Positions 1 through 64,000 of a DNA stretch of 64,000 nucleotides are shown piece after piece. The stretch spans positions 47,857,748-47,921,747 of the forward strand of contig NC_092688.1 in NCBI RefSeq assembly GCF_964275005.1, written 5' to 3'. The first letter of the stretch is position 1; each line of letters begins with the position of its first letter. The notes beneath the pieces were generated by a model, which saw only the letters and a program-made list of their open reading frames with translations, was not told where the DNA came from and did not search any database. Source of the stretch: Diadema setosum (taxonomy: Eukaryota; Echinodermata; Echinoidea; Diadematoida; Diadematidae). A program made the translations under genes and the position numbers.

Positions 1-189
1 GTTTTCAAAATTCATGACAATGAACGAGGATGATAACATAGCAGCTTCATTATGAGAATTCATATTGATTGGGCGCTCATTGAAACAGAAGGAAAGAAGA
101 AAGCATGCCTAAATTCTGAACAGGTGCACTTAAGCAAGCGGTGTTACTGGAATATGTTAGCCCTTAGTCATCGGACTTTAGTTCAGTGT

Positions 190-404
190 ATAGAGTACCG
201 AAGTGTGATGTCATAGCTATTCATCACCATGGAAACTGGTTCTACACATCCCCACACAGCCCACGAGTCTGTGGACTCAACGGTTGATAACAATAAACGT
301 ACCCAGTTCCAGTCCGCCGCCTGAAGCCTTGTGCAAGGAGCTCTTGTGTAGAACCATCACTAGGCTAACACAAAAGACTGTGACATCATCACTTCGGTAC
401 TCTA
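190..404. mobile_element. Small foldback (MITE-like) element
   Basis: The ends are inverted repeats: ATAGAGTACCGAAGTG at the left and its complement at the right, continuing with one or two mismatches through a TGATGTCA block. The internal 160 bp has no convincing coding frame. The terminal ATA/TAT makes the target duplication ambiguous (a TA duplication is possible), so no superfamily is assigned. Confidence 0.6.
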
Positions 405-1644
405 TTGTGTTTGGGAATTTCCGAGTATGGTTTATGTTCAATATTCCACACATCTGTATACTACACGGCACTATCGATTTGCACACAATCATGATGCGAA
501 ATTGTCTGAATCATCTGAAATTCCCCTTTAAATATGAAATAAAGCTGCTTTACTCAGTTTGTTTACACTGTTAGTTTTCATATAACGGGGCAGACGTCAT
601 ACAGGTAGTGATTGTCATTATAATTCATCATCGGTGATACTCGGGAATGAGAGATAAAACCTGTGAAATGAGTGCAAACATAAATACGACCATTGCTGGG
701 CTGAAATACAAAAACAGAGCATTATGTATGATACAATTGGCCTCAAATGACATCTTCATGTGTCGCTTAGCAACGGGCATTGCTTGTGGAGCATGGCTCC
801 ATGGGGTGGGTGCATGCACATGGTATTGTAAGTATAGGTTTCAAGAGGCTGGCTAGACAAGATACATCTTCACTAGCTGCATGGGTGGTTGTACAGACCG
901 CCCCTGGGCTTATCCCGAAACCCATAGGTTTTATAACGGGGCTACAAGCTCCATGGTTTTATTATTCAAATGCAGGCCTGCATGAACATGAGAAAGGATT
1001 CTGGGTCCATGGAACCATATTATACGGTCACTAGGCATGGATGGATGGGTGACTAAAAAATGACTGCACATACTGGGTACATTGTGCGCGTGTGTGCATG
1101 TGTATGTGTGGTCATCTTGACATGAACAGAATACATCTCTACACTTGTTATGGAATAAGGCCAATTCCAATCGTACCACCATGGCGGCCACCATGGTGCC
1201 ACTGTAAGTCTATTATGGATTAGATTTTCAATCTAACGAATTTGGAAAGTGCGGCGCCACCAACTCGTCGACACCACGCAGGCACCACATGCAAAGTGTG
1301 ACTCTTCAAGGCTATACCCTACATTATGTGTCTATGTGGATTTCCGGGTACAGTCTGTAATAAAGATAAAGGAGTGTTCATGAGTGTCAACTATAGTGGT
1401 CTGTGAATACAAAAATCCCCCATCGCATCCCATTGAATGATTAATGTGATGAGGCAAATACTTTCTCGAAAACGTTTCCCGTTTCCTTTCGAATAACAAC
1501 AACAACAACAACAATGATAATAATAATAATAATAACAATCATAATAATGCTACATAATATACTATTATTTTATTATTCATGCTCGGATGTGCTATTGCTA
1601 TCATTCATCGTCAAAATTTCACCAAAAATTTGTGAGTAAATTAA
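405..1644. other. Intergenic DNA, no gene recognised
   Basis: Short open frames on both strands have no recognisable domain, no start context and no splice structure. A trinucleotide microsatellite (AAC)n followed by (ATA)n lies at about 1495-1545. Confidence 0.5.
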
Positions 1645-2070
1645 TACATTTGCCTCATCACATGTAACCACCCAAATGTATGTATAGGAGGCCACGCTGT
1701 GTCAATGGTGGATAATATAAAATTTCTTGGTGTTGTATTAAACAAATATCTTTCCTGGAGGCCTCACATCAGTGCCATTTCACTCAAGATATCAAAAAGC
1801 CTTGGTGTTCTTAGAAGATTGAAGCACACTTTACCCCAAACTGTACTTAAAATATTGTATAATAGTATCATAATGCCACATTTGAATTATTGTAATATTA
1901 TCTGGGGTCATACATACAAAAGTCAACTTCGAAAAATAGAAATACTCCAAAAAAAGACAGTCAGAGTTATAACTAATTCTTGCATTTATGCCCACACGAG
2001 CAGCCTGTTTTCTCAGCTTCGTGTATTACCTATTACTGATTCGATCATTTTAAAAGAGATTGTCCTTTAA
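1645..2070 (+). pseudogene. C-terminal fragment of a non-LTR retrotransposon reverse transcriptase
   Basis: The frame is open from 1645 and reads IKFLGVVLNKYLSWRPHI, then a KISKSLGVLRRLK block, LYNSIIMPHLNYCNIIWG, and an LQKKTVRVIT block. This is the thumb and C-terminal part of the reverse transcriptase typical of Jockey/CR1/Rex-like LINEs: FLGV.LD..LSW..HI, PhL.Yc..vWG and LQkkaiR.I. The catalytic YADD region and the endonuclease are missing, so this is a 5'-truncated copy. It stops in TAA at 2068-2070, and the 3' tail of the element follows. Strong family match; the exact clade is not resolved. Confidence 0.85.
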
Positions 2071-2600
2071 TTTGCTCCTTCCGAGGGAAAATTGAATTGA
2101 AAAAAAAAAATTATTGTCATCCTAGTCACACTTGTACTCACATGAATGAAAATCATTGCTTGCGAGCACTACTTCTATAGTCCATCTATATCGCTTATAT
2201 ACTCCCACCTTTCCAATCATACTCACCTTGTTTTCTATTCTTCATTCATCTCTCCTGGATTTTCGCTGTTGTTTTCCATGGTATCTGTGCATATATATAT
2301 TCATATATGCATGCTGTTTTTTTTTTCCCTTTACCATCCCCACCAAACCAAATGTACAACCTTGAAATGTATATTAATTCTTTTGCTTGTTTGTTTTACA
2401 TGTATAATAATATTTAAGCATTACTGGGGCCCCTATTTATAAGCACTGCTTCTCCTGGGGTTCCCACCATCAAGTTCAATTGTTTTCTGTTTTGTTTTTG
2501 TTTACTTTGTATATAGTTATGTATCTTTGTGTACCTTTTTTATTGTATACTCCTAAATTGATGGTGAATAAAACTGAACTGAACTGAACTGAACATGTAC
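1645..2600 (+). mobile_element. 5'-truncated LINE, 3' end with simple-repeat tail
   Basis: The reverse-transcriptase fragment is followed by about 500 bp of T-rich 3' UTR. It ends in an AATAAA-like signal and a short tandem tail of about three to four ACTGA units (2571-2594), as expected for LINEs that end in short tandem repeats instead of poly(A). The 5' boundary is uncertain; target duplications were not identified. Confidence 0.75.
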
Positions 2601-2720
2601 TCGTAAATGCAAACAAATACAATAATGAATAAATAAATATCCACATACTTATATTAAATATGTATTATAATATATACATACATACACACACACGCGTATA
2701 TATATATATATATATATATA

Positions 2721-2754
<34 letters not shown>

Positions 2755-3110
2755 TTTATTTATTTATGATAGGCATACATTATTTAGCAGGATGATATAT
2801 TGGCCCAGAAAAATGCCCTATCCCTGTCTCATGTTCAAGTGTATGCAAAAGAAAGATGTGTGGAGACGGTCATTGCTTTTGCGCATATATATATATATAT
2901 ATATATATACATTTATTATCATATCTATATCATCAATGTCTGGATAATTACTTACGCACGTATCAAACATAGGTATAAAATTTCTATTGTTGGACTCAAA
3001 ATTATCTTGAGCTATTTCAAATTCTCACATTGTGAACAGAAACGTCTAGCCTTGAAAGTCATAAGGCATTTGATATACTCTGCTGTATTGCTTTGCGTAG
3101 TTTTTATTGC
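2601..3110. repeat. TA-rich DNA with (TA)n microsatellites
   Basis: Runs of TA at about 2697-2753 and 2885-2909 generate artificial Ile/Tyr-rich open frames. No gene is seen between the LINE tail and the transposon starting at 3115. Confidence 0.6.
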
Positions 3111-3433
3111 TTAAAGGGCGGGTCTTTTAATTTTATAATGCATGATCATATGAAAATACTGTGTCAATACTATTAGAAATCGCATATACTTTTCTTCAAA
3201 GAGATCTGTGAACTTCAAAAAACTCAGTTGAAATCGCCTAAATCGCTCATTTTTCGGGTAGTCGGGAACGCCCCCAGAAAAAGCAAGGACCGGTCACGTG
3301 CCTTGTCAGGTGACACTGTGACGCACCAACAGGAACTCATAGTGCGACTGTCTCGCCTAAACTGTACTTCACAGTGCAGGGATCTTGTGTACCGGGGTAT
3401 TTGTAGGAAAGTTGGAGAAAGTATTTCAAGAAA

Positions 3434-3799
3434 ATGCCGAGGAAGTGTGCCGTCATCACCGCAGCAAAGACACAAAAGATGGGGTGTAAGTCTGCACAAC
3501 TTCCCTAAAGATGACGCTACTCGAAAAAATTGGGTTCGTTGAGAATCATTTGCTGACGCGAGCCCAGTGGGATAGGTCCCTTCTACTACGATGTACATTA
3601 CTACGCACTAGGTTGTACAGCCTCGTATGGAGTGATCGCTTGTAGTGGAGCTAAGTAGTGCTGTATACTCGGCTAGGATTTGCGCCCAAAAAGAGGATCC
3701 TGCAGCCCATCCAAGCTGGAAAATGGAAGCCAAACTCATCGTCAGAGAGCTGAAAAACAAAGCGGATCAGCAGTTCTGAAGCTGGATCAGAGAAAGCGG
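3434..3799 (+). pseudogene. THAP-like zinc finger remnant, possible first exon of transposase
   Basis: ATG at 3434 reads MPRKCAV, the usual opening of a THAP domain (M-P-x-x-C). After a frame change the sequence continues VSLHNFPKDDATRKNWVR, a close match to the THAP core (SxHxFPxDxxxRxxWv). After another frame change the frame holds basic, Lys/Arg-rich sequence and meets a good splice donor (CGG|GTATGT, 3799/3800). The second zinc-binding Cys and the C-x2-H pair are not evident. THAP domains are DNA-binding modules of P-element and Kolobok transposases, so the likely original role was end recognition. As it stands it cannot encode a continuous domain. Confidence 0.6.
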
Positions 3800-4858
3800 G
3801 TATGTTTTGCCACTGTGTAGACGACTCTTATTATACAGTAGCTATCGTACATGTACCGTAACTATACACAGCCCAGTCGCTGCAATAATCGCGACAGGGT
3901 TCGCACGGCGTCTGGTCGGCCTATAATTGTTGTATCACTACTAACAGTTTCACGGTTTCGATAGGTTGATAAGCTTCGTCTGTAGCGTTTTGAGTGGAAC
4001 ATCACTCAATGTCAGTAAAATTAAGATCATGGAGGGATTTTAACGTACTAGTATAAGTCAAGTTGTGTGCTCATTAAATCGTACTATACTATGAAGTGAA
4101 CACCTCTAACGTTCAATACCAGACCTAAAATTTATCGAAGATTAGTAAGACATTCACTACAACACAGTTACATCGGTACCTGCATGTAGCTATCGATTCT
4201 AGATACCACGTAGTACTTGCATGGGCATATGGGGTCAACAGTTACCAACTGAGACCGCGTACCAGCCAGCCAGCCGGGCTGGCTGGCTCTGTATATTTTC
4301 ATCGCTGCTACATTAGAAGGCTTATCAATCATACATATTCAGTAACAGTTAATTCTATGACTCTGACTTCTGCTATGACAGCCTTGCTTCCCCATTGAGC
4401 TCTAAAACTTGTAGCCGAATGGTTGGATGGTGTGTTCCAAAACATATTATTAGATTGAATTGATCCAGGACTGGCCATTATTGTTTGTCTTCACTTGCCC
4501 ATAAGGCAAGTGAAATCTTCAATGTCCATTTTTTTTTCTTGCCCCAAAATGTTGCTTATATTAGTTGACTAATGTAATGCGATTTCATATTTTACATGTG
4601 GAAAAAAAAAGTCACTTTCCTATCAGACAAGGAACTGTCTGCAGTCAGTTATTTTCAGTTGTCATCATTACAATTTCACTTGCCCTGGTTATGTGGGGAA
4701 GTACCGGTACTAATGGCAGTCATTATTTGTGATTACCGGTATTTGTTTTTCCCAAGAGTTCCTACATGCATCTAGTTAACCACATTCTTGCAGGCCTACA
4801 TAGACAATTGAAAAAAAAATTCAATTCCTCTCTGTGCCATTATTACATGTACTTACAG

Positions 4859-4984
4859 GGTTCATCTGGCAGCATTGCACTACAGTGTACTACACAAATT
4901 CTGACAGGCAGTGAGCTCGATAAGAGGTGCAACAGGAGATCTGCTCTACCGGATTGTGAAGACGAACAATCCTGGCTCTTCTAG
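4859..4984 (+). other. Candidate exon downstream of the THAP remnant
   Basis: An acceptor (TTACAG|GG) at 4858 opens a 41-codon frame beginning GSSGSIALQC and ending at TAG 4982-4984. It would join in phase to the CGG codon at the end of the THAP-like exon. No domain is recognised. Support is only splice-site logic, so confidence is low. Confidence 0.25.
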
Positions 4985-5520
4985 CGTGAAGGTTCGTAAA
5001 GAACAGCGTAGATATTTTATGCAATATTGGAAGAAAATGAATTCACATTACTCAGAGGAAAATATTAGAATGGCACAATTTGTCAACTACACATTTTATT
5101 ATTTGTTTGTCTCTGTAGAAGCATGGCTTTCTTGACCACTGAGTACACATAAAATGATCAATTTTAAAAGGTCTAGCTATACATTTTCTCTTTTTGGGGG
5201 GTGGGGGGGGGGGCAGGTCTTATGCCTGTTCCACTAATCAGAAGTCATAGAAGGGAGGCAGTCAGTTGTCCATTCTGAAGACCAACACTCCACCTGCCAT
5301 GACCAATGGCTACTTATGCATTCTCAAGTCAAGTCTTTGCATTGAGGAGGGCAAACCCCAATTTTTATATGAATTTGCAAAGATTTTTGATGTCATTATC
5401 AAAGTGTTGGTGTCTGTTCATGACACCTCAAGAAATGTGTTGCTAAAAACCAGTGCAAACAACTTAATTCCATATCTATTTTGTGTGTCCCTTTGTTTCT
5501 TTCTGTTGAATTATCTACAG

Positions 5521-5681
5521 CACAGGTTGATAATGTCCTTTCTGCTGTTGTGGAGTACAATGACAAAACTCCTGCACCCTGCCAGCCTTCAACGCCTCCC
5601 CTTGTGAATGCCTTTGAGTATCATCCAAGGGAGGAAGTTATTGAACATCAAAGGAGACAATTTGCACAGTCTGGCAAATGA
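5521..5681 (+). other. Candidate terminal exon in the transposon
   Basis: A pyrimidine-rich tract and acceptor (TTATCTACAG) precede a frame of about 53 codons with a Pro-rich middle and a charged end (HPREEVIEHQRRQFAQSGK), ending in TGA at 5679-5681. The composition looks protein-like, but no family is recognised and the link to other exons is unproven. Confidence 0.3.
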
Positions 5682-7363
5682 TCTGATGGGTTCAGGAATC
5701 CTTGCAATTGAGATTGAAGTTCATACAATGTATTCAATACATGATACTGTGCAAATAGTGTTTAATTGTTGCAGAATGATGTTTCAGAAGACTATTTTCA
5801 TCTGTTCTTCTGTCAGATGGTAGATACAAACACTCAAAATTTTGTTACACATACCCTGCATTCTTATACCTTCTATTCATGAGTGATCATTTAAAGACAA
5901 GATAAGATCACTGTTGTATTGTGTCTGTATAACGTGTATGTTGCATTTCATCACAAACAATATGATGCCAACTTGATTTAGTGTTTCAAAGATCATTTAT
6001 TTGCCAGTTGAATATTGTCCTTTTAATAGCAAAATCACAATTCATTTACAATACAACAGTCATGTGGATACAAAAGGAAAACTGTATTTTTTTTTTGATG
6101 TTTGAAGCATACATGGCCATTTTTATGGACAGATGAGCTTGCATGCTAACACAATTCTCTAGAGATATTCAGTGTTGTAATGGCAAGTTTAGAAGATTTC
6201 TACATGAATGCTGTCCCACACTATGATTTTACCATTGAATGTTTGCTGTTAAGATTAGAGCTCACTCTTATGATCAAATATTAATATCTCTGACAAGGTA
6301 ATTTAGAATAAAATGTGTATGCATTATAGAACACAACACACTCAAAAAGAGATGGAGAAAAAAATTGTAGTTTTGGGAAGGAATGCAATAATTTACTCTT
6401 GGTATATGATTCACAAATTTATGAAAAAGGAGCACAAGATGTGTGTCTGTAAGGCATTAGCATTTTATATAGGCCCTAATCTTCATCTGACATGTTGAAG
6501 CAGACTGGGGCCCTGTTACTCAAGTTCTGAGACTTGGAATGCCTCCACAGGGGGGGGGGGGGGGGGGGGGGAGGACCAAATTCATAATGCAATGCTAAGT
6601 CTAGTTGGGGAATTATTCTGTTGATTTCTATAATGGTTCTCCATACATAATCATTGAAGTCAAGCATTAAAAGTTAAATAAGCATTGTTTTTTTATGAAT
6701 ATGGTGTAAGGTCTCTTTATGAAAGAACAGTTGCAAGGTCACTCAGTTTAAGAAAATTTGGTATGAATTGATCTTGCTATGACTGGGACTCAGACATTCA
6801 TAATCATTCATATCACATCTGCATGCAGAGGTACTTTTGAAAACGTGCACACAAGCAAACACCCACATGCACATAGATTATGCTCACATACATTCACACA
6901 TTTTTACACATTTTAAAATATTGTGTGAAAGATTGAATAACATCACTCACCTGTACTGTTTTGTATATTTACATGTGCAATACATGTATTATGTTATCCT
7001 GAATTTGAGTTCTGTAATTTCACTGATAGATTTATGTATGAGGAATAAAATCACAAAGCTTTTGATTTAATGTTACATGAGAATGTCTCATAGTATTGAT
7101 ATGAAATATACAGTATGTACATATATGTGCAAAAGATAACTCTTCTGGGCTGATTTGATTTCAAATGTGGATGTCACTCATGCATGCTTGACTGACCAGC
7201 TGCCATTGTTCCAGTGGAATAAATCCCATTTTGTTCCAACATTAGGATATGGAGATAACACACTGGTAGGGTTTTACAATCTCATTCCTGTAAAGTACAC
7301 TCCCCCATCTTTTCCTCATTCCCTGTGACTAATTTTCTTTAGTCTCCTATCTATACACACATC

Positions 7364-7404
<41 letters not shown>

Positions 7405-7890
7405 TTTGCCATACTACATACATACCCACAAATACTTTCAATCAGGCATCATTGGAACATCCCACCAATATGCAAATTACATACAGCCAGATGTACAATT
7501 TCAGAGAAATCTTACGCAAATACATTGTATGTGCATATCTATGAGGGGATATCCATTCCATGAAGGGGGCATCAGACAAACATAGGGCAAAGATATCAAT
7601 GATATATTAGTCCTATGTGTGTCTGATGTTGGTGTGTGTTTGTGCATGTTTGTATCTGATATGCCAGGCCTGGGTATGCATGAGTGTACTGAGGGTGTGT
7701 GTATATGTGTATGTTTTTGCATTTTCATGGGTCTGTATGAAGCTAATCTATTTCTTTTTGTATATAAGGATAAATTTACACTACTGGTACATGTACTGTA
7801 TTACTACAACCCCCATATATATTAAGATCTTGTTATTACTACAGTTTGTCATATCAGTGCTTATAATATTGAGGTTCCACTGAACATGCA

Positions 7891-8327
7891 TCAATAAATT
7901 ACAACAAAATAATACATGATCATTTGTACAGAGAGGCTGAAGTCCAACAGCATGTTTCCCAGCTGTGTGCCTTGATGAGTGGGTGTTGGAAGCTGCATAT
8001 CATCAGTATGACGACATAATGGACAAGGTGTCTGACAAAGTATGCATGTGACTTTCGCAATGTACAAACTTATCTGATGCATTTCTACAACCACGTTCCC
8101 GTTAAGCAGATCGCAATGTGACAAGTCACATTCTACACCCAATATCAGTGCTGCATATACAGTCTTATTACAGCCTATGCAAAATGAAAACGTGTCACTC
8201 TTTCTGATGGATAAGTTTATCACATTTTCCTCACAGCAGACGATGGCAGTAGGACTCTCACATTTTGGCCCACAAATTTCCAGCATCATCTCACCAGTTG
8301 CCGGTGTATGCAACATGTCTTGATCAC
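7891..8327 (-). CDS. Cys-rich exon candidate on the minus strand of the transposon
   Basis: On the minus strand an acceptor with a T-rich tract (TTTCTATATCAG) opens at 8327 and the frame runs about 145 codons to a stop at 7891. The product begins GDQDMLHTPATGEMM and has paired cysteines: CGPKC, CCEE, CIGC, CILCQTPCPLC. This pattern suggests metal binding, but I do not recognise the family. It lies downstream of the P2X7-like gene on the same strand and may be a later or alternative exon. Part of it overlaps, antisense, a P2X7-like fragment on the plus strand (7941-8039), so one of the two readings may be a shadow. Confidence 0.35.
7941..8039 (+). pseudogene. Second, inverted fragment of the P2X7-type domain
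   Basis: The plus-strand frame reads SPTACFPAVCLDEWVLEA, then AYHQYDDIMDKVSDK, directly comparable to FSTVCLGEWVLEAAYHQY of the minus-strand gene at 8893-9881. A donor-like GTATGC follows at 8040. The two stretches are therefore inverted, diverged copies of the same exon part. An in-frame TGA lies just upstream (7938-7940), so an upstream splice join would be needed; none is certain. Confidence 0.55.
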
Positions 8328-8522
8328 CTGATATAGAAACAAAAGTGAAACGAAATGGAATGCAAAAGGAGTAAAGTTTGATAATCCTTTTATATGACAT
8401 CATGTGTTCATCTAGAAATTTATCTTGAGAATAGGATTTAAATTAGACAATGTGAATGGGACCCATGGAGTATGGTAGTCATTATTTTGGGTACCTGGTA
8501 CAACTGTATAATGGCAGCATGA

Positions 8523-8565
<43 letters not shown>

Positions 8566-8892
8566 GTGTAATAATTGACAGTGCTTATACAGCGCATAAC
8601 ACAAAGTGATAATGTCCCTATGCACTCAAGAAATAAAAAATGAAAAAATTATACAAATATATCCTACAAGGCTACATGTACTTTTGCATTATCTACGAAG
8701 ACAGGTCCAATATATTTGAATAAATTACTGGAGTGCAGGACTGAAATCACACATGGTGAATTAGATATTGCATTCTTTTGATGGGTGCAAATGCAAATTG
8801 GCAGTATAAACAGCATATTGTCAAGGGAATATATATAAAATGGCAAATTTGCATTATTTCAGAAGAAAAATTGAAAAATTTGACAAACAATC

Positions 8893-9881
8893 TCACTCAT
8901 TATCTGTGGCATCCGTTCTGGCACCTTCTCCATACTGTTGAGCATATTGGTGATAAGCAGCTTCCAACACCCATTCACCAAGGCAAACGGTGGAAAATCC
9001 TGGGTGTGCTGTTATACAGTTTATTTGAGCATCTGCATGTCGGCCGGTCGTTGTACTGCTCGACCTCCTCTAAGACCGGGTCAGCCTTGTGACAGCACAA
9101 TGACTCCCGTGTTGTAGGCATTGGCACACAGTTCCCACATTGGCACCTGAAGAAAAAAATACAGGTAAATTCAGGTTTACTTGTTGTGTAACTTAATTAG
9201 TTTTAGTCATGTACACGTAGTACTGAGCTGCCACACAATGATAAATTGAGACCAATCCTTCAAGTTCAACATGCCAACTATTGCCACAGAGATTTACATC
9301 TACATGATCTACACCAGCCTCTTCAGTACTTTAGTCTTTAGTGACTTTACTGTCTTGTCCACACATTCCAAATACGTAGCAGTAAGTCAATAAGCAGTAA
9401 CTAACTGTGGCATTGGTAAAAACTTGTACGTTGTAGAGAGTCTAGAGTATTATTACAACTTACAAGCAGCAGTTTTGTACTTCCAACATTTGTGACTTAT
9501 ACTTTTTTTTCTGGCCTATAGATATACTACTAAAATAAGTGAGATACTAAGGTTATATAGAATAATATAGACTCTCAAGTAGATAATTACCAATTGTTAT
9601 TCCCCAATCTTGCGGGCTCGTTGTCATCACCCCGTCCCCTGAGCTTCCTCACCGCCGACTACTCCGGGGGCGGGAGGTGCAGCGTCTGGTTCATGCTATA
9701 CGGGAGTAAACCCAATCGCTGTTGAGGCCGACCAACGCCAACAGCTGCTTCTCCTGCTTGATCGGGGATCTTCGTCCTCACCATCTCGCTCGACATCCGA
9801 CTCTGACTCCCTCCCTGACTCACTCGAAACGGTAGCGGGGCATGAAATGGGCGACTCGATCTCGTCGTCTGAATCCATCAT
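8893..9881 (-). pseudogene. Two-exon gene with P2X7 C-terminal (ballast-type) cysteine domain
   Basis: Exon 1 runs from 9881 to 9591 and exon 2 from 9146 to 8893, with a GTAATT donor and a TTTCTTCAG acceptor. Exon 1 starts MMDSDDEIESPIS and is acidic and Ser-rich; its last codons read RLGNNN and the split codon TGG. The spliced product across the junction is WCQCGNCVPMPTTRESLCC. Exon 2 continues HKADPVLEEVEQYNDRP and, after a frame change, CITAHPGFSTVCLGEWVLEA, ending at TGA 8895-8893. This matches the intracellular zinc-binding domain of P2X7 receptors and related stand-alone invertebrate proteins (WCxCGxC..MPT..E..CC .. C.t.H..F..vCL..wVL..Ay). There are no ion-channel transmembrane segments. 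The second half of the domain is absent, and exon 1 has a stop and frame change, so this copy is probably inactive. Its function in a transposon is unknown. Confidence 0.75.
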
Positions 9882-10922
9882 TTATTCACACGTATCTTAG
9901 AACTAGTAAGCTACACAGGTCAGCGACAGCTAGAGCTGCTAGCTAGAGCTGAGCTGAGGCGAGCGCTAGCGCTATAAGATACTCACGATCGATATAACAT
10001 TCTAACATCTACCTACCTTTTGGATCGAGATATCGATATAAATTTAGACTGTTAACCAGTCACCCGTAACAATATGTCGTTACGACCTGCACACGCACTC
10101 ACCAGTTGCAATGTACATTCAGCAGTTAAGAGGCTGTCACACACGCCTACTTGTCTTGTTTCTTGAAGGAAATGCTTAGTTTTTCCCAAAATGTAAACAT
10201 GATCCGAAATGACAAATTATTATAGGTAAAATACTCGAAAAATGTCCGAGTCGCCATTAAGTCGCTTCTGGAATATATAAACAACAAATTTAAATCCTTT
10301 CTTGGGATGTGCTACTTGCAAAAATTGTGTATTTTGTGATTCAAAAGTAGAAAATCTATCTATCATTGACACGCTAGGGCAATGGTGAGAACTTCTTGCC
10401 TTCGCGGGGGGCTTCCTGTTGGTACGTCAAATCGCTCTAGCCAATCAGCGGACAATTTTAGGGGGCGTTCCCACATTTGGGTGGTTTTAGAGCGATTTCT
10501 GACTACTGGTTACTTTTTAAAATCTAAAAATGTCGAAATCGTGTTAGTGGACCTGTACAGTCTTTGTAGCCCCAATGTTCATCCTAAAAGACCCGCCCTT
10601 TAAAGGGCGGGTCTTTTAATTTTATAATGCATGATCATATGAAAATACTGTGTCAATACTATTAGAAATCGCATATACTTTTCTTCAAAGAGATCTGTGA
10701 ACTTCAAAAAACTCAGTTGAAATCGCCTAAATCGCTCATTTTTCGGGTAGTCGGGAACGCCCCCAGAAAAAGCAAGGACCGGTCACGTGCCTTGTCAGGT
10801 GACACTGTGACGCACCAACAGGAACTCATAGTGCGACTGTCTCGCCTAAACTGTACTTCACAGTGCAGGGATCTTGTGTACCGGGGTATTTGTAGGAAAG
10901 TTGGAGAAAGTATTTCAAGAAA

Positions 10923-11288
10923 ATGCCGAGGAAGTGTGCCGTCATCACCGCAGCAAAGACACAAAAGATGGGGTGTAAGTCTGCACAACTTCCCTAAAGA
11001 TGACGCTACTCGAAAAAATTGGGTTCGTTGAGAATCATTTGCTGACGCGAGCCCAGTGGGATAGGTCCCTTCTACTACGATGTACATTACTACGCACTAG
11101 GTTGTACAGCCTCGTATGGAGTGATCGCTTGTAGTGGAGCTAAGTAGTGCTGTATACTCGGCTAGGATTTGCGCCCAAAAAGAGGATCCTGCAGCCCATC
11201 CAAGCTGGAAAATGGAAGCCAAACTCATCGTCAGAGAGCTGAAAAACAAAGCGGATCAGCAGTTCTGAAGCTGGATCAGAGAAAGCGG
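10923..11288 (+). pseudogene. THAP-like remnant, copy 2
   Basis: Same sequence and same frame changes as the remnant at 3434-3799, so the damage predates the duplication of the element. Confidence 0.6.
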
Positions 11289-12348
11289 GTATGTTTTGCC
11301 ACTGTGTAGACGACTCTTATTATACAGTAGCTATCGTACATGTACCGTAACTATACACAGCCCAGTCGCTGCAATAATCGCGACAGGGTTCGCACGGCGT
11401 CTGGTCGGCCTATAATTGTTGTATCACTACTAACAGTTTCACGGTTTCGATAGGTTGATAAGCTTCGTCTGTAGCGTTTTGAGTGGAACATCACTCAATG
11501 TCAGTAAAATTAAGATCATGGAGGGATTTTAACGTACTAGTATAAGTCAAGTTGTGTGCTCATTAAATCGTACTATACTATGAAGTGAACACCTCTAACG
11601 TTCAATACCAGACCTAAAATTTATCGAAGATTAGTAAGACATTCACTACAACACAGTTACATCGGTACCTGCATGTAGCTATCGATTCTAGATACCACGT
11701 AGTACTTGCATGGGCATATGGGGTCAACAGTTACCAACTGAGACCGCGTACCAGCCAGCCAGCCGGGCTGGCTGGCTCTGTATATTTTCATCGCTGCTAC
11801 ATTAGAAGGCTTATCAATCATACATATTCAGTAACAGTTAATTCTATGACTCTGACTTCTGCTATGACAGCCTTGCTTCCCCATTGAGCTCTAAAACTTG
11901 TAGCCGAATGGTTGGATGGTGTGTTCCAAAACATATTATTAGATTGAATTGATCCAGGACTGGCCATTATTGTTTGTCTTCACTTGCCCATAAGGCAAGT
12001 GAAATCTTCAATGTCCATTTTTTTTTCTTGCCCCAAAATGTTGCTTATATTAGTTGACTAATGTAATGCGATTTCATATTTTACATGTGGAAAAAAAAAG
12101 TCACTTTCCTATCAGACAAGGAACTGTCTGCAGTCAGTTATTTTCAGTTGTCATCATTACAATTTCACTTGCCCTGGTTATGTGGGGAAGTACCGGTACT
12201 AATGGCAGTCATTATTTGTGATTACCGGTATTTGTTTTTCCCAAGAGTTCCTACATGCATCTAGTTAACCACATTCTTGCAGGCCTACATAGACAATTGA
12301 AAAAAAAAATTCAATTCCTCTCTGTGCCATTATTACATGTACTTACAG

Positions 12349-12474
12349 GGTTCATCTGGCAGCATTGCACTACAGTGTACTACACAAATTCTGACAGGCA
12401 GTGAGCTCGATAAGAGGTGCAACAGGAGATCTGCTCTACCGGATTGTGAAGACGAACAATCCTGGCTCTTCTAG
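12349..12474 (+). other. Candidate exon, copy 2
   Basis: Identical to the candidate exon at 4859-4984 (acceptor TTACAG, 41-codon frame). Low support. Confidence 0.25.
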
Positions 12475-13013
12475 CGTGAAGGTTCGTAAAGAACAGCGTA
12501 GATATTTTATGCAATATTGGAAGAAAATGAATTCACATTACTCAGAGGAAAATATTAGAATGGCACAATTTGTCAACTACACATTTTATTATTTGTTTGT
12601 CTCTGTAGAAGCATGGCTTTCTTGACCACTGAGTACACATAAAATGATCAATTTTAAAAGGTCTAGCTATACATTTTCTCTTTTTGGGGGGTGGGGGGGG
12701 GGGGGGCAGGTCTTATGCCTGTTCCACTAATCAGAAGTCATAGAAGGGAGGCAGTCAGTTGTCCATTCTGAAGACCAACACTCCACCTGCCATGACCAAT
12801 GGCTACTTATGCATTCTCAAGTCAAGTCTTTGCATTGAGGAGGGCAAACCCCAATTTTTATATGAATTTGCAAAGATTTTTGATGTCATTATCAAAGTGT
12901 TGGTGTCTGTTCATGACACCTCAAGAAATGTGTTGCTAAAAACCAGTGCAAACAACTTAATTCCATATCTATTTTGTGTGTCCCTTTGTTTCTTTCTGTT
13001 GAATTATCTACAG

Positions 13014-13174
13014 CACAGGTTGATAATGTCCTTTCTGCTGTTGTGGAGTACAATGACAAAACTCCTGCACCCTGCCAGCCTTCAACGCCTCCCCTTGTGA
13101 ATGCCTTTGAGTATCATCCAAGGGAGGAAGTTATTGAACATCAAAGGAGACAATTTGCACAGTCTGGCAAATGA
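13014..13174 (+). other. Candidate terminal exon, copy 2
   Basis: Identical to the candidate at 5521-5681, with the same acceptor and stop. Confidence 0.3.
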
Positions 13175-14856
13175 TCTGATGGGTTCAGGAATCCTTGCAA
13201 TTGAGATTGAAGTTCATACAATGTATTCAATACATGATACTGTGCAAATAGTGTTTAATTGTTGCAGAATGATGTTTCGGAAGACTATTTTCATCTGTTC
13301 TTCTGTCAGATGGTAGATACAAACACTCAAAATTTTGTTACACATACCCTGCATTCTTATACCTTCTATTCATGAGTGATCATTTAAAGACAAGATAAGA
13401 TCACTGTTGTATTGTGTCTGTATAACGTGTATGTTGCATTTCATCACAAACAATATGATGCCAACTTGATTTAGTGTTTCAAAGATCATTTATTTGCCAG
13501 TTGAATATTGTCCTTTTAATAGCAAAATCACAATTCATTTACAATACAACAGTCATGTGGATACAAAAGGAAAACTGTATTTTTTTTTTGATGTTTGAAG
13601 CATACATGGCCATTTTTATGGACAGATGAGCTTGCATGCTAACACAATTCTCTAGAGATATTCAGTGTTGTAATGGCAAGTTTAGAAGATTTCTACATGA
13701 ATGCTGTCCCACACTATGATTTTACCATTGAATGTTTGCTGTTAAGATTAGAGCTCACTCTTATGATCAAATATTAATATCTCTGACAAGGTAATTTAGA
13801 ATAAAATGTGTATGCATTATAGAACACAACACACTCAAAAAGAGATGGAGAAAAAAATTGTAGTTTTGGGAAGGAATGCAATAATTTACTCTTGGTATAT
13901 GATTCACAAATTTATGAAAAAGGAGCACAAGATGTGTGTCTGTAAGGCATTAGCATTTTATATAGGCCCTAATCTTCATCTGACATGTTGAAGCAGACTG
14001 GGGCCCTGTTACTCAAGTTCTGAGACTTGGAATGCCTCCACAGGGGGGGGGGGGGGGGGGGGGGAGGACCAAATTCATAATGCAATGCTAAGTCTAGTTG
14101 GGGAATTATTCTGTTGATTTCTATAATGGTTCTCCATACATAATCATTGAAGTCAAGCATTAAAAGTTAAATAAGCATTGTTTTTTTATGAATATGGTGT
14201 AAGGTCTCTTTATGAAAGAACAGTTGCAAGGTCACTCAGTTTAAGAAAATTTGGTATGAATTGATCTTGCTATGACTGGGACTCAGACATTCATAATCAT
14301 TCATATCACATCTGCATGCAGAGGTACTTTTGAAAACGTGCACACAAGCAAACACCCACATGCACATAGATTATGCTCACATACATTCACACATTTTTAC
14401 ACATTTTAAAATATTGTGTGAAAGATTGAATAACATCACTCACCTGTACTGTTTTGTATATTTACATGTGCAATACATGTATTATGTTATCCTGAATTTG
14501 AGTTCTGTAATTTCACTGATAGATTTATGTATGAGGAATAAAATCACAAAGCTTTTGATTTAATGTTACATGAGAATGTCTCATAGTATTGATATGAAAT
14601 ATACAGTATGTACATATATGTGCAAAAGATAACTCTTCTGGGCTGATTTGATTTCAAATGTGGATGTCACTCATGCATGCTTGACTGACCAGCTGCCATT
14701 GTTCCAGTGGAATAAATCCCATTTTGTTCCAACATTAGGATATGGAGATAACACACTGGTAGGGTTTTACAATCTCATTCCTGTAAAGTACACTCCCCCA
14801 TCTTTTCCTCATTCCCTGTGACTAATTTTCTTTAGTCTCCTATCTATACACACATC

Positions 14857-14897
<41 letters not shown>

Positions 14898-15383
14898 TTT
14901 GCCATACTACATACATACCCACAAATACTTTCAATCAGGCATCATTGGAACATCCCACCAATATGCAAATTACATACAGCCAGATGTACAATTTCAGAGA
15001 AATCTTACGCAAATACATTGTATGTGCATATCTATGAGGGGATATCCATTCCATGAAGGGGGCATCAGACAAACATAGGGCAAAGATATCAATGATATAT
15101 TAGTCCTATGTGTGTCTGATGTTGGTGTGTGTTTGTGCATGTTTGTATCTGATATGCCAGGCCTGGGTATGCATGAGTGTACTGAGGGTGTGTGTATATG
15201 TGTATGTTTTTGCATTTTCATGGGTCTGTATGAAGCTAATCTATTTCTTTTTGTATATAAGGATAAATTTACACTACTGGTACATGTACTGTATTACTAC
15301 AACCCCCATATATATTAAGATCTTGTTATTACTACAGTTTGTCATATCAGTGCTTATAATATTGAGGTTCCACTGAACATGCA

Positions 15384-15820
15384 TCAATAAATTACAACAA
15401 AATAATACATGATCATTTGTACAGAGAGGCTGAAGTCCAACAGCATGTTTCCCAGCTGTGTGCCTTGATGAGTGGGTGTTGGAAGCTGCATATCATCAGT
15501 ATGACGACATAATGGACAAGGTGTCTGACAAAGTATGCATGTGACTTTCGCAATGTACAAACTTATCTGATGCATTTCTACAACCACGTTCCCGTTAAGC
15601 AGATCGCAATGTGACAAGTCACATTCTACACCCAATATCAGTGCTGCATATACAGTCTTATTACAGCCTATGCAAAATGAAAACGTGTCACTCTTTCTGA
15701 TGGATAAGTTTATCACATTTTCCTCACAGCAGACGATGGCAGTAGGACTCTCACATTTTGGCCCACAAATTTCCAGCATCATCTCACCAGTTGCCGGTGT
15801 ATGCAACATGTCTTGATCAC
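15384..15820 (-). CDS. Cys-rich exon candidate, copy 2
   Basis: Same acceptor and same frame as 7891-8327. Conservation between the copies says nothing about selection because the elements are nearly identical throughout. Confidence 0.35.
15434..15532 (+). pseudogene. Inverted fragment of P2X7-type domain, copy 2
   Basis: Same as 7941-8039: VCLDEWVLEAAYHQY on the plus strand. Confidence 0.55.
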
Positions 15821-16015
15821 CTGATATAGAAACAAAAGTGAAACGAAATGGAATGCAAAAGGAGTAAAGTTTGATAATCCTTTTATATGACATCATGTGT
15901 TCATCTAGAAATTTATCTTGAGAATAGGATTTAAATTAGACAATGTGAATGGGACCCATGGAGTATGGTAGTCATTATTTTGGGTACCTGGTACAACTGT
16001 ATAATGGCAGCATGA

Positions 16016-16058
<43 letters not shown>

Positions 16059-16385
16059 GTGTAATAATTGACAGTGCTTATACAGCGCATAACACAAAGT
16101 GATAATGTCCCTATGCACTCAAGAAATAAAAAATGAAAAAATTATACAAATATATCCTACAAGGCTACATGTACTTTTGCATTATCTACGAAGACAGGTC
16201 CAATATATTTGAATAAATTACTGGAGTGCAGGACTGAAATCACACATGGTGAATTAGATATTGCATTCTTTTGATGGGTGCAAATGCAAATTGGCAGTAT
16301 AAACAGCATATTGTCAAGGGAATATATATAAAATGGCAAATTTGCATTATTTCAGAAGAAAAATTGAAAAATTTGACAAACAATC

Positions 16386-17374
16386 TCACTCATTATCTGT
16401 GGCATCCGTTCTGGCACCTTCTCCATACTGTTGAGCATATTGGTGATAAGCAGCTTCCAACACCCATTCACCAAGGCAAACGGTGGAAAATCCTGGGTGT
16501 GCTGTTATACAGTTTATTTGAGCATCTGCATGTCGGCCGGTCGTTGTACTGCTCGACCTCCTCTAAGACCGGGTCAGCCTTGTGACAGCACAATGACTCC
16601 CGTGTTGTAGGCATTGGCACACAGTTCCCACATTGGCACCTGAAGAAAAAAATACAGGTAAATTCAGGTTTACTTGTTGTGTAACTTAATTAGTTTTAGT
16701 CATGTACACGTAGTACTGAGCTGCCACACAATGATAAATTGAGACCAATCCTTCAAGTTCAACATGCCAACTATTGCCACAGAGATTTACATCTACATGA
16801 TCTACACCAGCCTCTTCAGTACTTTAGTCTTTAGTGACTTTACTGTCTTGTCCACACATTCCAAATACGTAGCAGTAAGTCAATAAGCAGTAACTAACTG
16901 TGGCATTGGTAAAAACTTGTACGTTGTAGAGAGTCTAGAGTATTATTACAACTTACAAGCAGCAGTTTTGTACTTCCAACATTTGTGACTTATACTTTTT
17001 TTTCTGGCCTATAGATATACTACTAAAATAAGTGAGATACTAAGGTTATATAGAATAATATAGACTCTCAAGTAGATAATTACCAATTGTTATTCCCCAA
17101 TCTTGCGGGCTCGTTGTCATCACCCCGTCCCCTGAGCTTCCTCACCGCCGACTACTCCGGGGGCGGGAGGTGCAGCGTCTGGTTCATGCTATACGGGAGT
17201 AAACCCAATCGCTGTTGAGGCCGACCAACGCCAACAGCTGCTTCTCCTGCTTGATCGGGGATCTTCGTCCTCACCATCTCGCTCGACATCCGACTCTGAC
17301 TCCCTCCCTGACTCACTCGAAACGGTAGCGGGGCATGAAATGGGCGACTCGATCTCGTCGTCTGAATCCATCAT
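16386..17374 (-). pseudogene. Two-exon P2X7 C-terminal-domain gene, copy 2
   Basis: Exon 1 is 17374-17084 and exon 2 is 16639-16386, with the same splice sites and the same frame changes as the gene at 8893-9881. The shared damage shows that the parent element already carried a broken version. Confidence 0.75.
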
Positions 17375-18103
17375 TTATTCACACGTATCTTAGAACTAGT
17401 AAGCTACACAGGTCAGCGACAGCTAGAGCTGCTAGCTAGAGCTGAGCTGAGGCGAGCGCTAGCGCTATAAGATACTCACGATCGATATAACATTCTAACA
17501 TCTACCTACCTTTTGGATCGAGATATCGATATAAATTTAGACTGTTAACCAGTCACCCGTAACAATATGTCGTTACGACCTGCACACGCACTCACCAGTT
17601 GCAATGTACATTCAGCAGTTAAGAGGCTGTCACACACGCCTACTTGTCTTGTTTCTTGAAGGAAATGCTTAGTTTTTCCCAAAATGTAAACATGATCCGA
17701 AATGACAAATTATTATAGGTAAAATACTCGAAAAATGTCCGAGTCGCCATTAAGTCGCTTCTGGAATATATAAACAACAAATTTAAATCCTTTCTTGGGA
17801 TGTGCTACTTGCAAAAATTGTGTATTTTGTGATTCAAAAGTAGAAAATCTATCTATCATTGACACGCTAGGGCAATGGTGAGAACTTCTTGCCTTCGCGG
17901 GGGGCTTCCTGTTGGTACGTCAAATCGCTCTAGCCAATCAGCGGACAATTTTAGGGGGCGTTCCCACATTTGGGTGGTTTTAGAGCGATTTCTGACTACT
18001 GGTTACTTTTTAAAATCTAAAAATGTCGAAATCGTGTTAGTGGACCTGTATAGAGTCTTTGTAGCCCCAATGTTCATCCTAAAAGACCCGCCCTTTAAAG
18101 CTC

Positions 18104-18664
18104 AGTATATGTTATTCAGTTTCAGTTTCAGAAAATTTTATTTCTCCACTTGTACATCACAGAAGATAAGTATAACAATATCGAACATATTATTCACAAG
18201 TCATGAAAATAGAAACAAAGCATCGCATTACAATAATAATCATGTGAAATGATACATAAATATCATTTCAGATCTTTAAGTGTACAGGTGGAGGAGACCG
18301 TTATTAATAAGCAAAACGCTTGACTTGGACAATGGCCTCTGAACACAATATGCTCTTGTAACAATTTTTATTTAACTAAGGCAGCTCACCACAAGCTTTG
18401 CTTTTTTGAGGTTCTGCCTTCCTGTACAACAATTTCATGCATGTGATTTTCTACATGAAAAAAAAAAAAGATGGAAAAAGAAATGTTATACAAACTTGAA
18501 CTTGAAACTTAAAGGAAGGAACGGAATAATTATACACAAATAATGTAAATCTTTAAAGTATTTTAAATGTCATTTGACCAAAAGGGACAACACAAGGTGG
18601 AATGTATAATGTATATATTCTTGTGAATCAATGTATAATGTATAATATACATTAATACATAATG

Positions 18665-18698
<34 letters not shown>

Positions 18699-18840
18699 TA
18701 TACATTATAATATAATATATCATATTCTTGTGAATCAATGGGATTAAAATGGGCAGGGACAATGTATGGTGTTACTGAACTGCCAACGACCTGTGTAACG
18801 CAAGATATAAGCAAACATTTAATATTGTTGGACATTATAG
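18104..18840 (-). mobile_element. Probable LINE 3' end, minus strand
   Basis: Read on the minus strand the sequence ends in GTGGAGAAATAAAATTTTC followed by two to three CTGAAA units at 18133-18115. This parallels the GGTGAATAAAACTGA tail of the LINE at 1645-2600. The inner part is AT-rich, with an (ATA)n tract at about 18663-18697. No reverse-transcriptase frame is visible; the inner boundary is uncertain. Confidence 0.45.
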
Positions 18841-18984
18841 TTTGGCCTGCTGATAATTATTATCATGACCCATGAATTAAGAGATACCTCATTTGGGGAC
18901 CGTATATTTGTTGCAGAATGTTTGAATTGGCGCTAAAATGCCCACAGGCAGAAAGCAATCAATTGACTTTGCCCCCGTTAGCCT

Positions 18985-19160
18985 CATGCTGGTTTCAATT
19001 CAATATGTTTATTTGCAAGCTGAAGCTATTATAAAAAAAACAGACATAATATAACTGGTGATATGAGTATTATTGTAACCCGAAGTCAATACAATTTCTT
19101 GCAAAAAAAAAAAAAAGGAGTTCATTTTCATGCAAGAGTAGATGCGTAACACAAGCAAGA
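18985..19160 (-). mobile_element. Possible short LINE 3' end, minus strand
   Basis: On the minus strand the sequence ends GCAAATAAACATATTGAATT followed by GAAA, again an AATAAA-type signal plus a short tandem tail. The body is too short and diverged for a family call. Confidence 0.3.
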
Positions 19161-19297
19161 AATAAAGAAACAATGAGTAGATAACAAAACCATGACATTG
19201 AATGCATTCATGATTTCATCTATATATGAGTGAAAACTCTGCTACAAATGAATTATTATCAATATTGACATCATGGACTTAAAAAGCGACGTGTTAA

Positions 19298-19855
19298 AGG
19301 GATCATATAGTTTCGGTTGGGACTTAACTTCAGGTTTTTATCAATTTTATCATAGTGAGAAATCCAGGGGCGGATCCAGGGATTCTGTAAAGGGGGGGGG
19401 GGGGGGGGGCGAACTAATATTTCTGGTGCCACTTCCGGGTTTCATTTCATTTGTTTCTTTTTATTTCTTTTGTTTTTAACGATGAATAAAGGGGGGCGTG
19501 CGCCTCTTGCGCCCCCCTCTGGATCCGCCACTGAAATCTCTAATGAAATATAAAAGAGCATGTAATTTCATAAGGATTTCAGCATTTTTGATGAAAATTG
19601 ATTCTGAAATGGCTGAGATATCCAAAACAGAGTGCTCCTAATGAAGTGTGGGACCCACATCTTAATACTATCGTTTTGTTTTACTTTGTTTTTGGATGTT
19701 TCAGTCATTCCAAACCCGATTTTCATCCAATAAACTTTGAATTCCTCTTAAAATGGTATGCTCTATACTATTTCATAAGTGTTTTCTTGGTGTCTCACAA
19801 AAAAAAAAAAGAAGAAGTTAAAACCCAAATTTCATCTCCACTAATTCTGTAATAG
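19298..19855. mobile_element. TTAA-type MITE with nested insertion
   Basis: TTAA at 19294-19297 is followed by AGGGATCATATAGTTTCGG. Much of the interior matches 57114-57492 (GAAATGGCTGAGATATCCAAA, then TTTTGTTTTACTTTGTTTT), so the two are members of one family. The right end is diverged and placed only roughly. A second MITE interrupts it at 19365-19533. Confidence 0.6.
19365..19533. mobile_element. MITE with CAGGGGCGGATCC ends and 5-bp target duplication
   Basis: The ends are CAGGGGCGGATCCAGGG at the left and CTCTGGATCCGCCACTG at the right, forming terminal inverted repeats. AAATC occurs immediately on both sides (19360-19364 and 19534-19538), a 5-bp target duplication. The inside has a run of G and short inverted GGGGGGCG/CGCCCCCC blocks and no coding frame. 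The same family occurs at 43413-43575 and, one-ended, at 60842. Confidence 0.85.
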
Positions 19856-20046
19856 ACCACTCTTCCCGAGGAAGTGCACTTAATTTTGTCACATTTTGGT
19901 GGTCAATGAGATCATTGGCCTGCAGTGAGGGCGTCGGGAGGACCAAAATAACTGTGTTTACAGTCAACTACAGAGGGCCTCCTATTTCTTGTGTACACAT
20001 GCACCATCTCTTAGTCTCGCACCACAGAATATTACCGATTATATTT

Positions 20047-20154
20047 AGGTGATACGCTATCAGCGTATCACCTATTGTGATTGTCAAAATTTCTCTTTTT
20101 AGGTGATACGCTATCAGCGTATCACCTATTGTGATTGTCAAAATTTCTCTTTTT
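20047..20154. repeat. Duplicated palindrome at the start of the composite array
   Basis: AGGTGATACGC, a 5-base loop and GCGTATCACCT form a 27-bp palindrome at 20047-20073. It is repeated with its downstream flank at 20101-20127, giving a 54-bp period. The half-site AGCGTATCACCTA recurs at the 3' end of each composite unit (near 30741, 38179 and 47351), so the array's left and right ends share an inverted motif. Confidence 0.8.
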
Positions 20155-21479
20155 TTTTATTCTTTCTTTCTGCCACATTTTGTGTCGTCAATATCTCAAT
20201 AATGACATTACGGAATGACATGACATTTTCAGTCAACATGTCTCATGACAAAATCTAGCCACAATAAGGTTTTCATGACAGTAACATATCTATGACGTCA
20301 TCTAGGCGCCATTTTGTGATTTTCGGACCTTGTCACGTGATCGATCATAACTTCATAACTAGATGTCATTTCTGTATCATTTTCGGTGGACATGAAGTTC
20401 AGGTCACGCTCTATCTTACTTTTTAACGCTAGTTACACAGGTCATCATTACGCGCGCGTAAGCGCGCGTCAAAATTTTAAAAGACTCAAAACGACTTCCC
20501 AATGGGAAATCTCGAAGTTTCAGACAATTTTAAGCGTTTCAAACATTTTCTCGCGTGCGCGTCCGTCCGCGCAATTTCGCGCGCAGAGCCCGTAAGCAAC
20601 ATGAAAATGCAATTTTTTTGACTGATTTGGATTCCTTATACTTGGAGTAACAATATCCATTGATTTCCGCTCGATTTCGACCTATAACAAAGGAATGCAC
20701 TGGCGTCAAAGTTGAAATTCCGCGTGCGCGTCTTTCTGCAAATATAGTGAAAAAACATGTCTTTGTTTATTTCGCCATAGCTCTTTAAATCGTCCGTTGA
20801 CCCTATATTTCTATTGCATATTACAAAAGTATATGAATTGTAAATAACATTCCAAGTATCAATATTGCCAGGAACACGCGATGACGTCATCATATCGTCA
20901 TTTTAAATAAAAAAAGTGGAATTGATTTTTTTTAGGTACTCTTTCAGACATTCATTTGCTCGTATCTCTGTTGTTTAAGCTCAATATTATCCCAAATTCA
21001 GATATGTTGTACTTTGAACATTTGCCTCTCAAGTCCATGTGATGGTTTTGAAATATAATGACGTCATCATACTAGAAATTGTGATTAAAGGTAAAGACTC
21101 AAAATCAGACAAGTTTACGTGTTATGTCTATGGGAGGTGATTTTTTTTTTAAACCATGCATTGACTTGACAACGTTTAAGCACCTTTACCTCATCTGATT
21201 TTGCTCCATTTCCTCTGAAACATACGTATGTTGTAGCTGAGACAATAAGCTTTAGTAATCGTGCATTTTATGTTTTCAAATCTCCTCATTAGGTTGATAA
21301 TTTTGTAGTTTAAAACTGAAAATGAGAATGCAATCTGTACAGAACGATTCCCAATTTATCTTTGCAACTGTATATTGATCGAATCCACGCTGCCACTTGT
21401 GAGAAGTTGAATAGCGCCATCACAAGTCAACCAGTCACGACAGTATTATTATACATTTAAGTTTCGCACTCGGTCTTCA

Positions 21480-21563
21480 GGACAGCCGTGTGGCGTAATC
21501 GCTTAGCGCGCTGGGTGTTCATAATGCCATACCGGAAAGAGAGAAGTTCGACTCCCGCAGGAT
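21480..21563 (+). repeat. SINE-like head, tRNA-derived (type S1, unit 1)
   Basis: The A box TGGCGTAATCG and the B box AGTTCGACTCC are about 55 bp apart, as in RNA polymerase III promoters. The stretch GTTCATAATGCC resembles a Met-type anticodon region. It is not a functional tRNA, because acceptor-stem pairing is not evident. A T-rich tract follows. Confidence 0.7.
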
Positions 21564-22089
21564 TTTTCCCGTTTTTTCTTTTTTTTTTCGGCAATTCAGC
21601 TTTACTCCGATGTCATTTATCATATTATTTTATCAAGTGTACGTAACCCGTGAACACGGCTGCTCTATTTCCCTTGTTTTGTATTGGAGTTTGGACATTG
21701 GGTTTGCTTCATTAATTTTGTCACACTTAATGTTGTAAATTGCCCCTTGTTACAGTGTCCCACTTGCCACCTTTCGTTTGCTCTTTCCTTTTCTCTTCAT
21801 TGGCTCTTGTTATATTGTAACAGGATAGGTAGGAACATGTACGTTTAGATAACTGGCAGGAATGGGAGCTGAATTGATTAACTCTAGTCCAGGTGTATGG
21901 CGTCTCGCTCATCTCTTTGAAATTCCAGGTTGTTATTGTTTGACCCAATAACGAAGTTGTAGACAGGTTTTATGTTGCTATAGAGGTATTTTGTGCCACA
22001 TAAATGGAAGGCATCACTGTTAAGTCGTAGTAATGAACCTTTTCATGTTGTAAATGATATAAAGATATGAATTTCACATCCAATCTTCG

Positions 22090-22163
22090 GGACAGCCGTG
22101 TGGCTTTATAGTCGCTTAGCGCGCTCCATGGTCATTATGCACTACCTTCGAGACCCGCAGGAC
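22090..22163 (+). repeat. SINE-like head (type S2, unit 1), B box partly deleted
   Basis: Begins GGGACAGCCGTGTGGC like S1. About 12 bp around the B box are missing compared with the copies at 32735 and 40187, which keep GTTCGAGACCC. Confidence 0.6.
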
Positions 22164-23502
22164 GCTATTATTTTTTTCTCTCTCTCTTTCTTTGTTTTTC
22201 GTTTGGCAGTTCAGCTTCATTCCGATGTCATTACCCCACAACACACAGTCACTCAATTCCCCCCCCCCTTTTTTTTTGTCGCAGACTGGAGGTTGGATTT
22301 GCTTCATTTATCATACGTGTAATGTTATAAATTGCCCTTGGTATACAGTGCCCCGCTTGCCACCTTTGTTTTCTCTTTCCTTTTCTCTACGTTTGTTCAT
22401 GTTACACTGCACAAGACAGGTCGGAAAATAATTTACATAACTCAACTGGAGCAGGAATGGCAACTGAATAGATTAACTCTAGGCCAGGTGTATGGCGTCT
22501 CGCTCATCTCTTTGAAATTCCAGGTTGTTATTGTTTGACCCAAGAACGGAATTGTAGACAGGTTTTATGTTGCTATAGAGGTATCTTGTGCCACATGAGT
22601 AGAAGGCATCACTGTTTAGTAGTAGTAATGAACCTTTTCTTGTCCCTCCATGTCAATTATAGTGTGTTTAAAGGGGTTGTGTGTCTATCTGCTAAAGAAA
22701 AGGAAAACCTTATTTTCGTCATGGCTGTTTCTCTATACGTAGCCGTAGGTGATGAGTGTTGTTGGTATCTGAGCAGTGAAGAACAGAGCATCAGGCTAAA
22801 ATCCCCCTTAGTCATACGCGCTGAGCGTTCAATTTGATATATCTTTATTTATGTACTCAATCACTGCTAATGGAGTTACAGAATTATGTTATGACACATT
22901 GCACTGAAAGTTTGTAAAGCAAAGTTTATGGACAAGGCAAGCAATTGTACATGAATAATACCATTGATTTCAGAGGGAAATTATGGTATACCTAAATGTA
23001 AGGGTATCATTGCTTTGGAATTGCTGAGACAATATCTTGGCACGAGGGCTTCCACTTCTAATAACTGATCCCTTTGAAGATGTGTCGGTCACGGGTGATC
23101 GTCATGATTCATCTTTCACGTAGAAGCTTCCGTTCCACACTCTTCGTTCGAGAAGACTTACCATCATACTTCAAATTGTGATTAAAGGTAAAGACTCAAA
23201 ATCAGACAAGTTGACGTGTTATGTCTATGGGAGGTGATTTTTTTTTTTTTAACCATGCATTGACTTGACAACGTTTAAGCACCTTTATCTCAGCTGATTT
23301 TGCTCCATTTCCTCTGAAACTTATGTATGTGGTAGCTGAGACAATAAGCTGCAGTGATCATGCATTTTATTTTTTTCAAATCTCCTCGTCAGGTTGATAA
23401 TTTTGCAGCTAAAAACTGAAAATGAGAATGGAATGTGGACCAAACGATTCCTGAATCATCTTTCACATATAAGCTTACGTTCCTCATATTTTCTCGTCAA
23501 GA

Positions 23503-23590
23503 CGTACATGGCCGAGAGGATAAAAGCGACGTCACAAGAGACGTGAGGTTGCACACGTACGGGTTCGAACCCCATAAGAGCACGAAACAA
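23503..23590 (+). repeat. SINE-like head, Leu/Ser tRNA-like (type S3, unit 1)
   Basis: ATGGCCGAGAGGATAAAAGC is a good A box of the tRNA-Leu/Ser type (TGGCCGAG), and GGGTTCGAACCCC is a perfect B box with a 5-bp stem. Spacing suits a long variable arm. No matching acceptor stem was found, so it is called tRNA-derived and not a tRNA gene. Confidence 0.7.
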
Positions 23591-23675
23591 AATACGTATA
23601 TCTTTTTTTTTTTATGGAGTATTCACCTTCGTCCATGTAGAAAGCACGTTTTCATGTAAACGTACACACACACAG

Positions 23676-23714
<39 letters not shown>

Positions 23715-24239
23715 ATCCCTTTGTTTTGTGTTGGAGACCACATTGCTTTGACTGGCAACTTGGACTTGAAATTACAAAGTGAAGATGACTCTTAAAAGAC
23801 AGCATGGCCATGCTTGGTTTTTTTTAACAATATGAAGACCTATTGGTAAATATTCATTCACATATCATTTCCAATCAACTTACTTGGACACGGTGACACC
23901 ACACGAAATTTTCAATTGGTTGCATGACAGAAACAATTTCATCTGAATTATATAGGACTGTATAAAGAATTGGACTTCACGAATATTTCACAATATTACT
24001 TCAAGTCGCAACTTAACATTATTTTCGTTGTCGATCACTGAAAATGAGAATGGAATCTGGTCGAAACGATTCCCGATTTATCTTTGCAACTGTATATTGA
24101 TCGAATCCTCGCGGCCACTCGTGGGAAGTTGAATAGCGCTATCAGTCACTTTACGTATATCGCCAAAAAACTGAATATCAATGTAAATTTGTGTTGTGTA
24201 TAGCACACATAGATAGATTTAAGTTTCGCACAGGATCTT

Positions 24240-24328
24240 CGGATCTTCCGTGCGGCAGAATCGCTTAGCACGCTGCGTGTTTATAATGCCCGACCGGAAG
24301 GAGAGAAGTTAATCGAGTCCCGCAGGAC
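24240..24328 (+). repeat. SINE-like head (type S4, unit 1)
   Basis: Diverged relative of S1 with GCGGCAGAATCGCTTAGCAC and GAGTCCCGCAGGAC. The B box is altered (GTTAATCGAGTCC). Confidence 0.6.
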
Positions 24329-26955
24329 TTTTTCCTTTTATTTCTTTTTTCTTTTTTTTTTCAGCAGTTCAGCTTCACACTGATGTCATGAACACAGCTA
24401 CTCTATTTCCCTTGTTTTGTATTGGAGTTTGGAGGTTGGGTTTGCTTCATTAATTTTGTCACACGTAATGTTGTAAATTGCCCCTTGAAACAGTGCCCCG
24501 CTTGCCACCATTCGTTTTCTCTTTCCTTTTCTCTTCATTTGTTCTTGTTATACTGTAGCAGGATATTTAGGAACGTGTACGTTTACATAACTAACAGGAA
24601 TGGGAACTGAATTAATTAACTCTAGTCCAGGTGCATGGCGTCTCGCTGATCTCTTTGGAATTCCAGGTTGTTATTGTTTGACCAAATAACGGAGTTAAAG
24701 ACAGGCAGGGAAGGAAGTGACTTGATATTGCTTCATAATGAGGAATTTTGGGCAACACCTTTCCAAGCGTAGTGATTATGACGGGGTTCTCTGTCGTTTA
24801 TTTTCGTCATGGCTGTTTCACTAGTTTAGCCATAGGTGACATATGTTGTTGGCATTTGGGAGAATAGAACAGATCAGTACCAAACTGGAATAGCCCTATA
24901 AGTAATGTGGTAAGCGTTCAATTTTTTGCATTATCTTTCTTCTTCAAAGTCAGTCACTACTGATCGAAATACACAATAATATGACACGTTCCATTGGTAG
25001 TTTAGGAAAAGGGAGTTAATGCACGATGCAATGATAAATGTGCTACCATTGATTTTAGAGACGTCGTTGTGGTGTGGTACTGGTGATGGTAAGGGAACCA
25101 TAGATTGCTTTTAAAGTAATGAGACAATCATTGGACCTTTGCATCAAGACCGTATTCCCATCTAGAATATAATGCATGTTCGTGCGGAGTTTTTTTTTTT
25201 TTTTTTAATCCTGCCCTTACGAAAAAGTCCTGTGGTACTCCTGTGGTAATTACCACAGGACAGTACCACAGGACAGTACCACAGGAAAGTACCACAGGAC
25301 AGTACCACAGGAAAGTACCACAGGACAGTACCACAGGAATTGTCCTGTGGTATTTTGGGACATACCACAGGACAGTACCACAGGAATTCCTGTGGTATTT
25401 TGGGACGTACCACAGGGCAGTACCACAGGAAAGTACCACAGGACCGGTACCACAGAACAGTACCACAGGACAGTACCACAGGAATTCCTGTGGTATTTTG
25501 GGACGTACCACAGGGCAGTACCACAGGAATTCCTGTGGTATTTTGGGACGTACCACAGGGCAGTACCACAGGACTAGTACCACAGAACAGTACCACAGGA
25601 ACTGTCCTGTGGTATTTTGGGACAGTACCACAGGACAGTACCACAGGTCGATCATTACCACACAGCATTACCACAGGGCAGTACGACACAGCATTTCCAT
25701 GGTACCACAGGAGAGTACCACACAGGATAGATCGAAAAAAAAAAATCTGGGAGAATTTTGGCCACATATCAAGGAATATTCCTGATAGGTGAGTGATGGA
25801 TTTCAGGACAAACATGGCCCTACTTAATAACCTGTCCTACTCCTAACATATAACCTCAAACGAGAGTCTAATGGCCAAGTGCCAATCTAGTCCTATAATA
25901 GATCTATATAGGCATATTCTATTCCTAGGTAGCCATCGACCCTATCAGTACATATATATATGGCCGTTTATCCGTAAAGCATTAAGGCATGGTTACTAAC
26001 TCGATTATACTTTATTATCAAGATATGAAATTACACTTTCATAACAATATCTATTATATTGGGAATAACATAACATAATTAGACAATCTTTCATAAAGTT
26101 CAAAGTAAGTTCCATCATTAATACTTTGACTTTTTAAGTCATATATGTCTTTTCTAAAATCTAGAGTGCTTTTTATGAATATTCATGAGCTATGTAAAAA
26201 TTTGTACCACAGGAGTACCACAGGAGTACCACAGGAGTACCACAGAAGTCCTTATGAAATTTCTCATGCTTTACATCAGGACTTTCACTAAATAGGTAAT
26301 ACTGTAGGAGTATAGGACAAGATAAGTAATGGCAAATCAATTGTTATAATTCACAGCATAACTCATCTATCAATTAATTGAGGAATATTAATATGTGCTT
26401 TTTTGTTTGTATTTTTGTTATAAATTTCAGTTGATTCTGCCTTACAATTTTCCTGTGTGGTACTCCTGTGTGGTACTGCTGTTTGATATTCTCCTGATGT
26501 GATAGTCCTCTGGTATAAAATGTTAAGAAAAAAATATCCTGTAGCATTTTTCTGTGGTACTTACGAATTTAATTTGCTGTGTGGTACTTCTGTGTGGAAT
26601 AGCACCATATTATGATTTTCCTGTGGGATTTTGGACAGTTCCTGTGGTACTCTCCTCTGGTATACATCGAAAATTACCACAGGAATTCCTGTCGTACTGT
26701 CCTGTGGTACGTCTCAAAATACCACAGGACAAGTCATGTGATACTGTCCTGTGGTACTATCCTGTGGTACTTTCCTGTGGTACTGTCCTGTGGTACTGCC
26801 CTGTGGTAATGTCCTGTGGTAAGTCCCAAAATACCACAGGACAAGTCGTGTGGTACTATCCTGTGGTACGTCCCAAAATACCACAGGACAAGTCGTGTGG
26901 TACTGTCCTGTGGTACTATCCTGTGGTACTGTCCTGTGGTACTGCCCTGTGGTAC

Positions 26956-27450
26956 GTCCCAAAATACCACAGGACAAGTCGTGAGGTACTGTCCTGTGGT
27001 AATATCCTGTGGTACTGTCCTGTGGTACTATCCTGTGGTACTTTCCTGTGGTGCTGTCCTGTGGTACTGCCCTGTGGTATTGTCCTGTGGTACTGCCCTG
27101 TGGTACTGTCCTGTGGTACTATCCTGTGGTACTTTCCTGTGGTACTGTCCTGTGGTACTGCCCTGTGGTATTGTCCTGTGGTACTGTCCTGTGGTACGTC
27201 CCAAAATACCACAGGACAAGTCGTGAGGTACTGTCCTGTGGTAATATCCTGTGTTACTGTCCTGTGGTACTGTCCTGTGGTACTTTCCTGTGGTACTGTC
27301 CTGTGGTACTGCCCTGTGGTATTGTCCTGTGGTACTGCCCTGTGGTACTGTCCTGTGGTACTATCCTGTGGTACTTTCCTGTGGTACTGTCCTGTGGTAC
27401 TGCCCTGTGGTATTGTCCTGTGGTACTGTCCTGTGGTACGTCCCAAAATA
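26956..27450. repeat. 242-bp higher-order repeat inside the foldback element
   Basis: The block that begins GTCCCAAAATACCACAGGAC and continues AAGTCGTGAGG starts near 26956, 27198 and 27440, a period of about 242 bp with nearly the same order of CTGTCC, CTATCC, CTTTCC and CTGCCC variants inside. This shows duplication of whole blocks, not just slippage of the 13-mer. Confidence 0.8.
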
Positions 27451-28254
27451 CCACAGGACAAGTCGTGAGGTACTGTCCTGTGGTAATATCCTGTGGTACT
27501 GTCCTGTGGTAGGCCCCCTACTGTCCTGTGGTATGTCCCAAAATACCACAGGATAATTCCTGTGGTACTGTCCTGTGGTATGTCCCAAAATACCACAGGA
27601 CAAGTCGTGTGGTACTGTCCTGTGGTACTTTCCTGTGGTACTTTCCTGTGGTACTGCCCTGTGGTACTGTCCTGTGGTACGTCCCAAAATACCACAGGAC
27701 GAGTCGTGTGGTACTGTCCTGTGGTACTTTCCTGTGGTACTGTCCTGTGGTACTGCCCTGTGGTACGTCCCAAAATACCACAGGACAAGTCGTGTGGTAC
27801 TGTCCTGTGGTACTATCCTGCGGTACTTTCCTGTGGTACTGTCCTGTGGTACTGCCCTGTGGTACTGTCCTGTGGTACGTCCCAAAATACTACAGGACAA
27901 GTCGTGAGGTACTGTCCTGTGGTACTATCCTGTGGTACTGTCCTGTGGTATGTCCCAAAATACCACAGGACAATTCCTGTGGTACTGTCCTGTGGTACTA
28001 TCCTGTGGTACGTCCTAAAATACCACAGAACAAATCGTGTGGTACTGTCCTGTGGTACTATCCTGTGGTACTTTCCTGTTGTACTCTCCTGTGGTACGTC
28101 CCAAAGAGAGGACAATTCATGTGGTACTGTCCTGTGGTACTGTTGTGTGGTATACGTCCCAAAATACCACAGGACAATTTGTGTGTATACTAGCTGTCTT
28201 GTGGTACTGTCCTGTGGAACTTTCCTGTGGTAATGTCCTGTGGTACTGCCCTGT

Positions 28255-28560
28255 GGTACATCCCAGAGTACCACACGAGCCTGTGGCACAGTACCACACA
28301 GTTCCTGTGTTAACATATATTTGTGTGGTACATTGTGTGGTACCAACCAGTACCACAGGGAGTACCACATGAGCCTGTAAAACAGTACCACACAGTTCCT
28401 GTGGTAACATTTATTTATGTGGTACATTGTGTGGTACTGACGAGTACCACAGGGAGTACCCTACAAGCCTGTGGTACAGTACCACACAGTTCCTGTGGTA
28501 ACATTACAAGTGTGTGGTACATTGTGTGGTACCGACAAGTACCACAGGGAGTACCACAGG
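28255..28560. repeat. Second higher-order repeat, about 105 bp, three copies
   Basis: A block with AGTACCACACAGTTCCTGTG, a 12-18 bp variable AT spacer, TGTGGTACATTGTGTGGTAC and AGTACCACAGGGAGTACC is repeated three times. It differs from the main 13-bp array by using 10-11 bp spacing and palindromic pairs. Confidence 0.75.
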
Positions 28561-28577
28561 ACTTTTTTGTTAGGGTG

Positions 28578-30089
28578 ACGTGGACATTTTCTTTTCCTTG
28601 TTTTTAATTTAAGAATGTTATATCTAAATTTGTTTCTTTCCCCTAACATTTTTTTTTTGTTGGATATAAAGTTGGACGTTCCGTGACCGAGTAAAAGAGC
28701 AGCGATTTAGTTACAGTTTCAATGCATCTTGTTTACCATCTTCTCTGACATTAAATTGATTGTTTTTAAATTTGACATTGTCTGTCTATAAAGCAATTTG
28801 CCTGTTTATGCTCATAAAACACTGCTATAACAACTAATACATTTGCTTCACTTGTCACACGCAATGATGTGGATTGCAGTTGTGCATGCATTTTTTCTTT
28901 TGCCACCTCTCGTTTTTCTCTCCCCTTTTCCCTCATTTTGGTTTTGTTATACTGCAGATGGGAATGATTACAATGACATAACCCAACTTGAAGTAGGAAT
29001 GAGAACTGAATAAATTAACTCTAGGCCAGGTGTATATAGCGTCTCGCTCATCTCTTTGAAATTTCAGGTTGTCATTGTTCGATCAACGGAGTTGAAGACA
29101 GGCTTTATGTTGCTATAGAGGTATCTCGCTCCACATGAATGGAATGCATACGCTGTTTAGTATTAGTAATGAACTTTTTCATGTCCATCCCTGCCAATAA
29201 AAGTGTGTTTGATGGGGTTTTGTGTCATTGTGCCTATGAGAAAGCAAAGTTTTATTTTCGCCATGGCTGTTTCTCTATGCGTAGCCGTGGGTGATGGGTG
29301 TTGTTGGCATCTGGCCAGTAAAGAACCGAGTATTATGCTATAATACCCCCCTCCCCCGGTTAGGTTCTAAGCGTTCAATACGGTGATATAGCTTTCTTCT
29401 TTATTATGTCAATCACTGCTGATGGAATTACAGAATTATGTTATGACACGTTTCACTCAAAGCTTAAAAAACAAAGTATATGCACGATACAAGTAATGGT
29501 GCATGAGTCCTATAGGCCATTGATTTTAGATGAGAAATTATGACATGCCTATAGTAGGATTGTCATTGATTAGGAATTAATGAAACGATTAAGCACACCT
29601 TCCACTTCTAACTGTCCCCTATGAATGTGTGTCGATCATGTGAGATCGTCATAAATTATCATTCACGTATAAGCTTACGTTCGAAGTGTACTCTTAGTTG
29701 GAGGAGACCTATAGTTACATGGTTAAAGGCGATGTCTCTTTCGCTGGAGCCGTACGTTTGGCCCGTTTTTCTTTTGCCCTTTTCTCTTTAATTGAGATAT
29801 CACTTTCGTCCAGGTATAAATCACATTCTCATGTAAACAGACTCACTTGCTCTATATCCCTTGTTTTGTATCGGAGGCTTCATTGGATTTACTGCTTGTA
29901 AATCTCACAGGCTTGTATATAGCTGTAAGAGCTCTTTGAACTGATCACTATGATAGCAAGATGAGAGGGAGTCATATTGGTTATGTAAATAATGGTCAAA
30001 GGTCATATTTTAAAAGGCCACTGTTAAAGCCAGGATGGTTATAAACACTTAATTGTCATGTTTTATTTGTACGTGCCGAGGATCACTTG
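28578..30089 (+). repeat. Core-bearing remainder of unit 1
   Basis: Matches unit 2 from about 35865 to 37370. It carries one core copy (about 29017) and near 29697 a head-like segment (GAGACCTATAGTTACATGG, TTAAAGGCGATGTC) that may be a decayed Leu/Ser-type head without a B box. No coding gene is supported. Confidence 0.6.
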
Positions 30090-30544
30090 GATCCCGTTTA
30101 CAGTGCGAGGTTCGGCCGCGGCTCGGCCGCGCCGAGACCGCCTTCATTTCGGTGTAAACGCGCAAAAGGCCAAATGCGGGGCCAAAATGGCCTCGCATTA
30201 GGCCACGCTAATGTGGTCTCGGCCGCGGCCGAGCCGCGGTCGCGCCCGGCCTTTTTCTCAGTGTAAACGCAAACTGGGCTAAATGCGCGGCCAATTTTAT
30301 TGTGGCTTCCAAACACTCGCCTGTACTATTTCGCTATTCAGGATATTAACCACTTCAACGTCGAAAACTAGTATAGTTTAAGGTGGTTTTGTCCTGCAAA
30401 GGATTTTCTCCTTCGGCAAAGGCCTTTGCCCGAACGGCGACTTCGCCACTACGACAAAATATTGAAAGGTTTGAATCAAAAGCGCGGCCGAGCCCGGCAG
30501 TGTAAATGGACTAAATTGCGGGGCTCGGCCGCGCAATTGAGGCT
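30090..30544. mobile_element. GC-rich MITE, right end truncated (unit 1)
   Basis: Begins GATCCCGTTTACAGTGCG and contains repeated CTCGGCCGCGG/CCGAGCCGCGG blocks. It sits at the same site as 37371-37964 but lacks its right terminus and some interior. Confidence 0.65.
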
Positions 30545-32110
30545 CAAAAAGTCCGTAAATCGACTTAGTCGTACACGCACAGAATTTCCACATAGTTTGT
30601 GTGACAGAAAAACAAATGTGATCTGAATAATAAATGTAGGCCCCCAAAAAATTTCAACTAAGTATCTCATTATAACTTCAAGGTGCTATATTACATTCTT
30701 TTCTTTGTCGATCACGGATGACCGACATCTGATGACCCCAAGCGTATCACCTAACTCGTCTTCAGTGTGACGAGTTTCATATCTCGTTTTTTATTCTTCT
30801 TTCTTTCTGCCACATTTTGTGTCGTCAATATCTCAAGAATGACATTACGAAATAACATGACATTTTCAGTCAACATGTCTCATGACAAAATCTAGCCACA
30901 ATAAGGTTTTCATGACAGTAACATATCGATGACGTCATCTAGGCGCCATTTTGTGATTTTCGGACTTTGTCACATGATCGATCATAACTTCATAACTAGA
31001 TGTCATTTCTGTATCATTTTCGGTGGACATGAAGTTCAGGTCACGCTCTATCTTACTTTCTAACGCTAGTTACACAGGTCATCATTACGCGCGCGTAAGC
31101 GCGCGTCAAAATTTTAAAAGGCTCAAAACGACTTCCCAATGGGAAATCTCGAAGTTTCAGACAATTTTAAGCGTTTCAAACATTTTCTCGCGTGCGCGTC
31201 CGTCCGCGCAATTTCGCGCGCAGAGCCCGTAAGCAACATGAAAATGCAATTTTTTTGACTGATTTGGATTCCTTATACTCTGAGTAACAATATCCATTGA
31301 TTTCCGATCGATTTCGACCTATAACAAAGGAATGCACTGGCGTCAAAGTTGAAATTCCGCGTGCGCGTCTTTCTGCAAATATAGTGAAAAAACATGTCTT
31401 TGTTTATTTCGCCATAGCTCTTTAAATCGTCCGTTGACCCCATATTTCTATTGTATATTACAAAAGTATATGAATTGTAAATAACATTCCAAGTATCAAT
31501 ATTGCCAGGAACACGCGATGACGTCATCATATCGTCATTTTAAATAAAAAAAGTGGAATTGATTTTTTGAGGTACTGTTTCAGACATTCATTAGCTCGTA
31601 TCTCTGTTGTTTAAGCTCAATATTATCCCAAATTCAGATATGTTGTACTTTGAACATTTGCCTCTCAAGTCCATGTGATGGTTTTGAAATATGATGACGT
31701 CATCATACTAGAAATTGTAATTAAAGGTAAAGACTCAAAATCAGACAAGTTTACGTGTTATGTCTATGGGAGGTGATTTTTTTTCAAACCATGCATTGAC
31801 TTGACAACGTTTAAGCACCTTTACCTCATCTGTTTTTGCTCCATTTCCTCTGAAACATACGTATGTTGTAGCTGAGACAATAAGCTTTAGTAATCGTGCA
31901 TTTTATGTTTTCAAATCTCCTCATTAGGTTGATAATTTTGTAGTTTAAAACTGAAAATGAGAATGCAATCTGTACAGAACGATTCCCAATTTTTCTTTGC
32001 AACTGTATATTGATCGAATCCACGCTGCCACTTGTGAGAAGTTGAATAGCGCCATCACAAGTCAACTAGTCACGATAGTATTATTATATATTTAAGTTTC
32101 GCATTCACTC

Positions 32111-32194
32111 TTCAGGACATGTGTGGCGTAATCGCTTAGCGCTGGGTGTTCATAACGCCATACCGGAAGGTGAGAAGTTCGACTCCCGCAGGAC
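32111..32194 (+). repeat. SINE-like head S1, unit 2
   Basis: Same head as at 21480, with two small deletions near the 5' end and A box; the B box GTTCGACTCC is kept. Confidence 0.65.
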
Positions 32195-32734
32195 TTTTCC
32201 CGTTCTTTTTGTTTTTCTTTTCTTTTTTTTTTTTCGGCAGGTCAGCTTTACTCCGATGTCATTTATCATATTATTTTATCAAGTGTACGTAACCCGTGAA
32301 CACGGCTGCTCTATTTCCCTTGTTTTGTATTGGAGTTTGGAGATTGGGTTTGCTTCATTAATTTTGTCACACTTAATGTTGTAAATTGTCCCTTGTTACA
32401 GTGTCCCGCTTGCCACCTTTCGTTTGCTCTTTCCTTTTCTCTTCATTGGTTATTGTTATACTGTAACAGGATAGGTAGGAACATGTACGTTTGAATAACT
32501 TGCAGGAATGGGAGCTGAATTGATTACTCTAGTCCAGGTGTATGGCGTCTCGCTCATCTCTTTGAAATTCCAGGTTGTTATTGTTTGACCCAATAACGGA
32601 GATGTAGACAGGTTTTATGTTGCTATAGAGGTATCTTGTGCCACATGAATTGAAGGCATCACTGTATAGTAGTAGTAATGAACTTTTTCATGTTGTAAAT
32701 GATATAAAGATATGAATTTCACATCCAGTCTTCG

Positions 32735-32820
32735 GGACAGCCGTGTGGCTTTATAGTCGCTTAGCGCGCTGCACGGTCATTATGCACTACCTTAGGACGA
32801 GATGTTCGAGACCCGCAGGA
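32735..32820 (+). repeat. SINE-like head S2, unit 2
   Basis: Complete S2 head: GACAGCCGTGTGGCTTTATA start and an intact B box GTTCGAGACCC. Confidence 0.65.
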
Positions 32821-34156
32821 CGCTATTATTTTTTTTCTCTCTCTTTCTTTGTTTTTCTTTTGGCAGTTCAGCTTCATTCCGATGTCATTACCCCACGACA
32901 CACAGTCACTCAAGTTCCCTTTTTTTTTTGTCGGAGGCTGGAGGTTGGATTTGCTTCATTTATCATACGTAATGTTGTAAATTGCCCTTGGTATACAGTG
33001 CCCCGCTTGCCACCTTTCGTTTTCTCTTTCCTTTTCTCTACGTTTGTTCCTGTTACACTGCACAAGACAGGTCGGGAAATAATTTACATAATTCAACTGG
33101 AGCAGGAATGGCAACTGAATAAATTAACTCTAGGCCAGGTGTATGGCGTCTAGCTCATCTCTTTGAAATTCCAGATTGTTATTGTTTGACCCAATAGCGG
33201 AATTGTAGACAGGTTTTATGTTGCTATAGAGGTATCTTGTGCCACATGAGTAGAAGGCATCACTGTTTAGTAGTAGTAATGAACTTTTTCATGTCCCTCC
33301 ATGTCAGTTATAGGGGCTATAGGGGTTGTGTGTCTATCTGCCAAAGAAAAGGAAAACTTATTTTCGTCATGGCTGTTTCTCTATACGTAGCCGTAGGTGA
33401 TGAGTGTTGTTGGTATCTGAGCAGTAAATAACGCAACATCAGGCTGAAATCCCCCTTAGTTATACGCGCTAAGCGTTCAATTGATATTTATCATCTTGAT
33501 TTATGTAGTCAATCGCTGCTAATGGACGGTTACAGAATTATGTTATGACACCTTTCACTGAAAGTTTGTAAAGCAAAGTTTGTGGACAAGGCAAGCAATT
33601 GTACATGAATAATACCATTGATTTCAGAGGGAAATTATGGTATACCTAAATGTAAGGGTATCATTGCTTTGAAATTGCTGAGACAATATTATCTTGGCAC
33701 GAGGGCTTCCACTTCTAATAACAGATCCCTTTGAAGATGTGTCAGTCACGGGTGATCGTCATGATTCACCTTTCACGTAGAAGGTATACGTTCCACACTC
33801 TTAGTTCGAGAAGACTTACCATCATACTTCAAATTGTGATTAAAGGTAAAGACTCAAAATCAGACAAGTTGACGTGTTATGTCTGTGGAAGGTGATTTTT
33901 TTTTAATCATGCATTGACTTGACAACGTTTAAGCACCTTTATCTCAACTGATTTTGCTCCATTTCCTCTGAAACTTAAGTATGTGGTAGCTCAGACAATA
34001 AGCTGCAGTAATCATGCATTTTATTTTTTCAAATCTCCTCATCAGGTTGATAATTTTGCAGCTAAAAACTGAAAATGAGAATGGAATGTGGACAAAACGA
34101 TTCCTGAATCATCTTTCACGTATAAGCTTACGTTCCTCATATTTTCTCGTCAAGAC

Positions 34157-34245
34157 GTACTGTCATGGCCGAGAGGATAAAGGCGACGTCACAAGAGACG
34201 TGAGGTTGCACACGTACGGGTTCGAAGCCCATAAGAGCACGAAAC
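34157..34245 (+). repeat. SINE-like head S3, unit 2
   Basis: Leu/Ser-like A box and B box as at 23503; one base of the B-box stem is changed (GGGTTCGAAGCCC). Confidence 0.65.
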
Positions 34246-34324
34246 AAAATACTTATATCTTTTGCTTTTTTCCTTTTATGGAGTATTCACCTTCGTCCAT
34301 GTAGAAATCACGTTTTCATGTAAA

Positions 34325-34370
<46 letters not shown>

Positions 34371-34891
34371 ATACCTTTGTTTTTTGTTGGAGACCACATT
34401 GCTTTGACAGGCAACTTGGACTTGAAATTACAAATGTTAAAGTGAAGATGACTTTTAAAAGACCGCATGGCCATGTTTGATTTTTTTTTTTACAATATAA
34501 AGACCTATTGGTAAATATTCATTCACATATCCTTTCCAATCAACTTACTTGGACACGCCGACACCACTACACGAAATTTTCAATTAGTTGCATGACAGAA
34601 ACAATTTCATCTGAATTATGTAGGACTGTATAAAGAATTGGACTTCACGAACATTTCTCAATATTACTTCAAGTCGCTACTTTACATTATTTTCATTGTC
34701 GATCACTGAAAATGAGAATGAAATCTGGTTGAAACGATTCAAGATTTATCTTTGTAACTGTATATTGATCGAATCCACACGGCCACTCGTGGGAAGTTGA
34801 ATAGCGCTATCAGTCACTTGACGTATATAGCCAAAAAACTGAATATAAATGTATAGCATACAAAGATATATTTAAGTTTCGCACAAGATCT

Positions 34892-34981
34892 TCGGATCTT
34901 CCATGTGGCAGAATTGCTTAGCACGCTGCGTGTTTATAATGCCCGACCGGAAGGAGAGAAGTTAATCGAGTCCCGCAGGAC
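34892..34981 (+). repeat. SINE-like head S4, unit 2
   Basis: Matches 24240-24328 with a few substitutions, including the same altered B box. Confidence 0.6.
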
Positions 34982-37370
34982 TTTTTCCTTTTATTTCTTT
35001 TTTCTTTCTTTTTTTCTGCAGTTCAGCTTCACTCTGATGTCATGAACACAGCTACTCTATTTCCCTTGTTTTGTATTGGAGTTTGGAGGTTGGGTTTGCT
35101 TCTTTAATTTTGTCACACGTAATGTTGTAAATTGCCCCTTGAATTAAAACAGTACCCCGCTTGCCACCATTCGTTTTCTCTTTCCTTTTCTCTTCATTTG
35201 TTCTTGTTATACTGTAGCAGGATGTTTAGGAACGTGTACGTTTATATAATTAACAGGAATGGGAACTGAATTAATTAACTCTAGTCCAGGTGCATGGCGT
35301 CTCGCTTATCTCTATGGAATTCCAGGTTGTTATTGTTTGACCAAATGACGGAGTTAAAGACAGGCAGGGAAGGAAGTGAGGTGATATTGCTTCATAATGA
35401 GGAATTTCGGGCAACACCTTTCCAAATGTAGTGATTATGACGGCGTTCTCTGTCGTTTATTTTCGTCATGGTTGTTTCACTAGTTCAGCCATAGGTGACA
35501 TATGTTGTTGGCATCTGGGAGAATAGAACAGATCTGTACCAAACTGGAATAGCCCTATAAGCAATGTGGTAAGCGTTCAATTTTTTGCATTATCTTTCTT
35601 CTTTAAAGTCAGTCATTACTGATCGAAACACACAATATAATATGACACGTTCTACTGGTAGTTTAGGAAAAGGGAGTTACTGCACGATGCAATGATAAAT
35701 GTGCTACCATTGATTTTAGAGACGTCATTGTGGTGTGGTACTGGTGATGGTAAGGGAACCATAGATTGCTTTTAAAGTAATGAGACACTCATTGGACCTT
35801 TGCATCAAGACCGTATTCCCATCTAGAATATAATGCATGTTCGTGCGGCGTTTTTTTTTAATCCTGACGTGGGCATTTTCTTTTTCTTGTTTTTAATTCA
35901 AGAATGTTATATCTAAATTTGTTTCTTTCCCCTAACATTTTTTTTTTGTTGAATATAAAGTTGGACGTTCCGTGACCGAGTAGAAAAGCAGCGATTTAGT
36001 TACAGTTTCAATGCATCTTGTTTACCATCTTCTCTTACATTAAATTGATGGTTTTTATATTTGACATGGTCTGTCTATTTGCCAGTTTATGCTCATAAAA
36101 CACTGCTATAACAACTAATACATTTGCTTCACTTGTCACACGCAATGATATGGATTGCAGTTGTGCATGCAGTTTTCCTTTTGCCACCTCTCGTTTTTCT
36201 CTCCCCCTTTCCCTCACTTTGGTTTTGTTATACTGCAGATGGGAATGATTACAATAACATAACCCAACTTGAGGTAGGAATGAGAACTGAATAAATTAAC
36301 TCTAGGCCAGGTGTATTATAGCGTCTCCCTCATATCTTTCAAATTTCAGGTTGTCATTGTTCGACCAACGGAGTTGAAGACAGGCTTTATGTTGCTATAG
36401 AGGTATCTCGCGCCACATGAATGGAATGCATACGCTGTTTAGTATTAGTAATGAACTTTTTCATGTCCATCCCTGCCAATAAAAGTGTGTTTGACGAGGT
36501 TCTGTGTCATTCTGCCTACGAGAAAACAAAGTTTTATTTTCGCCATGGCTGTTTCGCTATGCGTAGCCGTGGGTAATGGATGTTGTTGGCATGTGGGCAG
36601 TAAAGAACCGAGTATCATGCTATAATACCCCCCCCCCCCCGTTAGGTTCTAAGCGTTCAATACGGTGATATATCTTTCTTCTTTATTATATCAATCACTG
36701 CCGATGGAATTACAGAATTATGTTATGACACGTTTCACTGAAAGCTTAAAAAACAAAGTTTATGCACGATACAAGTAATGGTGCATGAGTCCTATAGACC
36801 ATTGATTTTAGGTGAGAAATTATGATATGCCTATAGTAGGGGTGTCATTGATTAGGAATTAATGAAACGATTAAGCACTCCTTCCACTTCTAACTGTCCC
36901 CTTTGAATGTGTGTCGATCACGTGAGATCGTCATAAATTATCATTCACGTATAAGCTTACGTTCAAAGTGTACTCTTAGTTAGAGGAGACCTATAGTTAC
37001 ATGGTTAAAGGCGATGTCTCTTTCGCTGGAGCCGTACGTTTGGCCCATTTTTCTTTTGCCCTTTTCTCTTTAATTGAGGTATCACTTTCGTCCAGGATAA
37101 ATCACATTCTCATGTAAACAGACTCCCTTGCTCTATATCCCTTGTTTTGTATCGGAGGCTTCATTGGTTTTAATGCTGGTAAATCTCACAGGCTTGTATA
37201 TAGCTGTAAGAGATCTCTGAACTGAGCATTGTAATAGCAAGATTAGAGGGAGTCATATTGGTTATGTAAATAATGGTCAAAGGTCATGTTTTAAAAGGCC
37301 ACTGTTAATGCCAGGATGGTTATAAACACTTAATTGTCATATTTTATTTGTACGTGCCGAGGATCGCTTG

Positions 37371-37964
37371 GACCCCGTTTAGAGTGCAGTGCGAGGCTCA
37401 GCCGCGGCTCGGCCGCGCCGAGCCCACCTTCATTTCGGTGTAAACGCGCAAAAGGCCAAATGCGGGGCCAAAATTGGCCTCGCATTATGCCACGCTCTGG
37501 AGGTGGTCTCGGCCGCGGTCGAGCCGCGGTCGCGCACGGCCTTTTTCTCAGTGTAAGCGCAAAGTGGGCTAAATGCGCGGCCAATTTTAGTCTGGCTTCC
37601 AAACCCTCGCCTGTACTATTTCGCTATTCAGGATATTAACCACTTTAACGTCGAAAACTAGGATAGTTTAAGGTGGTTTTGTCCTGCAAAGGATTTTCTC
37701 CTTCGGCAAAGGCCTTTGCCCGAACGGCGACTTCGTCGCCATGGAATTCAGTTGGCAAAGGATCTGAAAACCAGACAATACCAAATTGCGTTTGTTTAAA
37801 AGTAGAGCGCCACTACGACAAAATATTGAAAGGTTTGAATCAAAAGTGCGGCCGAGCCCGGCAGTGTAAACGGACTAAATTGCGGGGCTCGGCCTCGCAA
37901 TTGAGGTTGGCCTTGGCCGCGGCTCGGCCGCGGCTCGGCCCAGCCCCGCACCGTAAACGGGGTC
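37371..37964. mobile_element. GC-rich MITE, complete (unit 2)
   Basis: Left end GACCCCGTTTAGAGTGC, right end GCACCGTAAACGGGGTC, inverted to each other, with internal GGCTCGGCCGCGG palindromes and a CG content far above its surroundings. No coding frame. Confidence 0.75.
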
Positions 37965-39547
37965 TAAGTTTATGCACTGTACGTACTCAAAAAGTCCGTA
38001 AATCGACTTAGTCGCACACGCACAGAATTTCCACTTAGTTTGTGTGACAGAAAAACAAATGTGATCTGAATAATGTAGGCCCAAAAAAGTTCAACTAAGT
38101 ATCTCATTATAACTTCAATGTGCTATATTACATTCTTTTCTTTGTCGATCACGGATGACCGACATCTGATGAACCCAAGCGTATCACCTAACTCGTCCTC
38201 AGTGTGACGAGTTTCATATCTCGTTTTTTATTCTTCTTTCTTTCTGGACAATTTTGTGTCGTCAATATCTCAAGAATGACATTACGAAATAACATGACAT
38301 TTTCAGTCAACATGTCTCATGACAAAATCTAGCCACAATAAGGTTTTCATGACAGTAACATATCTATGACGTCATCTAGGCGCCATTTTGTGATTTTCGG
38401 ACCTTGTCACATGATCGATCATAACTTCATAACTAGATGTCATTTCTGTATCATTTTCGGTGGACATGAAGATCAGGTCACGCTCTATTTTACTTTTTAA
38501 CGCTAGTTACACAGGTCATCATTACGCGCGCGTAAGCGCGCGTCAAAATTTTAAAAGGCTCAAAACGACTTCCCAATGGGAAATCTCGAAGTTTCAGACA
38601 ATTTTAAGCGTTTCAAACATTTTCTCGCGTGCGCGTCCGTCCGCGCAATTTCGCGCGCAGAGCCCCGTAAGCAACATGAAAATGCAATTTTTTGACTGAT
38701 TTGGATTCCTGATACTTTGAGTAACAATATCCATTGATTTCCGATCGATTTCGACCTATAACAAAGGAATGCACTGGCGTCAAAGTTGAAATTCCGCGTG
38801 CGCGTCTTTCTGCAAATATAGTGAAAAAACATGTCTTTGTTTATTTCGCCATAGCTCTTTAAATCGTCCGTTGACCCTATATTTCTATTGCATATTACAA
38901 AAGTATATGAATTGTAAATAACATTCCAAGTATCAATATTGCCAGGAAAACGCGATGACGTCATCATATCGTCATTTTAAATAAAAAAAGTGGAATTGAT
39001 TTTTTTGAGGTACTGTTTCTGACATTCATTTGCTCGTATCTCTGTTGTTTAAGCTCAATATTATCCCAAATTCAGATATGTTGTACTTTGAACATTTGCC
39101 TCTCAAGTCCATGTGATGGTTTTGAAATATGATGACGTCATCATACTAGAAATTGTGATTAAAGGTAGACTCAAAATCAGACAAGTTTACGTGTTATGTC
39201 TATGGGAGGTGATTTTTTTTAAAACCATGAATTGACTTGACAACGTTTAAGCACCTTTACCTCATCTGATTTTGCTCTATTTCCTCTGAAACATACGTAT
39301 GTTGTAGCTGAGACAATAAGCTTTAGTAATCATGCATTTTATGTTTTCAAATCTCCTCATCAGGTTGATAATTTTGTAGTTTAAAACTGAAAATGAGAAT
39401 GCAATCTGTACAGAACGATTCCCAATTTTTCTTTGCAACTGTATATTGATCGAATCCACGCTGCCACTTGTGAGAAGTTGAATAGCGCCATCACAAGTCA
39501 ACACATTCACGACAGTATTTAGATGTAAGTTTTGCACTTAATTTTCA

Positions 39548-39630
39548 GGACAGCCGTGTGGCATAATCGCTTAGCGCGCTGGGTGTTCATAACGCCTTAC
39601 CGGAAGGTGAGAAGTTCGACTCCCGCAGGA
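39548..39630 (+). repeat. SINE-like head S1, unit 3
   Basis: Matches 21480-21563, with A and B boxes intact. A long T run follows (39663-39696). Confidence 0.65.
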
Positions 39631-39660
39631 CTTTTTTCCGTTCTTTCTTTTTCTCTCTCT

Positions 39661-39698
<38 letters not shown>

Positions 39699-40186
39699 AG
39701 TTCAGCTTTACTCCGATGTCATTTTTCGTATTATTTCATCAAGTGTACGTAACTCGTGAACACGGCTGCTCTATTTCCCTTGTTTTGTATTGGAGTTTGG
39801 AGTTTGGATTTGCTTCATTAATTTTGTCACACTTAATGTTGTAAATTGCCCCTTGTTACAGTGTCCCGCTTGCCACATTTGGTTTGCTCTTTCCTTTTCT
39901 CTTCATTGGTTACTGTAACAGGATAGGTAGGAACATGTACATTTAAATAACTTGCAGGAATGGGAGCTGAATTGAATAACTCTAGTCCAGGTGTATGGCG
40001 TCTCGCTCATCTCTTTGAAATTCCAGGTTGTTAATGTTTGAGCCAATAACGAAGTTGTAGACAGATTTTATGTTGCTATAGAGGTATCTTGTGCCACATG
40101 AGTGGAAGGCATCACTGTTTAGTAGTAGTAATGAACTTTTTCATGTTGTAAATGGTATAAAGATATAAATTTCACATCCAGTCTTC

Positions 40187-40275
40187 GGGACAGCCGTGTG
40201 GCTTTATAGTCGCTTAGCGCGCTGCATGGTCATTATGCACTACCTTAGGACGAGATGTTCGAGACCCGTAGGACG
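40187..40275 (+). repeat. SINE-like head S2, unit 3
   Basis: Matches the complete S2 head of unit 2, with B box GTTCGAGACCC. Confidence 0.65.
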
Positions 40276-40706
40276 CTATCATCTTTTTTCTCTCTCTTTC
40301 TTTGTTTTTCTTTTGGCAGTTCAGCTTTATTCCGATCGGCGATGTCATTTATCGTATTATCTTATCAAGTATACTACCCCACGACACACAGTCACTCAAG
40401 TTCCCTTTTTGTCGGAGGCTGGAGGTTGGATTTGCCTCATTTATCATACGTATTGTTTAAATTGCCCTTGGTACAGTGCCCCGCTTGCCACCTTTCCTTT
40501 TCTCTTTCCTTTTCTCTACGTTTGTTCCTGTTACACTGTCACAAGACAGGTCGGAAAATAACTTACATAACTCAACTGGAGCAGGAATGGCAACTGAATG
40601 AATTAACTCTAGGCCAGGTGTATGGCGTCTCGCTCATCTCTTTGAAATTCCAGGTTGTTATTGTTTGACCCAATAACGGAGTTGTAGACAGGTTTTTTGT
40701 TGCCAT

Positions 40707-41749
40707 TAGTCCATGGGACAGGCCAGATATTGGTACCATCTGAGGTGGCAATACCTTTTTGGTGTCATTTTGTTTGTCGGGCATAGATATGCTTATCGAG
40801 CTATGATAGCATTTCCAAATGAGTAGCTTAGTTATAGTAAATGAATTTTAAACCAATTTGGTTTCGTTGTTATATCCCTGTACTTCTGAATCGAGACCAA
40901 CCGCTATACAAAGAAGAGTACTGTCTTCTGTATGTTCACAGGTGTTCTGTTGTAAACGCGGTGCGCTTAGTCTTTATTCAAGGCAGCGAAGGGAATTTCC
41001 ATGGGTTATGATGTCCACAGCGCTTAGTCTAATATTCAAGACGGCAAAGGGAATATCCAAAGCTTATGATACAGTGTATATCCCTTTATCTAAAAACAAC
41101 AACAACAAAAAAGCAATTTCTCGTGAATTTTAGCGTCTTTTTCAATTATTTATCATTTTCCGGTGAAAACGCTGGGTTGAAAACGCTAATACCACGCCAA
41201 TGTCGCTTTATTTCAATGAAAGATTATGCAAAAACAATGTACCGGTACACTAAAATACATTATAATTAATAATGTTGTAAATGAACAGAGTGATTTTTGT
41301 TTAAAACTGATGTATTTGTAGAGAATGTGGTATAAAAACAGTATAGATAATCCCTTTTATTAGGAACTTTAGATATGATAACGGTACATTGTTCTAGATA
41401 AAGACTAAGCGCACCGCGTGACAGCTGTGGACATCATAACCCTTTGGATATTCCCTTCGCTGCCTTGAATGAAGACTAAGCGCACCGCGTTTACAACAGA
41501 ACACCTGTGGACATACAGAAGGCAGTGCCTGTATTTGTATAGCGGTTAGTTTCGATTCAGAAGCATAGGGATATAAAAACGAGACCAAATTGGTTAAAAA
41601 TTCATTTATTATGACTAAGCTACTCATTTGGAAATGCTATCATAGCTTGATAAGCGTATCTATGTCCGACAAACAAAATGACACCAAAAAGGTTTTGCCA
41701 CCTCGGGTGGTACCAACAACCCATTTTTCGGCTCTTGGCCCATGGACTA
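40707..41749. mobile_element. Foldback element with arms of about 370 bp
   Basis: Left end TAGTCCATGGGACAGGCC and right end GGCCCATGGACTA are inverted, and the homology continues inward for about 370 bp per arm (40707-41075 and 41385-41749) around an AT-rich centre. CAT flanks both ends, and the uninterrupted sequence GTTGCTATAGAGG is seen in the other units, consistent with a 3-bp target duplication. Arms contain tandem GACTAAGCGCACCGCG blocks. No transposase frame. Confidence 0.85.
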
Positions 41750-42684
41750 CATAGAGGTATCTTGTGCCACATGAGTAGAAGGCATTACTGTTTAGTAGTA
41801 GTAATGAACTTTTTCATGTCCCTCCATGTCACTTATAGTGTGTTTAAAGGGGTTGTGTGTCTATCTGCCAAAGAAAAAGAAAAACTTTTATTTTCGTCAT
41901 GGCTGTTTCTCTATACGTAGCCGTAGTTGATGAGTGTTGTTGGTATCTTAGCAGTGAAGAACAGAGCATCAGGCTAAAATCCCCCTTAGTTATACGCGCT
42001 AAGCGTTCAATTTGATATAATCTTTATTTATGTAGTCAGTCACTGCTAATGGAGTTACAGAATTATGTTATGACACGTTTCACTGAAAGTTTGTAAAGCA
42101 AAGTTTATGGACAAGGCAAGCAATTGTACATGAATAATACCATTGATTTCAGAGGGAAATTATGCTATGCCTAAATGTAAGGGTATCATTGCTTTGGAAT
42201 TGCTGAGACAATAATATGCTTGGCACGAGGGCTTCCACTTCTGATAACTGATCCCTCTGAAGATGTGTCGGTCACTGGTGATCGTCATGATTCATCTTTC
42301 ACGTAGAAGCTTACGTTCCACACTCTTAGTTCGAGAAGACTTACCATCATACTTCAAATTGTGATTAAAGGATTAAAGACTCAAAATCAGACAAGTTGAC
42401 GTGTTATGTCTATGGGAGGTGATTTTTTTAAAACCATGCATTGACTTGACAACGTTTAAGCATCTTTATCTCAGCTGATTTTGCTCCATTTCCTCTGTAA
42501 CTTAAGTATGTGGTAACTGAGACAATAAGCTGCAGTAATCATGCATTTTAGTTTTTTCAAATCTCCTCATCAGGTTGATAATTTTGCAGCTAAAAACTGA
42601 AAATGAGAATGGAATGTGGACCAAAGGATTCTTGAATCATCTTTCACATATAAGCTTACGTTCCTCATATTTTCTCGTCAAGAC

Positions 42685-42768
42685 GTACATGGCCGAGAGT
42701 ATAAAGGCGACGTCACCAGAGACGTGAGGTTGCACACGTACGGGTTCGAACCCCATAAGAGCACGAAA
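42685..42768 (+). repeat. SINE-like head S3, unit 3
   Basis: Leu/Ser-like head with the perfect GGGTTCGAACCCC B box. The sequence downstream is deleted relative to units 1 and 2, and joins the segment that in unit 1 starts near 28930. Confidence 0.65.
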
Positions 42769-43412
42769 CAAAATACTTATATCTTTAACTTTTTTCTATA
42801 TCTTTTCACTCCGTTTGTTTTTGTTATACTGCAGATGGGAATGATAACATTAGCATAATCCAACTTGAAGTAGGAATGAAAATTGAATTAATTAACTCTA
42901 GGCCAGGTGTATAGCGTCTCGCTCATCTCTTTGAAATTTTAGGTTGTCATTGTTCGACCAACGGAGTTGTAGACAGGCTTTATGTTGCTATAGGGTATCT
43001 CGCGCCATATGAGTGGAATGCATATGCTGCTTAGTATTAGTAATGAACTTTTTCTTGTCACTCCCTGCCAATATTATAGTGTGTTTGAAGGGGTTGTGTG
43101 TCGTTCTGCCAAAGAAAAGGCAAAACTTTTATTTTCAGCATGGCTGTTTCTCTATACGTAGCCGTAGGTGATGAGTGTTGTTGGCATCTGGGCAGTGAAG
43201 AACAGAGTATCAGGCTAAAATCTCCCTGGGTTATACGTGCTAAACGTTCAATTTGATATATCTTTCTTTATGTAGTCAATCACTGCAAACGGAGTTGCAG
43301 AATTATTTTTTGAATCGTCTCACTGAAAGTTTGTAAAGCAAAATTTATGGAATATGAAGCAATGGTGCATGATTAATACCACTGATTTCAGAGGCGAAAT
43401 TATGATATGCCT

Positions 43413-43575
43413 CAGGGGCTAATCCAGGGAAGACCGCAACCGGCGCACGCCCCCCCCCCTTTATTTTTTGTTGAAACAAAAGAAATGAAAAGGAAAAATG
43501 GGGGAGGGGTGCGTGCGCCCCCCTTTAATTTTGTAAACGCGCCCCCTCTTTACGGAATTCCTGGATCCGCCCCTG
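43413..43575. mobile_element. MITE with CAGGGGC ends, 5-bp duplication TGCCT
   Basis: Ends CAGGGGCTAATCCAGGG and CTGGATCCGCCCCTG. TGCCT is duplicated at 43408-43412 and 43576-43580. The uninterrupted site TATGCCTAAATG is present in other core-bearing segments (for example near 42166). Same family as 19365-19533. Confidence 0.9.
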
Positions 43576-45967
43576 TGCCTAAATGTAAGGGTGACATTGC
43601 TTTCGAATTGCTGAGACAATGTGCTTAACACTCCTTCCACTTCTAATTATCCCTTTTGAAGATGTGTCGGTCACGGTTGATCGTCATGATTCATCTTTTA
43701 CGTAGAAGCTTGCGTTCCACAATCTTGGTTCGAGGAGACTTACCGTTTAGTTACGTGGTTAGAAGCGATGTCTCTTTCTTTATTTTGATAGAGGTAATAC
43801 CGCTTTCGTCCAGGTACAATTCACATTGTCATGTAAACAAACACACACTCTACTTATTTTTGTTTTGTACTGGACGCTTCATCGCTTTTACTTATTATCA
43901 TTATTTTTCTTTTTTCTTAGGCAGTTCAGCTTCACTCCGATGTCATTTATTTTACTATTTCATAAAGTATACACACCCACCAACATAAACACACAATTTC
44001 CCTTGTTTTGTATCAGAGGTTAGAGTGTTTCTATTGCTCATGGGAATATTTGGTTATCGCCAAATAACAATTCATTTAGCTGAACATAGATACTCAAGCA
44101 GCAGAGCCCTTAAAATGGGTCAGTAAGTATTACAATATGTATAGCACCATATTTCGTCCAGGTATAAACCTCAATGTCATGTAAAGACACACATACTGTA
44201 CTGTAATATGATGTAACAGGATAGGTAGGAATGTGGACGTTTACATAACTAGCAGGAATCGGTACTGAATTGCTGAACTCTATAGTTCAGGTGTATGGCG
44301 TCTCGCTCATCTCTTTGAAATTCCAGGTTGTTATTGTTTGACCTAATAACGGAGTTGTAGACAGGTAGGAAAGGAATGGACTTTATATGGCTTCAGTACG
44401 AGGTATTTCGTGCTACAATATGCCAAGTTTGGTGCTTATGACGGGGTTCTATGTCCTTTATTTTCGTCATGGCTCTTTCATTAGTATCCGTAGGTGATAA
44501 TCATGTATTGTTGGCATCTGGGGCAGTAGAACAGATCAGTATCAAACTGGTATCACCCTGAGTAATGAGGTAAGCATTCAATTTGATACATTTAATTTCT
44601 TCTTTAAAGTCAATCACTATTGATCGAAATACACAATATTATGATATGGCACGTTCGACTGGTAGTTTAGGAAAACGGAAGTTAATGCACCATGAAATCA
44701 CATGTGCATGAGTGCTGCCATTGATTTCAGAGACGTCATTGTTGCGTGGTAATGGTGGTGGTGGTAAAGGAATCATTGCTTTTAAATCAATGAGACAACC
44801 ATCAATACCATACGTGTTCTTGCGGACACGTTTGTTATCCTGATGCGAACATTTCTCCTTTTTCTTTTCCTTTTATCAAAAAATGGTTATATCTAAAGTT
44901 GTTTCTTTCCCTTAACATGTGTGTGTGTGTGTGTGTCTGTGTGTGTTGTGCGTGTGTTTGTGTGGTTGTTCCTAGGCAGAGTGGTAGACCCGCGATTTAC
45001 GCTACGGTTTACTGCATTTTTAATTGTAAGTTAGTTTCTTCTCTGACATTAAGTTGATGGTTTTTAAATTAGACATTGCCTATTTGTCAGTCTATGCTTA
45101 AGACTATGCTATGACATCTGAAACATTTCCTTCACTTGTATCATGCAATCTTGTGTAAATTGCAGTTGCGCAGTTTTCCTCTTCCCACTTCTTTTTTCCC
45201 TTTCCTCTACTTTTGTTTAAGTTATACTGCAGATGTGAATGTTTCTACTAACATAATCCAACTTGAGTATTTGGAATGAAAACTGAATTAATTAACTCTA
45301 GGCCAGGTGTATAGCGTCTCGCTCATCTCTTTGAAATTTCAGGTTGTTATTGCACGTCTATCGGAGTTGTAGACTGGCTATCTGTTGCTATAGAGGTATC
45401 TCGTGCGACATGAGTGGAAGGTATACACTGTTTAGTATTAGTTAAGAGCTCTTTCATGACACACACAGCCAAGTACAGTGTGTTTGAAGGGGTTGTGTGT
45501 CATTCTGCCTATAAAAAAGCAAATCTTTATTTTCACCATGGCTGCTTCTCTATTCGTAGCCATGTGTGATGGGTGTTGTTGGCATCTTGGCAGTAAAGAA
45601 TCGAGTATGATGCTATAATCCCCCTGGTTAGGCTCTAGGCGTTCAATTTGATATATCTTTCTTCTTTACTATGTTAATCACTGCTGATGGTATTACAGAA
45701 TTATGCTACGACACGTTTTACTCATAGCTTACAAAGCAAAGTTTATGCATTATACAAGTAATGGTGCATGAGTCCTATACCATTGATTTTAGATGCGAAA
45801 TTATGGTATGCCTGTATGTAGGGGTGTCATTGATTAGGAATTAATGAGACGATTAAGCACTCCTTCCACTTCTAATTGTCCCCTTTGAATGTGTCTATCA
45901 CGTGGGATCGTCAAATAAATTATCATTAACGTATTAGCTTACGTTCACTACTCTTGGAGGAGACCTA

Positions 45968-46455
45968 GACCCCGTTTACTGTGCGAGGCTCGGCCGCGGC
46001 CGACCCGCGGCCGAGCCCGGCCTCTTCTTGGTGTAAACGCAAACTGGGCCAAATGCGCGGCCAATTGCGCGGCCAATTTTAGTCTGGCTTCCAAACCCTC
46101 TGCCTGTATCTTTCGCTATTCAGGATATTAACCCCCTCAACGTCGAAAACTAGTATAGTTTAAGGTGGTTTTGTCCTGCAAAGGATTTTTCCTTCGGCAA
46201 AGGCCTTTGCCCGAACGGCGACTTCGTCGCCACGGAATTCATTTGGCAAAGGGTCTGAAAACCAGACAATACCAAATTGGGTTTGTTTACAAGCAGAGCG
46301 CCACTACGACAAAATATTGAAAGGTTTGAATCAAAAGCGCGGCCGAGCCCAGCAGTGTAAACGGACAAAATTGCGAGGCTCGGCCGCGCAGTTGAGGCCG
46401 GACTCGACCGCGGCCGAGCCGCGGCCGAGCCCGGCCCCGCACTGTAAACGGGGTC
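45968..46455. mobile_element. GC-rich MITE at an independent site (unit 3)
   Basis: Ends GACCCCGTTTACTGTGCG and CGCACTGTAAACGGGGTC. The uninterrupted site is seen at 29698 (GAGACCTATAGTTACATGG). Left flank CTA and right flank TTA fit a 3-bp duplication such as those of PIF/Harbinger elements, but the match is not exact. Confidence 0.75.
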
Positions 46456-46556
46456 TTACAGTTACATGGTTAAAGACGCCGTCTCTTTCGCAGGAGCCGT
46501 ACGTTTTGGCACGTGAAATTTTAGAATAACCTTATAGGATGATAAGGAAGAATAGT

Positions 46557-46806
46557 TGAAGAGTTTGTTTGCAAAAACCGATAAGTCAATATTTGCCAAA
46601 TGGAGATATTTGCGATTAAAGGTAAAGAAAAATAAGGAGGATAATAAAGTTTTTACTTCTTCTGACCATTACTTCAAAAAATGTACCTTTATTATGTAGT
46701 GACCAATATATCATTTAAAAGGTATTATTTTGTACTCTATGACAGAGACCGTATTTCAAAGTCGTCAAAAATGGACTTATCGGTTTTTTGGGGAACAAAC
46801 TCTTCA
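46557..46806. mobile_element. MITE with GAAGAGTTTGTT ends
   Basis: Left end GAAGAGTTTGTTTGCAAAAA followed by CCGATAAGTC, right end GACTTATCGG and AACAAACTCTTC: inverted ends of about 32 bp with a few mismatches. Target duplication not resolved; additional inserted sequence of about 50 bp lies just to its left. Confidence 0.65.
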
Positions 46807-47396
46807 GTTTTTCTTTTTCCCTTCTTTCTTCAATTGAGGTAATGCCATTTGATATTCGTCCAGGTATAAATCACATTCTCATGTAAACAGACACACTTGC
46901 TCTATTTGCCTTTGTTTTATATGGGAGGCTTCATTGCTTGTACTACTGGTAAATCTCACAGGCTTGTACATAACTGTATAAGAGCTCTCTGAACTGACCA
47001 ATTATGGTAACAAGATTAGAGGGAATCATATTGGTTACGTGAATAAGTGTCAAAGGTGATGTTTTAAAAGGCCAATGTTAATACCATGATGATTATTAAA
47101 ACACTCGTTATGTTTAATTTGTTCGTGTCGAGGATCACTGGGTGAATACACTGTATGTACTCAAAAGCCTGTAAATCGACTTAGTCGCACACGCACAGAA
47201 TTTCCACTTTAATAGTTTGTGTGACAGAAAAAAAAATGATCTGAATAATGTAGGTCCAAAAAGTTCAACTAAATATCTCAATATAACTTCAAGGTGCTAT
47301 ATGACATTCTTTTCTTTGTCGATCACAGATGACCGACATCTGATGACCCCAGCGTATCACCTAACTCGTCCTCACGGTGACGAGTTTCATATCTCG

Positions 47397-49888
47397 TTTT
47401 AATGTTAGTTGTCAAACTTTTCGTGATCGTATGTCGAATCTTTGCCATATATTCGTGATTCATTTAATTCATTTAATTTTATTCGTTTGATGACTGTATA
47501 ACTCTGAAGACTACTCGAATGTTCTTAACTTTTAATATAAACTAGTCGTTGGAGCACATACAATAAGATGTCTTTTTGCATGAATTGTTCTCAATAAGGT
47601 CAAGTAGGCCTTCCTGTTCTATTGCAAATTCTATAAAGTGCATCTTATCCTTACTAGTGGAATCGAACACGGTTTAACAAAATTTTCTTTACAGCGAAGT
47701 AGAAAAACTAGTATCCCCAAATTATCATCTATACATCTCTATACTTTACTCTTCTGCTATAACGAAAGAAATCTGCCGGTCCCAAGGACTTTGTAATAAC
47801 GGAACCCGCCTGCAGTATCACAATATGATAGTTCCAAACACACAAACTCTGTGGATTAGGGCCATAGGGCACAGTGTCGGCTGGGTTTAGGAGTCAGGAT
47901 GGTTTAAAAGGAATTAACTTGCATGAGGTATACTGAACGGATGCAGATGTGTTTATGTTTGAAATGTTTTATAGTGGTTAATTTGTTTATGATTTCGGTA
48001 GGGGAATTGAGAGACAGAGGTAGAATTAGAGTTTAGATATGGAGATAATGATTACTAGTATGAGAAAGGGGGTAAAGAAAACATTTATGAAATGCTTTTC
48101 TAATTGGTCAGGCTTTGAGTGAAATCCTTAAGTTATTGTTGAATGAGGACAGAGTAAGAACGTCTTGCAGGAGTTTATTATGTATGATAGTATGATAGAG
48201 GGATGGACCAGCATAAATGGTCAATCATCCCAAGGGTGTGTAATAAATTCATTGTTATCAGAATATTGTAACGAAGTCCTGATTGCTGTTGTGCTCTTTT
48301 GCGTCAAAACATACGGATACCACTTGGCGTAGATAATTACGTCTCGACAGTGTCGGGCATAACTTCAAAGGTGAGCAATTCGTTGTACCCTATCTAAATA
48401 TACAATACCTTCTGTGTTACGATAGATTGAGTTCGGCCTTGAATGTTGATGTCACGGGGTAAAATATGCAACTAATTCAGCATCGATTTCATACAGTAAT
48501 TTTATTGTTATCAACGTTAAGATTAAATAATATAGAATGTCTCAAAGATAACAGACACGATTATTATTGTTTGTACTGCCCAAATGTACAAATTACTGTG
48601 ATTCTTTTTGTTTTCTTATAGAATGAAAGTTATTACCGCAGGGCTTTCCTTTGGCAGAGATTTTTTAAGTTCATGTCCGGCGGTTTTTTTTTATTCAATT
48701 ATTTATTTATTTATTCCTTATCTATTTATGTACTTATCTATTTACTCGCCAATTTATTCATTCACCTATTTATTTATTCATTTATGTATTCATTTGTTTC
48801 TGAATTAATTTACTTTTACTTTTGATGTAAATCGGAGAAAGTTCATCTCAAAATGTATCGAAACAAAGATTGAAAACAGTCTTTTTTTTAAATCTTAAAA
48901 TGCGAAACAGAAAGGAGTAAATTCAAGATAATCTATGTCTGACATTAGGAGTGGACTATTGCTGCTGATGGGTCTGCGATGGTTTTGATTTACGTCTGAG
49001 CTTAGCCAATGTTTCGAGATTTGACAATGTGCAAGCAAGGAGGTTCAAGAGAATTGAGTCACAACTGCCTTATTTCCTTGGATCCTTGTTCGATGCCGCC
49101 AGTCGAAAATATCATAAAGCATGTGCTAAATGGATCTGCCACACAGATAGTGTCTTATTGCATAATCACCAGCCACTTTCTTGGGAGGATAATGACGACA
49201 ATTACTTTTTGCCATCCCTTATAAAAGATAGGTGATATATAATGGTAAAGACATGGGGGTGCGCGAACAGAAATCGCGCGCGCAAAAAAAAAATAATGAT
49301 CACGGTCATGAAAACGAAAATTATTCAACTGGACATATCTGGACACTAATCTGATCTATCTTGTAATCATGGTAATATAGAAATATACCTGAGGTTATTC
49401 CATATCAGTTTTATTAGTCGGAATCATGCAGAAAGGTGATGGGACCGGCTTTTCCGGGGAATACAGTTTTACACACTTTCACAATGTTACAGCTTTGATT
49501 TACACTTTTGCACAAATTTCTGGACGTGATAGACTTTTGTTTTATATGCTTTGTCATTAAATGATATTTCATTTCATTTCATAAATAAACAAGCATAATA
49601 GAGCCAACAAATCGTCAGATTGCTCAGCAAGACGGTGGCATCGAGCCCCGATCATCAAAGGTACAGAACACCTGAGGAATTCTTTTATACATCAACAGAA
49701 AACTAAAAACTGTTCGAAAACAGCCAGTTGGCACTCCATCTCTTGAAGCTCCTTGATGCCACTTTCTTTCTGAGGGTTCTTCCTAGACAATGACTTCCAG
49801 TAGAATCGCGCCATCTACGGACGGACAATCAAAGAATGAAATAATGACGTGCTAAAAATGCGCCTCAAGCAAGACTAAACTTGTGATT
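47397..49888. other. Unique DNA, no gene recognised
   Basis: AT-rich sequence without repeats shared elsewhere in the window. A (TTTA)n-like tract at about 48694-48800 produces an artificial Tyr/Phe-rich frame. The only frame with protein-like composition is 48969-49232. Confidence 0.5.
48969..49232 (+). other. Candidate exon of unknown protein
   Basis: An 87-codon frame open between TGA (48966) and TGA (49230-49232). It has mixed, protein-like composition, including FDNVQARRFKRIESQLPYF, SRKYHKACAKWICHTDS and SWEDNDDNYFLPSLIKDR. There is no in-frame ATG near the beginning, so it would have to be an internal or terminal exon. No family is recognised. Confidence 0.25.
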
Positions 49889-50244
49889 GGGGTCCTTTTT
49901 TTTCGGGTGCACATCACGAGACCGACATCCTCGAGTCATACAACCAACGAGTCATACAGCTTACAAGTCATACAGCCCACGAGTTATACAGCTCACGAGT
50001 CATACAGCCTATTAGTTCGACACTAAGCTAACTATAACCCCACGAGACCGACGCAAGCCCCGTGCTGTATCTGTCGAACTCGTGGGCTGGTTTAACCTAG
50101 AGTCGAACTCGTGGGCTTTATTTGCCTAGTGTCGAACTCATGGGCTGTATGACTCGTGAGCTGTATAACTCATGGACCTTATTTCAATGTCTAACTCCAC
50201 GTGGGCTCAATGACTCTCGGGTGTCGGTTTGGTGGGATGACCCC
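49889..50244. mobile_element. Foldback of 16-bp ACGAGTCATACAGC repeats
   Basis: Ends GGGGTC and GACCCC with further inverted homology (GACCGACATCC/GGTGTCGGTTT). The left half holds about four 16-bp units of the type ACGAGTCATACAGCCC; the right half holds the reverse (GGGCTGTATGACTCGTGAG) mixed with GTCGAACTCGTGGG units. ATT flanks both ends, a possible 3-bp duplication. The architecture parallels the larger CCTGTGGTA element. Confidence 0.75.
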
Positions 50245-50649
50245 ATTTTTTCCCTGTTACAAAGTCTGTGTAAGTAGGACTGTCTGCACCAGCGATCTTG
50301 ACTTATCATGTTGTTAGAGCCCGCGCAATCCCAGAATGTACCTGGTATGCAGAATATGATGCATATGGCTACGGTGGCGAAATGTCATCAAATTTATGTA
50401 CCGGTACGCATCTTGCCTAGAAAGTAATTGTGCTTTTTCTAACTACAACATGGACAGTTACATGGCGGACCATTTTTTTTTTAGTTAGCACTGATGAAAA
50501 AGAAACAAAAATCTTGAACATGATCCTGTTCTGGTAGGCCAAACGTTAGGCTAATCGTTCATGCCTTTAAGGGGTCTATAACTGTTAATTCAATGACGCT
50601 GACATAAGACATGTAAGAATACTTAAAAGCAGAAGAGCTTTCAGAAAAG
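50245..50649. other. Intergenic DNA, nothing recognised
   Basis: No frame, repeat or RNA signature was identified between the two MITEs. Confidence 0.5.
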
Positions 50650-51022
50650 CAGAGATGCCAAGTTCAAAAAAATTTTATGAGTGAGATTTTTATGACTCGG
50701 AGTCTCAGCGCTCACGCACATGCTCACGCGAACGAGGAGGGTGTCCCCCTCCCATGGTAGGGAGCTTTTTTTTAATTATTAGCTCTTAATGATGCGATCT
50801 GGTGCATACTTAAGTGACTATTTTTTACTATATTTTGAAAGGCAAAAGGGAAATATACCTTCAATTGCAACTATCACTCTAATCCTTTGAGCTATGCTCC
50901 TTATTTTTGGCCCAAACTGCAGACTTCACCAGATGCGTGAGAAAAATGGGTGCCATGCGTGAGATCGTGAGACAGACCCACGCTTGATTCTCACGCAGAA
51001 TGCGTGAGACTTGGTAGCTCTG
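50650..51022. mobile_element. hAT-like MITE
   Basis: Ends CAGAGATGCCAAG and CTTGGTAGCTCTG are terminal inverted repeats of the CAGNGNTNCCAAG kind common in hAT elements. Subterminal ACTCGGAGTCTCAGCGCTCACGC and GCGTGAGA motifs are also inverted. GAAAAG lies on both sides, but a full 8-bp duplication is not clear. Confidence 0.7.
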
Positions 51023-51620
51023 GAAAAGAGCACAGGAAGAATGAAATATGAACCAATATCATTGCCCCACCACTAAATCTTGCTACTAAACTTTCGACAT
51101 CTGAATCAGATAAAACTACAATTTACTAAGTATTAGACTAGTGTGGTGGGCATGTTTAACAGGAAAGTACTACAGGATGATGTACACGCGTACGCTCACA
51201 TACATACACTAACACATATGGATCTCTGATATTGTGAACACATCACACACAAAGTGCATGATTAAGGCTGTTGCCTCGACGGCATTGTTTTTCATGCACG
51301 TTCCAGAGAATCGAGCCCTTTTTCTGTCCTACGCAATGAATATTTATGAATTTGCAAACGTTTATTTTCGAAAAAAAAAAAGAGAAAAACAAAAAGACCG
51401 GTTAGAGTGAGTGCATGCAAACGTGGATGACGTCATTATATCACTAGGCCAATGAGGGCTATTCTTCGCTCAGCAGCATGCTTGGAATTGGAAGTTAGTC
51501 ACTCAAATAACACTGACTGCTTTGATGCGCAGCAGTAACATTATTCTGCAAGAGTCGAAGGCACACGGGCTCCCTTTGACTCCATTTTTCCACTAGCTCG
51601 GCAGCTTTAGCAGCTTTTTA
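51023..51620. other. Intergenic DNA
   Basis: No gene seen. A CCAATGAG element at about 51450 could be promoter-like for the exon-like stretch that follows, but there is no independent support. Confidence 0.35.
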
Positions 51621-51980
51621 TTGTTGCTGCACTTGATAAATTTGTATTCATATCACACTTGGGGAAGCGTATCTCCGTCTCATCGGGGAGGTGAAACTAC
51701 CTCCCTGGTCTCATACTCACCTCGAGTGATAGCCCAACCAGACGACGTACGAAGCACGACCTGTCGCGATTTATACAGCGACTGGGCACCGTTTTCAGAC
51801 AACGAGACTGGACTGTTGTCTGGACCCCTTGGAAACGCTCTAGTCCTGCCAAGGAGGTACTAGGCTCGCCGCCAGCATCTCCTTAGCCCCCTCATGAGCA
51901 CTGTCCTTCTTTTGTACAGCCACCGCACTCTCACTCTGGACGTTAGTGGTGTGGACCAGGACTCGACACCATCTTAATGC
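51621..51980 (+). other. Exon-like GC-richer stretch with hairpin and donor
   Basis: The stretch is noticeably GC-richer than its surroundings. It contains an 80-codon frame (51621-51863), a GGGAGGT/ACCTCCC hairpin at about 51690-51710 and a consensus splice donor GCTG|GTGAGTGG at about 51980. A second donor-like GGTGAGTATGAG reads on the minus strand near 51722. It may be the 5' untranslated or first exon of a gene that includes the frame at 53234. I see no known domain or snRNA. Confidence 0.3.
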
Positions 51981-53233
51981 TGGTGAGTGGTAGCTATCCT
52001 TCTGAGAGGGAACTCACTTCGTCACTAAAGTATAGGCTAAGTCAAAGTAAAAACAGGGAGGTGAAACGACTTCCCTGGTAAAAGGCGCGCAAATATTCTT
52101 TCGTATATATCAGATTTTCTTAAATTTCAAACTTTAAAATCAAATGACAGTAAAATTACATGAAGTAATTGATAGATTTTGCCAGTCTGTCACTTCACTT
52201 TGAATCAAATCTGTTTTCGGGATCTTTTGTTATGGACGACGAATTGCATATCTGGGCCAATGATTGTCATAACATCGGCTCAGCTGAAATTTTAAGAAGA
52301 CTCCAATGTTAAGTTCTTCAAATAACTTATTCCCTATCAAGTTTCCCCCCCCCCCCCCACACACACACAAAAAAAAAATGAATTTACAAAATCCTTTTTA
52401 TCACCAAGTATACATCAAACGCAATCGAGTTGCTACAGAAGAGCATGGATTTACAATCTGAAGTCGAGATTCTCTCTTGAAACTCATATCCATTACCCGT
52501 GACTCAATGTGAAAAGACACATCCATGAATCTTTCATGTTGGTTGTGATGATGGGGTAATTTAATTACAGCGATTAAATCAAGCTCAAAGTTTCGAGCGA
52601 TTTGTGTGCTAGTTGTAGTAGGACTATATAGCACGTTAGAAACACAAAAAACACGCCTTGATAAAATAATGTGAAGGAAATGGCGCAATTTGGTAAGGAG
52701 GGATTTGAGATATCTACATGGCTAAGAAAGTTCTAATCCCTTCAAATTTTGGGATGACTTGCCAAGGACAATATTCATCCATGTTGTTACTTCTAAAGGA
52801 AATTTATAGCGATATATTACAAACTGAATCACAATTTTGTTTATTCTTCTTTTGAACCTATCGACAGGTCAAAACTTGAGGGAATAATGTCGCTAACCCA
52901 TTTTCAGTTGATTATATAGGCATATCATGTTTGCATAATCTGGTATGCATTCATTGTGAATACAATATACAAAACTGTATTTCTTACTCTAAATTATTTT
53001 CGTAGTCGATACCATCATTATTCTTTATACAGTCGCTATTAGGCTATTTTGAAGCCTTACAAAAACTGTATTCCTGCTTATCTGCCTGTAGGGAAATTCA
53101 ACATCGCTCTGATCGCAGTGATTGGACAGGATTTTCACTGCCATTCGAATCAGAGGATCATCGGTCCAGTCACTCCCGGCTGAAGACAACAAGCATAAAT
53201 TGCATCCACCAGACCTGTGGCTGACTAGACAAG

Positions 53234-53665
53234 ATGGGTGCAATGAGCAAAATGAGTGATGAATATACATGTAGGCCTACATGTAATAACATTGGTTTTA
53301 TGTTCACGAATGGTGATTGTACGATCATCGTGAGCAAAGACGTCCTTATCACAATAGTTAAAGGGGCCTGCGCTACTGCGGTTGTGATCACCCTGGGGTA
53401 CTTCCTGGGGCCTTATCTTGTTGCTGCTGGGGTTCGCGTTGCAGAATGTTGTATTGACGCAATTGCCCTTTTGGGGGAGAAAAGCATTCCGGAGATCGCA
53501 AGGCTGACTGAATTTTTGATCAGAAAAGCATTCGAGCTTTCGAAGGATGCAATGCCCCTTTTTATAAAAATTCTAAAGAAACAACTAGCAAACAACCCTA
53601 AGTTACTGAAGACACTGACGGAAATGTTTCTATCCTCGAAATTTGGTTCCAACGAACCTCTATGA
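53234..53665 (+). CDS. Orphan 143-residue protein with one hydrophobic segment
   Basis: ATG at 53234 opens a 143-codon frame ending in TGA 53663-53665. Residues 1-36 are polar with Cys at 13, 17 and 29. Residues 37-67 are hydrophobic (VLITIVKGACATAVVITLGY and then FLGPYLVAAG), consistent with one membrane segment or a membrane-inserting hairpin. Residues 82-134 look like two or three amphipathic helices rich in Lys, Glu and Leu (TEFLIRKAFELSKDAMPLF, then KKQLANNPKLLKTLTEMFL). There is no cleavable signal peptide. Codon use and amino-acid mix look like a real protein, unlike the repeat-driven frames elsewhere. I do not recognise the family. It may be a single-exon gene or the last exon of a gene starting near 51.6 kb. 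Confidence 0.6.
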   Translation: MGAMSKMSDEYTCRPTCNNIGFMFTNGDCTIIVSKDVLITIVKGACATAVVITLGYFLGPYLVAAGVRVAECCIDAIALLGEKSIPEIARLTEFLIRKAFELSKDAMPLFIKILKKQLANNPKLLKTLTEMFLSSKFGSNEPL

Positions 53666-55480
53666 ATGAACCTATGGGAACTCATTGTGGGAACTCTTTT
53701 ATTGCGAGGTACTGTAAATCTTAGACTAAAAATGCAAAGAAAAGCAAAGATGTCAAAGTTTTATAATGAAGATAATGTTTGGTTCCGAAACAGACAGCGG
53801 TGAAAATCACAGGCACTGTCAAAACCTGGGTGTCCAGCGGAGTACCGTTGAATAACTTGTCTCTAGGACTCTATACTTGCCTGCATTATCGCTGCTTGTG
53901 CTCTGCACACGACATTTCGAAAAGAGGGACTTTCAGTTTTGTTATCATTCATTTGGAATATACCTCCACAATATTGGAGCTGGAAACATTCTTTTCATCA
54001 TTTCCCCACACCATTCGTAGATGAAATGTTTCGTCTTCGTTTTGATCTGTTCATACATCGAAAATTATCTCTTTTTTATCCTAGTGACAAACACGTTTAT
54101 TCCATGTATTTGTAAGAAATTTGAACACGTCTGTTGTTTACCACTTACACTTTTGTTTCTTGGGTACAAGCCCAAGACAGAGACCAATCACATTCGACCT
54201 TTATCGAATCCATTTTGCTTCATAGCGTTCTGTTATCAAATCCTCTTATCCCTTAACTTCTATAGCTATCTTCCTGTATTCACCTGTCCGATTACTTTAA
54301 TACTATAATAGCGTGCTATCTCCACAACCTCGTTTCTGTTTTCAAATTCGCCATAATTCAATATTCGTCAGAAATCCGTGTGGGAAAGAGCACAGTGTCC
54401 CACTGTGTGTTCACATCTAATGATTATGTGAAAACGCTGATTTACCACTGTGGCGTGGTTTTTCACAGAGAGTTTACATGGTAATGTTTTGTTTCACACT
54501 GTGAATTGATGATTCAAAATGTGTTCACTGTTACGAAATTGCCCATAATCACTTTAATTACTAGTACATGTAGTAGATTTGGTACGTTCGGCTGTGGTCG
54601 CGTTGTATGGTCATGTGTGTGATCAGCTAACTGGTACACAAGTGCGATCACGAATGTTTGTAAGCACTGTACATAATAGCCTTTCTGCAAGGTTACGCAG
54701 TCATAATGTTGAGCTGTTTGCGGTACAAATGTATTCGATTCGAATCGCAGACCTGCAATGTCATGTATATATAAAATATCAAGCTTGTCGTAGTCGCACT
54801 TAGCTGATGGAAATTTCCATGTGTATGAGTATAGGACTGGAAATTAGTCCTAGTTAAACTAGTCGACATTCCGACTCCTGAGAGAGGACCGTTATAGCTC
54901 TCTCAACGTTCCCGACCACGGTCTTGAGAGAAAATAAACTGATAGTTGGGGCCTAAGGGCTCAAAATGGTTTGTTTGGTTCAGATTCTTTCAAAAGCACC
55001 AAATTTGGCTCATAGGTCCCTTGTACCATACTCTTTCGATTTTTGATGGGCGCCAAGACTAAAAACCCTTGGGGCCGCCATATTGGTGGAATCCAATATG
55101 ACCGCCATCCGGGTTAAAGGTCAACTGCAGTTACAAATTGAAAAGGTTGATTAATGTTCTGAATCCCATGTGGAAGATTTTACGGGGCTAGAAAATGTGA
55201 TTCTAAATATCATTTCTGCAAATTCAAGGTCGCTATCACCTCTCAAGGTCACTTTCAAGGTCAAATAAGGGTCAAATCAGGCATTTTGTGCATTTTTCGA
55301 AATGGCGTCTGTGAGCATTCAACTGCAATTCACTGGTACCCTATTTTGTCCCATTTGTCATCTCTTCCATACTCCTTCAATGGTCAATTAGGGCCAAGAG
55401 CGGTTCCATCCTCCTACATATCAATAATGATTATGACAAATAAATGAAAAAAAATCATATTTAAGATATATATACATATA
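53666..55480. other. Intergenic or 3' untranslated DNA
   Basis: No convincing gene. Hairpin-rich sequence with CACAGTG/CACTGTG motifs at about 54390-54520 and a GAGAGAG/CTCTCTC hairpin near 54880-54900. The stretch at 54935-55420 (GGTCACTTTCAAGGTCA, CGCCATATTGG) has the look of an old dispersed repeat, but no second copy is present here to confirm it. Confidence 0.4.
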
Positions 55481-55483
55481 TAC

Positions 55484-55532
<49 letters not shown>

Positions 55533-55646
55533 GGCCTATATTGAAAATGGGCTTCCACCGGTTTCGTTTTCTTTTCTCATTTTCTTTACTCAAAGTTTTC
55601 ACTATTAATCAATTGTTTCTGGTCAGTTTTTCCTTTCTTTGTTTCA

Positions 55647-55685
<39 letters not shown>

Positions 55686-55690
55686 CATAT
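55481..55690. repeat. (TA)n and (TATACA)n microsatellites
   Basis: Two TA-rich tracts (about 55465-55525 and 55648-55690) flank a short unique stretch; they create artificial Ile/Tyr frames. Confidence 0.7.
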
Positions 55691-56000
55691 ACATCAATAT
55701 ATAATTATATACATAGAAGCCAAGCCCATATAATCATATGTATATTCAATTATGCAAAACCATTGTTCTTCAGCTCTTCATTCAATTACCCAAAGTGACT
55801 GACAGAGTGCAGCATACATATTATCTTGATAGACACTGCTTGATTTGGGGACTGAGCTAAAAAACAAACAAACAAACAAGCAAACAAAGGGAAGTGACTT
55901 ATGGGGGGCAAAAAGTGAAGAGCGGGGGACAGTAGCTTTGATAGTGTAGGCATATAAAACTACTGCACGTAAATAGTATTGATGTACTTTATTGTTACAT
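55691..56000 (+). repeat. Dispersed direct repeat, copy 1
   Basis: Matches 63660-64000 in the same orientation at roughly 90 percent: CATATACATCAATATATA, AAGCCAAGCCCATATAATCA, CAATTACCCAAAGTGACTGA, an (AAAC)n tract and GGGAAGTGACT. Both copies follow a TA tract. Nature unknown. Confidence 0.75.
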
Positions 56001-57109
56001 TTCATAAAGTGATAAAGATATTCATGCCTGCAAAATATCACGAGAGAAAAGCGAAGACTATACTACGTATATTATTATGTTCTTCAGATTAAAAACCTGC
56101 AAGGCTATAGAGATCGATGCTCCAGGAGTATATAGGGTCGCTTTCCGAGCTGATATCCGTGGTAACAATGAATAACATAATCATGCATGTGTACATCCCG
56201 TACATGTACAGGCCTATCCATTCAACAACGCAATGTGCCTTAGAATAGTCACCCCCCCCCCCCTCCATAATTTATGCCTGCATGCTCGACTTTCGAAGTT
56301 AGTCTTACGTCGCATCCGCAATAACGTCAAAATTACTTCGTACAAGCAACATCCACCACGTCACTTCGTCAGGAAGTTTGTAGGGCGTGTGTAGGAACAA
56401 TAATGTTCCATAATATAATGATGCGTTTCTAATTTACTAGAATGCCGTCAAAAGAAGTTACTTTGGTGATGAAAATGAGTATTTTCAGCATAATCAAGTT
56501 CCAATTCAATGTTGTGTAGATTTACTAGTTTTTGCTGCTTGAAATATTCAAGTGAAAATTAGAGTTGCACGCATTATCACAGTAGTGAGATCTGTAACAT
56601 GTACTCAGACGACATTAAGCTACAATGAAGATTGTGTAATGTCATGAATGTAGAAAAGCACAAACAGTGTAACCTTTTATACTGTATAGAAAAAATCTGT
56701 AATACGTGCGGATACACCGTGAACTCAAATTGAAACGTTGTTGTTGCATGGTGTAGGAACACCACTGTATATACTAAAAATATAGAGGTTAAAACATTGA
56801 ATGTGAAATTTAAGTCAACTCAATGAAAGGAGGTTGCAGTGTAAAGAGATAAACACACTGCAGAAATAAGCATTGAGAATGAGATTATGGTTGAAGAGAA
56901 ATCAAAGGAAATGCAAACTAACAGAGTCAAGTAAGGCTTGTTTATGAGGCTGGGAATGCCATATCAACACAGAATTAGTTACGGAGTAACATTCAGCACA
57001 AAGTGACGTTCATGCTCAGTCTGAGAAAATAATGAGAGGACATGGTGTAACATGAATTGTAGTGATTTGTACATTCATTATACTTTGCGAGAAGACGATT
57101 AGAGAGTTT
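56001..57109. other. Intergenic DNA, nothing recognised
   Basis: AT-rich, with a C run near 56251 and no supported gene or repeat. Confidence 0.5.
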
Positions 57110-57113
57110 TTAA

Positions 57114-57492
57114 AGGAATAGTACAGTTTCGATTTAGAGGAGCTTCAGATTTTCAACCCCTCTTGATGATAATTTTCAAAGATAATGAGGAATCTCTTAT
57201 GAAATACGAGAGCATAATAATTCTTATATCAATTGAAAGTTTATTAGATAATTACTGGCTTTGAAATGGCTGAGATATCCAAAATAAAGTAATCCTTATA
57301 AAAGGTGGGCCTCTCTTTTATTAGGACTGTTTTGTTTTACTTTGTTTTCGGATATCTCAGCCAATTCAAACCAATTTTCATCAAGTAAACTTTGAATTCA
57401 TCTTAGAATTGTGTTCCCTTCAACATGTCATTAAGTATCTCGCAAACAGTTAAAAGCTGAATCCTCGCCCCGACCAACACTATACCATCCCT
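57114..57492. mobile_element. TTAA-type MITE
   Basis: TTAA at 57110-57113, then AGGAATAGTACAGTTTCG. The right end, read as complement, is AGGGATGGTATAGTGTTGG, so the ends are diverged inverted repeats; the right-hand TTAA has decayed. Interior shared with the element at 19298. The TTAAAGG-type ends match the Kolobok/T2 style of the large transposons. Confidence 0.65.
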
Positions 57493-57774
57493 TTTATATA
57501 AAACATCATTAAAATCTAAAATAGTGTAATATTGGGATTCCATTTCATACACTGATCAGAATGAATACTGTTACGTGTCATCTTATGTTCAAATAAAACA
57601 TTACAAGTGTAAAGACTTTCAGAATGGACCCACATTTTTTTTGTGTGTGTGTATTGTAAATGCATATGCATCGGGCTATAAACGTATGAATGTATGTGGT
57701 GTTCATGCATGTGTGTGAGAGTGTGTGCGTTTCTGTTTGTGAATGGTATGAAACCTGGTTTCTACTTTTCACCG

Positions 57775-57776
<2 letters not shown>

Positions 57777-57818
<42 letters not shown>
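57777..57818. repeat. (GT)n microsatellite
   Basis: About 20 GT units that stop exactly at the outer end of the left arm of the large inverted repeat. Confidence 0.9.
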
Positions 57819-57821
<3 letters not shown>

Positions 57822-59223
57822 CGCACAATATTTCTGACGTGAGAAGACCTTGTGACGAAGCTTCTTGGCTGTTTTGCTTTCAAGTCTTACGCAACTTTTG
57901 AAACCAAATCAACATCAACGTGTACCGTTATGAAGCCATGCCCATTTTCATAACAGCATGTCACCCCAAAACGAGAATTTTGTGATTTTGTGTACTTTTC
58001 CTTTGAAAAACAGTTCTCTGTCCTGAAACTCATAAAAACTTAATTATTATTATTATTATTATTTTTTTTTTTTTACTATTCATCACTTTTATTGATTGAT
58101 TTTATGCTATGTTGAATATGTTAAAACATATAATCAAACCCCAAAATAGACTCTCAATGCATTTAATTAGTGTTTAAAAGGCTAAAATAAGATGTTGGGC
58201 TTAACTGGTATGATTAATTGTTAGAATTAGAAATTGATAATTTCACAAAATTTTTAGACACTATCCTATAAACTATGAAGTCGGTGTCACGCGTGCCAAA
58301 TTTCATCGCAATTGCGCCACTGTTGGCTGAGATCTTGGGGAGGGCAGAATACCCCCCCCCCCCAATAAAGACATCTAAATGATAATTTTTGGCTTTCAAT
58401 TTTACTTTGCGGCATCCTGTGGTATCCGAAATTATGTTATAACTGTCTGCCTTTTAACAGGAGTGGGATGTACTAAGGAGATGGATGCAAAGATAAAGAA
58501 CCTCAGTGATCCACTAATGAACCTTTCAGAGTCATGGTGATACATGTATTTAGTGACATTACATCTGCCAGCAAAGACAAGACAAACACTATGCATAAAT
58601 GTATGTAGGACCCCTTGCAGTGAAGCACACACGATGCAGTCTTTTTGCATCATTCTATCATGTCTGTTACGGCACAAGTATGCACTGTAGTAAACAGTTA
58701 ATGGAAACACACATATGGACTACATTTTAGAAGTCTTTATGTTAGGGCCCACTTACTTGCAGTGTCATGAGGTTTTTATGTCAGAAATTTAATGGGAAAC
58801 CAGACCTGTATAAACCAGACATGTAAACAATCCATCCTCAAAGAGAAACTTTATAATGAAAGTGTTGAGTGCTTATTTCCGGGTTTATCGGTGAAGTATC
58901 TTCTCTTGAGTCAACAATGCCCAGAATATTTTAGTGTCTGATGGAAGGGGGGTGGGGGGGGGGGTAAAAAAACAAAGAAAAAAAACGGGCGCATCGAGTG
59001 CACCCCCTTTAATTTTGAGGGGAGGGGGTTAATAAAGGAATGCATGAAATCGTACAATGAGCAACATAAATACAAAGAAAACTTGTGTGTGTGTGTGTGT
59101 GTGTTTTGCATGTCAGCTGATAAAACCTAATAGTGGCATGAAAAAACGAGAAAATGAATTTAAGGCTTTTCCCCCCACTTTTTTTTTTCTCTTTTGCTTA
59201 TCGGCTGATCAAACCCAGAAGTG
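57819..59223. repeat. Large inverted repeat, left arm
   Basis: Complementary to 60890-62250 over about 1.4 kb at roughly 90-95 percent. The left arm has about 70 bp extra near 58200-58275 (a gap in the right arm) and a shorter AC/GT tract. A 92-codon frame (58710-58432, minus strand, with CRNRHDRMMQKDCIVCASLQ) survives in both arms, but no family is recognised. The inner end lies within a CAGAGGCGGATCC-type MITE, part of which is in both arms. Confidence 0.85.
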
Positions 59224-59353
59224 TGCGTCCATGTGAGTACAGTTGTTTGTGCATATATGCATTCGTGTTTGTCTGTTTGTATAAAGTTTACTGTGCGACT
59301 GCATGAGTCCATGGCAATATTGGCTAAACCTGGAACGACTGATGGCATTTTGA

Positions 59354-59923
59354 AGGACAAGTCCACCTTCATATAATTTATGTGGATTGAGTGAATGCAG
59401 CAATATTAGTAAAACACATCAGTGAAAGTTGGGAGGAAATCGGACAATCCGTTCAAAAGTTATGAATTTTTTAAAGGTATCTGCACAGTCACTGCTAAAT
59501 AAGAAGCCTACTACAGTGTATGATGTCACATGCGTACAACACTGTAATGAAAATATAAAGAGAATTTCACAAAATTCTATTTTTTGAAAAAAAAACCGCA
59601 CATTTTCCTCTACTCGTCACTGACGTATGTTAAGGGTAATATTATTCCCTCTTGCCTTCTGAAAGAGGGAAGTCAAGTTTTCTTTTGTTATGCGAGAAAA
59701 ATGAAAATATGTTGAATTTTCTTTATATTTTCTATATATCGTTGTACACATGTGACATCACAAGGCACAAGCTGGAGTAGTCTTCTCATCCAGCCTTGAG
59801 TGAGGAGAAACTTCAAAAATTCATAACTTTTAAACAGATTGTCCGATTTTCCTTAAACTCTTGCTGATGTGTTCTATTGATATTGCTGCATTCATTCAAT
59901 CCACATGTCTATGAAGTTCTCCT
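59354..59923. mobile_element. TTAA-type MITE with long inverted ends
   Basis: Left end (TTGA)AGGACAAGTCCACCTTCAT, right end as complement (TTAA)AGGAGAACTTCATAG. Homology between the ends continues for about 120 bp (GTGGATTGAGTGAATGCAGC, AATCGGACAATC, AAAAGTTATGAATTTTT). TTAA is at 59924-59927 and a mutated TTGA at 59350-59353. No coding frame. Confidence 0.8.
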
Positions 59924-60841
59924 TTAAGCGATCAAGTATGCCTATGAAAAGGTTGCTGATCATGACAAGCTTGAGGATATAGTTTGATATTTGTAACCCA
60001 CATCTCACATATTTCCTGCACAAACTATGATGCAAAATTGGGATGTTACTCAATGTCCATCTCAGCAGTAACAAATGTGGGCAAAAATACAACGCAGCAC
60101 TTTTATTTTCCTTTATTCTCAGCTTGCAGTTTGATTGGTCCTTTAAAAATGATTGTACGATGAGACACATACACTTACTGTGATAGAGAGAATCATAATC
60201 CGTACGACCTAGATGTAAAAACAACGCTCATACCAGAATCTGGACATTATACACAGTGATATACAATTAATGCATTATCCTTGAAGTGCAAGTTACACTG
60301 TGTATACATTGTTTGACGGATGTTTGATAAGCTATAATGTAAGTATGTACTGTATGTACAAGAGTATGTATAGTGTATGCATGTATTATGCAGTCAACGT
60401 AATTGTACAAATCTTATGTTTTTATAGTAAAGATACACACATTAAACATATCTTAGATACCATTAGTGGTAAGTAATGTGAACTCTTACGGAAAACATAT
60501 CCACAAGTGCATTGAGATTGTGGCAATTTTCAGACCTACCACTGCAAGAAAACATGTACTTGGTACACATGTGTATGTACTTCATTTTAAAAAGAAAAAG
60601 AAACCTATAACCTTATCTCCAAATGAATTATTGCAATGCAAATTGTTTTTGCTTTTCTCCTATTACATTAAGCACAAATATATTGAATGAAGAAACTGCG
60701 CAGCTTCATCACTCCCAATGCCTGGTTAGGTGAAGTAGGTACCTACTGTTATTCAAGATGTAAACATCACAGTCTCAGATTGTGATAATATCATGTGAAC
60801 GCCATGTTCTTGGATCTTTTCCAGATTTGAAGGATTATACA
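59924..60841. other. Spacer of the large inverted repeat
   Basis: AT-rich DNA with no supported gene; the remaining open frames are short and composition-driven. Confidence 0.45.
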
Positions 60842-60991
60842 GAGGCGGATCCAGGAATTCAGTGAAGGGGGCGCAAAACAGTGGTGCCACTTCTGGGTTT
60901 GATCAGCCGATAAGCAAAAGAGAAAAAAAGTGGGGGAAAATGCATTTTCTCGTTTTTTCATGCCACTATTAGGTTTTATCAGCTGACATGC

Positions 60992-61039
<48 letters not shown>

Positions 61040-61210
61040 GAGGCTTCAGTGCAATGGTAGGGATGATAATTTTTCTTTGTATTTATGTTGCTCATTGTAC
61101 GATTTCATGCACTCTTTTATTCACCACCCCCCCCTCAAAATTAAAGGGGGTGCACTCGATGCGCCCGTTTTTTTCTTTGTTTTTTTACCCCCCCCCCTTC
61201 CATCAGACAC
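60842..61210. mobile_element. One-ended member of the CAGNGGCGGATCC MITE family
   Basis: Starts CAGAGGCGGATCCAGGAATT and GTGGTGCCACTTCTGGG, matching the left end and interior of 19365-19533. A G-run/C-run pair near 61125-61197 resembles the family's interior, but no GGATCCGCC terminus is found on the right, so the right end is lost or diverged. Confidence 0.55.
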
Positions 61211-62250
61211 TAAAATATTCTGGGCATAGTTGACTCAAGAGAAGATACTTCACCGATAAACCCGGAAATAAGCACTCAACACTTTGATTATAAGGTTTCT
61301 CTTTGAGGATGGATTGTTTACATGTCTGGTTTATACAGGTCTGGTTTCCAATTAAATTTCTGACATAAAAACCTCATGACACTGCAAGTAAGTGGGCCCT
61401 ATAAACATAAAGACTTCTAAAATGTAGTCCATTGTGTGTTTCCATTAACTGTTTGCTACAATGCATACTTGTGCCGTAACAGACATGATAGAATGATGCA
61501 TAAAGACTGCATCGTGTGTGCTTCACTGCAAGGGGTCCTTCATACATTTATGCATAGTGTTTGTCTTGTCTTTGCTGGCAGATGTAATGTCACTAAATAC
61601 ATGTATCACCATGACTCTGAAAGGTTCATTAGTGGATCACAGAGGTTCTTTTTCTTTGCATCCATCTCCTCGGTACAGCCCACTTCCGTTAAAACGCAGA
61701 CAGTTATAACATAATTTCGGATACCACAAGATGCCGCAAAGTAAAATTGAAAGCCAAAATATTATCATTTAGATGTCTTTATTGGGGGGGGGGGGGGTAC
61801 TGTATTCTGCCCTCCTCAAGATCTTGGCCAACAGTGGCGCAATTGCGATGAAATTTGGCACGTGCGACACCGACGTCATAGTGTCTCACCAACATCTTAT
61901 TTTAGCCTGTTAAACACTAATTAAATGCATTGAGAGTCTCTTTTGGGGTTTGTTTATCTGTTTTAACATATTCAACATAGCATAAAATCAATCAATAAAA
62001 GTGAAGAATAGTAGAAATAGTTAGGTTTTTATGAGTTTCAGGACAGAGAACCGTTTTCCAAAGGAAAAGTACACAATATCACAAAATTCTCGTTTTGGGG
62101 TGACATACTGTTATGAAAATGGACATGGCTTCACAACGGTACACGTTGATGTTGCAAATTTGGTTTCCAAAACTGCGCGAGACTTGAAAGAAAAAAAGCC
62201 AAGAAGCTTCGTGACGATGTCTTCTTACGTTGCAGAATTATTGTGCGAAA
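60890..62250. repeat. Large inverted repeat, right arm
   Basis: Reverse complement of 57819-59223. It carries an (AC)n tract at 60996-61036, and a plus-strand 92-codon frame at 61436-61711 corresponding to the frame in the left arm. The outer end is TTGTGCGAAA, matching TTTCGCACAA at the left. Confidence 0.85.
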
Positions 62251-62984
62251 AAACGGGATTTCTTAATATCAAACGGGAATCCCTGTAAACTCTTTCAACA
62301 TGAAGAGTTGGATACCGCTACTTGTGCTGCAGTTGTGCTGGGTGTATCCAACTGTCTTAAAGGGAACATTTTCACAGCAGTGACGGTGAACGAACCAACA
62401 CATCTACTCACTTACATCTCTCTATATCATGTAGCTTGTTTATTGGCACACAAATTACCTATGACTCTGACAGAAAATGCCTATAGTAACAACATTTCAC
62501 GTTGGATCAACATCCACTTTGGAACATGATAGCAGAAGATTGGTCACATGATCATCAGATGATGTAGACTCATTTGCCAGTCCAATCGCTGATGCCAGCG
62601 AGACTGCCAACATGTGTTTAGACTGGATCACAGAAAAAACAGAATGAATCCTTTACTTTTTTTCATGATGGAATGGCAAAAATTTCAGCATTTTGTTCAA
62701 TAAACTGTGGTTGAGGTACCTCTCTCACTCTCTCTTTCTCTCTCTCACTCACTTGCTCCCTAACACAAGTTGTACTTCGAGGGGCAATTAACTCTCAAAA
62801 ATAATTATTTCAATGAAAGCAAAATTATTCAAGTCGTAGACCTGTACAATTTTAAGTCCCTCTTTTCCATTTGATTGCTTCGCTGTTGGTCCCATATTTA
62901 ACAGAAATGCTTTCTGGTCGAACACCTAGAACAAAGTGAGGATTTGAACTTTACACATTTGGCTTTATACCCCTAAAACTCAAC
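62251..62984. other. Intergenic DNA
   Basis: No gene supported. A CT-rich microsatellite lies at about 62720-62755. Confidence 0.45.
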
Positions 62985-63420
62985 AGTTGCACAAAAGTGT
63001 ACCTGATACGCCTTACGAGTCCCTTACGAATGCCTTACAAACTCGAGGAGTTGTTCGTAAGAATCTCCGTTCGTAAGGCATTCTTACGAAAGACGTAAGA
63101 GCCCTCTATGAACGAAGGCGTTCTTACAATCATCGTAAGAATTTAAGGCTTCTAGAACTGTCTCTCGACCCTGAAAAATCTTGCGTATTTCTTACGATGT
63201 TCGCAAGACGTTACATCCGCCTTGCGAAGAGAGGGTTTCGTACGAAGTTAAAAAAAAAGTCTTGGACAAGAGCATCGACCAGGCTACGAACTTACGAACT
63301 GTCTACGAACGGTCTACGAACGCTGGTTTCGTACGGCGTTCCTAAGAAGATCTTACGAAATTGTCTGAAAATCGTTCGTACGGCGTTCGTAAAGGCATTT
63401 GTCACCGAGCCTTTACAAAC
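62985..63420. repeat. Cluster of CTTACGA/TCGTAAG inverted motifs
   Basis: About fifteen copies of CTTACGA, TTCGTAAG, TACGAAC or GTTCGTA in both orientations within 430 bp, with locally raised CpG. Possible ends, (TGTACCTGATACGCCTTACGA) in two parts and its diverged complement near 63395-63415, suggest a decayed foldback MITE. Boundaries are uncertain. Confidence 0.5.
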
Positions 63421-63599
63421 ATTGGGTAGTCATTATAACACAAGCAATAAAAACTAACTTTGAAAATCATGGAAAATCTTTGTCAGTAGTCCAGCCTATT
63501 CGTACAGAAATCTCAAACTGAAATATATATATGTTGTTCAACATTCTTTATTATATCAATAAACAATGTAACGTGACGTTACATTATATATATGTATAT

Positions 63600-63603
63600 G
63601 TTT

Positions 63604-63652
<49 letters not shown>
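63600..63652. repeat. (TA)n microsatellite
   Basis: Long uninterrupted TA tract preceding the second copy of the direct repeat. Confidence 0.9.
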
Positions 63653-63664
<12 letters not shown>

Positions 63665-64000
63665 CATCAATATATACATACAAGCCAAGCCCATATAATC
63701 ATAATTATGTCTCATTATGCAAAATCATTGTTCTTCAGCTCTTCATTGAATTACCCAAAGTGACTGACAGAGGGCAGCATACATATTATCTCGATAGAAA
63801 CTGCTTGATTTGGGACTGAGATAAAAAACAAACAAACAAACAAACAAACAAACAAACAAACAAACAAACAAACAAACAAAGGGAAGTGACTCATGGGGGT
63901 TGTAACTCGGAGGGCAAAAAGTGAAGAGCGGGGGAAAGTATATAGATTGTGTAGGCCTACAAATAAACTACTGCACGTAAATAATATTGATGTACTATAT
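63653..64000 (+). repeat. Dispersed direct repeat, copy 2 (runs off the window)
   Basis: Matches 55691-56000. The (AAAC)n tract is longer here (about 63826-63880), and a short GTTGTAACTCGGA insertion is present after CATGGGG. Confidence 0.75.

Follow-up and report, generated by a model that had tools for sequence, protein, structure and literature searches.

The window, that is, the whole 64-kb stretch analysed here (C4:47857748-47921747; the genome measures 912.7 Mb and comes in 102 contigs), carries a 3,362-bp element with inverted ends, two arms of short tandem repeats and an AT-rich centre. Its features, in window coordinates, are as follows:

25212..25213, no strand: left copy of the target site duplication, TG
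25214..28575, plus strand: whole non-autonomous foldback element, 3,362 bp; both ends recur genome-wide, and an empty site lacks exactly that stretch and one TG
25214..25237, plus strand: left terminal inverted repeat, CCCTTACGAAAAAGTCCTGTGGTA
25228..25711, minus strand: left arm; of its 30 exact cores, 23 read TACCACAGG
25712..26640, no strand: AT-rich non-coding centre, with a pairwise identity of about 97% among 18 copies
26204-26249: small cluster of 11-bp units within the centre
26641..28551, plus strand: right arm, made chiefly of CCTGTGGTA
28266-28558: 94-bp unit in about three copies, in the right arm
28552..28575, minus strand: right terminal inverted repeat, CCCTAACAAAAAAGTCCTGTGGTA as read on that strand
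28576..28577, no strand: right copy of the target site duplication, TG
35860..35871, no strand: paralogous empty site AATCC-TG-ACGTG, in an element-free duplicate of the flanks

The terminal 24-mers differ at two positions when the first 24 bases are compared with the complement of the last 24, which upholds the near-exact inverted ends described in the sequence-only reading. The 9-bp core CCTGTGGTA has 129 exact copies in the element (86 forward and 43 reverse) and one in the rest of the window. The exact 13-mer CTGTCCTGTGGTA is found 42 times (35 forward, 7 reverse), always within the element; tolerating one mismatch gives 75 + 28 copies, and tolerating two gives 83 + 34. The earlier count of well over one hundred repeats thus holds for approximate 13-mers or for the core, but not for exact 13-mers. 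The general layout had been recognised correctly: the left arm lies in one orientation (23 of 30 exact cores reverse) and the longer right arm mainly in the other (79 of 96 forward), around a centre of about 0.93 kb that holds three further cores. At each end, the outermost one or two units are oriented against the bulk of their own arm, and inverted unit pairs are abundant in the arms in general (298 modules with at most two mismatches in 17 copies). Apart from the frames of the array itself, the element has no long open frame. Long inverted arms of tandem repeats, a unique centre and a repeat number that varies between copies together make up a foldback anatomy.

The element belongs to a dispersed family. 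A dimer of the word was found at 6,005 + 5,050 places in the genome with up to three mismatches, against 0 for a control read backwards, so the abundance of the word is not due to chance. The left 24-mer occurs at 351 places (at most three mismatches; control 0), a figure that takes in right ends because the two ends differ by only two bases, and the right 24-mer at 179 places (at most one mismatch; control 0). For closer study we took the first 20 further copies among the listed left ends, making 21 with the copy in the window. Both ends are present in 18 of these (17 sampled copies and that of the window), with lengths of 2,702-3,928 bp; L050, L052 and L055 lack a right end within 8 kb; foreign sequence has inserted into L052, and L055 contains a stretch of unknown bases. 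As the 18 complete copies hold on average 63 dimer places each (at most three mismatches), the genomic total of 11,055 corresponds to 175 copies. This agrees with half of the 351 ends, and the arrays of the genome can therefore be accounted for by these elements, with no large free satellite. A family of about 175 copies is modest, and the label of a very strong parasite, given to the element at first, is not supported.

Individual copies contain 42-104 exact cores in forward and 28-49 in reverse orientation (18 copies), with a mean of 105, or some 18,000 sites over about 175 copies. Their centres share a mean pairwise identity of 97% and are 97.1-99.2% identical to the majority sequence, and it is this likeness that makes the family look young. 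With the centre of the window element as query, the best 40 of 352 candidates are 97-100% identical. Among the matches listed, ends or centres occur on 20 numbered contigs. The recurrence of the ends and the variation in repeat number between copies bear out the proposal of a mobile family, and with 351 end places across the genome the ends are clearly not confined to this locus.

Perfect ends were also paired directly, using 96 of the 100 listed left ends (four on C16 being omitted) and the 100 listed right ends. This gave 68 pairs with a median span of 3.17 kb, 65 of which measure 2.1-4.4 kb; the other three span 5.4, 7.8 and 23 kb. The 7.8-kb pair (L059) was considered as a coding copy and rejected: it has instead a reverse-transcriptase gene (RVT_1, E 3.3e-37, in a 1,066-aa frame) inserted in the 13-bp array of its right arm. 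The 23-kb pair is taken as a false pairing, since it starts at L050, the copy without a right end within 8 kb. A search for the 14-base end sequence without the array returned 16 exact places against 29 in the control, and no further family was seen in it.

Just outside the ends, a 2-bp direct repeat is present in 13 of the 18 copies, and in none does the match extend to 3 or 4 bp. Copies L039, L041, L046, L047 and L054 (5 of 18) lack the duplication; a stricter count is 13 of 17, because L045 and L046 are near-duplicates. The duplicated dinucleotides vary: TG in three copies, GA, TA, CG and TC in two each, GC and CC in one each. In addition, the window holds a duplicate of the flanks, 94% identical to those of the filled site, in which the junction AATCC-TG-ACGTGG faces the filled AATCCTG-element-TGACGTGG. 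Read against its paralogue, the empty site shows that the element inserted, with TG as the apparent target duplication.

The two near-duplicates, L045 (C2:13100542-13108942) and L046 (C2:18689151-18697551), have the entire element in common, along with about 120 bp of left flank (99.6% identity), and diverge precisely where the right end stops. In L046, the right flank begins with TAGCTCCATGGT; this is complementary to ACCATGGAGCTA in the left flank of the same copy. From these junctions, the pattern looks like an aberrant transposition or repair event.

Large local duplications are present in the window, and a local satellite or an assembly artefact in a duplicated region could on that ground be suggested for the repeat array. 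We give this practically no credence: among the matches listed, ends or centres lie on 20 numbered contigs, the flanks differ among the copies examined, except for L045 and L046, and an empty site exists. Dispersed ends, target duplications and empty site already refute it.

Both terminal inverted repeats start with CCC. Such ends, together with a 2-bp duplication whose sequence is free, agree with TRC, the animal branch of the CACTA superfamily, and not with ISL2EU, Mutator-type foldbacks or TTAA elements. The piggyBac transposons and other TTAA elements also have ends starting with CCC, and they duplicate a TTAA target; no 4-bp duplication was seen in our 18 copies. SmTRC1 and its Tribolium and Aedes relatives are described as having CCC ends, 2-bp duplications and a Transposase_21 domain (PMC1636069). 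The likeness extends to particulars given in that report: ends start with CCC (Tribolium CCCTAGTAGC...), and a 2-bp duplication accompanies 7 of 14 copies of SmTRC1 (PMC1636069), against 13 of 18 here. The autonomous TRC form is reported to carry Transposase_21 (PMC1636069), the domain found here in the candidate partner on C10. As characterised there, SmTRC1 differs in having a 54-bp terminal inverted repeat with a 15-bp internal repeat and in being protein-coding (PMC1636069). The window element, for its part, has no transposase, and its arms reach kilobase size with more than 100 units.

Taken together, the evidence points to a DNA transposon of the cut-and-paste kind, probably a non-autonomous member of the animal CACTA/EnSpm type (TRC) and foldback in its anatomy, having a candidate larger partner of EnSpm type and a core that is a putative accessory site. 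A foldback, non-autonomous nature had been proposed before and is supported; the class of transposon was absent from that proposal.

Foldback anatomy is better known from other superfamilies, and the CCC ends might be a coincidence in an element of the Mutator/Phantom (as Tm1), P (as Galileo) or ISL2EU type. Galileo has a longer repeat unit and a larger target duplication than found here, no duplication exceeding 2 bp among the 18 copies; FB and the sea urchin TU have other unit lengths and other duplications. Of the two profiles with which we searched the genome for transposases, Transposase_21 and HTH_Tnp_4, the latter, which we take to be a domain of ISL2EU/Harbinger-like transposases, has 9 matches, some of them in open frames of up to 551 aa, and this speaks for another superfamily. 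So does the usual assignment of foldback elements, mostly to Mutator according to one account (PMC4079207). FB, Tetris, Tm1 and TU are described with long inverted arms of tandem repeats, variable in number, and with a predominance of non-autonomous copies (PMC4079207, PMC3169594), all as in the present family. Tetris, however, is built of 220-bp units (PMC4079207), and Tm1 is given 8-10 bp duplications and a Mutator-type transposase (PMC3169594), whereas no match of 3 bp or more flanks any of our 18 copies. Galileo, an element of Drosophila, shares long terminal inverted repeats with internal repeats, which are reported to hold extra transposase binding sites, but its transposase is of the THAP type and it belongs to the P superfamily (PMC3688188). 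Finally, ISL2EU elements are characterised by AT duplications and by ends usually starting with GG (PMC4482050), in contrast to the CCC ends and the varied TG, GA, TA, CG, TC, GC and CC duplications seen here. On balance, membership in one of these other groups is very improbable, and the CACTA/EnSpm assignment is kept in what follows.

The Transposase_21 profile has three matches in the genome. Two of them fall in frames measuring 122 and 114 aa. A 913-aa stop-free frame at C10:38394500-38397154, minus strand, contains the third; for it, hmmscan gives Transposase_21 with an E-value of 1.9e-7 (885 aa examined). At its start, this frame carries an acidic repeat in tandem (EGDSDADP and variants). 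When the frame served as query in a protein search, the best 51 of 241 candidates yielded 46 matches, itself included. Among the matches listed, its closest relatives are pieces on C6, 61-88% identical and part of them with stops, and the more distant ones (about 25-65%) comprise some long frames, such as one of 742 aa without stops at C4:471502 (32% identical); within this listed set, the C10 frame is the longest, not the sole open one, of a wider family.

The C10 frame is situated 7.6-10.2 kb inside a perfect right end (24 of 24 bases) at C10:38386908, which is unpaired among the listed left ends. A left end with one base changed occurs at 10 places, including C10:38422011-38422034 on the minus strand, and the 46-base left terminus with the same change matches perfectly at this site and at 7 other places. 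A second left-end variant pattern has 2 places in the genome, neither of them near the C10 frame. Across 35,127 bp (C10:38386908-38422034), right end, transposase and left end follow in the correct order, with strands that agree. For the longer relative with the same ends and a transposase frame, which the sequence-only reading advised looking for, this span, of which two parts were read, is a candidate; from its ends, strand and content, it is likely the autonomous partner of the family and we treat it as a candidate.

It might be objected that the transposase is unrelated and that the flanking ends come from two separate copies. We find this distinctly unlikely, but the points in its favour deserve mention. 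The parts of the span examined, 38394500-38400500 (L060) and 38388400-38390300 (L061), amount to 7.9 of 35.1 kb; the search with the centre scored the best 40 of 352 candidates and is compatible with a standard copy beside the C10 left end; and 35 kb is long for a CACTA element, the sizes given for En/Spm and soybean Tgmt* being 8.3 and 20.5 kb (PMC2613891). Against the objection, random placement of 175 copies of each end and 15 transposase places (a rounded cluster count from the protein search) produced such an arrangement within 40 kb, a limit set after the span was seen, in 2 of 20,000 trials. Moreover, no centre or array is present in L060 or L061. That these two intervals nowhere resemble the window element and lack an exact core is, on the other hand, a point against the partner reading. 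L061, 1.5-3.4 kb inside the right end, is an unrelated high-copy repeat (1,000 candidates, best 40 scored) and says nothing for or against the status of the span as partner.

Elsewhere, a repeat like that of L061 lies at 13313143-13314891 on C6, between family ends that are 5.2 kb apart (C6:13310048-13315266, paired by hand). This would be a nested insertion.

We then asked how variation is distributed within the repeat unit. Units flanked on both sides by recognisable units were sampled whatever their own sequence; the sample covered 17 copies (L046 was dropped as a near-duplicate), and the anchor was either the exact core (535 units) or the 13-mer at up to 2, 3 or 4 mismatches (628, 809 and 875 units). 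Mean divergence from the master unit is 14-19% per position in the 4-bp spacer and about 1% in the 9-bp core (1.2-1.3% with mismatch-tolerant anchors), a difference of more than tenfold in conservation between the two parts of the arrayed unit. One of the four spacer positions, a T, is conserved to the level of the core, so the site may exceed 9 bp. In unit types that recur in 4 or more copies, departures from the master affect 9 spacer and 3 core positions, although this set is small and, counted as distinct base changes, has 5 of 8 variants in the spacer. One-off mutations are distributed otherwise: with mismatch-tolerant anchors, the spacer has 4 of them and the core 27, 28 or 30 (Fisher p 2e-4 to 1e-4), and with exact-core anchors the figures are 5 and 19, close to a length expectation of 7.4 and 16.6. 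Spacer one-offs that restore a common type escape the test.

A conserved core with freely mutating one-offs suggests a functional site, and the simplest reading would be that the core is kept by selection through rounds of transposition and drifts after landing. Alternatively, the arrays may be passive, the product of slippage duplication in the arms without any binding role, and the core conserved by homogenisation. The right arm is scrambled between copies and the left arm stable, as slippage predicts, and a spacing of 13 bp predominates (670 of the forward spacings). Yet homogenisation by itself would not be expected to protect the core while leaving the spacer of the same unit to vary, and we hold a passive array to be rather unlikely. 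The original suggestion that each 13-mer may be a binding site is supported indirectly by the constraint on the core relative to the spacer; binding itself is putative. In any case, comparing old with one-off mutations within the unit offers a cheap readout of the probable binding site from the array.

For a core under selection, the subterminal repeats of En/Spm, a CACTA element of maize, may provide a precedent. Their motif, like the 13-bp word here, is present in both orientations; it does not form the bulk of the element, as the word does here. In En-1, a 12-bp subterminal motif is reported to be repeated near both ends; the repeats are recognised by TNPA, a second protein, and are required in cis (PMC2613891). 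A short motif repeated toward both element ends is thus common to the two systems, whereas the plant elements, in the same account, have CACTA ends, a 3-bp duplication (ATA in Tgmt*) and another motif (PMC2613891).

We propose the following course of events. An EnSpm-type transposase from a larger relative, for which C10:38386908-38422034 (35,127 bp) is the best candidate, would cut at the CCC ends. The core CCTGTGGTA would be a putative accessory site for a protein of the larger relative, as the En/Spm subterminal motifs are for TNPA. Changes in repeat number during replication or gap repair could then lengthen the arms and give each copy many docking sites. Going further, we raise as a speculation that the family is a parasite of a parasite: the arms may have been selected to capture the binding protein of perhaps one intact master, titrating and silencing this master as a side effect, so that, within the CACTA superfamily, foldback anatomy would reflect an arms race for binding-site number. 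If true, about 18,000 sites in some 175 copies compete with perhaps a single intact master for its protein.

Each of the three ingredients is already known on its own: the CACTA superfamily, foldback structure, and binding sites within repeats of the terminal inverted repeats. In the open-licence PMC literature, we found no report of a CACTA-type foldback built mostly of one word, nor of the 13-mer or 12-mer variants as a repeat. Foldback anatomy has so far been tied mainly to Mutator and P transposases; a CACTA/TRC case, having a candidate partner in its own genome, would extend it to one more superfamily, and would suggest that such anatomy can be expected in any transposon with a protein that reads a short subterminal word. 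With near-identical ends and centre and differing numbers of sites, the family forms a natural series in which the purpose of long repetitive terminal inverted repeats is testable.

Some other structures in the window may be recorded. No Pfam match was obtained for two of its ORFs, nor for 1645-2067. Positions 3111-10605 and 10600-18100 form a direct tandem duplication of 7.5 kb (99.9% identity over 7,501 bp), which either arose very recently or reflects an assembly artefact. At 20044-20154 lies a perfect 54-bp tandem repeat of 2.1 copies, its unit containing the hairpin-like GTGATACGCT...AGCGTATCAC. Between 20143 and 46456 there are several older local duplications, with identities of about 74-97%; the flank pair of the empty site is among them. 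Finally, a second inverted structure spans 58272-61882, where 58272-59084 matches 61882-61068 in reverse at 94%, with a 527-bp self-complementary stretch (73%) inside it at 59380-59906; it is possibly another inverted-repeat element.
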